Shown: piece after piece, positions 1-43,204 of the stretch
How positions within the stretch are numbered: the stretch's first letter is position 1
Layout of the letters: the number at the start of each line of letters is the position of its first letter
From: Desulfobacteraceae bacterium
GTDB lineage: Bacteria; Desulfobacterota; Desulfobacteria; Desulfobacterales; Desulfosalsimonadaceae
DNA length: 43,204 bases
Reading direction: 5' to 3'
NCBI GenBank assembly: GCA_011390465.1
Contig: JAABSH010000030.1
Location: 1 to 43,204, forward strand
Program-made: the position numbers and the translations under genes
The notes under the pieces: generated by a model
What the model saw: the letters and a program-made list of their open reading frames with translations, nothing else
Told to the model about the DNA's origin: nothing
The model's database searches: none

Positions 1-537
1 GGCCATCAGACCATGGCGACCCTGCAGAATCTTTCCATTCCCGTCATCGCGGCCGTCAACGGATTCGCCTTGGGCGGCGGGCTGGAACTGGCCCTTTCCT
101 GTGATTTTATTTATGCATCTGAAAATGCAAAATTCGGGCTGCCGGAAATCACCCTGGGTCTCATTCCCGGATTCGGCGGCACCCAGCGCCTGGCGCGCAT
201 CATCGGAAAAAACCGGGCCAAGGAAATGATTTTCACCGGTAAAATGATCTCTGCTGAAGAAGCCGCCCAGATTGGATTTGTGAACCTGGTGACACCGGCA
301 GCGGAGCTCATGACCACCGCAAGAAAAACCGCCCGTGCCATGGCATCCAAGGGAAAAGTGTCCTTAAACATGGCCAAACAGGCCGTCAACCAGGGGCTGG
401 ACGTGGATCTGGCCACCGGCTGCAAAATGGAGGCGGACGCCTTCTGCTTGTGCATCGCCAGCGAAGATGCGCGGGAAGGCACCAGTGCGTTTCTGGAAAA
501 GCGCAAGCCCGCTTTCAAAGGCGGCCTGAAAGGTTAG
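1..537 (+). CDS. Enoyl-CoA hydratase/isomerase (crotonase), 5' end outside window
   Basis: The reading frame is open from the first base, so the gene starts upstream and only about 178 C-terminal residues are seen. The crotonase core is plain: the oxyanion-hole stretch AAVNGFALGGGLELA, followed by FGLPEITLG and the PGFGGTQRL segment. The two glutamates that act in classical enoyl-CoA hydratases (Glu144 and Glu164 in the rat enzyme) correspond to the Glu in GGGLELA and the Glu in FGLPEI, so both are present and the protein is probably a true hydratase. It would hydrate an enoyl-CoA in beta-oxidation or aromatic/amino-acid degradation in the cytoplasm. It is followed after 72 bp by a phenylacetate-CoA ligase on the same strand, which suggests a shared acyl-CoA pathway. 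The substrate cannot be told from sequence. Confidence 0.93.
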   Translation, partial: GHQTMATLQNLSIPVIAAVNGFALGGGLELALSCDFIYASENAKFGLPEITLGLIPGFGGTQRLARIIGKNRAKEMIFTGKMISAEEAAQIGFVNLVTPAAELMTTARKTARAMASKGKVSLNMAKQAVNQGLDVDLATGCKMEADAFCLCIASEDAREGTSAFLEKRKPAFKGGLKG

Positions 538-609
538 CCGGCCGGATGCCATCGCAAACACAAAAAAAATAGTGATTCCAAATTTCTCGATTTTCATCAG
601 GAGGCTGTT

Positions 610-1911
610 ATGATTCACAATATTGAATACGAGACCATGCCGCGGGAAGCCCTTGAATCCATTCAGCTCAAACGGCTGCAGGCAGTGATCTCCCATGTTT
701 ATGCTGCTGTGCCTTTTTACCGGAAAAAACTGGAAGAGGCCAACATCCTGCCCGGCGACATTAAAAGCCTGAAAGACCTGCAGCGGCTCCCCTTTACCAC
801 CAAGCAGGATTTAAGAGACAATTATCCCTTTGGCATGTTTGCCGTGCCCATGGCAAACGTGGTCCGGATTCATGCATCCTCCGGCACCACCGGTCAGCCC
901 ACGGTTGTGGGATACACGGCCCGGGACATTGACACCTGGGCTGAACTCATGGCCCGGGCCCTTTCCGCGGCCGGCGCGGGACGCGGGGACATTATTCATA
1001 ATGCTTACGGATACGGCCTGTTTACCGGCGGCCTGGGGGTTCATTACGGCGCTGAAAAACTGGGGGCATCCGTTATTCCGGTTTCCGGCGGCAACACCAA
1101 GCGCCAGGCAATTATCATGCGGGATTTCAAGCCCACCATTCTCACGGCCACGCCTTCCTATACCCTGCACCTGGCCGAAGCCGCCGAGGAAATGGGCATT
1201 TCATTCAAAAATCTCCATTTCAAGGCCGGTATTTTCGGGGCCGAACCCTGGTCTGAGGACATGCGGACGGAAATTGAGCACAAGCTGAACATGGACGCAT
1301 TGGATATTTACGGTCTCAGTGAAGTCATGGGGCCGGGTGTGGCCATTGAATGCATAGAAGCCAAGCACGGGCTGCATATTTTTGAAGACCATTTTATTCC
1401 GGAAATTATCAATCCTGAAACCGGAGCGGTTCTGCCTTATGGAGAAACCGGCGAGCTGGTGTTCACCACCATTACCAAAGAAGCCTTTCCCATTCTACGG
1501 TACCGGACCCGGGATATCACCACCCTGAACCCGGATCCCTGTATCTGCGGCCGCACTCTGGTGCGGATGGGCAAAGTCAGCGGGCGCACCGATGATATGC
1601 TGATCATTCGCGGGGTCAATGTATTCCCGTCCCAGATTGAAAGCGTGCTCATGCAGGTAAAAGGAGTGGAGCCCCATTATCAGCTGGTGGTGGACCGGGT
1701 GGACAATCTGGATACCCTGACGGTCAGAGTGGAAATCGGCGAGAACCTGTTCTCCGATGAAGTCAAAAAACTTCAGGAACTTGAAAAACAGATTTCAAAA
1801 GATATCAAGGAAACCCTGGGGGTTTCGGCAAAAGTGCAGCTGGCGGAGCCCAAATCCATTGCCCGCAGTGAAGGCAAGGCGATGCGGGTCATTGACAATC
1901 GCAAAATCTGA
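610..1911 (+). CDS. paaK: Phenylacetate-CoA ligase (PaaK family)
   Basis: 433 aa, the usual length for PaaK, an AMP-forming ligase of the ANL superfamily that makes aryl-CoA from an aryl acid, ATP and CoA. Visible motifs in order: phosphate-binding loop SSGTTGQ (residues 90-96), YGLSE (234-238), RTRD (299-302), hinge [11 protein letters not shown] (325-335) and the C-terminal SEGKAMRV with the catalytic lysine at 423. A CxC pair at 311-313 is typical of PaaK. The start has an AGGAGG at 599-604. Neighbours are an enoyl-CoA hydratase, an ACT protein and a Liv-type importer, a grouping that fits uptake and activation of aromatic acids or degradation of aromatic amino acids via aryl-acetates. The exact aryl acid (phenylacetate, indoleacetate, hydroxyphenylacetate) is not determinable. 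Confidence 0.93.
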
Positions 1912-1938
1912 CGGCTTTGTAAAAAGCCCGAATTCTTT

Positions 1939-1960
1939 GCCGTCTGAACACGGCTTTTTT
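1939..1960 (+). terminator. Intrinsic-terminator-like hairpin between paaK and the ACT gene
   Basis: A GCCGT/ACGGC stem (1939-1943 with 1950-1954, six-base loop) is followed directly by six T (1955-1960). The stem is only 5 bp, so termination may be partial. The left arm, read as GCCGTC (1939-1944), can instead pair with GACGGC at 1910-1915, which overlaps the paaK stop codon. The two pairings exclude each other, the layout of an attenuator. Confidence 0.4.
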
Positions 1961-2003
1961 GGTTGCATAAAATTTAATCCATACCTGGTAAAGGAGGGAA
2001 TCC

Positions 2004-2435
2004 ATGCAGGCCGAACAAATATCCATATTTATTGAAAACAAGGCCGGCCGCCTGTCGGATGTGACCGGTATTCTGGCCGAAGCGGACGTCAATATCCGGG
2101 CCCTGGCAGTGGCGGACACATCTGATTTCGGTGTATTGCGGCTGATTGTGGACAACAATGCCAAGGCCGAAGATGTGCTTAAAAAATCCGGATTTACCGT
2201 GCGCAAAACCCGGGTAGTGGCAGTGGAAGTAAATGACACCCCGGGCGGGCTTCACCATATTCTCAATGTGCTTAAAGAAGCCGGCATCAACGTGGAATAC
2301 ATGTATGCCTTTGTCCAGCAAAGCGGCAATAACGCGATTATGATTTTCCGGTTTGACCAGACCGAACCGGCCATTCAGGTGCTTCAGAAAAAAGGGGTTA
2401 CGGTAATTGATGGGAAAACGCTGAGCACCCTTTAA
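2004..2435 (+). CDS. Tandem ACT-domain protein
   Basis: 143 aa made of two ACT-type beta-alpha-beta modules. The first starts QISIFIENKAGRLSDVTGIL (about residues 4-23) and the second VVAVEVNDTPGGLHHILNVL (about 71-90); both have the Gly-Arg/Gly-Gly-Leu turn where ACT domains bind amino acids. No catalytic domain is attached, so it is a free-standing small-molecule sensor or effector. The ribosome-binding site AAGGAGGG lies at 1990-1997. Proteins of this kind are often found beside PaaK in anaerobes (established co-occurrence as I remember it). The gene sits between the ligase and the importer genes, so a role in sensing an aromatic or branched-chain amino acid for this operon is an inference. 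It follows a possible attenuator. Confidence 0.88.
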   Translation: MQAEQISIFIENKAGRLSDVTGILAEADVNIRALAVADTSDFGVLRLIVDNNAKAEDVLKKSGFTVRKTRVVAVEVNDTPGGLHHILNVLKEAGINVEYMYAFVQQSGNNAIMIFRFDQTEPAIQVLQKKGVTVIDGKTLSTL

Positions 2436-2522
2436 CAGATTAAAAAAAAACAGACACTGCCCGTTTAATGTGGCGTCTTCATGCCGTCACCATCATTTAT
2501 ATCCAGTTAAAAGGAGGCCCCT

Positions 2523-3692
2523 ATGCTGTTTTCAAAAAAACACCGTATCATCACCCTTGTTCCTGCCGTGGCAATATTGCTGTGCCTGTTCATGGCCCTG
2601 CCGGCCCTGGCCAAATCTGAAAAAAAACCCTATAAAATCGGGGGGATTTTTGCCGTAACCGGGCCAGCCTCTTTTCTGGGCGATCCTGAAAAAAAATCCA
2701 TGGAAATGGCGGTAGATCAAATCAATGCCGCGGGCGGCATTGACGGTCATATGCTGGAAGCGGTGATCTATGATACTGAAGGGGATCCTTCCAAAGGGGT
2801 CATGAGCGTTAACAAGCTCATCAACCGGGACCAGGTGATCGCTATTATCGGCCCCAGCACCACGCCGGTCACCCTTGCCGTAATGCCCATTGTACAAAGG
2901 GCACAGATTCCTTTTATCAGTTGCGCCGCAGGCAATAAAATTGTTCAGCCCATCAATCCCTGGGTTTTCAAAACCGCCCAGAGCGATATTCAGGCGGTGG
3001 CCACCATCTACCGCAATCTGCAATCCAGAAACATGAAAAAAATCGCCATCGTTTCCGTGGAAAACGCCTTTGGTGAAAGCGGCCGGGAACAGCTTTTGGC
3101 CCAGGCAAAAGATTTCGGCCTGGCCATCACAAAAGCCGAAACCTATGGGGCCAAAGACACGGACATGACAGCCCAGCTGACCAAAATCCGCCAGGATGAT
3201 CCAGACGCCATTGTCTGCTGGGGCACCAACCCCGGCCCCGCTGTGCTGGCAAAAAATATCCAGCAGTTGGGCCTGGATATTCCCCTGTACCAGAGCCACG
3301 GCGTGGCGTCTCCCAAATTTATTGAGCTGGCCGGCACTGCTGCTGAAGGCATTATGCTGCCCACCGGCAAAATTCTGGTGGCGGATCTGATTGCGGACAC
3401 TGATCCCCAGAAACAGGTGCTTGACAGCTATATCAGCGATTATGAAAAACAATTCAATACCGGGGTTTCCGGGTTCGGCGGATATGCCTATGATGGCATG
3501 AAAATTCTGGCCGCCGCCCTCAACGGCAGTGACGGCAACAAGGCAAAAATCCGGGAAGCCATTGAAAACACAAAAAATCACGTCGGAATTAGCGGCGTTT
3601 TCACCTTCAGCCCAACAGACCATAACGGGCTTTCTCCGGATGCCTTTGTAATGGTCAGGATAAAAGACGGCAAATGGGAGCTGGTGGAATAA
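2523..3692 (+). CDS. livJ: Branched-chain-amino-acid-type ABC importer, substrate-binding protein
   Basis: 389 aa. A signal peptide is clear: basic start, hydrophobic core, and an ALA cleavage site near residue 30, giving a mature periplasmic protein that begins KSEKKPYKIGGIFAVTG. The rest is one Peripla_BP_6/LivJ-type domain (about 38-385) with the typical AVDQINAAGGI and GPSTTPVTLAVMPI segments of the first lobe. A strong AAGGAGG lies 5-10 bases before the ATG. It opens a complete LivJHMGF set, so it is the ligand receptor of that importer. Location between two PaaK-type proteins suggests an aromatic or branched-chain acid as ligand, but Liv-type receptors also bind amides and urea, so specificity is open. 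Downstream repeat and stem-loop may hold its mRNA level above that of the permeases. Confidence 0.92.
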   Translation: MLFSKKHRIITLVPAVAILLCLFMALPALAKSEKKPYKIGGIFAVTGPASFLGDPEKKSMEMAVDQINAAGGIDGHMLEAVIYDTEGDPSKGVMSVNKLINRDQVIAIIGPSTTPVTLAVMPIVQRAQIPFISCAAGNKIVQPINPWVFKTAQSDIQAVATIYRNLQSRNMKKIAIVSVENAFGESGREQLLAQAKDFGLAITKAETYGAKDTDMTAQLTKIRQDDPDAIVCWGTNPGPAVLAKNIQQLGLDIPLYQSHGVASPKFIELAGTAAEGIMLPTGKILVADLIADTDPQKQVLDSYISDYEKQFNTGVSGFGGYAYDGMKILAAALNGSDGNKAKIREAIENTKNHVGISGVFTFSPTDHNGLSPDAFVMVRIKDGKWELVE

Positions 3693-3696
3693 AAAA

Positions 3697-3767
3697 GGTG
3701 AAAGGTGAAAGCTGGAAGCTGGAAGGTGAAAGCTGAAAGGTGAAAGCTGGAAGACTGAAGGCTGAAA
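3697..3767 (+). repeat. Tandem heptamer array (G[G/C]TG[A/G]AA), copy 1
   Basis: About ten consecutive 7-bp units starting 5 bp after the binding-protein stop codon: GGTGAAA, GGTGAAA, GCTGGAA, GCTGGAA, GGTGAAA, GCTGAAA, GGTGAAA, GCTGGAA, then two less regular units with a one-base slip. The same repeat family recurs at 6469-6538 in the same operon. Confidence 0.9.
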
Positions 3768-3798
3768 GACAAATTAAAAGAACAGCAGAACGTACTTG

Positions 3799-3830
3799 TC
3801 CGGCCATGGAATCCATTTTCCATGGCCGGA
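3799..3830 (+). other. Perfect stem-loop between livJ and livH
   Basis: Two 11-base arms, TCCGGCCATGG (3799-3809) and CCATGGCCGGA (3820-3830), with a 10-base loop. No T run follows on the plus strand, so it is not a normal terminator. Such a hairpin after a binding-protein gene often protects the upstream mRNA from 3' exonucleases (known for REP sequences in other importer operons); here that role is inferred. Confidence 0.6.
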
Positions 3831-3851
3831 TGACATGAAACAGGCCACAAC

Positions 3852-4727
3852 ATGCAGGAAATACTCCAGTATCTGTTTTCCGGGATTACCAACGGCGCCA
3901 TTTACGCGGTGATTGCCATTGGATTTTCCATGCTCTACAATTCAACGGAACTTATCAATTTCGCCCATGGGGAATTTGTGATGCTCGGGGCCCTGTGCAT
4001 GGTCACGTTTTTCGGGGCCCTTCACCTGCCCCTGGTGGTGGCCCTTGTGGCAAGTATCGTCTGCATTGCCGCAACCGGACTCGTTTTTGAACGCCTGGCC
4101 ATCCGGCCGGTGCGCCATCCCGAACCCATTGTGCTGATTATCATCACAGTGGGGGCCTCTATTTTTCTGCGGGGCATCGGCATGATCATCTGGGGCAAAG
4201 ACGCCCACACCATCCCTTCCTTTTCCGCGCACCCGCCTTTGGATATTGCCGGGGCCAAACTGCTGTCCCAGAGTATCTGGATTATCATCATTCTGCTGGC
4301 CACCATTATCGGATTACAGCTTTTTTACAAAAAAACCCTGACCGGCAAAGCCATGGAAGCCAATGCCATCAGCAAACGAGCCGCCTGGATTGTGGGGATT
4401 CCCTCCAAAATGATGATCATGCTGGCTTTTGGGCTGAGCACTGCCATCGGCGGTCTGGCCGGAGTGATTATCGCGCCGGTGACCATGAGCAGCTATGATA
4501 TGGGCACCATGCTCGGCCTGAAAGGATTTTGCGCGGCCATGCTGGGAGGATTGGGCAGTCTGTGGGGCGCCCTGCTCGGGGGATTTCTCCTGGGCATTCT
4601 TGAAGCCCTGGGCGTGGGGTTTGTGTCTTCCGGCCTCAAGGATGCCACCGCGTTCCTGCTCCTTTTATTTATTCTCTACGTTAAACCCGGCGGCATTATC
4701 AGTGCAGCCAGCGCTAAACGCTTTTAA
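3852..4727 (+). CDS. livH: Branched-chain-type ABC importer permease LivH
   Basis: 291 aa, all-helical inner-membrane protein of the LivH family (BPD_transp_2), with the diagnostic start QYLFSGITNGAIYAVIAIGF and the NFAHGEFVMLGA segment near residues 35-47. The conserved cytoplasmic EAA-like loop is seen at GLKGFCAAMLGGLGSLWGALLGG (about 220-240), which contacts the ATPases. About eight hydrophobic segments can be counted. The ribosome-binding site is weak, which together with the preceding stem-loop would keep synthesis below that of the binding protein. It is followed after 12 bp by livM, the second permease half. Substrate specificity cannot be read from this subunit. Confidence 0.93.
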   Translation: MQEILQYLFSGITNGAIYAVIAIGFSMLYNSTELINFAHGEFVMLGALCMVTFFGALHLPLVVALVASIVCIAATGLVFERLAIRPVRHPEPIVLIIITVGASIFLRGIGMIIWGKDAHTIPSFSAHPPLDIAGAKLLSQSIWIIIILLATIIGLQLFYKKTLTGKAMEANAISKRAAWIVGIPSKMMIMLAFGLSTAIGGLAGVIIAPVTMSSYDMGTMLGLKGFCAAMLGGLGSLWGALLGGFLLGILEALGVGFVSSGLKDATAFLLLLFILYVKPGGIISAASAKRF

Positions 4728-4739
4728 TCCGGGGCGGCC

Positions 4740-5705
4740 ATGATAATAAACAGCCAGAACACCCGGAACCGAATCGCCTATGCGGTATTTTTACTGGTCA
4801 TTGTTGTCTCGGGATATTTTTTAGAAAATCTGTATTATCTTCAACTGCTCACCTTTATCGGCATCAATACCCTGCTGGCGCTGGCCCTTAACATGCTCAT
4901 GGGATACGCGGGCCAGATTTCTTTAGGACATGCCGCGTTTTACGGCATCGGGGCCTACGGCACCGCCATTCTGACCGTTCACTGCCATTTTTCCCCCTGG
5001 CTGGCCCTGCCGGCGGCAATCGCGGTTGCCATGGCTGTGGCCTATATTGTGGGCATTCCCACCCTCAAACTGTCCGGGTACTATCTCGGCATGGGCACGT
5101 TAGGGTTTGGCATGATCATTCATATCCTTTTCCGGGAATGGAGCAGCATTACCGGCGGGGCTTCCGGATTTATCGGAATTCCGCCCCTGGAACTGGGACC
5201 GGTGTCCTTTGCATCCGGCCGCAATTATTTTTTTCTGGTCTGGGGATGCGTGCTCATCAGTTTTATTGCCTGCCAGCGCATTATCGACTCGCGCATCGGC
5301 CGGGCCCTGCGGGCCATTCATGACGGCGAAAACGCGGCCGCCGCGGTCGGGGTCAATACCCGCGCCCTCAAACTCCAGGTTTTTGTGCTCAGCGCCGCCA
5401 TCAGCGCGCTGGCAGGATTTCTTTATGCCCATCTGGTGTTTTTTATCAGCCCGGGCACGTTCAGCTTTATCGCTTCCATCCGGATGGTCACCATGGTGGT
5501 GATCGGCGGGATGGCATCTGTCTGGGGCGCCCTGCTCGGCGCTTCGCTGCTGACCCTTCTGCCGGAGTGGCTGCATGCATTTTCCGAATTTGAAATGGTG
5601 GTCTACGGACTGATTCTGATGCTGGTAATGATCTTTCTGCCCCGGGGCCTGTTCCGGGGACTGCTGGATATTTATGAACGCACCCTTAAAAAAAATACCC
5701 ACTGA
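4740..5705 (+). CDS. livM: Branched-chain-type ABC importer permease LivM
   Basis: 321 aa, inner-membrane permease of the LivM family. The signature NMLMGYAGQISLGHAAFYGIG lies near residues 50-70, and the ATPase-contact loop VVIGGMASVWGALLGA near 251-266, with the usual set of hydrophobic helices. It pairs with LivH to form the translocation channel. The start codon is 12 bp after the livH stop, and its 3' end overlaps livG by 32 bp, so livM and livG are likely translationally coupled. Length and motif order are normal for the family; nothing is missing. Confidence 0.93.
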   Translation: MIINSQNTRNRIAYAVFLLVIVVSGYFLENLYYLQLLTFIGINTLLALALNMLMGYAGQISLGHAAFYGIGAYGTAILTVHCHFSPWLALPAAIAVAMAVAYIVGIPTLKLSGYYLGMGTLGFGMIIHILFREWSSITGGASGFIGIPPLELGPVSFASGRNYFFLVWGCVLISFIACQRIIDSRIGRALRAIHDGENAAAAVGVNTRALKLQVFVLSAAISALAGFLYAHLVFFISPGTFSFIASIRMVTMVVIGGMASVWGALLGASLLTLLPEWLHAFSEFEMVVYGLILMLVMIFLPRGLFRGLLDIYERTLKKNTH

Positions 5706-6480
5706 CACACCGCTGTTAGAGATTGATTCGGTTTCCAAAGCGTTTGGCGGCGTTCAGGCCCTGAGCGATATCAGCTTTTCCCTGATGCCAAAAACCATAA
5801 CCGGACTGATCGGGCCAAACGGGGCCGGCAAGACCACCCTGTTCAACCTGATATCCGGCATTTTCGCGCCGGACAGCGGGGACATCCGCTATAACAGCCG
5901 CAGCACCCGGAAAATCAAATCTTTTCAGCTGGTCAAACAGGGCATTGCCCGGACCTTTCAGAACGTGGAGCTTTTTGAAACCATGACGGTTTTGGAAAAC
6001 ATCCTGGTGGGCCACCACGCCCAGACCCGATCCGGCATGTGGGGCAGCATGATCCGTTTTCCATGGGTACTGGCGGAAGAACAGCGGGCCCGGGAAATTG
6101 CCATGACCCTGCTGGATTTCGTGGGATTAAGCGATCATGCCCATGCCATCAGCGGAGATCTGCCCTTTGGGTGGCAGCGGCTGGTGGAAATCGCCCGGGC
6201 ATTGGCGTCCCGGCCCAGACTGCTGCTGCTGGACGAACCCGCCGCCGGCCTGAATATTGTGGAAACCCTGCAACTGGGCGATTTAATCCGCAAAATCCGC
6301 GACCAGGGCATTACCGTGCTCCTGGTGGAACATGACATGAGCCTGACCATGGAGATTTCAGACTGGATTGTGGTGCTGGATCAGGGAAAAAAAATCAGCC
6401 AGGGCACCCCGCGGGCCGTGCAGGCGGATGAAGCCGTGATTGCGGCATATCTGGGAACGGGGAAAAAGGATGAAAGCTGA
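5674..6480 (+). CDS. livG: Branched-chain-type ABC importer ATPase LivG
   Basis: 268 aa cytoplasmic ATPase. Walker A GPNGAGKT is at 47-54, the LivG-specific GIARTFQNVELF at about 90-101, Walker B LLLLDEP at 183-189 and the switch histidine in VEHDM. The ABC signature reads LPFGWQ (163-168) in place of the usual LSYGQQ/LSGGQ; LivG proteins tolerate variation here, so activity is still likely. The gene starts inside livM (32-bp overlap). Its stop codon TGA (6478-6480) lies inside the first units of a heptamer repeat array, so the last residues KKDES are partly encoded by the repeat. Works with LivF to energise the importer. Confidence 0.93.
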   Translation: MNAPLKKIPTDTPLLEIDSVSKAFGGVQALSDISFSLMPKTITGLIGPNGAGKTTLFNLISGIFAPDSGDIRYNSRSTRKIKSFQLVKQGIARTFQNVELFETMTVLENILVGHHAQTRSGMWGSMIRFPWVLAEEQRAREIAMTLLDFVGLSDHAHAISGDLPFGWQRLVEIARALASRPRLLLLDEPAAGLNIVETLQLGDLIRKIRDQGITVLLVEHDMSLTMEISDWIVVLDQGKKISQGTPRAVQADEAVIAAYLGTGKKDES

Positions 6481-6538
6481 AAGCTGAAAGCTGAAAGGGG
6501 AAAGCTGAAAGCTGAAAGGGGAAAGGTGAAAGGTGAAA
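6469..6538 (+). repeat. Tandem heptamer array (G[C/G][T/G]GAAA), copy 2, overlapping livG stop
   Basis: Ten in-register 7-bp units: GATGAAA, three GCTGAAA, GGGGAAA, two GCTGAAA, GGGGAAA, two GGTGAAA. The array begins within the last codons of livG and contains its stop codon. It is the same repeat family as at 3697-3767. There is then a 55-bp gap to livF. Confidence 0.92.
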
Positions 6539-6593
6539 GCTTAATGCTAAGGTGGATATGCAAATATTATTTTAACGATAGACGAAAAATACC

Positions 6594-7337
6594 ATGCTGC
6601 GCATCAGAAATCTAAAATGCTTTTACGGACGAATAATGGCGGTGAAAGGGGTCAGCCTTTCCGTCAAACAGGGCCAGATCATCACCCTGATCGGGGCCAA
6701 TGGCTCCGGCAAAAGCACGCTTCTGGAGTCTGTCTGCGGACTGCTGCCGGACTGGAAAGGGGAAATCACCTTCCAGGGAACGCCCCTTAAAGGCCTTGAT
6801 CCGCCGGCAGTGGTCCGGCAAGGCATCAGCCTGGTGCCGGAAGGCCGGCTGGTATTTGCCCCCATCAGCGTGCTGGACAACCTGAAACTGGGGGCTTATA
6901 CCATGTACCGAAAGCGCCGGCATGCAGAGGTCAGCCAGACCCTTGAAAAAATCCTGGACCTGTTTCCAATTTTGCGGCAGCGCGCAAAACAGCCTGCCGG
7001 TACCCTGTCCGGCGGTGAGCAGCAGATGCTGGCCATTGGCAGGGCCCTCATGTCCCACCCGAAACTGCTGCTTCTGGACGAACCCTCCATGGGGCTGGCC
7101 CCGCTGATCGTGGAAAAAATTTTTCACACCCTTGAGATGCTGCGCAACGACGGCATTACCATCCTGCTGGTAGAGCAGAATGCCCAGGCCGCCCTCCAGA
7201 TCGCGGATTTCGGGTATGTTTTTGAAACCGGAAATGTGGTGCTTCAGGGACCGGCCACCGAACTGCTGGCGGATCAGGAAGTCAAACGCGCCTATCTGGG
7301 AAAAGATTACGGAGAATTTTATGATGACAACAGATAA
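6594..7337 (+). CDS. livF: Branched-chain-type ABC importer ATPase LivF
   Basis: 247 aa cytoplasmic ATPase with all motifs: Walker A GANGSGKS (34-41), the LivF-type VPEGRLVFAPISVLDNL (81-97), ABC signature LSGGEQQ (138-144), Walker B LLLLDEP (158-164) and VEQNAQ with the H-loop region. It completes the LivJHMGF set. The ribosome-binding site is poor, and a heptamer array separates it from livG, so its translation may be lower than that of livG or depend on reinitiation. Its 3' end overlaps the following ligase paralogue by 17 bp. Confidence 0.93.
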   Translation: MLRIRNLKCFYGRIMAVKGVSLSVKQGQIITLIGANGSGKSTLLESVCGLLPDWKGEITFQGTPLKGLDPPAVVRQGISLVPEGRLVFAPISVLDNLKLGAYTMYRKRRHAEVSQTLEKILDLFPILRQRAKQPAGTLSGGEQQMLAIGRALMSHPKLLLLDEPSMGLAPLIVEKIFHTLEMLRNDGITILLVEQNAQAALQIADFGYVFETGNVVLQGPATELLADQEVKRAYLGKDYGEFYDDNR

Positions 7338-8604
7338 TTTTACCCGCATGAATCCAGAAGAAAAAAACCAGCTTCAGCTGGAACGGCTGCAAAGTACCCT
7401 GCACCGGGCCTACCGGAATGTGCCGTTTCACAAACAGCGGTTCAAAGAAATGGGAATCGATCTGTCCGGGATCGAATCCGTCTCTGATATTGCCAGACTG
7501 CCATTAATGAAGCGGCAGGACATCAGTGACAACTACCCCTATGATCTGTTTGCCGTGCCATTGCGCGATATTGTCCGTATTCACACCGCTCCCGGCACCA
7601 CGCTGAATCCCACGGTCAGCGGCTATACCCCCCAGGATCTGATTAACTGGCAGACCCTGCTGGCAAGGGGCCTTGCCGCCTGCGGCGTGACCGCCCATGA
7701 TATTCTTCAGATCACCCTGCCCCCGGGGCTTTCAAACTGGGGCCGGGACTATAAATTCGGGGCCGAATTTCTGGAAGCCAGCGTCATTCCCCACACCCCC
7801 ATGTCCATTGAAAAAAGGCTCATGGTGCTGCGGGATTATAAAACATCCGTGCTGGTGACCACGCCGTCATCCGCGCTGCAGCTGGCGGATTACATCCGCA
7901 AAAATGACATTCCCCTCAATACATTTGCACTGAAAACACTGATGATTACCGGCGAGGCCACTGACGCTGCCGACCGGGAAACCCTTGAAACGGAACTCAA
8001 TGTCACGGTCTGGACCCACTACGGGCTCAGTGAAGTGCCCGGGCCGGCCATTGCCTTTGAATGCGAGGCCCATGAGGGTCTTCACATCAATGAAGACCAT
8101 TTTCTGGCGGAAATTATTGATCCGGAAACCCAAAAAGTGCTGCCCCCCGGCCTGCCCGGCGAACTGGTGCTGACCACCCTCACCACCCGGGCGTTTCCCC
8201 TGATTCGTTTCAGAACCGGAGACCAGGCAACTATTTTAGCCGAAACAGATCGAACAGAGCCGGCATGTGACCCGGCATGTCCCTGTGGTCGAAATTTTCG
8301 CCGGATTATCTGGAAAGGCGGACGAACAGACAACCTGATCACGGTGGACGGGGTCAAAGTACATCAGGCACAGATTCAGCGGGCCATCCAGGGGTTGCTG
8401 AATCTGTCGTCGGATACATCAAAATTTTTCATCAGAAAAAGAGATGAAAAAAAATATCTTGAAGTCTGGATACCGGTAAATGACGCCATTTTTTCCGATG
8501 AAATCAAAAATCTCGAAGCCCTGATTCTCCGGGCGGAAAACAATCTTCTGGAAAATATCGGCATTCCCGTGGACATCCGGCTGAAGGAACAAAAATCCCT
8601 CTAA
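7321..8604 (+). CDS. PaaK-family paralogue with degenerate ATP loop and missing C-terminal lysine motif
   Basis: 427 aa, aligned almost without gaps to the upstream ligase over the first 240 residues. The start is set by GGAG at 7311-7314, six bases before ATG 7321 (a second ATG follows at 7324); a longer frame upstream overlaps livF and looks spurious. The phosphate loop reads APGTTLN (90-96) where the active paralogue has SSGTTGQ, so the first two serines and the second glycine are lost. YGLSE (234-238), RTGD (298-301) and GRTDNLITVDG (334-344) remain. The protein stops at LKEQKSL, about 15 residues short, and lacks the SEGKAxRV segment with the catalytic lysine. It may be a non-catalytic or altered partner of PaaK, or a ligase of unusual mechanism. 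Overlaps livF by 17 bp, so it belongs to the operon. Confidence 0.85.
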   Translation: MMTTDNFTRMNPEEKNQLQLERLQSTLHRAYRNVPFHKQRFKEMGIDLSGIESVSDIARLPLMKRQDISDNYPYDLFAVPLRDIVRIHTAPGTTLNPTVSGYTPQDLINWQTLLARGLAACGVTAHDILQITLPPGLSNWGRDYKFGAEFLEASVIPHTPMSIEKRLMVLRDYKTSVLVTTPSSALQLADYIRKNDIPLNTFALKTLMITGEATDAADRETLETELNVTVWTHYGLSEVPGPAIAFECEAHEGLHINEDHFLAEIIDPETQKVLPPGLPGELVLTTLTTRAFPLIRFRTGDQATILAETDRTEPACDPACPCGRNFRRIIWKGGRTDNLITVDGVKVHQAQIQRAIQGLLNLSSDTSKFFIRKRDEKKYLEVWIPVNDAIFSDEIKNLEALILRAENNLLENIGIPVDIRLKEQKSL

Positions 8605-8649
8605 CGGACCGGCTTCTCAGGGGAAGATAAAAATTTCAGGCCAGGATCT

Positions 8650-9084
8650 TTACTCCACCGTGTCAAAAGATTCGATCACCACTTCCAGGTCCGCCGGCAG
8701 TTTATCAGGCCCCTGGCCGGTGGGATTGTAATAAAAGGCCACCTCCCGGAAACTGAATTCTGTTTCATCTCCGGCAATGAGATAACTGATCACATCCTTC
8801 TGCTCCGTGGTTTTGGGGATATTGTTGATAAACCAGACCCCGGCATTTAATATTTCCCCACAGGAACGGCAGTATCCAGTGACCACCACTTTTTTAACAT
8901 CTGCCTCACCCACATTTTTAATTTTCCCGTGGGCATCAATCACCCAGTTTGCCTCATTGTCCTGGCGAATACTGAATTCCTGTTCCGTGACACTCACTTT
9001 TCCCTGCTTCTTTTCCCCGCATGACACAAGGCACAGAGAAAGCGACACCAGAAAAACAATGGTGAATCGATGAAAACAAACCAT
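8650..9084 (-). CDS. Putative lipoprotein, FxLYD-like
   Basis: 144 aa. A short basic start, hydrophobic core and LVSC lipobox near residue 22 mark a lipoprotein. The mature part has a beta-sandwich-like pattern (DAHGKIKNVGEADVKKVVVTG, then a C-x-x-C pair in GYCRSCGE, and SFREVAFYYNPTG) resembling the FxLYD/transcriptional-regulator-associated extracellular fold. No function can be named. The start is supported by AAGGAGG just upstream on the minus strand (9090-9097). It converges with the ligase operon end, 45 bp apart, with no obvious terminator between. Confidence 0.75.
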   Translation of the reverse strand: MVCFHRFTIVFLVSLSLCLVSCGEKKQGKVSVTEQEFSIRQDNEANWVIDAHGKIKNVGEADVKKVVVTGYCRSCGEILNAGVWFINNIPKTTEQKDVISYLIAGDETEFSFREVAFYYNPTGQGPDKLPADLEVVIESFDTVE

Positions 9085-9747
9085 ATCCCCCTCCTTAAAA
9101 ATATAACCGGTTTAACACACATTTATCATTTTAATCCACATGGGTCATGGATATTAACCTATACCAGAAAAACAGATAAAATCCAATTCTGATTTACCAA
9201 CGCTACTTCCTAAAAAAATAAACGCAAAATTAAAAAATAAAACCTATCCGGATATGCGCAAAAAAAAAATGCCCGGCCACTGAAAACTAAGGTTTCATGG
9301 CCGGGCTTCGGCTTGTCGAAATCGGTTCGGTTGCTATCTATAGCATTTTAACAGATGGTGAGGAGCAATTTTAATGCATCAAAATAAAATTGATTCCGCC
9401 TCTGCTTTAGTAAATTAAATTCATTTTCAAAACTACAGCAAAAAAATATTCAACCCTTTATAATTACGGTAAAAAAATCTGCCTCTATCAGATACGATTG
9501 CTTGTCGGATGTCAATAGAAATCCATTCGGATGCATCTAAACAACCAAAGGCCGGAATACCCCTCGCCGCCATTGCCGCCAATGGGCTCTTGACGAACAG
9601 TGACGCCTCTGCTAAATTTTTACCCGCTGATAATAATGAATATTTTAAACATAAAAAAACCTTTTTTCTTGCGTAACGTCGTTTACTATTATAAATTTAA
9701 GACAAAAATTTAATTCTCTTCGTAATATTCCTGAAAAGGGGGAAGCA
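9085..9747. other. Long AT-rich intergenic region
   Basis: About 660 bp without a convincing gene. It is much richer in A/T than the flanks. It holds one strong minus-strand terminator-like hairpin (9260-9306) and two short similar stretches around GCCTCTGCT (near 9398 and 9604). No conserved protein frame was seen in six frames. It probably holds divergent promoters for the lipoprotein and the secreted protein at 9748. Confidence 0.6.
9260..9306 (-). terminator. Strong intrinsic terminator on the minus strand
   Basis: On the minus strand, a GC-rich stem (arms 9293-9306 and 9271-9285, with one bulged base, 7-base loop) is followed by a run of T (complement of the ten A at 9260-9269). This is a textbook Rho-independent terminator, yet no minus-strand gene ends just before it. 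The nearest minus gene upstream is the phosphatase ending at 10319, beyond a plus-strand gene. Confidence 0.7.
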
Positions 9748-10311
9748 ATGAAAAAAATTTTGACTGGCTTTTTGTTTCTTATGGGGTTTTCACTTGCGCT
9801 GTCACCCGGTCTCTGTCTTGCAAAAAATTTGGTTGAAAACGGTGATTTTGAAACAAAAAAAACAGATACCCAGGCCCAGGGCTGGCTCACAAAAATATAC
9901 CGGGGAACCTCAGCAGATTTTTCATTTACCGATTCCGTAAAACACAGCGGTTCACAGGCATATATGATCCGGATCAATCCGCCCGGCGGCAGTGTGCTGC
10001 TGTATCCGGAAAATAAAATAACAACCATCACTCCCGGCAAAACCTATCAGCTGAGCGTGTGGCTGAAAGCGGAAGGCCTGGGATACAGTCCCAATTTTAT
10101 CGCACCGGCCATCCGGGTCAACTACAAGCCCGACCGGCTGTCTCCCGTGCCCACCATTGATCTGATGCTGGAGATGAAAGGGGAAAACAACTGGAAAAAT
10201 CTGACCATCACGACGTTGGCGCCGCCGGGCGCCAATGAGATCACCCTGGATTTTCTGCTGACCAAGGGAACAATCTGGATTGACGACGTACAAATCACGG
10301 AAGTGAAATAA
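9748..10311 (+). CDS. Secreted carbohydrate-binding-module-like protein
   Basis: 187 aa. Signal peptide with cleavage near CLA-KN (residues 26-27). The mature protein is one jelly-roll domain with the pattern of CBM4/9-like or galactose-binding-like folds: NLVENGDFE at the start, HSGSQAYMIRI, a PGKTYQLSVWLKA strand, WKNLTIT, and the closing GTIWIDDVQITEV. Such domains bind glycans or line up in extracellular enzymes; here it stands alone, so it may be a small periplasmic or surface sugar-binding protein. A purine-rich AAAAGGGGGA precedes the ATG. It converges with the phosphatase gene, leaving only 7 bp between stops. Confidence 0.75.
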   Translation: MKKILTGFLFLMGFSLALSPGLCLAKNLVENGDFETKKTDTQAQGWLTKIYRGTSADFSFTDSVKHSGSQAYMIRINPPGGSVLLYPENKITTITPGKTYQLSVWLKAEGLGYSPNFIAPAIRVNYKPDRLSPVPTIDLMLEMKGENNWKNLTITTLAPPGANEITLDFLLTKGTIWIDDVQITEVK

Positions 10312-10318
10312 TATTTTT

Positions 10319-11344
10319 TTATCGCAGGAGCGCCGATTTTAAGCGTTCCTGGGTTTCAATGGTGACGGCGGCCCGGGTTTCAAGATACCGGGCCGCCGTG
10401 CCGTAATGGGTACGCAAATGCGCCAGAAGCGCCTGAATACCTTCAAGCGGGGCCGTAAAATACGGCACCAATTTTTCCGGGTCCACCCCCCAGGACGCCA
10501 TCATTTCAAACACTTTGGGCAGCATGGCGGCGATACAGTCATTGGAAAGCTGGTGGTCTTGAATAACACTGTCTTCGGCAACCCCCAGCATCAGCAGAAT
10601 CAGAGCCGCGCAGGTGCCGGTCCGGTCCTTGCCCCCGGTGCAGTGAAATAAAAACGCCGGTTCATCAGAGCCGGCAATCGAATTAAGCACCTCTCCCCAG
10701 ACAGGCCCGGCCTGTTCCAGATTCTGAATATAACCCTCAACCATAAATTCCGGGCTCAGCCAGCTGATATCCCCGGTTTTCAGCCGGGTCATGGCATCAA
10801 TAAAATCAATTTTCCCGTGGGTCACCGGCAGGTTAATATGCCTCACAGACCCGTCCGCCGGCAGATGGTCCGGGGCTTCCGCCACCTCAGCAGCCGTGCG
10901 GAAATCAAACACCCGGCGAATGCCAAGCCCCTGAAGCACAACATGATCACCAGCGGTGAGACGGGCCAGCCCGTCTGAGCGGAATACCCTGCCCCACTTG
11001 ACTTCCCGGCCGTCGCTGGTTTTATAGCCGCCGATATCACGAAAATTGACAGCTCCTTCCAGCATGATTTGCCGCTCCCCGATCACCACACGGCTGCCGG
11101 TTTCATCTGTCAGATGAAAATAATATTGCCGGGCCGGCGCAAGCCCGCCAATCTGAACAAAGCCTTTTTCCGCTTCTGCCGCACTGACGGAAATTTTTCG
11201 CACTATTTCCGCGCGCCGCCGGTCGCTGCACAAGGCAATCAACGGATTGGTGCCTTTGGGCGCCCAGCACAGGGACACGGTGCGGCTGTCCAGGCGGTGA
11301 ACCGTTGCTTTTAATCCTGATGTTTTTGTAAATGTGTTTGTCAT
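10319..11344 (-). CDS. Tyrosine phosphatase family protein (Y_phosphatase3 type)
   Basis: 341 aa. The N-terminal ~95 residues form an FN3-like beta domain; then NFRDIGGY (100-107), typical of the PtpB/LipA-like family, and the active-site loop HCTGGKDRTG (234-243) with nucleophile Cys235 and Arg241. The CxxGKDRTG form is that of dual-specificity or phosphoinositide-like bacterial phosphatases. No signal peptide, so it appears cytoplasmic. The gene is divergent from the GH13 gene at 11552 (207 bp between), which suggests a shared promoter region. Because its stop lies 7 bp from a convergent gene, it has no terminator of its own in the gap. Substrate unknown. Confidence 0.85.
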   Translation of the reverse strand: MTNTFTKTSGLKATVHRLDSRTVSLCWAPKGTNPLIALCSDRRRAEIVRKISVSAAEAEKGFVQIGGLAPARQYYFHLTDETGSRVVIGERQIMLEGAVNFRDIGGYKTSDGREVKWGRVFRSDGLARLTAGDHVVLQGLGIRRVFDFRTAAEVAEAPDHLPADGSVRHINLPVTHGKIDFIDAMTRLKTGDISWLSPEFMVEGYIQNLEQAGPVWGEVLNSIAGSDEPAFLFHCTGGKDRTGTCAALILLMLGVAEDSVIQDHQLSNDCIAAMLPKVFEMMASWGVDPEKLVPYFTAPLEGIQALLAHLRTHYGTAARYLETRAAVTIETQERLKSALLR

Positions 11345-11551
11345 GAAAAACCGGTTTCCTTTTCTCTGGTATCTGATAAACTATTGATGTGTTGACTATA
11401 CCGGCACGGAAAAACCAGGGCAAGACAAAACCGGTTTTCCGCCGTCAATCCCAAATTCAAAACCTGATCCAAAACCTGCGCCGAAAACAGGGACTGTCTG
11501 CCCCCCGGAAATATCAGTTACCAACTATTAACGGTTCCAGGGAGATTCATC

Positions 11552-13831
11552 ATGCCACAGGTTTCAAAGCCCCGCACCTGGCGACCCCTTTCCCGGGAAA
11601 AGCTGCACCGCTTGCAGATACTTTTTGACCAGCTGTTTCCGGCGGATAATTATGGAAGTCTGGCCAAAGACATCAGCCGTTACTGGATCAACAGGTTAAC
11701 GGCCGTGTGGGAGAAAAAATCCCCGGACATCCGGAAAAAAGACCTGGCGTTTGCAGCCGAAGATCCGCTGTCCCGCATTCATCAAAAAACTGTGGTCATC
11801 GCCTATGCGGACAGTGTTTTTGAAACCGCCACCCCCACCCTGAACACCCTGAACACGTTTTTAAAAAAACACTTTCCCACAGTGGGCGGCCTGCATCTTC
11901 TGCCCGCCTGCCAGGTGGTTGAGCACCGGTTCAATGACGGTTATTTTTCCCAGAAACAAAGAAACCAAATTCACGAACGGTTCGGCACCAACGCGCAGTT
12001 TGGCGAAATGGCGGGGGCATATTTTTCCATGGCGGATTTTGTGCTGAACCATGTGGACATTGAAAATCCAAAGTTCCAGGCCTATTTAAACAATGACGAC
12101 CCAAGCGGGGACTGCTTTTACGTTTTTTCCGAACCAGAATACCAAGCCCGCCGCGACCGGGGCGATTTTGACCCAATTTTCCGGCCCCGGCCCTTTCCAT
12201 TGTTTACGATCTTCCGCCGAACCCCCACAGATGAAAAGTTCGCAAAAATGGACACCCCCGGCCGGATCAAGACCATGAACCGTCAATTGGGCCCCTTACG
12301 CCTGCCGGAAGCGGTCATCGCCCTGCTGTCTGTTTTTAACAAAATCCGAAACGACCAGATGCTGCTTGACAATGATTATGCACATATACTTAGTTTCATG
12401 GACTATCTCAAAAAGCAGACAACCATCGCCCCGGATGCCCTGTTTACCCTTTCAGAATCTCAAGAAACCCGGCATCCGCCCTATATTTTCAACCATCACA
12501 TCCAAACAAAAGCCGACCTGTTGGCGGCCCTGGGCCATGATCCGGAAACCGCCCGGCACCTTGCCGCTTGTTTTGACCAGCATGACCCGGCGGTTTTCGG
12601 AACAGAAATCCGCGCCCTGACCACCTTCAGCCATGTGCAGGTGGATCTGAACACCACGACCCTGGCAGGGCTTAAAATGCTGGCGGATGATTTTTCCTGG
12701 TACCTGTCCCTGGACCTCAACATGCTGCGCCTGGATGCGGCCAATTTCGCGTTCAAGCAGTGGAAAACCCCCTGTTTCGGCCTGCCGCAGGTCAAGCGCC
12801 TGATGCAGATTCTTCATCTGTCCATGGATTGCGTGGCACCCCGGATGGTGGCCAACCTGGAAGTCAATGCCCCGCTGAGCACTATCCTTGACCAGATGGC
12901 AGACCCGGACGCGCCGCCGCCCATGATGTACGATTTCCATCTGGCAAGTCTGCTGCCGGTGGTGTTTAACCTGCAAAATACAGACGCTGCGGCCCGGATT
13001 TCTGACCTGATCCGACAATATGAAATCCCCAAAACCAGCATCCGGTTCAGCGTGGCGGATTCCCATGACGGCAAATCCGTGCGCGGGAGCATGGATCTGC
13101 TGACCCCGGCCGAGCAGCACCATCTTGCACGGATTGTTGAAAAAAACGGCGGGAAAATCAAAACCCGTGTTGTGCCCCGCGGCCGGGAGCCCTATGAGCT
13201 CTGCATATCCACAAAAGACGCATTAATCAAAATGGCGGATCCGGCGCTTGAAGCAAACCGGTTTCTGGCCTTTTATACCATGGCCTTTGCCCTGATGGGC
13301 CGGCATGTCAAATCCGTATATTTCAACGATCTCATGGGATTGGGAAATGATAACGACCGGGTGGCCCGCACCGGCGAACTCCGGGACATCAAGCGCACCC
13401 GATCAGACTACCACCAGCTTGAAGAAATACTGCGCCAGCCGGACAATTTCCACTCCCGGGTGGCAGAGGGAATGGCCCGGCTCATTTCGCTCGTGGATGC
13501 GGACCCGGCCCTGAACGCCCGGGGCCATGAAGCAGAACTGATTGCCACGGGAAATTCCGCCATTGCCTGTATTCATAACCACTGGCGAACCTTTCACAGC
13601 CTCATCATCATCAGCACATCCCCCAAAAAAGCGTCGGTTTCCATCCGGCTGCCGGCTGTTATGGCACCACTGCCCGAGACCCTTTTTGACCAGTTCACCA
13701 ACAGGCCTGTTGAATTAAAAACAGGGGAAATTACCCTTGAAACAGAGCCTTTTCAGCGGCTGTGGCTGACCACCATGGATTCGATAAAGCCAGGGGCCGT
13801 TATGCAAACATCAAAAGACTGGCGGCCATGA
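11552..13831 (+). CDS. GH13 sucrose-phosphorylase-like protein, enlarged
   Basis: 759 aa, roughly 200 longer than usual sucrose/glucosylglycerate phosphorylases (GH13 subfamily 18). The four GH13 regions are intact: region I ADFVLNH (Asp162, His167), region [10 protein letters not shown] with nucleophile Asp395, region III NLEVNAP with acid/base Glu437, and region [11 protein letters not shown] with Asp506. The subfamily-typical GGLHLLPAC (112-120) and CFGLPQ (408-413) are also present. The extra length is an N-terminal ~80 residues and an insertion of about 130 residues between roughly 220 and 350. It likely carries out phosphorolysis or transfer of an alpha-glucoside in the cytoplasm; substrate unknown. 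GGGAG lies 8 bases before the ATG. The 3' end overlaps the convergent ZIP gene by 32 bp. Confidence 0.8.
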
Positions 13832-14621
13832 CAACCATCCCCATCACCACACCATACATGGCAACATGATGCTCCCCGTATTTTTCCGCCGTGGGCAGCA
13901 GCTCGTCTAAAGAAATAAACACCATGATACCGGCCACCACGGCAAACAGCATGCCGAACACAAAATCATTCATATACTGAAACAAGAGAAAAAACCCGAT
14001 AAGGGCCCCTAAAGGCTCGGACAACCCGGACAAAAAGGACAGGCAAAACGCCTTTTTTCTGCTGCCTGTGGCATAATAAATGGGCACGGAAACCGCAATC
14101 CCTTCGGGGATATTGTGAATGGCAATGGCAACAGCAATACTGATGCCCAGGGTCGGATCCTGAAGTCCGCCGATAAAGGTGGCAAGGCCTTCCGGAAAAT
14201 TATGAATGGCAATGGCCAGTGCGGAAAAAAGCCCCATGCGCTCAAGATTTTGCGCGCTTGGCTGTGGTTTCGCACCGCAGGTCATCTCATCAACCCCCCG
14301 GATTTCATGGGGGTTTTCATAACTCGGCACCAGTTTATCAATAATTGCAATCAACAGGATGCCGCCGAAAAACGCTATTGTCGTCAGTAAATATCCCTGG
14401 AAATCGCCCATGACAGCGGACAGGGCCTGCCGGGCCTTGACAAAAATTTCCACCATGGAAACATAAATCATCACCCCGGCTGAAAACCCCAGTGAGGCCG
14501 CCAGAAAACGGGCATTGGGAGGCTTGGCAAAAAATGCCAGCGTACTGCCCACGCCGGTGGAAAGGCCGGCAAACAGCGTAAGACTGAAGGCAAACAAAAT
14601 GGCGCCAGGTTCATAAGTCAT
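13800..14621 (-). CDS. ZIP family divalent metal transporter (ZupT/GufA-like)
   Basis: 273 aa inner-membrane protein with about eight helices. The two metal-site helices carry HNFPEG (140-145) and HNIPEG (169-174), the ZIP family signature, and the loop before them is rich in Asp/Glu/Cys. ZIP proteins bring Zn2+, Fe2+ or Mn2+ into the cytoplasm; this subtype resembles ZupT, which has broad specificity. Length is normal. Its last 32 bases overlap, tail to tail, the end of the GH13 gene. No metal-regulator site was recognised in the short upstream region. Confidence 0.92.
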
Positions 14622-14682
14622 TTATTTTACCAACATAACTACCTGAAAATAAGTTAAATCAATAATATGCAAGCCGTTTCGC

Positions 14683-14871
14683 CTATCGAATGGCATCCCC
14701 AATCGCTTCCCCCATCAGCACGTGAACCGGCCGACTATCTATCCTTTGGGTAATCTCAACACGGTCCGGCGCAAACAGAAGAACTATCGCTGAATCGTTG
14801 CATGAAACAATCATAAGACATCCCAAAAGCATACAAAAAAATACGCCCGCCAGAAATTTTCCCCGCTTCAT
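14683..14871 (-). CDS. Small lipoprotein, 62 aa
   Basis: A longer frame begins at 14901, but TTAGGAG about seven bases before ATG 14871 sets this start. The product has a KRGK basic start, hydrophobic core and MIVSC lipobox (Cys24), so a mature peptide of about 39 residues would be lipid-anchored. The mature part (APDRVEITQRIDSRPVHVL) has no family that I recognise. It lies alone between the ZIP gene and the importer ATPase gene on the same strand. Confidence 0.6.
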   Translation of the reverse strand: MKRGKFLAGVFFCMLLGCLMIVSCNDSAIVLLFAPDRVEITQRIDSRPVHVLMGEAIGDAIR

Positions 14872-14942
14872 ATCAACTCTCCTAATTACGTCTCCGTTCA
14901 TAATTTAAATCAAATTTTTCACCAGAACTGGTTTTGAAAAAA

Positions 14943-15755
14943 TCAGCAATACTGCACTTCCAGCATCCCGGCAACGGATTCGTCAAAAAGTTCCCGTTTC
15001 TGGACCCGGTCGAAAGTGGCCATCAGATCGGGCACCCGGACCCGCTGTTTTCGTTCCTGCTGATAATCTTCCACAATGGTTCCCCGATGCATCATGATAA
15101 TGCGGTCCGGCAGCTCTACCGCCTGCTGCATGGAATGCGTGACCATCAGAGCGGTGAGTTTTTCCCGCTCTATAATTATTTTTGTCAGTTCCGCCACCTT
15201 TGCGGCACTTTTGGGGTCCAGAGCGGCGGTATGTTCATCCAGAAGAAGCAGCTTCGGACGGGTCCAGGTCGCCATGAGCAGGGTTAATGCCTGCCGCTGG
15301 CCACCGGAAAGCGTTCCAATGGGATTATCCAGCCGGTCCTCAAGCCCCATTTTCAGTGTCCGGACCCGGTCGGCCACATCATCGCGGAACGTCCGTGTCA
15401 CGGCAAATTGAAGTGACCGATGCTGCCCGCGCTTCATGGCGATGGCAACATTTTCCGCAATGCTCATATCCGGAGCCGTACCGGCAAAGGGATCCTGGAA
15501 TACCCGGCCGACCAGAGACGCCCGTTTGTATTCCGGCCATCCGGTAATGTTATGACCGGCCAGGTGGATGCTTCCGGCATCCGGCATAAAGGTTCCCGCA
15601 ACGGCATTTAAGAGTGTGCTTTTACCGGATCCATTGGTGCCGATAATCCCGGTAAAACTGCCGTCTTCTATGGTAAGACAGACATCGTGCAGCGCCCGGA
15701 CTTCATTGACCGTATTGGCATGAAAGGTCTTGGAAATTGATTCAACTTTCAGCAT
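14943..15755 (-). CDS. ABC importer ATPase, TrpX/ABC_sub_bind-associated type
   Basis: 270 aa cytoplasmic ATPase: Walker A GTNGSGKS (39-46), Q-loop in GRVFQDPFAGTAP, signature LSGGQRQ (149-155), Walker B LLLLDEH (169-175, with DEHTAALDP as in this subfamily), switch VTHSM. This form is typical of the ATPase that partners ABC_sub_bind receptors and a BPD_transp_2 permease (tryptophan/tyrosine-type importers of Firmicutes and relatives). It is the last gene of the operon starting at 20103. Its start overlaps the permease gene by 14 bp. Confidence 0.92.
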   Translation of the reverse strand: MLKVESISKTFHANTVNEVRALHDVCLTIEDGSFTGIIGTNGSGKSTLLNAVAGTFMPDAGSIHLAGHNITGWPEYKRASLVGRVFQDPFAGTAPDMSIAENVAIAMKRGQHRSLQFAVTRTFRDDVADRVRTLKMGLEDRLDNPIGTLSGGQRQALTLLMATWTRPKLLLLDEHTAALDPKSAAKVAELTKIIIEREKLTALMVTHSMQQAVELPDRIIMMHRGTIVEDYQQERKQRVRVPDLMATFDRVQKRELFDESVAGMLEVQYC

Positions 15756-16689
15756 GGAGGAACCCTCCCTTCACCTTTTTGCTCATCTTTCCGATCCATG
15801 CGGGGGCGACCAGCGCAGCAAAAACAAAAAGTGCCGTAACCAGTTTAAGATCATTGGGATTCAGTCCCCAGCGCAGGGCAATGGCAATCAGGAGCCGGAA
15901 CAGAATGGTCCCTAAAATGACCCCCGTAAGGGTAAGTCCGATACTGGTCTTCCCCACCAGTGCTTCGCCGATGATAATACTTGCAAGCCCCCAAACCATC
16001 ATACCGATCCCCATCTGGACATCCGCAAACCCCTGATACTGAGCCAGCAGAGAACCGGCAAGCGCCACCAGTCCGTTTGCCATGGACAGACCGAAAACGA
16101 TCATGGTCTTATTATTTACCCCTTGCGCCCGAACCATCTGCGGATTGCTTCCCGCGGCTCTCAGGGCAGTACCGGCGTGCGTAAAGAGAAAAGCGCACAG
16201 AATACAGGCAATCAGAATAGCAATGATTCCGCTTGTAGCAAAAACCGCAAGATCCCCGACAGGCACCTGCCAGCCGAGAATATCCACCTTTGACGCAGAG
16301 CCGGTCATTTTTGCCAGAATCCCCTCCATGCCCGTTGAAATGGTGGTTACATCCAGAAGCGGTATATTGCTCTTTCCCATCACCCGCAGATTGATAGAAT
16401 ACAGAGCTGTCATCATCAGAATCCCGGACAGGATCTCCTGAATTTTAAACCGGGTATAAAGGATTCCGGTAATTGCGCCTGCCAGCGCACCGCCCAGAAT
16501 GGATACCGACACTGCCAGCCAGGGCGAGTATCCTTGAACAATCATCACCGCTGAGATTGAAGCGCCCAGGGTAATGGAACCGTCGACGGTGATATCGGTA
16601 AACCGGATCATCCGGAAACTGATGAACATGCCCAAAGACAGCAAAGAAAGAATCAATCCCATGGTAAATGCGCCGATGATAAGACTCAT
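15742..16689 (-). CDS. ABC importer permease (BPD_transp_2), TrpY-like
   Basis: 315 aa inner-membrane permease with the typical opening LIIGAFTMGLILSLLSLGMF, the FRMIRFTDITVDGSITLGA motif seen in permeases paired with ABC_sub_bind receptors, and a late AAGSNPQMVRAQGV loop that contacts the ATPase. About eight or nine helices. GGAGGTG lies eight bases before the ATG. It overlaps the STAS gene by 4 bp upstream (16686-16689) and the ATPase by 14 bp downstream, so the three are translationally coupled. Likely imports an aromatic amino acid or a related small molecule; not certain. Confidence 0.92.
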   Translation of the reverse strand: MSLIIGAFTMGLILSLLSLGMFISFRMIRFTDITVDGSITLGASISAVMIVQGYSPWLAVSVSILGGALAGAITGILYTRFKIQEILSGILMMTALYSINLRVMGKSNIPLLDVTTISTGMEGILAKMTGSASKVDILGWQVPVGDLAVFATSGIIAILIACILCAFLFTHAGTALRAAGSNPQMVRAQGVNNKTMIVFGLSMANGLVALAGSLLAQYQGFADVQMGIGMMVWGLASIIIGEALVGKTSIGLTLTGVILGTILFRLLIAIALRWGLNPNDLKLVTALFVFAALVAPAWIGKMSKKVKGGFLHAES

Positions 16690-17903
16690 GATAACACCTC
16701 CGGATTTTCCAAAGCACCAAACCAGCAGGCGCCCCTGACCAGGGCACTTTCTCCCAGTCCGACAGCCGGACGATCATCATCGGTCAGATGCATGACTGCC
16801 AGCGGCGGCGGGCCATTAAAAAATTTCGCAATTGCAATTTCAAGATCAATTTTGCCGTTTGGCAGGGGCTGATAGGGAAAAACTGCCCCATGCATATGAG
16901 TCGCCACATCAGGCGCAGACGGCATCGACGGAAGCCGGGTCGCTCCGGCTCGGGAAACAATCCCGGTGATCAATGCCTGCTGGTGGGAATACGACCGTTC
17001 ACCGCAGAAAGTGAGCCAGTCCCGGACTTCCGGAAACGTCATATCTCTGTTTTCCCTGATCCGGCCGGGAGAACGGATCAGCGCGGTTCCTACCAGCCCT
17101 TCAATTTCCCCCAGTACAACGAATCCGGCGGGTTTGCCTTCGATTTGATCCAGAATGTGTTTGAGTAGTGCGGAAGCAGTGTAAAAAGGAATCGCTTTAG
17201 TCGGAGCAAAACGGAGCAGGTGTGCCATCTCTCCTTTACAACTCAATGCCTGGACACACTGCATCCGGGGGAGGAACTGCTTTTCAGCAATCAGATAATC
17301 CGGCGGTGCCTGTTCATCCGGGGGCTGATAAACCACATTTCCAGCCGCAGCCAGAAATTCGCCGAAATGATCCCGGGCCTCTTCAAATGTCCCGGCAGCG
17401 CTTCCGATGCCTAACGCGCAAATATTTTTCGAAAAGGTCAGCATCTGCACCCTTTCTTTTTCCACCACCTCCCAGGGCCGCCAGTCGGCAGGTTCAGCCG
17501 CCGACAGTCGGGCATTTTCGTTTAAAACAAACGATTGAATCCCGCTATTTTCCGCAGCGTCCGTTTCACCACCCACTCCGGCAGCCGGCAGATCTTCCGG
17601 GAGCCCCTTTTTCAGCCACATCTGAAAACCCGAGGTGCTCAATGTCTGTTCGACAAAAGCGGTGGGATTTGAAACAGCGAAACTGCCCTGGACAATGCTG
17701 AGCTCTTTATACACCATTAAAAGCGCCCGAATCCCGGCAGAACTTAAGAAATCCATCTCCGACGCATCAATGACCAGATGATGCTTTCCTTCACGGATCT
17801 GGCGCAGGATTGTATCCGTAAAATGCTCAGACCAGGAGGCGTCCAGCCGCCCTTTGGGCTGTATGAGCAGGTATTTGCCCCGTTGTTCGAATTCAATTTG
17901 CAT
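16686..17903 (-). CDS. STAS domain fused to an uncharacterised C-terminal domain (paralogue A)
   Basis: 405 aa; start at ATG 17903 with AGGA upstream, since the longer frame adds non-homologous residues. Residues 1-110 are a STAS (SpoIIAA/anti-sigma-antagonist) domain with the phospho-acceptor region FLSSAGIR (Ser54/Ser55). The remaining ~290 residues form a domain with the landmarks GIGSAAGTFEEARDHFGEFL, LSCKGEMAHLLRF, GEIEGLVGTALIRSP, and the close DDDRPAVGLGESALVRGACW. I do not recognise a described function for it. A divergent paralogue with the same layout is at 30356-31504. It sits between the binding protein and permease of one importer operon, which suggests that transport and partner-switching regulation are linked. 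No membrane segment. Confidence 0.8.
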   Translation of the reverse strand: MQIEFEQRGKYLLIQPKGRLDASWSEHFTDTILRQIREGKHHLVIDASEMDFLSSAGIRALLMVYKELSIVQGSFAVSNPTAFVEQTLSTSGFQMWLKKGLPEDLPAAGVGGETDAAENSGIQSFVLNENARLSAAEPADWRPWEVVEKERVQMLTFSKNICALGIGSAAGTFEEARDHFGEFLAAAGNVVYQPPDEQAPPDYLIAEKQFLPRMQCVQALSCKGEMAHLLRFAPTKAIPFYTASALLKHILDQIEGKPAGFVVLGEIEGLVGTALIRSPGRIRENRDMTFPEVRDWLTFCGERSYSHQQALITGIVSRAGATRLPSMPSAPDVATHMHGAVFPYQPLPNGKIDLEIAIAKFFNGPPPLAVMHLTDDDRPAVGLGESALVRGACWFGALENPEVLS

Positions 17904-17947
17904 AGCATATCCTGTTATCCGGTTATCCACTTCAATTCCGAGAGGTC

Positions 17948-18006
17948 GGCACGGTGTCCGCCCCTGCAAAGTTTATCTCACGCCTCGTAGAGCAGGCCAC
18001 CGTGCC
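17948..18006 (-). other. Inverted repeat between binding protein and STAS gene
   Basis: GGCACGGTG (17948-17956) pairs perfectly with CACCGTGCC (17998-18006), and further CTGC/GCAG pairing is possible inside. It lies in the 169-bp gap after the binding-protein stop. There is no T run. It may shield the binding-protein mRNA or be partly terminating. Confidence 0.4.
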
Positions 18007-18072
18007 TGCTTGGAGTTGCCCGGAATTTGAAAAAATACGGCCAACTTCAGCGAAGCGGATAAACCTGTCCTG

Positions 18073-20103
18073 TTATTTTTCAGAAACATATAGCTCCGCC
18101 TGTTCCCGCATGGCTTCTGGAACCCTCAGTTTATACTTTCTTGCCAGCTCCGGGTTAAGAATAAACTTCTCAGATCGGGTATTGTTAAAAGGAATATCTT
18201 TTGGATGTTCCCCCCTTAAAATACGGACCACTTTTTCACCGGCTTCCCGGCCGGCGTCAAAATAATCTCTTGCCAGACAAACGACACCGCCGTATTTCAT
18301 CTGGTCACTGTCAAAGACATAGACCGGCAAATCATTTTCCGACGCTTTCCGGGCAATAAGGGCAAATCCGGGCCGCGTCAGATTATCCACCACCTGGGCC
18401 ACCACTTGAATATCCGCTTTACAAAGTTCAATCGCGGATTGCGCCACATCCGTACTGGAGGTAACCGGTATAGAAATGAGCGCTAAACCTTCCTTTTTCA
18501 GCGCTGCCTGAAACCAATCGCGATAAAGCACACTGTTGATTTCCGCAGGCGTGAAAAGTGTGCCCACCCGCCGGGCATTCGGCAGGGTTTGGCGGATTAT
18601 CCGCGCCATGCCGGCAAAAGGGGAACGGGTGCTGATGCCGGTCACATTCGGCAGATGGTCTGTTTCGCTTTTTCCCGCACCAGCCCTCACGCCGTCTGCC
18701 ACGCCGGTAAAAACGATCTTGGTTTCTTCACCCGCCTGCCGCAGTGCCGCCTGCAGTGTTGGCGTTGATATCACCATCAACAAGTCGACATGGTCCGCTT
18801 TGACGGTAGACATGATACTTGAAAGGGTGGACATATCCCCCTGGGCATTATAAATTGTTATGTTATAATCCCTGCCTTCCAGATAACCGGCCTGGTGAAT
18901 GCTTTCAAGCAGTCCGTCCCTGCACTGTTCTGCAAATTCCGTTTCACTGTAAAGCGCCATGGCCAGTTTAAAAGGACGGGATCGGGCACCAGGTGCCATA
19001 GAGAATCCGAAATTCTGCCGGCCGGTTTTGCCCGGCTCAGAATCCGTTGCCATCTGCTTTTCTGCTGCCTGTTTTTCCTGCCTGGCCAGCAATTCTTTAA
19101 CAGACGGGCGCATCGTCCACGCACCCGTCAAAGTGGCAAGCACATCATGGTTAAAACCCAGCTGTTCGGGAATCTTGTTTTCAATTCGAAAAGCAGACGG
19201 TTTCTTCCCTTCAAATATGGCAACGGCAATGTCTGCCGTGTATTGCCCCACGGTATAATAATCCGCCCCCAGCCCGAAAAGCGCTCCTTTTTCCGCGTCC
19301 GAGGGACTGTTGGTAAAAACCGGAATACCGGCCTGTTTTGCCAGACTGACGATCAGCCCGGCAGATGCGATGGCAACGCTGTCTCCCCCGATCCACACGG
19401 CATCCACATTCCTGGCAAACAGGGAACGGGCGGCTTCGGAAACCTCGGAGGTATTGGCCGCATTGGCCTCGACAAGTTCCACGCCCAGGGTTTGGCAAGT
19501 TGCCCGTGCAATATCAAGGCAGGCTTCCGAGCATTGTTCCCCGGGATTCCAGACAACGCCAAGACGTTTGAGATCGGGATTCATTTCATAGGCAATGCGG
19601 ATGGATTGTTCAACCGGCTGAAATGTTCCGACACCGGCAATATAGGACGGATGCTGGTGCGGTTCCGGGCCGGTAATGCCCACGCCCGTGCCAAAGGGAT
19701 CGGTTACGGCTCCGAAAACATGCGTCTTTTTAGTGGCTTTATTGGCTTTGGCAAAGGTCTGCAACGCAACAGTGCTGGAGGTGATAACCATATCATAGGG
19801 GCTGTTGGCAATATCTCTGGCCATGGCATTGGCCGTTGCGTAATCCCCCTGGGGATTATAAATACGGATGTTCTTCCCGTCCGGCGCCCGAAATCCCTCT
19901 TCTTCCAATCGATCGACAATCCCGGCAACGTGGGAATCCAGAACACCGGTGGAGGCAATCTGCATAATAGCGATGGAAGGATAGACACTTTTATTTTCCT
20001 CCACATACCCTGCCCGCTGCTCCCGGTCCGACATCAAAAGGATAAAGGATGTTGCCACAATAAGACTAATTGCCAGCCACAAGTGTTTGATGATATTTTT
20101 CAT
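18073..20103 (-). CDS. Tandem ABC_sub_bind (TrpX-like) substrate-binding protein
   Basis: 676 aa, about twice the family's usual ~320. A single N-terminal hydrophobic segment (about 8-25) serves as signal peptide or anchor. Two consecutive receptor domains follow: the first about 40-345 (IAIMQIASTGVLDSHVAGI, YNPQGDYATANAMA, VITSSTVALQTFAKA), the second about 385-665 (LAMALYSETEFAEQCRDGL, YNAQGDMSTLSSIMSTV, VISTPTLQAALRQ). The matching blocks show an internal duplication, joined by a charged linker (about 345-380). It is the receptor of the importer encoded downstream and would present two ligand sites per polypeptide. ABC_sub_bind receptors are known for tryptophan/tyrosine; the ligand here is unknown. 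A consensus-like promoter lies 79 bp upstream. Confidence 0.88.
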   Translation of the reverse strand: MKNIIKHLWLAISLIVATSFILLMSDREQRAGYVEENKSVYPSIAIMQIASTGVLDSHVAGIVDRLEEEGFRAPDGKNIRIYNPQGDYATANAMARDIANSPYDMVITSSTVALQTFAKANKATKKTHVFGAVTDPFGTGVGITGPEPHQHPSYIAGVGTFQPVEQSIRIAYEMNPDLKRLGVVWNPGEQCSEACLDIARATCQTLGVELVEANAANTSEVSEAARSLFARNVDAVWIGGDSVAIASAGLIVSLAKQAGIPVFTNSPSDAEKGALFGLGADYYTVGQYTADIAVAIFEGKKPSAFRIENKIPEQLGFNHDVLATLTGAWTMRPSVKELLARQEKQAAEKQMATDSEPGKTGRQNFGFSMAPGARSRPFKLAMALYSETEFAEQCRDGLLESIHQAGYLEGRDYNITIYNAQGDMSTLSSIMSTVKADHVDLLMVISTPTLQAALRQAGEETKIVFTGVADGVRAGAGKSETDHLPNVTGISTRSPFAGMARIIRQTLPNARRVGTLFTPAEINSVLYRDWFQAALKKEGLALISIPVTSSTDVAQSAIELCKADIQVVAQVVDNLTRPGFALIARKASENDLPVYVFDSDQMKYGGVVCLARDYFDAGREAGEKVVRILRGEHPKDIPFNNTRSEKFILNPELARKYKLRVPEAMREQAELYVSEK

Positions 20104-20140
20104 AATTACCCGTTTGCGCTAAAGTGAATTTAAACCGTAT

Positions 20141-20170
20141 TTTAAACTTAACCTTAAAGTAAAGTTTAAA
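20141..20170 (-). promoter_or_regulatory. Operator-like palindrome in the leader of the tandem-receptor operon
   Basis: TTTAAACTT (20141-20149) and AAGTTTAAA (20162-20170) form a perfect 9-bp inverted repeat with a 12-base spacer. It falls just downstream of the predicted transcription start of the promoter at 20182-20210, a common place for repressor binding. No named box (TrpR, TyrR) fits exactly. Confidence 0.45.
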
Positions 20171-20181
20171 AAAGCTCAGCT

Positions 20182-20210
20182 ATAATAGATAATTTTGCTA
20201 TTATTTTCAA
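20182..20210 (-). promoter_or_regulatory. Sigma-70-type promoter for the tandem-receptor importer operon
   Basis: On the minus strand, TTGAAA (complement of 20205-20210) and TATTAT (complement of 20182-20187) are separated by exactly 17 bases, close to the TTGACA/TATAAT consensus at ideal spacing. The start codon is at 20103, leaving a leader of about 70 bases that contains the palindrome at 20141-20170. Confidence 0.6.
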
Positions 20211-20513
20211 CGGTTAATAATATGAATCATCGAAGGTGGTTATATTTGCGGCAAGGGTGAGGAGAATCGGAGGGTAATACAGACATATCGCATGATTTTT
20301 TCAAAATATCTGGAATTGCACTCAAGCAACAAGACCACAATATATGGATTTGCCAATTGGGATTGTTTGGCAAGGATAGCTATTGTATGCTGCACTGGAG
20401 GGGAGGTTTTTGACAGTGCGCATTATTAAAATGTGAACGCGCCCTTCAACGGCGGGACGACAAGGACCCGGGGTCAAGGGTAGACTTGACCACAATTATA
20501 TAAATCAGGAATG
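20211..20513. other. Intergenic region with a REP-like hairpin at its end
   Basis: No gene is supported in these 300 bp. Near the right end, GGTCAAG (20472-20478), a six-base loop and CTTGACC (20485-20491) form a perfect REP-like hairpin within the phrase GACCCGGGGTCAAGGGTAGA. Related phrases recur at 21257-21334 on the other side of the next gene. Confidence 0.6.
20466..20491. repeat. REP-like palindrome, left copy
   Basis: Contains GACCCGGGGTCAAGG followed by GTAGACTTGACC; the inner arms GGTCAAG/CTTGACC are perfectly complementary. Elements with GGGTCAAGTCTAC-type palindromes are, as I recall, spread by REP-associated (Y1) transposases in many proteobacterial groups; no such transposase is in the window. 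Confidence 0.6.
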
Positions 20514-21206
20514 CTATTGGTGGTTAATTCTGTTATGAAGTTGCTCTTGAAGCTGATATAGCTCAGCTAAATCATTTGAATGATATTCCTTAATTTTTTG
20601 ATTTATCCATTGATTAAGATTATCAACTTTTATGGTATAAAATTTTGCAAATTCAGATATGCGAATTTCTTCTGAGCAGGTTTCAAGATACTTTCTGCTT
20701 TTGGCATTCCACCCAGGCCATTCAAGTAATTCATCCTTTCTTAAAAAAATATTCATATTGCCATCCTCATCTATTTTTATACTCGCACTTGGCAATCCGT
20801 AGTGGAGAATGTAGTTCCTAAGCCTCTTAGTAAAATTGCTCAACTCATCATTTACAAAATCCATATTTATTTTTTCTTGATATTGTGTATAAATCTTAGT
20901 GTTTGAATACTTTTTAATTATCTTTCTTGTGATATCAACTAACATATTGGCTGATGCAAGGAAATTGTGTAGATATCTTATGATTTCTAAAAGATACTCT
21001 GAAGTTAATGATGAATTTTCTTGGTCCATTAACCCATGATTCATTGCTTCTGCTAAGTTTTCTCCGACCGATAATTTTTCTGCTAAATCTTTACAATTAC
21101 CTATAAAAACGAGTATGCAATTATTATGATAGTTCATTCTGGCAATACATTTATAGCCTTCAGAATTTTCAATTTTTTCTCTAAGGCGCTGGATTTCCGA
21201 ATGCAT
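20514..21206 (-). CDS. Hypothetical protein with HEPN-like RX4H motif
   Basis: 230 aa, AT-rich, with many AAA/ATT codons unlike the flanking genes, so probably acquired. Mostly alpha-helical. Residues 126-140 read TKRLRNYILHYGLPS: Arg130-Asn131-x3-His135 fits the RX4-6H motif with a polar residue after the Arg, as in HEPN ribonuclease-like domains. The preceding long helix (LHNFLASANMLVDITRKIIKKY) is compatible with a HEPN helical bundle. No signal peptide or membrane segment. I do not recognise a characterised family. The stop codon is only 23 bp from a REP-like hairpin. It is followed upstream on the same strand by a second protein with an RX4H motif. Confidence 0.6.
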   Translation of the reverse strand: MHSEIQRLREKIENSEGYKCIARMNYHNNCILVFIGNCKDLAEKLSVGENLAEAMNHGLMDQENSSLTSEYLLEIIRYLHNFLASANMLVDITRKIIKKYSNTKIYTQYQEKINMDFVNDELSNFTKRLRNYILHYGLPSASIKIDEDGNMNIFLRKDELLEWPGWNAKSRKYLETCSEEIRISEFAKFYTIKVDNLNQWINQKIKEYHSNDLAELYQLQEQLHNRINHQ

Positions 21207-21256
21207 GTGTTCCCTCTAAATGCATTTGTAAATATTGAAAAGAGTCGATTCTATAG

Positions 21257-21334
21257 GACCCGGGGTAAAGCCTGTCCTTGACCCATTTAAAATCTCATTA
21301 AGATTTAAGAGTAGACTTGACCCCAATTCTATAT
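21257..21334. repeat. REP-like palindrome remnants, right copy
   Basis: GACCCGGGGTAAAGCCTGTC and CTTGACCC (21257-21284) form an imperfect version of the left hairpin. About 30 bp later, GAGTAGACTTGACCCCAATT (21309-21328) repeats the right half of the left copy with one or two changes. These are two decayed units of the same element, so the 20514-21206 gene is bracketed by them. Confidence 0.55.
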
Positions 21335-21394
21335 CAAGCGTGCTACCGGAACCGATTATTCGACAAATATTTGGATCAGAAATCCATATCGGCT

Positions 21395-22156
21395 TCAGCG
21401 GTTCAAGAAACGACAGTCCGCTTGGAATTCGTCGAAGGTGCCCACCCGAAAAGCATGCTTCGCGTGATACATTACACACTTCTCTTTTTTAAGGCACTGC
21501 TCGGCCTCTGATCGAAGTGGGCGGTATGCCCGGTGATGCAAAACGTCATTTCTCAAAATCCCAACTCGTAACCCAAAAAGATCCTCAAGCAATTTTCTAA
21601 TGTTCGAGTCCGCAACTTGAAAGATGGTGGCCTGTGGGGGATCATGCTTCATTTCAGCGGAGATGTTAACAATAGCCTCAGTTGCTTCAGAGATGTTTGT
21701 GGGGGCGATACCTATTGCGATTGTGTTTATTAAAAGATTTCGGAGAGGATAGAACGTGCACTTTTTGATCTTCATGTCCAATTTATCGCGCAGCTCTTTG
21801 AGTTGTTTCATGTCCTGATCATACTCACTCAAAGAAAAATACGGTCGATAAATGTAGTGCGCGGCCGCGAAAGTCGCGAAGAATAACTCCCATGCTTGCG
21901 CCATACTGGCTATAACCTGCATGTATCGTTTTGTATCAAAGCTTTCTTGAGCGGCAAAGATGAATACCTCGTAGGGTGGATTAATCGAGTCGCTTACCAC
22001 CCTGAACTCGACTCCGCAGAATGGGCACACGACATTCTCACCAGCATACGGCCCAGTGTGGCCGAAGTCTTCACGCCGGTTGAATATACACTCTGCGCCA
22101 CAATTTTCGCATTCAACTGTGACGGTCTCGTAATCGGTTTTTGAGATCCTACTCAA
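21395..22156 (-). CDS. Zinc-ribbon protein with HEPN-like domain
   Basis: 253 aa. The N-terminus has two cysteine pairs, CENC (16-19) and CPFC (44-47), forming a zinc ribbon. The C-terminal half contains LRNDVLHHRAYRPLRSEAE: Arg202-Asn203-x3-His207 is an RX4H motif, and the RN-x-x-x-H followed by RP and an acidic helix is very like HEPN domains of RNase or nucleotide-binding type. The apparent start is TTG at 22154-22156 with only a weak GGA upstream, so the start is uncertain; no ATG precedes the zinc ribbon. GC content is lower than in the main operons. It neighbours another RX4H protein, so the pair may be a toxin/antitoxin or defence-like unit, but that is inference. Confidence 0.6.
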   Translation of the reverse strand: MSRISKTDYETVTVECENCGAECIFNRREDFGHTGPYAGENVVCPFCGVEFRVVSDSINPPYEVFIFAAQESFDTKRYMQVIASMAQAWELFFATFAAAHYIYRPYFSLSEYDQDMKQLKELRDKLDMKIKKCTFYPLRNLLINTIAIGIAPTNISEATEAIVNISAEMKHDPPQATIFQVADSNIRKLLEDLFGLRVGILRNDVLHHRAYRPLRSEAEQCLKKEKCVMYHAKHAFRVGTFDEFQADCRFLNR

Positions 22157-22240
22157 TGCAATTTCCGTTTAATTAAGTTCCATGGTTCTAAAATAAAAAT
22201 ACTTTTCAGACTTGCCTTTACTCCCAAATAATATTCCGAA

Positions 22241-22702
22241 TCAATTACAGAGACTAATAAAACAACCGCCACCACCACCACCACCGGATGATTTTTTGGC
22301 GGGGACGGTTACATAATCAAGATCAAAATCGGAAACAAGGTCGAACTCCTTAGACAAGTCCAAATCATCCCCCCACTCTTTTTTTTTTATCGTTAAATAT
22401 TCTGTGTCGCCATTGAGGACTGCTGCAACAGGCTCTCCTTCAGCATCATAAAACCCAAAACCTCCAATTGCAGTATATATTTGCCCGTCTTGACGAATAC
22501 CTAAGTTAAAAAGGAGGAAACTATAAAAAAAACCTTGAGCTTTAATCTCTGCGTGAATTTTGCCATCAAGTCGATAGATGTATACACTTACACGTTCGTT
22601 TCCTTCAAAAGAAAATTGTTTGAAGACATCATTTTCGACATCATCGGAGAAAGCAGTTTGGGGGATAAGAAAAATTAAAAAAAATAGGATTATCTTTTTC
22701 AT
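22241..22702 (-). CDS. Exported protein with C-terminal poly-Gly/Cys tail
   Basis: 153 aa from ATG 22702, chosen because GCAGGAG sits at the right spacing (a GTG two codons earlier touches it). A clear signal peptide (KKIILFFLIFLIPQTAFS-DD) is followed by a small beta-rich domain of unknown type. The C-terminus is SSGGGGGGGCFISLCN. Poly-glycine followed by Cys near the end recalls C-terminal sorting or anchoring tails (GGGGGGCFIATAAYGS-type and SYNERG-CTERM-like) found in Desulfobacterota and relatives, so processing or lipid/thioether anchoring at the cysteine is possible. AT-rich, likely part of the same acquired island. Confidence 0.6.
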   Translation of the reverse strand: MKKIILFFLIFLIPQTAFSDDVENDVFKQFSFEGNERVSVYIYRLDGKIHAEIKAQGFFYSFLLFNLGIRQDGQIYTAIGGFGFYDAEGEPVAAVLNGDTEYLTIKKKEWGDDLDLSKEFDLVSDFDLDYVTVPAKKSSGGGGGGGCFISLCN

Positions 22703-22880
22703 TGTCACTCCTGCAATTTAGGTTTTTATTATGGTTCAAAAGTCGTGTGATAATGCGCGAGTTGACCGGCGAACGTGTGGCTATTGCAATATACAGTGAG
22801 ATGCAGATTTTTCCGTGAACACTGTTGTCTATTTTTTTCTGATAACCTTGCTGTTATCTCAACTTAATATATTTTCTATA

Positions 22881-23684
22881 TCATTGATGCCTTTGGAAAG
22901 GTTTTGTCGCAATGTTAGACCGATCAATATCACTTTGCCATACCGGTTGTGATTTTGTATTCAATGATCTAAATTGAAGTTTCACTTTTTCTTTTTCGAT
23001 GTCATTAATTCTGTATTCCAAATATAAATCCGTTATAAAACCAATTTTCCCATGGTTCTTGCTGTTAATCACGAGCCATTTTTTATCAAATAGGCCGGGC
23101 GGTATTATGAAATCTTTAGCAAACAAATGATTTTCAGGAAATATTTCTGCATCTTCAATTTTGGATTGTATTTTATTAAATTCATTTACCGAAAGGACTG
23201 TGGCTCCAGCCGTTGCAGTCATAAGGCCTAAACTTTGAATGTTGCTATTATTTGAACCGGCAGCAATCCCCGCCCCTAATCCAGTTATTACTCCTATCGC
23301 CAATTGCTGGTTATAATTTCGAATTTTATTTCGCTTTTGCGTGGACTTGAACCATACAGATAGATCCGTTCCATAAGTAAAATTTATATTTTCATTAGCT
23401 TCTTCGCTACCGAAATCGATTTTTATATCCGTAAGCCTAACCCATTCTTGAGAGGTGTTTTCAAAGGTTAAATCGATAAACGCAAAAAATTTACTTGATA
23501 ACTGCCTTTTAAGCTTTCCACTTATTATTAACTCAGATTCAGCTTGTAAACCCTCTTCAATTGATGTTTTTTTAGTTGTATCAGAATTAACTTGATTGAC
23601 TGGAACGGCATAACTACCAGAGTGGACACTTGCACAACTAGTACAGAATATAAATAAACAAATAATGCTAAGAATATTTCTCAA
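22881..23684 (-). CDS. Putative lipoprotein of unknown function
   Basis: 267 aa from TTG 23684: TATGGAG lies seven bases before it, and the resulting N-terminus RNILSIICLFIFCTSCASV is a good signal peptide with a lipobox-like CTSC. The mature part starts with a Ser/Thr-rich linker, then a beta-domain (SKFFAFIDLTFENTSQEWVRL), a glycine-rich hydrophobic stretch (LAIGVITGLGAGIAAGSN, possibly a membrane hairpin), and a second beta-domain (FIIPPGLFDKKWLVINSKNHGKIGFI). Not recognised. AT-rich like its neighbours. Confidence 0.55.
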   Translation of the reverse strand: MRNILSIICLFIFCTSCASVHSGSYAVPVNQVNSDTTKKTSIEEGLQAESELIISGKLKRQLSSKFFAFIDLTFENTSQEWVRLTDIKIDFGSEEANENINFTYGTDLSVWFKSTQKRNKIRNYNQQLAIGVITGLGAGIAAGSNNSNIQSLGLMTATAGATVLSVNEFNKIQSKIEDAEIFPENHLFAKDFIIPPGLFDKKWLVINSKNHGKIGFITDLYLEYRINDIEKEKVKLQFRSLNTKSQPVWQSDIDRSNIATKPFQRHQ

Positions 23685-23702
23685 AACTGGTCTCCATAAC
23701 AA

Positions 23703-24078
23703 ATATACATTTATAGCTATTGAAAATAATTGTCAAAATTATGAGATAATACCACAAATTACTATAATAATCAAAAAATAGATAATTTTTTATTGTCACT
23801 GAATGTGGTATTGTTTGGTTTTATGATAACGAAAACGACGCTATTGCAAAGTTTTTTAAAAATGCACCATATCGATAATTTTGCTCGCAGACATCGCTCC
23901 CTCAAAAATGCAATTTCACTACATGTTGGGGTAACAGAAATAATTAAAAGCTGTGATCTGGTCAACAAATGTCAGAAACTTCGTGGCCTGCGATAAGAGA
24001 ATAGAACCCAAAAAAAACTGTTGGGGTCGCAGCACGGTCACATAGCCGTGAACATTATAGCTCCATGATCTTCAAAAG
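23703..24078. other. Intergenic region, no gene supported
   Basis: About 375 bp, AT-rich. Short frames on both strands lack ribosome-binding sites and recognisable motifs. A small hairpin CACGG/CCGTG lies at 24033-24050. Confidence 0.5.
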
Positions 24079-24246
24079 TTATTTCTTATCTTTTATAATT
24101 TCCAGTCTATCTTCGGCTTTATCGGCATACTCACTTTCGGGGTAGTTTTCGATTATACTCTTATACAATTTTTTGGCATGCGTAAAATTGGTTTGCAATT
24201 CTTCAAACTGAGCCGTTTCAAATGTTTCTTTTGCTTTGTGTGCGGT
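24079..24246 (-). pseudogene. 3' remnant of a TPR-like gene, in frame after the phosphatase stop
   Basis: Reading on past the TAA stop of the phosphatase (24247-24249) in the same frame gives 55 codons to a TAA at 24079-24081 with no start codon. The peptide begins TAHKAKETFETAQFEELQTN and ends with LYKSIIENYPESEYADKA and a lysine-rich tail, a classic TPR_6/YbgF-type repeat pattern common at the C-termini of tetratricopeptide proteins. It looks like the tail of a lost gene joined to the operon end by a deletion. Confidence 0.6.
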
Positions 24247-26202
24247 TTATCCCGAATACCGGATCATCATCATGGTGATATCATCTGCCTGGGGGGCACC
24301 GTCTGCAAACTGATGGATTGAATCCATAATGCGTTGGAGTGCATCCTTTATTCCCATATCTGCGGAAAACGTCATGTCCTTTTCCAGCCTTTTTTCGGTA
24401 AAGAGCTCATCTTCAAGGTTCATGGCCTCAGTCACGCCGTCTGTATATAAAAACAGGCTGTCCCCCGGCAGAAGCCGGAGAGACTCGCCCTCATACACGA
24501 CGCCCGGCATGGCCCCGGCCACCAGGGACCTGGCCCGGGGCAGCCATTTCACCGTCCCGTCCTTTTTGACGACCAGTGGCGGGTTATGGCCGGCATTGGC
24601 GTATTGGATGTCTCCGGTTTTTGTATTCAAAATGCCGCAAAAAAGCGTGACAAACATGCAGGCATCGTTGTCTTCGGCCAGCTCTTCATTCACATGGGAC
24701 AAAATATCCTCTGGTGTAATCGCTTCTTTCGCATACGTCTTGATCAGGGTTTTGGTCACGGCCATGAACAATGCGGCCGGGACCCCCTTGCCGGAAACAT
24801 CTCCGATCACAAAACAAAGCAGATTTTCGTTGAGCTGAAAAAAATCATAAAAATCCCCCCCCACTTCTCTGGCCGGCGTAATTGTGGCATAGAGGTCGAA
24901 TTCATCCCGGGTCGGAAACGGCGGAAATGTCTTTGGCAGAATCGACATCTGGATATCGTGAGCAATTTTCAACTCGCTCTCCATCCGTTCCCTGGCAGCG
25001 GTTGTTTCTGTGAGCTGCCGGATATGCTCTTTTAGCGAATCCCGCATCATCCGAAAATCGCGGGTCAGAAAACCCACCTCATCTTTTGAGCGGGCTTCCG
25101 GCAATTGGGCCTCAAAATCACCGGCCGCGATCTTGTCCGAGGCCGCTGCAAGTGCCCGGATGGGATTGGTAACCGACTTTGCGATAAACACGATCGCCGT
25201 CATCAGCAGGATAACCCCGGCAAGCCCGATGCCCGCCATGGTCATCGTCAACGTCCGGATATCTGAAAAAAGCTCGGCTTCCGGAAAAACCACCCCGATA
25301 CTCCATCCTACATGCCGCAACGGGGCGTAATACATCCAGCTTTGAACACCGTCGATGGTCTGGAACGGAATAAAACCGGATTCGCCCGCGGCCATCCGCC
25401 GGCCGATAGTCCTTAATTCCTGACTGCCCCGTTCTTCCGCCAGGCTGAAAAGGGACTCGTTCATGATGATGTCCTGGCGGGGATGAGCCAGAAACGTGCC
25501 GTTTCTGGAAAGCAAAAACCCATACCCGGTCTTCAGGACCTTTATGCCGGATACAATGTCTGTCAGCCGTTTAAGGGATATATCAGCGGTCACAACACCG
25601 GCAAACTGTTTCTGCCGGTTTTGCATTTCATAAAACGGCACGGAACATGTTGCCATTAAAATGTTGCCCCCGCCCTCATCATAATAGGGTTCACTCCATT
25701 CGGTTTTTCCCAGTTCCCTGGGGATCTGATACCAGTCCCGGCATGTATAGTCATAGCTCTCTTTGAGATCCACAAACGCCGTGCCGTTTTTCGTCCGGTA
25801 AAAATACGGGGCATACCGTTCCTGGAAACGGCCATCAGGCGACGGTTCAACCGCAACGGCAGATCCGAATATATCCGGATGAGACAAAACCGATGCCTCA
25901 ACAAAATCAAGAAGGTGGGTGTTGTTAAACGGGAATATTTCCAACGACCGGGCCATGGATTCCGTCACAGCCGTAACGGATGTAACGACTGTTTCCACCC
26001 GGCCGACAGTGGCTGACACCAGGTTCCGGGCATACGCTTCCATTTTAGTGGTGATCATACACCGGGCCTGATAATAATTATAGCCGAGCGTGGCCGCAAA
26101 AATCAGGATGGTAAAAATGGAAAAAACCACTCCCAGACGCACTGATAAGCGGTGCCGCCATCGGATCACCCTTTTTTCAGGACGGGCATCACTTCCCGGC
26201 AT
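24247..26202 (-). CDS. Membrane sensor PP2C/SpoIIE-type phosphatase (dCache-HAMP-SpoIIE)
   Basis: 651 aa. First membrane helix about 22-44, a large periplasmic dCache sensor (about 45-315; blocks RDWYQIPRELGKTEWSEPYYD and KTGYGFLLSRNGTFLAHP are typical), second helix about 318-342, HAMP (SVTNPIRALAAASDKIAAGD), a coiled linker (ERMESELKIAHDIQMSILP) and the SpoIIE/RsbU PP2C domain with metal-ligand motifs EVGGDFYDFF, GDVSGKGVPAALF, YTDGVTEAMN and QADDITMM. It would dephosphorylate a STAS antagonist in response to a periplasmic ligand. It overlaps the binding-protein gene by 14 bp and is last in an operon with RsbW-like and STAS proteins. The binding protein without a transporter is the obvious candidate ligand-presenting partner. 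Confidence 0.9.
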   Translation of the reverse strand: MPGSDARPEKRVIRWRHRLSVRLGVVFSIFTILIFAATLGYNYYQARCMITTKMEAYARNLVSATVGRVETVVTSVTAVTESMARSLEIFPFNNTHLLDFVEASVLSHPDIFGSAVAVEPSPDGRFQERYAPYFYRTKNGTAFVDLKESYDYTCRDWYQIPRELGKTEWSEPYYDEGGGNILMATCSVPFYEMQNRQKQFAGVVTADISLKRLTDIVSGIKVLKTGYGFLLSRNGTFLAHPRQDIIMNESLFSLAEERGSQELRTIGRRMAAGESGFIPFQTIDGVQSWMYYAPLRHVGWSIGVVFPEAELFSDIRTLTMTMAGIGLAGVILLMTAIVFIAKSVTNPIRALAAASDKIAAGDFEAQLPEARSKDEVGFLTRDFRMMRDSLKEHIRQLTETTAARERMESELKIAHDIQMSILPKTFPPFPTRDEFDLYATITPAREVGGDFYDFFQLNENLLCFVIGDVSGKGVPAALFMAVTKTLIKTYAKEAITPEDILSHVNEELAEDNDACMFVTLFCGILNTKTGDIQYANAGHNPPLVVKKDGTVKWLPRARSLVAGAMPGVVYEGESLRLLPGDSLFLYTDGVTEAMNLEDELFTEKRLEKDMTFSADMGIKDALQRIMDSIHQFADGAPQADDITMMMIRYSG

Positions 26203-27172
26203 TGATTTCTCCTGTAAATTCAGCGTAGTCGGGTTTTTCGGCGATCAGGCCGCTGTTTAAAAGAAAATCCGCCACCGTATCAAAACCGAATTTTTTCAAT
26301 CGGGTCGAACCCGGCATTCTGCCGTCGGACATAATGAGATCCTGCATTCTTGCCAGCATCCATTTCTGGTGCGTCCGGTTGGCTGAAATTTTGGCTTCCC
26401 GCATGTATCGGATGACAATATCCAGGGCTTCGTCCGGATGCGAGAAGGCATAATCCCAGCCTTCAAACGATGCCCGGGCAAAGGCGGCGGCGAGTTCCGG
26501 GTTTTTCTTATACTCGGTTTCCAGCATGTAGAGACCGTCTTCCGGAAAATTCTGCCCGTACTTCCACAGGGGAAAAATATCGAGTTCATCCGGATTGATC
26601 CCGGTATTGAGAATGGTGTGATACTCATTATACCACATGGCCGAAGCCACATCCACACCGCCCCGCAAAAACAGATTAACAGTGTACGCCTGCGGGATTT
26701 CCCTGACCTGCAGGCCGTATTCGGAAAAAAAAGCCCGGGGCGGGACAGCCAGATCACCACTCCAGAGCCCCACTTTTTTGCCGTTCATTTCCGAGGGGGT
26801 GCGAATATTGCTGGATTTTTTTGCCACCAGCATCATGGATGACCGGGGGACAACCTGGGACAGATTCACCAGGCCGCCGACCGCCTCATATTGACGGATG
26901 GCCGTGGTAAGCCACAAAACAGCAAAATCAACCAGGCCGTCTTTCAGGTATTCCGGTGCCGAGCAATCCGGCCCGCCTTTTAAAATGACCATGTCGATGC
27001 CGTGTTTTCGGTAAATGTTCTTTTCCGCTGCCACATAATAGCCTGCAAACTGTGCCTGCGGGCTCCAGTGAGGAACCATGGCACAAGATGTCAGGCCGGC
27101 ACCCTCATTGGCGCTCAGGGGTAAGGCCTGCAAAAAAATTAGAAACAGGGGCAATGTAAAAAACTTGTTCAT
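26189..27172 (-). CDS. NMT1/THI5-like periplasmic binding protein (no cognate ABC genes here)
   Basis: 327 aa from ATG 27172; the longer frame to 27211 would run into the RsbW gene and has no ribosome-binding site. Signal peptide NKFFTLPLFLIFLQALPLSA. The mature protein shows the NMT1/SsuA/THI5 pattern: VPHWSPQAQFAGYYVAAEKNIYRKHGIDM, GLVDFAVLWLTTAIRQYEA, and SEMNGKKVGLWSG. Members bind thiamine-precursor pyrimidines, sulfonates or purine-like compounds. No ABC permease or ATPase of this type is encoded nearby. Its 3' end overlaps the dCache phosphatase gene by 14 bp, so it may deliver ligand to that sensor rather than to a transporter (inference). Confidence 0.85.
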   Translation of the reverse strand: MNKFFTLPLFLIFLQALPLSANEGAGLTSCAMVPHWSPQAQFAGYYVAAEKNIYRKHGIDMVILKGGPDCSAPEYLKDGLVDFAVLWLTTAIRQYEAVGGLVNLSQVVPRSSMMLVAKKSSNIRTPSEMNGKKVGLWSGDLAVPPRAFFSEYGLQVREIPQAYTVNLFLRGGVDVASAMWYNEYHTILNTGINPDELDIFPLWKYGQNFPEDGLYMLETEYKKNPELAAAFARASFEGWDYAFSHPDEALDIVIRYMREAKISANRTHQKWMLARMQDLIMSDGRMPGSTRLKKFGFDTVADFLLNSGLIAEKPDYAEFTGEINAGK

Positions 27173-27185
27173 AATGCAACGTCTC

Positions 27186-27620
27186 TTATGAATGGGAAGG
27201 ACCATCGTCAAGATTGACTGTCAGTTGAAGAACATTCTTATTGTTCAACCTGCGCCACTGTGCATGATCGGTAAAATTACGGATCAGATGCACCCCCAGC
27301 CCGCCAATCTCCCTTTGTTCCAGTTCCACGGACGTATCCGGTTCGGGAACCGACAGCATATTAAATTCCGGGCCGGAATCCATAATTTCCAGGACAAACG
27401 TATTTGAAGTGGAAAAACAATCTAGTTCCACCTCCCCCTTACCGTCTTTAAACGAGTGGGTACAAATATTGACAAACGCCTCTTCCGCGGCAAGACAAAG
27501 TCCGTTCCGCTTTGCGGGGGCGACACCGGCAGCAGCGGCATTGTCTTCAACAAATGCGATCACCGCCGGCAGACTGTCCAGCAATGCCGGAAAGCGTGTG
27601 GTTGAAGTGTCACGGGTCAT
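27186..27620 (-). CDS. RsbW/SpoIIAB-like serine kinase (anti-sigma-type HATPase)
   Basis: 144 aa, the normal size for HATPase_c_2 switch kinases. ATP-site boxes are complete: N-box LAAEEAFVNICTHSF (Glu47, Asn51), G1 MDSGPEFN and G2 GGLGVHLIRNF. It would phosphorylate the STAS antagonist encoded just upstream. Its ATG shares one base with the stop codon of that gene (TGATG), the standard translational coupling of such pairs. No sigma factor is encoded in the window, so the downstream target may not be a sigma factor. Confidence 0.92.
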   Translation of the reverse strand: MTRDTSTTRFPALLDSLPAVIAFVEDNAAAAGVAPAKRNGLCLAAEEAFVNICTHSFKDGKGEVELDCFSTSNTFVLEIMDSGPEFNMLSVPEPDTSVELEQREIGGLGVHLIRNFTDHAQWRRLNNKNVLQLTVNLDDGPSHS

Positions 27621-27955
27621 CAGCCTGCCGCTTCCAGCGCTGCTTCCAATGAGTCATAAATACTGAAAACAGTACCGAAACCTGAAATTTCAAGAACTTC
27701 CTGCACCGACCCCCTGGCATTGGCCAGCAAGAGCTTACCGCTTTTCCCCTTAAGGGATTTTGCGGAGGCCAGTATCACGCGCAGCCCGGCACTGCTGATA
27801 TACTCCACAGCGCCAAGATCCAGCACGAGGCACAATTTCCCCTCCCCGATTAAATCGGAAATTGATGATTCAAAAGACGGGGCTGTCATCGCATCAATTT
27901 TTCCGGACGCGGAGATCACGGTTGCCCTGCCCTCCGGTCTTGTTTGAATATCCAT
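27620..27955 (-). CDS. STAS-domain anti-anti-sigma-type antagonist
   Basis: 111 aa, single STAS domain (SpoIIAA/RsbV-like). The strand LVLDLGAVEYISSAGLRVI contains the phospho-acceptor SSAG (Ser54/Ser55). Together with the RsbW-like kinase at 27186-27620 and the SpoIIE phosphatase at 24247-26202, all three parts of a partner-switching cycle are in one operon. It follows the NCS2 permease by 29 bp. Confidence 0.93.
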   Translation of the reverse strand: MDIQTRPEGRATVISASGKIDAMTAPSFESSISDLIGEGKLCLVLDLGAVEYISSAGLRVILASAKSLKGKSGKLLLANARGSVQEVLEISGFGTVFSIYDSLEAALEAAG

Positions 27956-27984
27956 TTTAAATCACCTCATATGATTATATTTTA

Positions 27985-29700
27985 TTAATGATCCAGATGA
28001 AAACGCAAAACTGCTTTTCCCGCCTTTTCCTCACAACTCATGCAGTCGGCGGTGCGCCGAATGATCTCTGCAGAAAGCCGGGTTACGGCGGCATCATCAG
28101 CCAGCAGTTCTTCGGCCGTAGGCTTTTCAGCGGAAAAATCCAGGGGCCGGCCATCATAGGTGATGACCATATCCAGATTAAACTCATCAAAGGCAATTTC
28201 CATTTGAATATCATTTTCCGTGAGCCGCGACACAACGCAAGTCTCAAAAAATTCCGTGACAATGCGGGTGGCCCGGTCGATAATTTCAGGACGCGCCCCC
28301 CATTCCCGGCCGCAGGTGTCCATGAATTCATATATGCTCTGACCGGAAGCCACGTCAGGTTTGAGAATCAATGTCTTTTTGGAAGCAACGCCGATGCGAA
28401 AAATAATATTTAAGATCACAACCGATATGGTTGCCAGAGACAGCGAGGAACTGAAAACCGGCTGAATCCATCCCGGCACGCCTGCATAAACCCCCGGCAC
28501 CATATCCACGCTCAGGCCCAGAATGATGGAGATGCCCACCACCAGCATTTTACGGGCATCCAGCATTCGGGACGTGATAATCTGAAGCCCGACCACAATC
28601 ATGAAGCTCACCGCAAATACCAGGGTTGCGCCGATTACCGGCGCAGGCATAATGACAAATATGGCAGCAAACTTGGGTAAAAATGCCAGAACAAACAGCA
28701 GCCCCCCTACTGACCAGGCGATCCGGCGGCTGGTGGCCCCGGTGGCAAGGGATAATGCCACATTGCTGGATGAGGTGGACTGGCCCATGCCGCCCAAAAG
28801 ACCCGACCCCATGGCACTTGCAGCGTCAGCAAGCATCCCGCCGCTGACGGAATCCATATCCATGCGATTCCAGTCCGCATCATTGATTTTCTGGCAGGTG
28901 ACCAGATCGCCAATAGTTTTGAGAGAAGAGCAAAGAGACGCCACAACAAACGGCAGTATCAGCCCCCAGTTGATGTGCCACTCATGAAAAACCGGCACCG
29001 GAAGGGCAAAATACCCGGCCGATAAAAACTTCTCAGTCTGCTCCGGTGTAAAAAGGCCCAATACATAGGACAGAAAGTATCCGGTGACCATGCCGATGAT
29101 AATATTGTAAAGACGCAACTTTTTTTTGCCCCAGATGGTGGCGGCACAGATTACCGAAAGCGTGGCCACAGCCACGATTAAATCATGGGCCTTGATGGTG
29201 GGATCGGTTTCATTTAAACCTAAAAAACGGGGCATGGCAAAGGGAATGACCGTGATTCCCACCATGGCGACCACGGTGCCGGTGACTTCCGGCGGGAAAA
29301 ATTGACGAAGGCGCTTAACCACCCGGGAAAACAAGGCCTCAAAAAAAGCCCCGAAAAAGGTACCCGCAAATACAGCTCCCAGGCCCGCTGTTTTTCCGGC
29401 CAGGATTGATGCAGACAAAAAAGACGGCCCGCACACCTGGGGACACAGGTAGCCGGACCCGATGGGACCTTTTTTCAGGGACTGAAGAATGGTGCCCAAT
29501 CCGCCTGCAATCATTGACATCTGGACCATGGCAGCCGCCTGAGACATGTTCCCGCCCGATTCCTGAACAATGACCACGGGAAAAACAAACGCCAGGGTCA
29601 TCACGGAAATGTGTTCCAGCCCCAGAATGATTAACTCATAAAAACAAGGAGCCTCATCAACACCGTAAATCAGATTGGACGGTTTTTTTGCCAAACGCAT
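27985..29700 (-). CDS. NCS2 xanthine/uracil-type permease with C-terminal degenerate HATPase domain
   Basis: 571 aa, about 120 longer than usual NCS2 permeases. Residues 1-440 are the permease: start KKPSNLIYGVDEAP, QSLKKGPIGSGYLCPQ, and the NCS2 signature SNVALSLATGATSRR. From about 445 a soluble tail follows (SGQSIYEFMDTCGREWG): it resembles an RsbW-type ATPase, with an N-box-like helix RIVTEFFETCVVSR and G1-like YDGRPLDF, but no GG-x-G box, so ATP binding is doubtful. It ends with a DCMSCEE cysteine motif. The ATG at 29700 directly abuts AAAAAGGAG; the TTG two codons later (29692-29694) has ideal spacing and matches the homologues' MAKKPSN start, so translation may begin there. It opens a partner-switching operon and probably imports a purine. 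Confidence 0.88.
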   Translation of the reverse strand: MRLAKKPSNLIYGVDEAPCFYELIILGLEHISVMTLAFVFPVVIVQESGGNMSQAAAMVQMSMIAGGLGTILQSLKKGPIGSGYLCPQVCGPSFLSASILAGKTAGLGAVFAGTFFGAFFEALFSRVVKRLRQFFPPEVTGTVVAMVGITVIPFAMPRFLGLNETDPTIKAHDLIVAVATLSVICAATIWGKKKLRLYNIIIGMVTGYFLSYVLGLFTPEQTEKFLSAGYFALPVPVFHEWHINWGLILPFVVASLCSSLKTIGDLVTCQKINDADWNRMDMDSVSGGMLADAASAMGSGLLGGMGQSTSSSNVALSLATGATSRRIAWSVGGLLFVLAFLPKFAAIFVIMPAPVIGATLVFAVSFMIVVGLQIITSRMLDARKMLVVGISIILGLSVDMVPGVYAGVPGWIQPVFSSSLSLATISVVILNIIFRIGVASKKTLILKPDVASGQSIYEFMDTCGREWGARPEIIDRATRIVTEFFETCVVSRLTENDIQMEIAFDEFNLDMVITYDGRPLDFSAEKPTAEELLADDAAVTRLSAEIIRRTADCMSCEEKAGKAVLRFHLDH

Positions 29701-29775
29701 CTCCTTTTTGGCTATCCGCAGACACCGCTTGCTCTTGGCAACCGCTCAACTTCGGCTTGCCCTAACCCATCTTTT
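29701..29775 (-). promoter_or_regulatory. Structured leader of the NCS2 operon, conserved in a decayed copy
   Basis: On the minus strand, a GGCAA/TTGCC hairpin with inner CCG/CGG pairing is followed by GCAAGCGGTGTCTGCGGATA and the ribosome-binding site. A related segment, GAAGCTGTGGCTGCGGATA, stands before the pseudogene copy at 34121-34150 together with an identical GCCAAAAAGGAGATGCG. It may be a regulatory leader. I could not fit it to a named riboswitch. Confidence 0.35.
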
Positions 29776-29850
29776 TGAAAGTAAAAAATTCTATTAATTT
29801 TAATGCCTTATGCCCTATCGTGTATTGTTTATGGCACTACAAATTTTCTG

Positions 29851-30198
29851 CTACTGTGGTTCAGGCCTGGTACTTTTTCTCACATGAATCATGTCTCCAT
29901 TTTTGTTTTGCATGGTCACGGTTACCCGATTCTGGCTGGTAAGCCGCCTCCTCAAATTTTTCCAGGTTTCATTAATCCCTTTTTCTTTCAGACGAAGGCG
30001 AAGAACATGGACCAAGTGATATGCCAATACAGTAATAAATAGATGGCCAGTCACACGATCGCTCGTCTGGTGATAAACAGGTCGCAAGCCGAGTTCTGTC
30101 TTGAGTGACCTGAACACAGCTTCCAGATCCGTCAGCATTGTATATGTATGCCAAATCAACAATCTCCGTAAGCAATTGAAATTTAATATAAATTTCAA
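29851..30198 (-). pseudogene. C-terminal remnant of an IS4/IS1634-type transposase
   Basis: About 100 residues matching the C-terminal part of transposases of this group: YTMLTDLEAVFRSLKTELGL, then RPVYHQTSDRVTGHLFITV, AYHLVHVLRLRLKEKGI, and NRVTVTMQNKNGD followed by HVRKSTRPEPQ. The first ~20 residues of the open frame are not homologous, and the catalytic N-terminal and central part is gone. No terminal inverted repeats were found. It is a dead fragment just upstream of the NCS2 operon. Confidence 0.75.
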
Positions 30199-30206
30199 TT
30201 TTTATC

Positions 30207-30239
30207 CAAAAACTGGTTTTATATTTTCTGTAAAACCAA
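30207..30239 (-). terminator. Terminator after the STAS-fusion/dehydrogenase operon
   Basis: On the minus strand, an 8-bp perfect stem (arms 30231-30238 and 30214-30221, TGGTTTTA/TAAAACCA) is followed by G and five T (complement of 30208-30212). The stem is A/T-rich, so of modest strength. Confidence 0.5.
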
Positions 30240-30355
30240 TTGATTAGGCGACACCTATCTTTTATGAATACTTGTTTTTATAGTATATTTATATCTACCA
30301 GCAAAAGACTCTCGCCGATCGCTAATTTCAAAACGGGAAAACTTCAGTTGATTAG

Positions 30356-31504
30356 TTAACACGAGCAATAAATCCAAACCCGGAATTTTGATATACGGGT
30401 CTCCGGTTCTATGGTATAAATATTTTGGTAGTCATAGGGAAAAGACAATTGGTGAACAATGTCGTCAGGATCTGAGAAGTTATCAATTCCTTTTAGTGTT
30501 GACAAAACAATAGCGTGCCCAGATATATATTGTTTGATATTGGCTGATTCTGAATTATTCGTTACTATCCTTCCCACGCCCACCATTGGTTCCCCACCAG
30601 TAAATCTTTTCAGGATTTTTTGGTTCTGTATAAAATCCTGAGGCGTATTCATATAACCCATCTGTCCTTCAAAACTGTCAGCAAAAATCACAAACGAAAA
30701 ATTTTCTGAAGTATTTGTGGGACGGCAGGCCTTGATTATTTCATTAACTACCGTCGCTATAGCAATCGGTCCATGATCGCAAGCGTAAACTGAATATGCC
30801 GGAGAGCCTTTCCATCCTACTGCGCTAAGGGCATAAAACTGGCCCATTCCAGATGTACGGGTAAGAAAAAAATCCGGTTTGCAGATATCGTTCGATGGCA
30901 CTACACCAGCAACATCGCCTAAAGAAATAAAAAGACCGGCATTTCTTTTTGCTGCGCTTAGACTTTCCCCGTTCCCCCCTTTACCAAATCCTATACCAAA
31001 GTTCCTAAAACTAAAGGGCTTAAAGGATTGCCTTGAATCCAAATCGCCGTTTCCGGCAGAGGGGTAACCCCAGATTTGTATTGTACTCCGATGCTCGGGA
31101 TAATAGCGGATGTCGTATAAATTATGGTAAACTGTCTTGAAGTCCGGACTGGAAGTGCTATCATTACTTTTAGCAATTTTAGATGTCCTAAAATCCGGTT
31201 CCCGGGATATCAGAAATACGCGGTCCAAGCCGGCAATTTGAAGCACATTTGCTACAGGTTCGGTAAGCCCGCATAAAGTCAGCCGCCCCCCATTGAAACG
31301 CAATTTCTTTTCGATTATAATCAGTGACCGAATTCCGGCGCTTGACATGTAGTCAACGCTACTTAAATCAAGAGTCCAGCCCTCTTTTCCCGTTGGGTTG
31401 AGGTGAGCGATTTGGGCTTCAAACGCTGCAGCACCGCTGCTATCTAAACGTCCCGCCAGCGATATTACAGGTATTTCTTTTTCATATTGAATATTGACTC
31501 TCAT
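30356..31504 (-). CDS. STAS domain fused to an uncharacterised C-terminal domain (paralogue B)
   Basis: 382 aa. N-terminal STAS domain with YMSSAGIRSLI phospho-acceptor. After a Ser/Thr-rich linker, the C-terminal ~270 residues match those of the protein at 16686-17903 by several blocks: FGIGFGKGGNGESLSAAKRN (versus GIGSAAGTFEEARDHFGEF), LSAVGWKGSPAYSVYACDHG (versus LSCKGEMAHLLRF), SFVIFADSFEGQMGYMNTPQ (versus GFVVLGEIEGLVGTALIRSP). Paralogy is therefore seen, but strongly diverged. Function unknown. It follows a zinc alcohol dehydrogenase by 15 bp, so the two are one operon. Lower GC than the main operons. AAGGTG precedes the ATG closely. Confidence 0.75.
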   Translation of the reverse strand: MRVNIQYEKEIPVISLAGRLDSSGAAAFEAQIAHLNPTGKEGWTLDLSSVDYMSSAGIRSLIIIEKKLRFNGGRLTLCGLTEPVANVLQIAGLDRVFLISREPDFRTSKIAKSNDSTSSPDFKTVYHNLYDIRYYPEHRSTIQIWGYPSAGNGDLDSRQSFKPFSFRNFGIGFGKGGNGESLSAAKRNAGLFISLGDVAGVVPSNDICKPDFFLTRTSGMGQFYALSAVGWKGSPAYSVYACDHGPIAIATVVNEIIKACRPTNTSENFSFVIFADSFEGQMGYMNTPQDFIQNQKILKRFTGGEPMVGVGRIVTNNSESANIKQYISGHAIVLSTLKGIDNFSDPDDIVHQLSFPYDYQNIYTIEPETRISKFRVWIYCSC

Positions 31505-31519
31505 GGCACCTTTTAAAAA

Positions 31520-32500
31520 CTAATCGTTTTGAATTGTTAACATTACTTTGACGGCGTTTGATTGTGCTGAATGCTTAAATGCTTCGACTCCGAAATCGAG
31601 AGTAAATTCCGAGGTAATAAGGTTTTCTAAAGGTATTTCATTATTTAGCATAAACGCTATGGCCTGGCTGAAACGACCGCACCGTGATCCAACAACAGTA
31701 ATTTCATTAACAACAATTTGTGACGGGTTAAATGCAAAGGTTCCGGCATAAGTACTCTTTAAAACCATGAATCCACGAGGTTTTACGTTCTTCACGGCCA
31801 TTTCGAACACATCAGGATTTCCAGTTGCCTCCACAACAATGTCATAAGCACCGTTTTTAAAATCAGCGGCCAGATACGTTTCAATTGCCTGGCCCGAAAG
31901 TAAGGCAAGTTTTTCCGAATGCTTGCCAACAATAGTGACTTTATGGTTCCGCATTGCGAAGGCATAAGCGATCAACAGACCTAATTTTCCATCACCAAAA
32001 ATCAGTATATGGGAATCCGGCGGAACAGAAATTTGATCGAAGATCTCCAACGCAGCCGCGAGTGGTTCTATAAATATAGCGCGTGTATCCGGTATGGCAT
32101 CCGGTATCAAAAAAACATTTTCAGTCGGTGCACATAGATATTCAGCAAAGGCGCCATCCTGGTGAATAATTCCCATTACTGTTCTGTTAGGGCAATGCCT
32201 TTGCAAATTGCGTTTGCAAAATTCACATTTTTGGCATGCAAAATTGATTTCAGCTGTGCAGCGTTTTCCAATTTGTGAAGCATCGGGGGCATCTTCTATA
32301 ACACCGATAAATTCATGACCGAGGACCCCACTAAATCCGGGCACATAGCCACGAATAATCTCATGATCCGTATTACAAATACCCGCCTTAGTGACGCGAA
32401 TCAGAACTTCATTTTCTTTTCTGCGTGGTTTTCTTATACGGGTCGTCCGTAACAAGCCGTCATAGATAAGAGCAGACATGCTTTCTTTCGGTGGGTTCAT
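31520..32500 (-). CDS. Zinc-dependent alcohol dehydrogenase-like protein (MDR family)
   Basis: 326 aa, medium-chain dehydrogenase/reductase. The catalytic zinc ligands are GICNTD (Cys), GHE (His/Glu), and the structural zinc site is CQKCEFCKRNLQRHC, with four cysteines. The Rossmann part holds HILIFGDGKLGLLIAYAFAM, where GDGKLG is a slightly altered GxGxxG, and the end of the fold is EATGNPDVFE. It is a little shorter than usual (about 340-350). NAD(P)-dependent oxidation of an alcohol or polyol in the cytoplasm is likely; the substrate is unknown. AAGGA lies 6 bases before ATG 32500. Confidence 0.88.
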   Translation of the reverse strand: MNPPKESMSALIYDGLLRTTRIRKPRRKENEVLIRVTKAGICNTDHEIIRGYVPGFSGVLGHEFIGVIEDAPDASQIGKRCTAEINFACQKCEFCKRNLQRHCPNRTVMGIIHQDGAFAEYLCAPTENVFLIPDAIPDTRAIFIEPLAAALEIFDQISVPPDSHILIFGDGKLGLLIAYAFAMRNHKVTIVGKHSEKLALLSGQAIETYLAADFKNGAYDIVVEATGNPDVFEMAVKNVKPRGFMVLKSTYAGTFAFNPSQIVVNEITVVGSRCGRFSQAIAFMLNNEIPLENLITSEFTLDFGVEAFKHSAQSNAVKVMLTIQND

Positions 32501-32920
32501 GAAAAATCCTTTTTATTAGAGAAGTCCCAGTCGAACAGCAAAAATACTTTTCTTTATAGTGGCATCCGAAAAAAAATAAAAAACTAAAATTTATGGTTCT
32601 TTTCTTAACTTAATTGGTGTGCGATGTAAAGTTTTTTCAATCCTGAATGGTGAGGTGACTCTATTCACTATTTCACATTTTTAAGGGTCGGAGACTGCCG
32701 ATAACAGTGCCCATAATTATCAATTTTTCAAATCGAAGAATCTTACCCTATCTTGTGGGAGCAGGAAAAAAAATCAAAGCGGTGATCCCTCCAAAATTTG
32801 CCAGGCATTCTACACCCCATGATTATAGAACTTTACCCAATGATTATTTTGGACTGAGCTGAGAATGATCACGAAAAATAGTGGAAAAACAGAAAGAAAC
32901 TTGCAAGATATAGCAGGTTT
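32501..32920. other. Intergenic region, nothing recognised
   Basis: About 420 bp of low-GC sequence upstream of the dehydrogenase gene. It presumably holds its promoter; no frame with protein character and no strong hairpin was seen. Confidence 0.4.
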
Positions 32921-32973
32921 GGGACAGAAGCTCCCCGGATTATCTCGCAAATAATTTCAAGAGCTCCTGTCCC
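32921..32973. repeat. Near-perfect inverted repeat, likely mobile-element end
   Basis: GGGACAGAAGCTC (32921-32933) and GAGCTCCTGTCCC (32961-32973) are complementary except for one base, with a 27-base spacer. GGGACAG-type palindromes commonly lie at ends of IS or REP-like elements, and a broken transposase-associated frame follows 28 bp later. Confidence 0.55.
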
Positions 32974-33000
32974 TATTTACCCCCTAACAGGGCAGGAGAT

Positions 33001-33365
33001 ATGCTATCAGAACTTATCAAAAAGAAAAATCTTTTTCCCATCTGTACACCATCGATAAACAAACAGCGGAACATTACAGGCAGTTGCCTTGTCCTCATTG
33101 TGGCGGCCCCTTATATTTCAGCAATTACAAGCGGAAACCCCGGGGAGAACCAGAGGGTGTCCCGGAGAAGTACTTTCTTCAGTTCAGCCTGTGCTGTGGA
33201 ACCGAAGGATGCCGCAAAAGATTGATGCCATCCGTATGGTGGGATGGCGCGCCGGCCACAAAGGTATTTTCATACAAGGCAATTTTCCCACAGCCCCGCC
33301 GTTTGGGTCATTTTCAAGTGGCTTCAACGTTTCCGTCCGGATCCAGGTGTTGTTATTATATTTAA
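33001..33365 (+). pseudogene. Frameshifted zinc-finger ORF of transposon type
   Basis: ATG 33001, with AGGAG upstream, gives MLSELIKKKNLF, then the frame is lost in the A/T run at about 33021-33038 and continues in another frame as SHLYTIDKQTAEHYRQLPCPHCGGPLYFSNY and CCGTEGCRKRLMPSVWWD. The CPHC and C-x4-C pairs are a zinc finger. Proteins with this LPCPHCGG/CCGTEGCRKR pattern accompany transposons in Desulfobacterota (from memory, not verified). A second lesion follows, after which the tail runs out of frame. Preceded by an inverted repeat. Confidence 0.5.
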
Positions 33366-33578
33366 ACAAAGCGATCGCCCCCCTGTCGCTGCAGCATCCT
33401 TTAAAGATATCACGGCAGCGCTTTTGCCATATACCGCCCCATCATATCCAAATGCCCCATTTTCAACCGGGGAACCCGAATAAACGATCTGTTCTTCAGC
33501 ACGGTCCCAGCCACCGGCAAACAAACACGCAGGAAACAAAAAAAAGACAGACAAAACACACACAATGATTTTAAACAC
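33324..33578 (-). CDS. Short exported peptide fragment, possibly truncated gene
   Basis: 84 aa from GTG 33578: signal-peptide-like FKIIVCVLSVFFLFPACLFA, then GGWDRAEEQIVYSGSPVENG and about 45 more residues. The end (TTPGSGRKR) overlaps the broken transposon frame on the other strand, so the native C-terminus has probably been replaced. Not recognised. It may be the N-terminal stub of a secreted protein. Confidence 0.35.
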   Translation of the reverse strand: MFKIIVCVLSVFFLFPACLFAGGWDRAEEQIVYSGSPVENGAFGYDGAVYGKSAAVISLKDAAATGGRSLCLNIITTPGSGRKR

Positions 33579-33618
33579 ATTTTTTTGTTACAAAACACTT
33601 GTCCTTTTTAAAAATATT

Positions 33619-34120
33619 TCAATGATCATTACTCGGCAATGGTTCCCCAATCCTTAGCAGACGGACATCCCTCAACCGCTTCAGCATTTTGGATCCCTTT
33701 TGTTCCCCCCGAGGGCCCGCCACAATCTTTCCGGTATCAGGATCAATGATATCCCCAACCGCATTGACGGCCACAATGGCCCCAACAAGGCCTCCGTTCG
33801 GCAATTTTATCAAACTGGAACCAAGACCGGACTTCATGGCCCGGTCCATACCCAGCAGCTTACCGACGGTTGCGCCTGTGCCGGCGCCAATGGTTTTGAG
33901 AGAAGAGCAAAGAGGCGCCACAACAAACGGCAGTATCAGCCCCCCGTTGATGTGCCACTCATAAAAAAACGGCACCGGAAGAGCAAAATACCCGGCCGAT
34001 AAAAACTTCTCCGTCTGCTCCGGAGTAAAAAGGCCCAATACCTAACCTGATTAACGCATAAAAACGAGGAGCCTCATCAGCACCGTAAATCAGATTGGAC
34101 GGTTTTTTTGCCAAACGCAT
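33619..34120 (-). pseudogene. Chimeric pseudogene: NCS2 permease fragments joined to a P1-type peptidase fragment
   Basis: Reading on the minus strand from ATG 34120, the first ~25 codons copy the NCS2 permease start (RLAKKPSNLIYGADEAP). About 186 codons are then missing, and after a frame change the sequence resumes at permease residues ~213-264 (GLFTPEQTEKFLSAGYFALP to SSLKTIG), which are about 95% identical at DNA level to 28900-29046. At the KTIG junction it switches to about 88 residues of a P1-family (DmpA/S58) peptidase: AGTGATVGKLLGMDRAMKSG, then NGGLVGAIVAVNAVGDIIDP. Neither gene can be functional. Confidence 0.8.
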
Positions 34121-34180
34121 CTCCTTTTTGGCTATCCGCAGCCACAGCTTCTTCTTCCCGGCTACTGGAAACTATCCAAC

Positions 34181-35008
34181 TTAAAAGGAATAAACCAGAC
34201 TCAGCACGATCTCATGCAATGAAATTTCCGCTTCCGTCGGCGCAATGGTCAGATCCAGGGTATTGCCGGAGCGAATGATACGGGCCGTTCCGGTTGACGT
34301 TTCAATTTTACCCGCATCACAATACCGGTAGGCCAGTTCAACGGACAGGCGGTTGTCCACCGGATATTCAAGACCGCCGGTGACCCCGTAGACAAAGCCG
34401 GACCAGTCGCCGTCCGGTGTGATGGTGACCGCGTCATCCGAGATGGAAGGGAACCGGAATACCATACGATCGATACGATTGTATCCGAAACCGGCGGACA
34501 CGCCGATAAACGGGCAGACCGGCCCCCACTGAAACATTGGCGAAATTCTGTCAAGGTCGGCGATACAGGCAACCATGGCAGTCAGGCTCGTCATGTCGGC
34601 ATCCACCGGCTGCTGGTCAAGGGGAACATTCAAAAAATTGGCATCTCCGGAAAATTCAAATCCCGGGCGATAGCTGAGGTTCAGTTCGGAATGAAACCAG
34701 TCAAACTGCCACCCGATGCCGCCTTCGATTAAAACAGATTCACCAAAATCCCCCCGTGCCCCTATGCGACGGCCGTCTTCTCCTGCAGCCTCACCGAACA
34801 GTGCCGGCGGATCCGTGGAAGCCGGTGATTTATCGTAAAATGTTGCATCTTCCGAAATCGACAACCCCGTCCCGAAACGCCCGTATGGACCTGTTTCCGC
34901 AGCTGACACGGATGCAGCTAAAAAAAAGATACTGACAGAAACCAAAAACACAGAAATGATTCGTGATAAAGAGCACATAGGGTTAAAATTTAAAAATTTT
35001 TTGATCAT
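34181..35008 (-). CDS. Outer-membrane beta-barrel protein
   Basis: 275 aa from ATG 35008 (a TTG three codons earlier is also possible). Signal peptide ending AASVSAAE. The mature sequence alternates hydrophobic and polar residues in about eight strands, has glycine/aromatic-rich turns (VYGVTGGLEYPVDNRLSVEL), and ends in LSLVYSF, the C-terminal phenylalanine that directs assembly by BamA. It belongs to the general OMP_b-brl group. It follows adenine deaminase by about 29 bp, perhaps in the same transcript. Function unknown; possibly a pore. Confidence 0.8.
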   Translation of the reverse strand: MIKKFLNFNPMCSLSRIISVFLVSVSIFFLAASVSAAETGPYGRFGTGLSISEDATFYDKSPASTDPPALFGEAAGEDGRRIGARGDFGESVLIEGGIGWQFDWFHSELNLSYRPGFEFSGDANFLNVPLDQQPVDADMTSLTAMVACIADLDRISPMFQWGPVCPFIGVSAGFGYNRIDRMVFRFPSISDDAVTITPDGDWSGFVYGVTGGLEYPVDNRLSVELAYRYCDAGKIETSTGTARIIRSGNTLDLTIAPTEAEISLHEIVLSLVYSF

Positions 35009-35037
35009 CTTCTGCAAAATCCTTCTTATCTGAAATT

Positions 35038-36750
35038 TTACGCCACAAACAATGGCACATGGGCGAACTGATTTACATCAAACAACCCTCTGTCCGTAAT
35101 TTTTAATTCAGGGATGACAGGCAGGGCCAGAAAAGAAAGCAGCATAAACGGATCCGGAACGGTTGCGTTCATTTCCTGAACCGCTCGAAGCATTGTGTCC
35201 ATAAGGCTCCGCACAGTTTCAAGCGGTTTATCAGACATGAGCCCCGCAATGGGCAGCGGCAGTTCGGCGATCACTTTTCCGTTGCATGCCGCTGTCAGTC
35301 CGCCGTTCATCTCTATGATGCGGGCCACCGCTATTTCCATATCAGGGTCATTGGTGCCGACCACGATAATGTTATGAGAATCATGGGCCACGCTGGAGGC
35401 GATGGCACCTTTTTTAAATCCAAAACCGGACACAAAGGCTTTGCCGATATTGCCCGTCGCCTTGTGGCGTTCGATCACGGCAATTTTCAAGATATCCCTG
35501 GACGTATCCGAAACCGCCATTCCATCTTTGACTGTTACCCTGTCTTCCCGCTGCCGGGTGACGACCTGCCCGGGGAGCAGCTCAATGACACGGATCTTTT
35601 CCGTGTCCGCAAAAATGGAAAAATCAATGCCGCCAGCGTTGACATTCATAGCAGACGGGCAGTCCAATGCATCCGGAAAATCAATACCCGAGACGATTTC
35701 CCCGCCAGATGCCGTCAGCGCCCCGGAAGTGTAGACCGCTTCCGGCAGTGGATGATCAAGATCCGAAAAGACCACCATGTCTGCTTTTCGGCCGGGGGCA
35801 ATGGCCCCGAGGTGTTTCCGGCCGAAATAGCGGGCCGGATTCACCGTCCCGATCTGAATCGCCGTCACCGGATCAAGCCCGGACTGAATCGCTTTTCGGA
35901 TAATAAAATCAATGTGCCCTTCATCACAAATATCATCCGGATGCCGGTCATCGGTGCACCACATAATCCGGTGGGCGGTTTTTTCATTCACAACGGGCAA
36001 AAGATCTTTTAAATTTTTGGCCCCGGTGCCTTCCCGGATCATGATATGCATGCCGGCCCTTAATTTTTCCATGGCTTCAGCCGCTGAAATGCACTCGTGA
36101 TCACTTGAAATACCGGCGGCGATATAGGCGTTCAGATCTTTGCCTGACAGCCCCGGACTGTGGCCGTCCACGGGTTTGCCCGCGGCAAAGGCATTGCGGA
36201 TTTTCTTGAGAACCGAGGGATCCCGGAAAATCACCCCCGGAAAATTCATCATTTCCGCCAGCGCCACAATCCGATCCCGGGTCAGAAAAGACGCAAGGGT
36301 GTCCGCATCCAGCATTGCGCCCGCGGTTTCCATTGCTGTTGCCGGCACACAGGAAGGGAGGGTGAAAAAAATGTTCACCGGCAGGTTTTCAGCGGACCGG
36401 AGCATGTAATCAATGCCTGCGCATCCCATTACATTGGCGATTTCATGGGGATCGGCCACCACCGTGGTGGTGCCCTTGCAGACCACGGCTTTTGCAAATT
36501 CCGCCACAGATGTCATGGAACTTTCAATATGCACATGGCTGTCGATGAATCCGGGGCATAAAAACCGGTTTTTCAAATCCACGGTCTTTTCCGCCGGGTA
36601 ATCCCCGATACCGGCAATATAACCGTCCGATACGGCCACTGAACCGGTGATAATTTCACCGGAAAATACATTCACAATACGGCAATTGACAAACAGAAGA
36701 TCTGCCGGCACGTCTCCTTTTGCCGCGGCAATCAGGTTTTCAGGCTTCAT
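35038..36750 (-). CDS. ade: Adenine deaminase
   Basis: 570 aa, the normal length for Ade (adenine to hypoxanthine plus ammonia), of the amidohydrolase superfamily. Metal-site motifs: GFIDSHVHIESSM, DPHEIANVMG, the SDHE (ISSDHECIS) and CTDDRHPDD segments that are typical of Ade and distinguish it from other amidohydrolases; also GHSPGLSG. The late part includes GLMSDKPLETV and SFLALPVIPELKITDRGL, both found in Ade. No good ribosome-binding site lies before ATG 36750, 55 bp after the preceding gene, so expression may depend on read-through from there. Places purine salvage near the NCS2 permease operon. Confidence 0.95.
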   Translation of the reverse strand: MKPENLIAAAKGDVPADLLFVNCRIVNVFSGEIITGSVAVSDGYIAGIGDYPAEKTVDLKNRFLCPGFIDSHVHIESSMTSVAEFAKAVVCKGTTTVVADPHEIANVMGCAGIDYMLRSAENLPVNIFFTLPSCVPATAMETAGAMLDADTLASFLTRDRIVALAEMMNFPGVIFRDPSVLKKIRNAFAAGKPVDGHSPGLSGKDLNAYIAAGISSDHECISAAEAMEKLRAGMHIMIREGTGAKNLKDLLPVVNEKTAHRIMWCTDDRHPDDICDEGHIDFIIRKAIQSGLDPVTAIQIGTVNPARYFGRKHLGAIAPGRKADMVVFSDLDHPLPEAVYTSGALTASGGEIVSGIDFPDALDCPSAMNVNAGGIDFSIFADTEKIRVIELLPGQVVTRQREDRVTVKDGMAVSDTSRDILKIAVIERHKATGNIGKAFVSGFGFKKGAIASSVAHDSHNIIVVGTNDPDMEIAVARIIEMNGGLTAACNGKVIAELPLPIAGLMSDKPLETVRSLMDTMLRAVQEMNATVPDPFMLLSFLALPVIPELKITDRGLFDVNQFAHVPLFVA

Positions 36751-36805
36751 TTTACGCTGTTGAAAATTATTTTTTGTGGTTAATAATTAAATTTTCGCAA
36801 AACCG

Positions 36806-38140
36806 TCAAGCGTCAAAAACACCACCCTGCCCGCAAATCATCTCTGCGGCAGCTTGAACCCGTGCCATAACAGCTTCCCCATCAAGGCTTAAAAGACGGT
36901 AATCACGCACCAGGGCCCGGCCCCCCACAAACACATCCGACACGTCAGATCCGGATGCCGCATACACCAGATGGGAGGCCGGATGGTACATGGGCGTCAG
37001 GTGGGGTTTGGCCGTGTCAATAATGATAATATCCGCCTGTTTTCCGGGCTCCAGGGAACCCATCACATCTTTCAGGCCGATGGCGGTGGCGCCATTGATG
37101 GTGGCCATGCGAATCACGGTCTGCGCGTTCATTACCGTGGGATCATTTTCCATTACTTTGTTCAGCTTGGCGGTACAGTCCATTTCCGCAAATAAATCCA
37201 AATTGTTGTTGCTGGCGCTCCCGTCTGTTCCCAATCCGACAATAACGCCCCGGGCCATCATCTGCCGCACCGGCGCAGTACCGGACGCCAGTTTCATATT
37301 ACTTTCCTGGCAGTGGGCCACGGCCACTTTTCGTTCCGCCAGCAGCCGAATATCGGTTTCATCCACCCATACCCCGTGGGCAACCAGGGTGCGGGCATCC
37401 AGAACCCCCAACTCATCAAGATACTGTACCGGGGACAGGCCAAAATCCGCCTTGCACTGGTCGGCCTCGGCCCGGGTTTCGGCCACATGAATCTGGAACA
37501 GGACCTGCAATGCAGTTGCGGCCTGCTTGGCCTTCCTGAGTGTATCCGCTGAACAGGTGTAGGGTGAGTGGCAGAAAATGGACGGTGTAATCAACGGGGA
37601 GCAGCCTTTCCATTTTTCCACAAAAGCCACGGCCGCCGCCACATTATCAGCCGGATTCAGCACCCCCGGGGCCGGAAAATCGATCACTCCCTGGGCCAGC
37701 ACCGCCCGCATGCCCGTCTCCAGTACCGCGGATGCGACGTCGTGTTCATAAAAATATCCGTCGCAGCAGCAGGTGGTGCCGCTCAACAGCATTTCCGCGC
37801 AGGACAGCAGGGTGCCGGTGCGCGCGGTGTCGGGAGACAAATGCCGGTGTTCCGCCGGAAAAATATAATGGTTCAGCCAGGTTTCAAGGGGCAAATCATC
37901 GGCCAGTCCCCGGAACAGCGACATGGGCAGGTGGGCGTGGCAGTTCACCAGTCCGGGCATGATAATGCCGCCCCGGGCGTCCACCGCGTCTTTTGCCGCA
38001 TACGAATCAATGGGTTTTGACCGGGACGCCACCTGCACGATCTTTCCGTCCCGGATGCCCACAATACCGTCGGCAATAATTTCAAAATCCGGATTCACGG
38101 TCAGCACCGTGCCGTTATAAATGACCCGGTCCAGCCCCAT
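36806..38140 (-). CDS. mtaD: Amidohydrolase, 5'-methylthioadenosine/S-adenosylhomocysteine deaminase type
   Basis: 444 aa from ATG 38140, whose A is shared with the TGA of the RND gene (TGATG); a TTG one codon earlier is less likely. Motifs: NCHAHLPMSLFRGLADDLPL (metal site and typical MtaD block), FHIHVAET-like QIHVAETRAEADQ, VAHGVWVDE, GLGTDGSASNNNLD. These deaminate MTA, SAH and adenosine; related TRZ/ATZ members act on other amines, so the exact substrate is a family-level guess. Translational coupling to a lipid-type RND exporter is unusual. Adenine deaminase follows. Confidence 0.85.
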   Translation of the reverse strand: MGLDRVIYNGTVLTVNPDFEIIADGIVGIRDGKIVQVASRSKPIDSYAAKDAVDARGGIIMPGLVNCHAHLPMSLFRGLADDLPLETWLNHYIFPAEHRHLSPDTARTGTLLSCAEMLLSGTTCCCDGYFYEHDVASAVLETGMRAVLAQGVIDFPAPGVLNPADNVAAAVAFVEKWKGCSPLITPSIFCHSPYTCSADTLRKAKQAATALQVLFQIHVAETRAEADQCKADFGLSPVQYLDELGVLDARTLVAHGVWVDETDIRLLAERKVAVAHCQESNMKLASGTAPVRQMMARGVIVGLGTDGSASNNNLDLFAEMDCTAKLNKVMENDPTVMNAQTVIRMATINGATAIGLKDVMGSLEPGKQADIIIIDTAKPHLTPMYHPASHLVYAASGSDVSDVFVGGRALVRDYRLLSLDGEAVMARVQAAAEMICGQGGVFDA

Positions 38141-40674
38141 CAAAAATCCGTTCCAAATGGTTTGGTAAGAATAATCAGCCGGGGCAAAAGGGTAAGGGCC
38201 GCCATCAGGGCGATGAGCATGGCAAGGCCGGTCATGAGGCCGAAAATCATGGTGGGAATAAAATTGGACATCACCAGAATGGAAAATCCCACAATAATGG
38301 TAATAGAGGTATAGTACATGGCATGGCCGATACTGTAATGGCAGCGGCGCATGGCCTGAATGTAATCCCCGTCCGCCTGAATTTCCTTCTGGAACCGGTG
38401 AATATAATGGATGGTATCATCCACGGCAATCCCCACACTGATGGCCGCAATGGTGATGGTCATCATGTCCAGGGGAATATCCAGCCACCCGATCACCCCC
38501 AGGACCACGCCGGTGGCCAGAAGATTCGGGAAAATGGCCACAATGGCAATGGCGAGAGACCGGAACAGAATCAGAAACATAACCGCAAGGGCCAGCACCA
38601 CAATGCCCAGGGTCATGATCTGGGAGGAAAACAGGCTCTGCAGCATGTTGTTATACAGCACCAGCATGCCGGAAAGATGCACATTTTCCGCCTTATAGCC
38701 CAGCCGGTGGGTCAAATCATGGTCAATCTGCTTTAACAGTTCATTTCGGCGCAGATCTTTTTCCGAATCCTTTACCCGGACAAAAAGCCGCACCTGGTTG
38801 TTTTCAACAGATGCATAGGGGGCCACCAGCAGTTCTTTAAAATCCGGGGGAATCTCGTTGTACACCAGGGAAAGGTCAAAGCTGTCCAGGGGCTTTCCCT
38901 GGTTCAGGCGGTCCGCCAGCTTCATAAGGGTTCCCAGAGACAGCACCTTGCCCACGGCAGGAATGCTTTCCAGATAATTATGAACTTCCAGCACTTTGTT
39001 CATTTTATAGGGCGTAAACCAGTATTTTCCCGGATCTTCTGCTTTCAGCGGTTCTTCAAATTCGGCAAATTCATCAAATTCGGAAAATTCGTCATCAGAT
39101 ACCGTATCCGCCGTCTGTTTTGCATCTTCGGGCGGAAAATCAATGAGCACATCCAGGGGGGTGGTGCCGCCCAGCTGCTGATCAATGACTTTCATGCCCT
39201 GATAAATTTCCGTGTCTTTTTTAAAATAATTGATAAATGAATTTTCCACCCGCAGCCGGGACATGCCCACAGCGCTCAGGATCAGGGCCGCGACGCTGAG
39301 CACGATAATGGTCTTTCCATAAGATTCCGTGATCTTTGCCATCACAAACGTCAGGGAATGGGGAGATTCAGACAGATTGGGCGGATCCGTGCGGGGCAGC
39401 AGCATCATGGCGGCCGGGAAAAAAATAAACACAATAACAAGCGAAACAATAATGCCGGCCACCATCATCCAGCCAAAGGTAATCACCGGATAAATATCGC
39501 AGGCGAGCAATGATCCAAACCCGGCAATGGTGGTCAGTGCCGCATAAATACACGGGGTCAGTTTGAGCCGGGCGGTCTCAAGCACCAGTTCCTGCTGGGC
39601 CGCGTCCGGATAAAGCGCGGAGAGTTCCCGATACCGGACAATCAGATGAATGGTCACCGCCATGGTGATAATGAGCTGCAGGGAAATAAAATTAGACGAA
39701 ATCACCGTCACCTCCCAGCCGAAAAACCCCAGCAGCCCCACCATGGCAAGGGCGGCAAACCCGCAGCAGAGCATGGGAATGACAATCCACTGGAGTTTCC
39801 GGAAAAGCACGCCCAGGGTGACCACCAGAAAACAAAACACGCCCAGGCCGAACACCTTTAAATCATTTTTAACAAACCAGACCAGGTCATTGGCAATCAT
39901 GCTCACCCCGCCCAGAAACAGCTCCGCGTTCTGGCGATGGGAATCCATGATCTGGCGGATGGCGGCAATGTCCTCGTGCCGCAGTTGGTCGGAGCGGTCC
40001 CGCTGCTCATCCAGGCGGACCTGAACCCGGGTGTATTCAATTTTTTCCGTCTCTGAAAGGCCTGTGGTTTCTGCTTTTTCCCGCAAGGCATCATTGGCAT
40101 AAATCAGATCCATGAGCCGGGCGTCGATTTCAAAATTAATCTGGATACCGGTGGTATTAAGGTCCGGGCTCACCAGCAGGTTGCTGTAAATCGGGCTGCG
40201 GGCCAGCTCTTCCCGGGCAAGGGTCCGGTCCACCCGGGGAGATCGCAGGGTGGGAATTTCCCCGGCAAGCTCAGAAATGGTCACGGGCGGACTTTCCAGA
40301 ATCGGCACATCCAGGAGGGTCGTTACGGAAGCCACCCGTTCAAGGGCGGCTATTTCGGCTTTGAGCGCGGCAATATCATCCAGCACCGCATCAGACAGCA
40401 GATCCCCCTGCGGCGTATAGGCAATCACCAGGAAATCCTGAATCCCGTAGCGGGAAAGAACCTGACGGGACAAAAGCAGGTCTTCGTCGTTCTCCTGAAT
40501 CAGGGTTTCAGAAGAAGCATCTATTTGAAAATCTTTGGAAAAAAAGCCAAATACCCCCAGCACCAAAAAAAACAGGATCAAAGTGATTTTCGGGTGCCGG
40601 ATGATTTTTTCAAAAAAGCCGGTGACCAGGCTCCCCTCGGCCGGGGCCGGCATCTGAGAAGATGAAGCGGTCAT
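38140..40674 (-). CDS. RND/MMPL family lipid exporter (HpnN-like)
   Basis: 844 aa, two halves each with one helix, a periplasmic domain and a five-helix sterol-sensing-like bundle (first helix about 29-46; bundle 270-425; second single helix about 455-472). MMPL/HpnN proteins move hopanoids or other lipids towards the outer membrane. The second periplasmic loop has an inserted repeat EFSEFDEFAEFEE (residues 529-541), encoded by 9-bp repeats at 39052-39096. A motif of the same sort occurs in MlaA of the same operon. The start overlaps the MlaC gene by 4 bp (ATGA). The downstream mtaD start overlaps its stop. Confidence 0.88.
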   Translation of the reverse strand: MTASSSQMPAPAEGSLVTGFFEKIIRHPKITLILFFLVLGVFGFFSKDFQIDASSETLIQENDEDLLLSRQVLSRYGIQDFLVIAYTPQGDLLSDAVLDDIAALKAEIAALERVASVTTLLDVPILESPPVTISELAGEIPTLRSPRVDRTLAREELARSPIYSNLLVSPDLNTTGIQINFEIDARLMDLIYANDALREKAETTGLSETEKIEYTRVQVRLDEQRDRSDQLRHEDIAAIRQIMDSHRQNAELFLGGVSMIANDLVWFVKNDLKVFGLGVFCFLVVTLGVLFRKLQWIVIPMLCCGFAALAMVGLLGFFGWEVTVISSNFISLQLIITMAVTIHLIVRYRELSALYPDAAQQELVLETARLKLTPCIYAALTTIAGFGSLLACDIYPVITFGWMMVAGIIVSLVIVFIFFPAAMMLLPRTDPPNLSESPHSLTFVMAKITESYGKTIIVLSVAALILSAVGMSRLRVENSFINYFKKDTEIYQGMKVIDQQLGGTTPLDVLIDFPPEDAKQTADTVSDDEFSEFDEFAEFEEPLKAEDPGKYWFTPYKMNKVLEVHNYLESIPAVGKVLSLGTLMKLADRLNQGKPLDSFDLSLVYNEIPPDFKELLVAPYASVENNQVRLFVRVKDSEKDLRRNELLKQIDHDLTHRLGYKAENVHLSGMLVLYNNMLQSLFSSQIMTLGIVVLALAVMFLILFRSLAIAIVAIFPNLLATGVVLGVIGWLDIPLDMMTITIAAISVGIAVDDTIHYIHRFQKEIQADGDYIQAMRRCHYSIGHAMYYTSITIIVGFSILVMSNFIPTMIFGLMTGLAMLIALMAALTLLPRLIILTKPFGTDF

Positions 40675-41270
40675 TGTATCGGGTCTTCAACCGGTTTTTG
40701 CAAACTTTTCAGCAAATCTTCCGGGGTGCCGTTTTTCATGATTTCCGAAAACTGAGACTGATAGCTCCGGATCAGGCTCACGCCATTGATCTCCACATCA
40801 TAGGCCATCCACCCCCGGTCGCCGGACTGATAAAATTTATATTTGAGCTCAATGGGCTTGTCTTTGGAGATGATGCCCACCGGCACATGCACCTTGTTGC
40901 CGTGCTGCGTACCGGGTTTATAAATTATTTTTTCATCATCATAAAAGGATGCTTTTTCAAGATAGGAATGTTTGAGACGGGCTACGAACAGCTCCACAAA
41001 ATCCTGCTGCTGTTTCGGGTTCATAAGGCCCCAGTTGGTTTTTCCCAGGGTCAGTTTGGCCATCAGTTCAAAATCAATAATCGGGCCGATCATTTTCATG
41101 ATCCGGTCCTGTTTGGCCGCATCCGACAAAGCGGCATCTTTGAGAAGGGTCAGCACCGCATCGGTTTTTGTTTTTAACAGCTTCTCAACATCCGCGGCGT
41201 CATCTGCCGCTGCCGGTACCGGAAGGCAGAACAGGCAGCATATCATTACCATCATTAAAAATTTTTTCAT
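40671..41270 (-). CDS. mlaC: MlaC/HpnM-type periplasmic phospholipid-binding protein
   Basis: 199 aa with signal peptide KKFLMMVMICCLFCLPVPAAA. The mature part is the MlaC (Ttg2D/Tol-Pal-like) domain: LTLGKTNWGLMNPKQQQDFV, YEVEINGVSLI-like AYDVEINGVSLIRSYQSQFS, and a final DLLKSL. MlaC-type proteins shuttle phospholipids between the outer-membrane MlaA and an inner-membrane system. Here the inner-membrane partner encoded next to it is an RND exporter and not the MlaFEDB ABC complex, as in hopanoid HpnM/HpnN pairs. It overlaps the RND gene by 4 bp and follows MlaA by 4 bp. Confidence 0.92.
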   Translation of the reverse strand: MKKFLMMVMICCLFCLPVPAAADDAADVEKLLKTKTDAVLTLLKDAALSDAAKQDRIMKMIGPIIDFELMAKLTLGKTNWGLMNPKQQQDFVELFVARLKHSYLEKASFYDDEKIIYKPGTQHGNKVHVPVGIISKDKPIELKYKFYQSGDRGWMAYDVEINGVSLIRSYQSQFSEIMKNGTPEDLLKSLQKPVEDPIQ

Positions 41271-41274
41271 GTCA

Positions 41275-42102
41275 TTACTCCTTTATGAGCATTCGACGCC
41301 GCATTTCATAAACATCCCGCTGCAAAACATACAGGTCAATGGCTTCGGCACGCATGGCATCATATTCATCCAGATACAGGGACATTATATTCAGCCGTTT
41401 TCCCACTCCGAGGGCCGTGACGGTTTTTCCGTCTTTAACGTAGGTGGCATAATCAAGGAACATATCCGGCCCAAAACCGATAAGATCCCGAAGATTGGAA
41501 GGCCCCATCACCGGCAGCACCAGGGGAAAGCCACTGCCGGCGCCATAATGGCCCAGGGTCTGCCCAAAATCCTCGGGATAGGCATCCAGATCCATATATT
41601 TTTTGGCCGGGTCAAACAACCCGGCAAGCCCGATGGTGGTATTGACAAAAAAACGGGCCGTTTCAATCCATGCGCCTTTAAATTTAAGCTGCAGCAGGTT
41701 ATTGACAACCCGCTCGGGATATTCCGCATTGTTAAACGCCCGGTCAATGGCCAGCCGAACCGGCTCCCACACGACAAAGCGATACCCGGCAGCCAGTGGC
41801 CGGAACAGCAGCACATAGAAATGGTCATTCACAACCGTCATGAACCGGTTGTAGCCCCTTAGCGGATCAAATACGGCCGGCGCTTCCGCCATTTCAAATT
41901 CATCAAATTCGTCAAATTCATTGACCGTATCCGCATCAGAGGATTCCAGCGCTTCCGCCGCGGACACCCCTGCCCGGGAACCGGATTGCGGCACAGGGGT
42001 TGTTCCCTCGTCAGCGACAGCCACCGCCGGCAGCAGAACCCATACGGCAAAACAACTCCAAATCAATAATAATTTTTTAATTTTAAAGGGAATGCAGGGC
42101 AT
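41275..42102 (-). CDS. mlaA: MlaA/VacJ-type outer-membrane lipid protein
   Basis: 275 aa from ATG 42102; a longer frame to 42162 adds a non-signal-like segment. Signal peptide ends AVAVA-DE, so cleavage by signal peptidase I is suggested and no lipobox cysteine is visible, unlike E. coli MlaA. The family blocks are FDPLRGYNRFMTVVNDHFYV, RFFVNTTIGLAGLFDPAKKY, DFGQTLGHYGAGSGFPLVLP and MGPSNLRDLIG. Before them is an acidic-aromatic repeat NEFDEFDEFE (61-70) encoded by 9-bp repeats at 41893-41921. It would extract phospholipid from the outer leaflet. First gene of the mlaA-mlaC-RND-mtaD operon. Confidence 0.92.
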   Translation of the reverse strand: MPCIPFKIKKLLLIWSCFAVWVLLPAVAVADEGTTPVPQSGSRAGVSAAEALESSDADTVNEFDEFDEFEMAEAPAVFDPLRGYNRFMTVVNDHFYVLLFRPLAAGYRFVVWEPVRLAIDRAFNNAEYPERVVNNLLQLKFKGAWIETARFFVNTTIGLAGLFDPAKKYMDLDAYPEDFGQTLGHYGAGSGFPLVLPVMGPSNLRDLIGFGPDMFLDYATYVKDGKTVTALGVGKRLNIMSLYLDEYDAMRAEAIDLYVLQRDVYEMRRRMLIKE

Positions 42103-42195
42103 TGTCAATTTTTCCCAGAAAATGATGGATCCAGCAAAATTGCATCCGCATTTGCTAAACAACAGAGCGGATGCAGCCCTAAAGACAAAATCAGG

Positions 42196-42236
42196 TAAGT
42201 TTTTAGAAACGGGGCGGCACTTAAAGCTGCCGCCCC
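42196..42236 (-). terminator. Terminator after the formate-dehydrogenase-like gene
   Basis: On the minus strand, a 9-bp perfect GC stem (GGGGCGGCA/TGCCGCCCC, 42228-42236 with 42211-42219) is followed by GTTTCTAAAAAC (42208-42219 outward), a short U-rich stretch. It separates the molybdoenzyme gene from mlaA, which begins about 110 bp later. Confidence 0.6.
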
Positions 42237-42254
42237 GGATAAAATTTCAACACG

Positions 42255-43204
42255 TTATGCCGCGCTGGACATTTTCACCGCGCAAACCTTGTATTCGGGA
42301 ATATTGGACACCGGATCCAGGGCCGCGTTGGTGAGCCGGTTAGCTGCGGCTTCGGCATAATGAAACGGAATAAACACCGTACCGCTGTCCACTATCTCGG
42401 AAACCTGGGCCCGCACCGTGATTGCCCCTCTTCGGGAGGAAACGGAAATCATGGCGCCGTCTTCAACACCGTATTTTAAAGCATCTGCGGCGGAAATCTG
42501 GACAAAGGATTCCGGGGCCCGCTCATTCAATCCTTCGGTGCGGCGGGTCATGGTACCGGTATGATAATGATACAGCACCCGGCCGGTGGTCAGGTAGAGC
42601 GGATATTCATCATCGGTCTGTTCGGCCGGCGGAATGTACTCAATGGCGTGAAACATGCCCTTGCCCCGGGTAAACTGCTGGGTATGAAGAATCGGGGTGC
42701 CGGGATGATCCTGTGTCGGGCATGGCCAGTGCAGCCCTTCTTTCTGGATCCGGGCATAGGTGATCCCCGCATAGGAAGGGGTCAGGGAGGCGATTTCTTC
42801 AAAAATTTCCTGCGGACTCCCATAATTCATCATGGGATACCCCATGCGCCGGGCGATTTCACAGGTGATTTTCCAGTCATCCCATGCCTCCCCCGGCGGA
42901 TTGACGGCTTTGCGTACCCGCTGCACCCGACGTTCCGTGTTGGAAAAAGTCCCGTCTTTTTCGGCAAAACAGGCCGTGGGCAGCACCACATCCGCAATCT
43001 GCGTGGTTTCCGTCATAAAAATATCCTGAACCACCAGAAACTCCAGATTGCCGAAACTTTTTTCCGCATGGTTCAGATCCGGGTCCGACACCAGTGGATT
43101 TTCACCGATGATATACATGGCTTTGATGTCCCCGTCATGGGCCATGGGCAGAAACGGGCCGTTTTGCCATGCCTCGCCATGCAGCGCGGTCGGAACCCGA
43201 AGCG
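42255..43204 (-). CDS. Formate-dehydrogenase-like molybdopterin oxidoreductase, C-terminal part
   Basis: The frame runs off the window's right edge, so about 316 C-terminal residues are seen. Landmarks of the FdhA/FdhF-type family: MYIIGENPLVSDPDLNHAEK, FLVVQDIFMTETTQIADVVL, CFAEKDGTFSNTERRVQRV, and in the C-terminal molydop_binding domain YPLYLTTGRVLYHYHTGTMT with FIPFHYAEAAANRLTNAALD. The N-terminal iron-sulfur and catalytic selenocysteine/cysteine part is outside, so activity (formate dehydrogenase, or a related CO2-reducing or assimilatory enzyme) is likely but not proven. It is followed by a terminator, so it is separate from the mla operon. Confidence 0.92.
   Translation of the reverse strand, partial: LRVPTALHGEAWQNGPFLPMAHDGDIKAMYIIGENPLVSDPDLNHAEKSFGNLEFLVVQDIFMTETTQIADVVLPTACFAEKDGTFSNTERRVQRVRKAVNPPGEAWDDWKITCEIARRMGYPMMNYGSPQEIFEEIASLTPSYAGITYARIQKEGLHWPCPTQDHPGTPILHTQQFTRGKGMFHAIEYIPPAEQTDDEYPLYLTTGRVLYHYHTGTMTRRTEGLNERAPESFVQISAADALKYGVEDGAMISVSSRRGAITVRAQVSEIVDSGTVFIPFHYAEAAANRLTNAALDPVSNIPEYKVCAVKMSSAA

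Follow-up and report, generated by a model that had tools for sequence, protein, structure and literature searches.

Five genes lie on the minus strand between positions 24247 and 29700 of the window (the whole 43,204-nucleotide stretch of Desulfobacteraceae DNA analysed): an NCS2-fold permease, a STAS protein, an RsbW-like kinase, a periplasmic binding protein and a dCache–HAMP–SpoIIE phosphatase. Open reading frame positions and Pfam and NCBIfam scans agreed with the original prediction on all five genes, their positions, strand and domains. Gaps under 30 bp or overlaps had also been predicted; permease and STAS genes are spaced by 29 bp and the STAS and kinase genes do overlap at TGATG, but the ‘14 bp between’ binding protein and phosphatase genes proved to be a 14 bp overlap rather than a gap. 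The binding-protein start is probably the ATG at 27172, 13 bp past the kinase. No sigma factor was seen in the locus. The features, all on the minus strand, are as follows.

28399..29700, minus: NCS2-fold transmembrane domain of the permease, residues 1–434 (PF00860, phmmer to UraA, AlphaFold2)
28918..28920, minus: Lys261 codon, at the UraA Glu241 position, substrate site, TM8 (alignment to UraA)
28765..28767, minus: Ser312 codon, at the UraA Glu290 position, TM10 (alignment to UraA)
27985..28398, minus: C-terminal RsbW/SpoIIAB-fold tail of the permease, residues 435–571, ATP motifs lost (hhalign, fold search, motif counts)
28252..28254, minus: Glu483 codon, retained N-box Glu of the tail (motif counts)
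28156..28158, minus: Tyr515 codon, at the G1-box Asp position of active kinases (motif counts)
27620..27955, minus: SpoIIAA/RsbV-like STAS-domain protein, phosphorylation-motif Ser-Ser present (domain scans, alignment)
27186..27620, minus: RsbW-like serine kinase, N, G1 and G2 boxes intact (PF13581, motif counts)
26189..27172, minus: periplasmic binding protein, NMT1/SsuA-like (domain scans)
24247..26202, minus: sensor phosphatase with dCache_1, HAMP and SpoIIE (PPM) domains (domain scan)

PF00860, the sole Pfam match to the 571-residue permease, covers residues 22–402 (E 1.6e-51), and only NCS2-type NCBIfam models matched, over the transmembrane part. The protein matched UraA (8omz and 3qe7; phmmer E 4e-15 and 7e-14) in an alignment spanning the whole transmembrane domain, which was modelled by AlphaFold2 with a pLDDT of 87, and it thus has the NCS2/NAT fold. 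Related permeases were collected with a genome scan that was blind to any lacking its two peptide patterns and kept 80 of 187 relatives; removing permeases more than 90% identical took the set from 96 to 77. UraA binds uracil through Glu241 and Glu290 (PMC5539350). At these positions the tail permeases have Lys (75/77; Lys261 here) and mostly Ser (54/77; Ser312 here), and the ‘purine-type’ label originally given to the permease is not supported. The fold and PF00860 are shared with the nucleobase symporters UraA and UapA, which differ from it at these two residues and in the soluble RsbW-like tail. A nucleobase is an unlikely cargo, and a small organic anion is probably a better fit. A purine operon was also considered and rejected: none of the five recurring neighbour families typed, which were among the larger ones (sigma-54 activator, outer-membrane efflux, ABC ATPase, aminotransferase and Cache sensor), consisted of purine genes. 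A TRZ/ATZ aminohydrolase lies near 3 of the 77 tail-permease loci. Look-alikes of xanthine/uracil permeases may transport something else.

The tail of 137 residues matched no Pfam or NCBIfam model in the permease scans. When tail-only and kinase-only profiles were compared, hhalign gave homology to RsbW-like domains at 96% (E 2e-9), and the 15 best PDB matches in a fold search with the tail were all SpoIIAB, RsbW or mycobacterial SigF anti-sigma entries. These two results carry the homology claim, as the tail-only profile reached stand-alone kinases weakly (best E 8e-5) and a PDB sequence search with it returned nothing relevant. The tail is thus an RsbW-like domain, as had been predicted, and not an unrelated fold.

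The ‘N-box-like and DG-box-like’ segments described for the tail are there but degenerate. The N-box Asn, four residues past Glu483, is lost in 77/77 tails (Thr487 here), the G1 Asp is replaced by Tyr in 74/77 (Tyr515 here), and the glycine lid is gone, its three glycines being retained in 1, 3 and 1 of 77 tails. Stand-alone kinases of the loci keep both the Asn and the Asp (27/27 each), and the kinase of the window matches HATPase_c_2 (PF13581, E 5.8e-26). The tail therefore shares fold and sequence homology with RsbW and SpoIIAB, but lacks their intact ATP-binding N, G1 and G2 boxes; from its sequence it looks ATP-dead and should not bind ATP. What is kept is the N-box Glu (75/77; Glu483 here) and the G1 Gly (76/77). 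In RsbW, Glu49 hydrogen-bonds Ser56 of RsbV, and Asp42 makes a further RsbV contact (PMC7340262); mapped by alignment, Glu49 falls on the tail N-box Glu, while the Asp42 position is Arg or Lys in 54/77 tails. Residues W467, E506 and the C-terminal H571 are invariant in 69 aligned tail sequences.

The remaining switch components appear intact. The STAS protein matches PF01740, and the Ser-Ser that marks an antagonist with a phosphorylatable serine is present in all 40 aligned short STAS proteins of tail-permease loci. Among 38 aligned phosphatases, Asp450 and Asp468 are invariant and Asp641 nearly so, as in PPM enzymes; we take these SpoIIE residues to be metal-binding. The best NCBIfam match of the phosphatase was SiaA, at 80.7 of 700 bits, far under the cut-off. 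Twenty of the 38 linked phosphatases carry 5TM-5TMR_LYT, and in all 19 of those found by a motif holding a first Arg, a second Arg follows 27 residues on. In BtsS, Arg72 and Arg99, with the same spacing, bind pyruvate; since LytS sensors in general show strong conservation of such a pair, it is a weak clue to the ligand. The binding protein (NMT1, PF09084; N-terminus signal peptide-like by eye) occurs in 3 of the 77 loci, no ABC partner was found among the typed genes adjoining it, and it is a probable co-sensor.

Among non-redundant tail loci, 48 had 3 kb flanks, and partner-switch genes were found within 5 kb at 29 of these, compared with 0/30 control NCS2 loci flanked to the same extent (Fisher p 6e-9) and 0/36 controls in all. 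This count left out the 29 of 77 tail loci with less than 3 kb on either side; with all flanks included, 45/77 loci had at least one partner gene. The control threshold was the looser one (E 1e-3, against 1e-10 for tail loci); the control loci came from one phylum and the tail loci from many, 6 of the 36 controls had less than 3 kb on one side, and 7, found by PF00860, gave no match to the permease profile. Four of the 29 linked loci rest on one kind of gene, L106 having a long STAS protein only, and counting only SpoIIE, kinase and short STAS proteins left 28/48 linked. Thirty-one SpoIIE genes lay within 1 kb of the tail permease and one beyond 3 kb. As the tail is conserved and the linkage recurs but was not seen at control NCS2 genes, the tail is not a chance feature.

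The operon composition thus recurs well beyond the source genome, in many gene orders. Some loci (L060, L063, L069 and L129) show phosphatase, STAS protein and permease only, so that the tail is the only RsbW-like domain detected in them. Close relatives without the tail (L039, L150 and L152) showed no linkage, while L037, also without the tail, keeps a SpoIIE neighbour; a related tail type exists without partner neighbours. Whether permease operons generally lack STAS, RsbW and SpoIIE neighbours, which would have counted against the original prediction, thus received a mixed answer, with no partner gene within 5 kb at 19/48 loci. Presence is patchy, with matches in 2 of 11 genomes of the window’s own genus. 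Outside the circuit, two neighbour families recurred at six or more loci: ABC ATPases, at 13 loci and a median distance of 3.6 kb, and a Cache sensor protein, at 6.

Tail permeases were also found in methanogens. Of 15 tail carriers in one methanogen family, 6 have a single PF01740 match and a single PF13581 match above cut-off, both adjoining the permease, in one of them on a 2.56 Mb contig. Contamination was rejected as an explanation for the archaeal copies: formylmethanofuran dehydrogenase subunit B is found above cut-off on the contig of L074, and several archaeal carriers are single contigs of 2.5–3.9 Mb. In the order of Methanoculleus, 26 of 31 fetched loci (part of 44 places) had no partner genes nearby at the same threshold; adding the previously known L120 and L133, which have them, gave 7/33 linked. 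Two further loci of this order, L224 and L245, have long proteins within 5 kb with weak, below-threshold kinase matches (E 7e-4 and 2e-8). In genome G505 a STAS–SpoIIE–kinase trio persists although the tail permease is missing, the site being in other respects syntenic with G501; the trio can thus occur without this permease.

Partner switching is known mostly as transcription control, in which an RsbW-type protein normally shuts off sigma factors. That the tail permease gene adjoins switch genes in many bacteria and some archaea suggests that here the switch controls transport directly instead. We propose, at about even odds, a partner-switching circuit with a membrane transporter, probably not a nucleobase carrier, as its target. 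The sensor phosphatase (through dCache here, perhaps aided by the binding protein) would detect an extracellular ligand and remove phosphate from the STAS protein, which the RsbW-like kinase would rephosphorylate. Because it keeps the STAS-facing Glu and should not bind ATP, the kinase-dead tail may bind unphosphorylated STAS protein without consuming it, and docking or release would alter the transport rate, upwards or downwards. More tentatively, this may be a transporter class widespread among anaerobic bacteria and methanogens, which a SpoIIE–STAS–RsbW circuit switches post-translationally by way of the pseudokinase tail; small carboxylates may be both signal and cargo, and in archaea, which lack sigma factors, the transporter may be the missing target of the trio.

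Alternatively, the permease could be the input, a transceptor whose substrate state sets STAS sequestration by the tail, with the target encoded elsewhere (perhaps a sigma factor in the case of bacteria). A dead RsbW domain would be well suited to soaking up STAS protein, and the five bacterial carrier genomes counted each have several STAS, RsbW-like and SpoIIE matches. We consider this unlikely, as a Cache-type or 5TMR-LYT phosphatase already serves the circuit as dedicated membrane sensor, neither the recurrent ABC ATPase nor the Cache sensor protein is an obvious output, and the six archaeal genomes lack a second above-cutoff PF13581 match.

It is similarly improbable that the tail is a structural or dimerization domain, the adjoining circuit acting through expression only or being linked for another reason. 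UraA is a dimer (PMC5539350), RsbW dimerizes through helix 1 and strand 1 (PMC7340262), and the many tails without partner neighbours, including the related type, would fit. Against this, the domain fused to the permease is a homologue of a component of the adjoining circuit, tail-less NCS2 genes, close relatives included, did not show the linkage, and control of transcription through sigma factors is unavailable in archaea, where no bona fide ones had been identified at the time of PMC2686161. A still-active kinase or nucleotide sensor with unusual residues is very improbable: the retained N-box Glu and G1 Gly speak for it, but the loss of Asn, Asp and lid glycines, in tails whose stand-alone counterparts keep Asn and Asp throughout, led to its rejection.

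Literature searches found no described system of this composition, as the original prediction had supposed. The circuit shares its three components with SpoIIAA–SpoIIAB–SpoIIE and RsbV–RsbW–RsbU, with STAS serine, kinase motifs and PPM residues conserved, but differs in the apparently ATP-dead RsbW-like domain fused to a transporter and in that its locus showed no sigma factor. SiaABCD is a partner switch that acts on a diguanylate cyclase; its output is non-sigma, like that proposed here, and its SiaA is the best, though far sub-cut-off, NCBIfam match of our phosphatase, but the output differs and SiaB ranked only 21 in the tail fold search. The composition mirrors SulP/SLC26 transporters, which combine a UraA-type (SLC4/23/26) fold with a single extramembrane partner-switch domain (PMC8256260, PMC5539350) and whose STAS domain is described as not fully explored (PMC8256260); SLC26 proteins carry STAS in cis, whereas here the transporter bears the fold of a STAS-binding partner and STAS is a separate protein. 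If the proposed gating is right, a transporter with a dead anti-sigma domain would place membrane transport directly under partner-switch parts. The tail permease is also a candidate, testable target for the archaeal ‘anti-sigma’ proteins left open in 2009: Anderson et al. stated that it is not possible to determine the targets of the Methanomicrobiales SpoIIAA/AB/IIE trio, the same trio as at archaeal tail-permease loci, and searching their text for the term ‘permease’ gave no match (PMC2686161). Judged from the locus tags, the trio of Methanoculleus marisnigri in that paper has the order STAS–SpoIIE–kinase, as do several archaeal loci here.

ORF and domain scans resolved five genes in one tight minus-strand cluster in the window, in agreement with the original prediction of a five-gene cluster carrying a partner-switch set:
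27985-29700, minus strand, permease
27620-27955, minus strand, STAS protein
27186-27620, minus strand, RsbW-like kinase
26189-27172, minus strand, periplasmic binding protein (start corrected from the mechanical ORF)
24247-26202, minus strand, dCache-HAMP-SpoIIE phosphatase
The permease is the single PF00860 match in this genome. Pfam and NCBIfam scans of it matched no family on residues 435-571, the C-terminal soluble domain that we call the tail. Tail-only and kinase-only alignments nevertheless matched each other with an hhalign probability of 96% (E 2e-9, 113 columns). An AlphaFold2 tail model (69 aligned tails; pLDDT 92) has the element order strand-helix-helix-strand-strand-helix-helix-strand-strand, and its 15 best PDB matches in a fold search were all SpoIIAB, RsbW or mycobacterial SigF anti-sigma entries (1tid: TM-score 0.73, E 1e-5). 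Both matches bear out the RsbW-like domain predicted on the permease.

Within the phylum, 15/395 genomes contained the tail; 15 of the 17 matches lay inside open frames of 567-603 residues and the other two in shorter frames. Presence is patchy: in the window's own genus, 2/11 genomes have a permease match. Across a collection of 84,980 species, a single pattern scan yielded 187 relatives, of which 80 were kept; their record titles include Deltaproteobacteria, Syntrophales, Sporomusa, Pelotomaculum, Armatimonadota, Bacteroidales and methanogens, and many are MAG contigs. From these and further genomes' loci, 77 non-redundant loci were typed.

We compared the 77 tails with 27 kinase domains outside permeases. 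The N-box Asn was found in 27/27 kinases vs 0/77 tails, the G1 Asp of 27/27 kinases was Tyr in 74/77 tails, and the three lid glycines occurred in 24, 27 and 27 of 27 kinases vs 1, 3 and 1 of 77 tails. The N-box Glu was kept in 27/27 kinases and 75/77 tails. The N-box-like and DG-box-like segments originally described in the tail are degenerate, with this Glu kept but the Asn and the Asp gone. Through alignment, the N-box Glu maps to RsbW Glu49, which directly contacts the RsbV serine in the RsbV–RsbW crystal structure (PMC7340262), so the tails keep the residue facing the STAS serine while losing ATP-binding residues. At the position of RsbW Asp42, another RsbV contact, 54/77 tails have Arg or Lys; W467, E506 and the C-terminal H571 are invariant (69/69 aligned tails).

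Partner genes (SpoIIE, STAS or RsbW-like kinase) were sought within 5 kb at the 48 of 77 loci flanked on each side by 3 kb or more. SpoIIE was found at 24, STAS at 27, kinase at 15, SpoIIE with STAS at 23 and all three at 12. The neighbourhood check proposed with the original prediction came out mixed, as 29/48 loci had any partner gene and 19/48 had none. SpoIIE genes thin out sharply with distance from the permease, with 31 in the first kb and 1 beyond 3 kb. Among 36 control NCS2 loci from the same phylum, there was no STAS or SpoIIE match, and kinase-like matches were confined to the inside of four permeases with a second tail type; for controls with 3 kb flanks, linkage was 0/30 vs 29/48 tail loci (Fisher p 6e-9). 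Partner-gene order varies widely. The window has permease-STAS-kinase-binding protein-phosphatase, whereas locus L053 has permease-binding protein-phosphatase-STAS-kinase. Other examples are methanogen MAGs (L066, L073, L074) with STAS-phosphatase-kinase-permease, Syntrophales and relatives (L060, L063, L069, L129) with phosphatase-STAS-permease, and five loci (L062, L067, L071, L087, L116) with permease-phosphatase/kinase fusion-STAS.

The anatomy of operon and tail, and the linkage to partner genes, are solid. In the mechanism we propose, the STAS protein would dock on the permease tail and transport would thereby be gated, a reading whose chances we put at about even. Our search of the open-access literature turned up no permease, whether NCS2 or of another family, that is controlled by partner switching.

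The predicted purine specificity fared less well. Lys261 and Ser312 align to UraA Glu241 and Glu290, which are functionally essential and hydrogen-bond uracil (PMC5539350). The Glu241 position holds Lys in 75/77 tail permeases, and also in L037, L039, L150 and L152, four relatives that lack the tail, vs Glu in 15/29 control NCS2 proteins; because of these replacements, a nucleobase is an unlikely substrate. A TRZ/ATZ-type aminohydrolase at 36806-38143, ~7 kb upstream of the operon, belongs to a family also found at two other tail-permease loci (L079, L124), and counts as a weak point for a purine link. Sensors of the 5TM-5TMR_LYT type occur in 20 of the 38 linked phosphatases, with Cache-type sensors among the others. 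In the 19 of these 20 picked by a motif already containing the first Arg, a second Arg lies at +27 (19/19), Cys at +38 (17/19) and Ser at +41 in 0/19, matched by spacing only to Arg72, Arg99, Cys110 and Ser113 of the pyruvate sensor BtsS (PMC10653868). This gives a hint that their signal may be a small carboxylate, a weak one because the Arg pair is highly conserved across LytS sensors.

In a midpoint-rooted permease tree, the 76 tail permeases used form one clade (support 0.977), which also includes L037, tail-less yet retaining its SpoIIE neighbour. Tail-less L039, L150 and L152 form the next branch (join support just 0.50). In a further group of eight, seven permeases (L040, L041, L042, L159, L160, L161, L164) carry a second, also degenerate, RsbW-like tail with the N-box Asn replaced by His; these had no STAS or SpoIIE matches and no partner neighbours in the stretches fetched. 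The tree fits a possible early fusion with later losses.

Within the archaea, the tail was present in 15/50 genomes of the family of G484 (record titles Methanosarcinales/Methanothrix), which, going by a sister record, is Methanotrichaceae. Six genomes (G484, G487, G501, G502, G503, G539) have, genome-wide, a single PF01740 match and a single PF13581 match over the cut-off, and in each genome the two lie next to the permease; the G503 copy sits on a 2.56 Mb contig, and the G502 permease frame is broken into two parts. PF01740 occurred in 13/15 tail carriers of this family vs 14/35 non-carriers (Fisher p 0.004, uncorrected for kinship). A counter-example, G505, has all three partner genes but no tail match, and its flanks match G501 minus the permease gene. 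In the order of G483 (Methanoculleus), presumably Methanomicrobiales, 30/232 genomes had the tail, with partner genes near 5/31 fetched loci (7/33 counting L120 and L133). In archaea having the linkage, the tail permease is a candidate target of the archaeal SpoIIAA/AB/IIE trio, whose targets Anderson et al. 2009 (PMC2686161) left open. Three archaeal loci (L231, L232, L242) have tandem tail permeases, one tail being shortened or diverged.

Elsewhere in the window, two more proteins have an N-terminal STAS domain (30356-31504, which shares the operon's strand and lies upstream of it, and 16686-17969), with no Pfam family on their other ~280-310 residues. A 676-residue protein (18073-20103) has two ABC_sub_bind matches within one chain, and a small protein without a Pfam match (22241-22708) has a signal-like N-terminus and ends in seven consecutive Gly, then CFISLCN. 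At 33885-34156, ~4 kb upstream of the intact copy, lies a broken fragment of the operon's permease gene, whose 160 bp and 109 bp pieces are ~94% identical to 28908-29067 and 29628-29736, which suggests recent duplication followed by decay.
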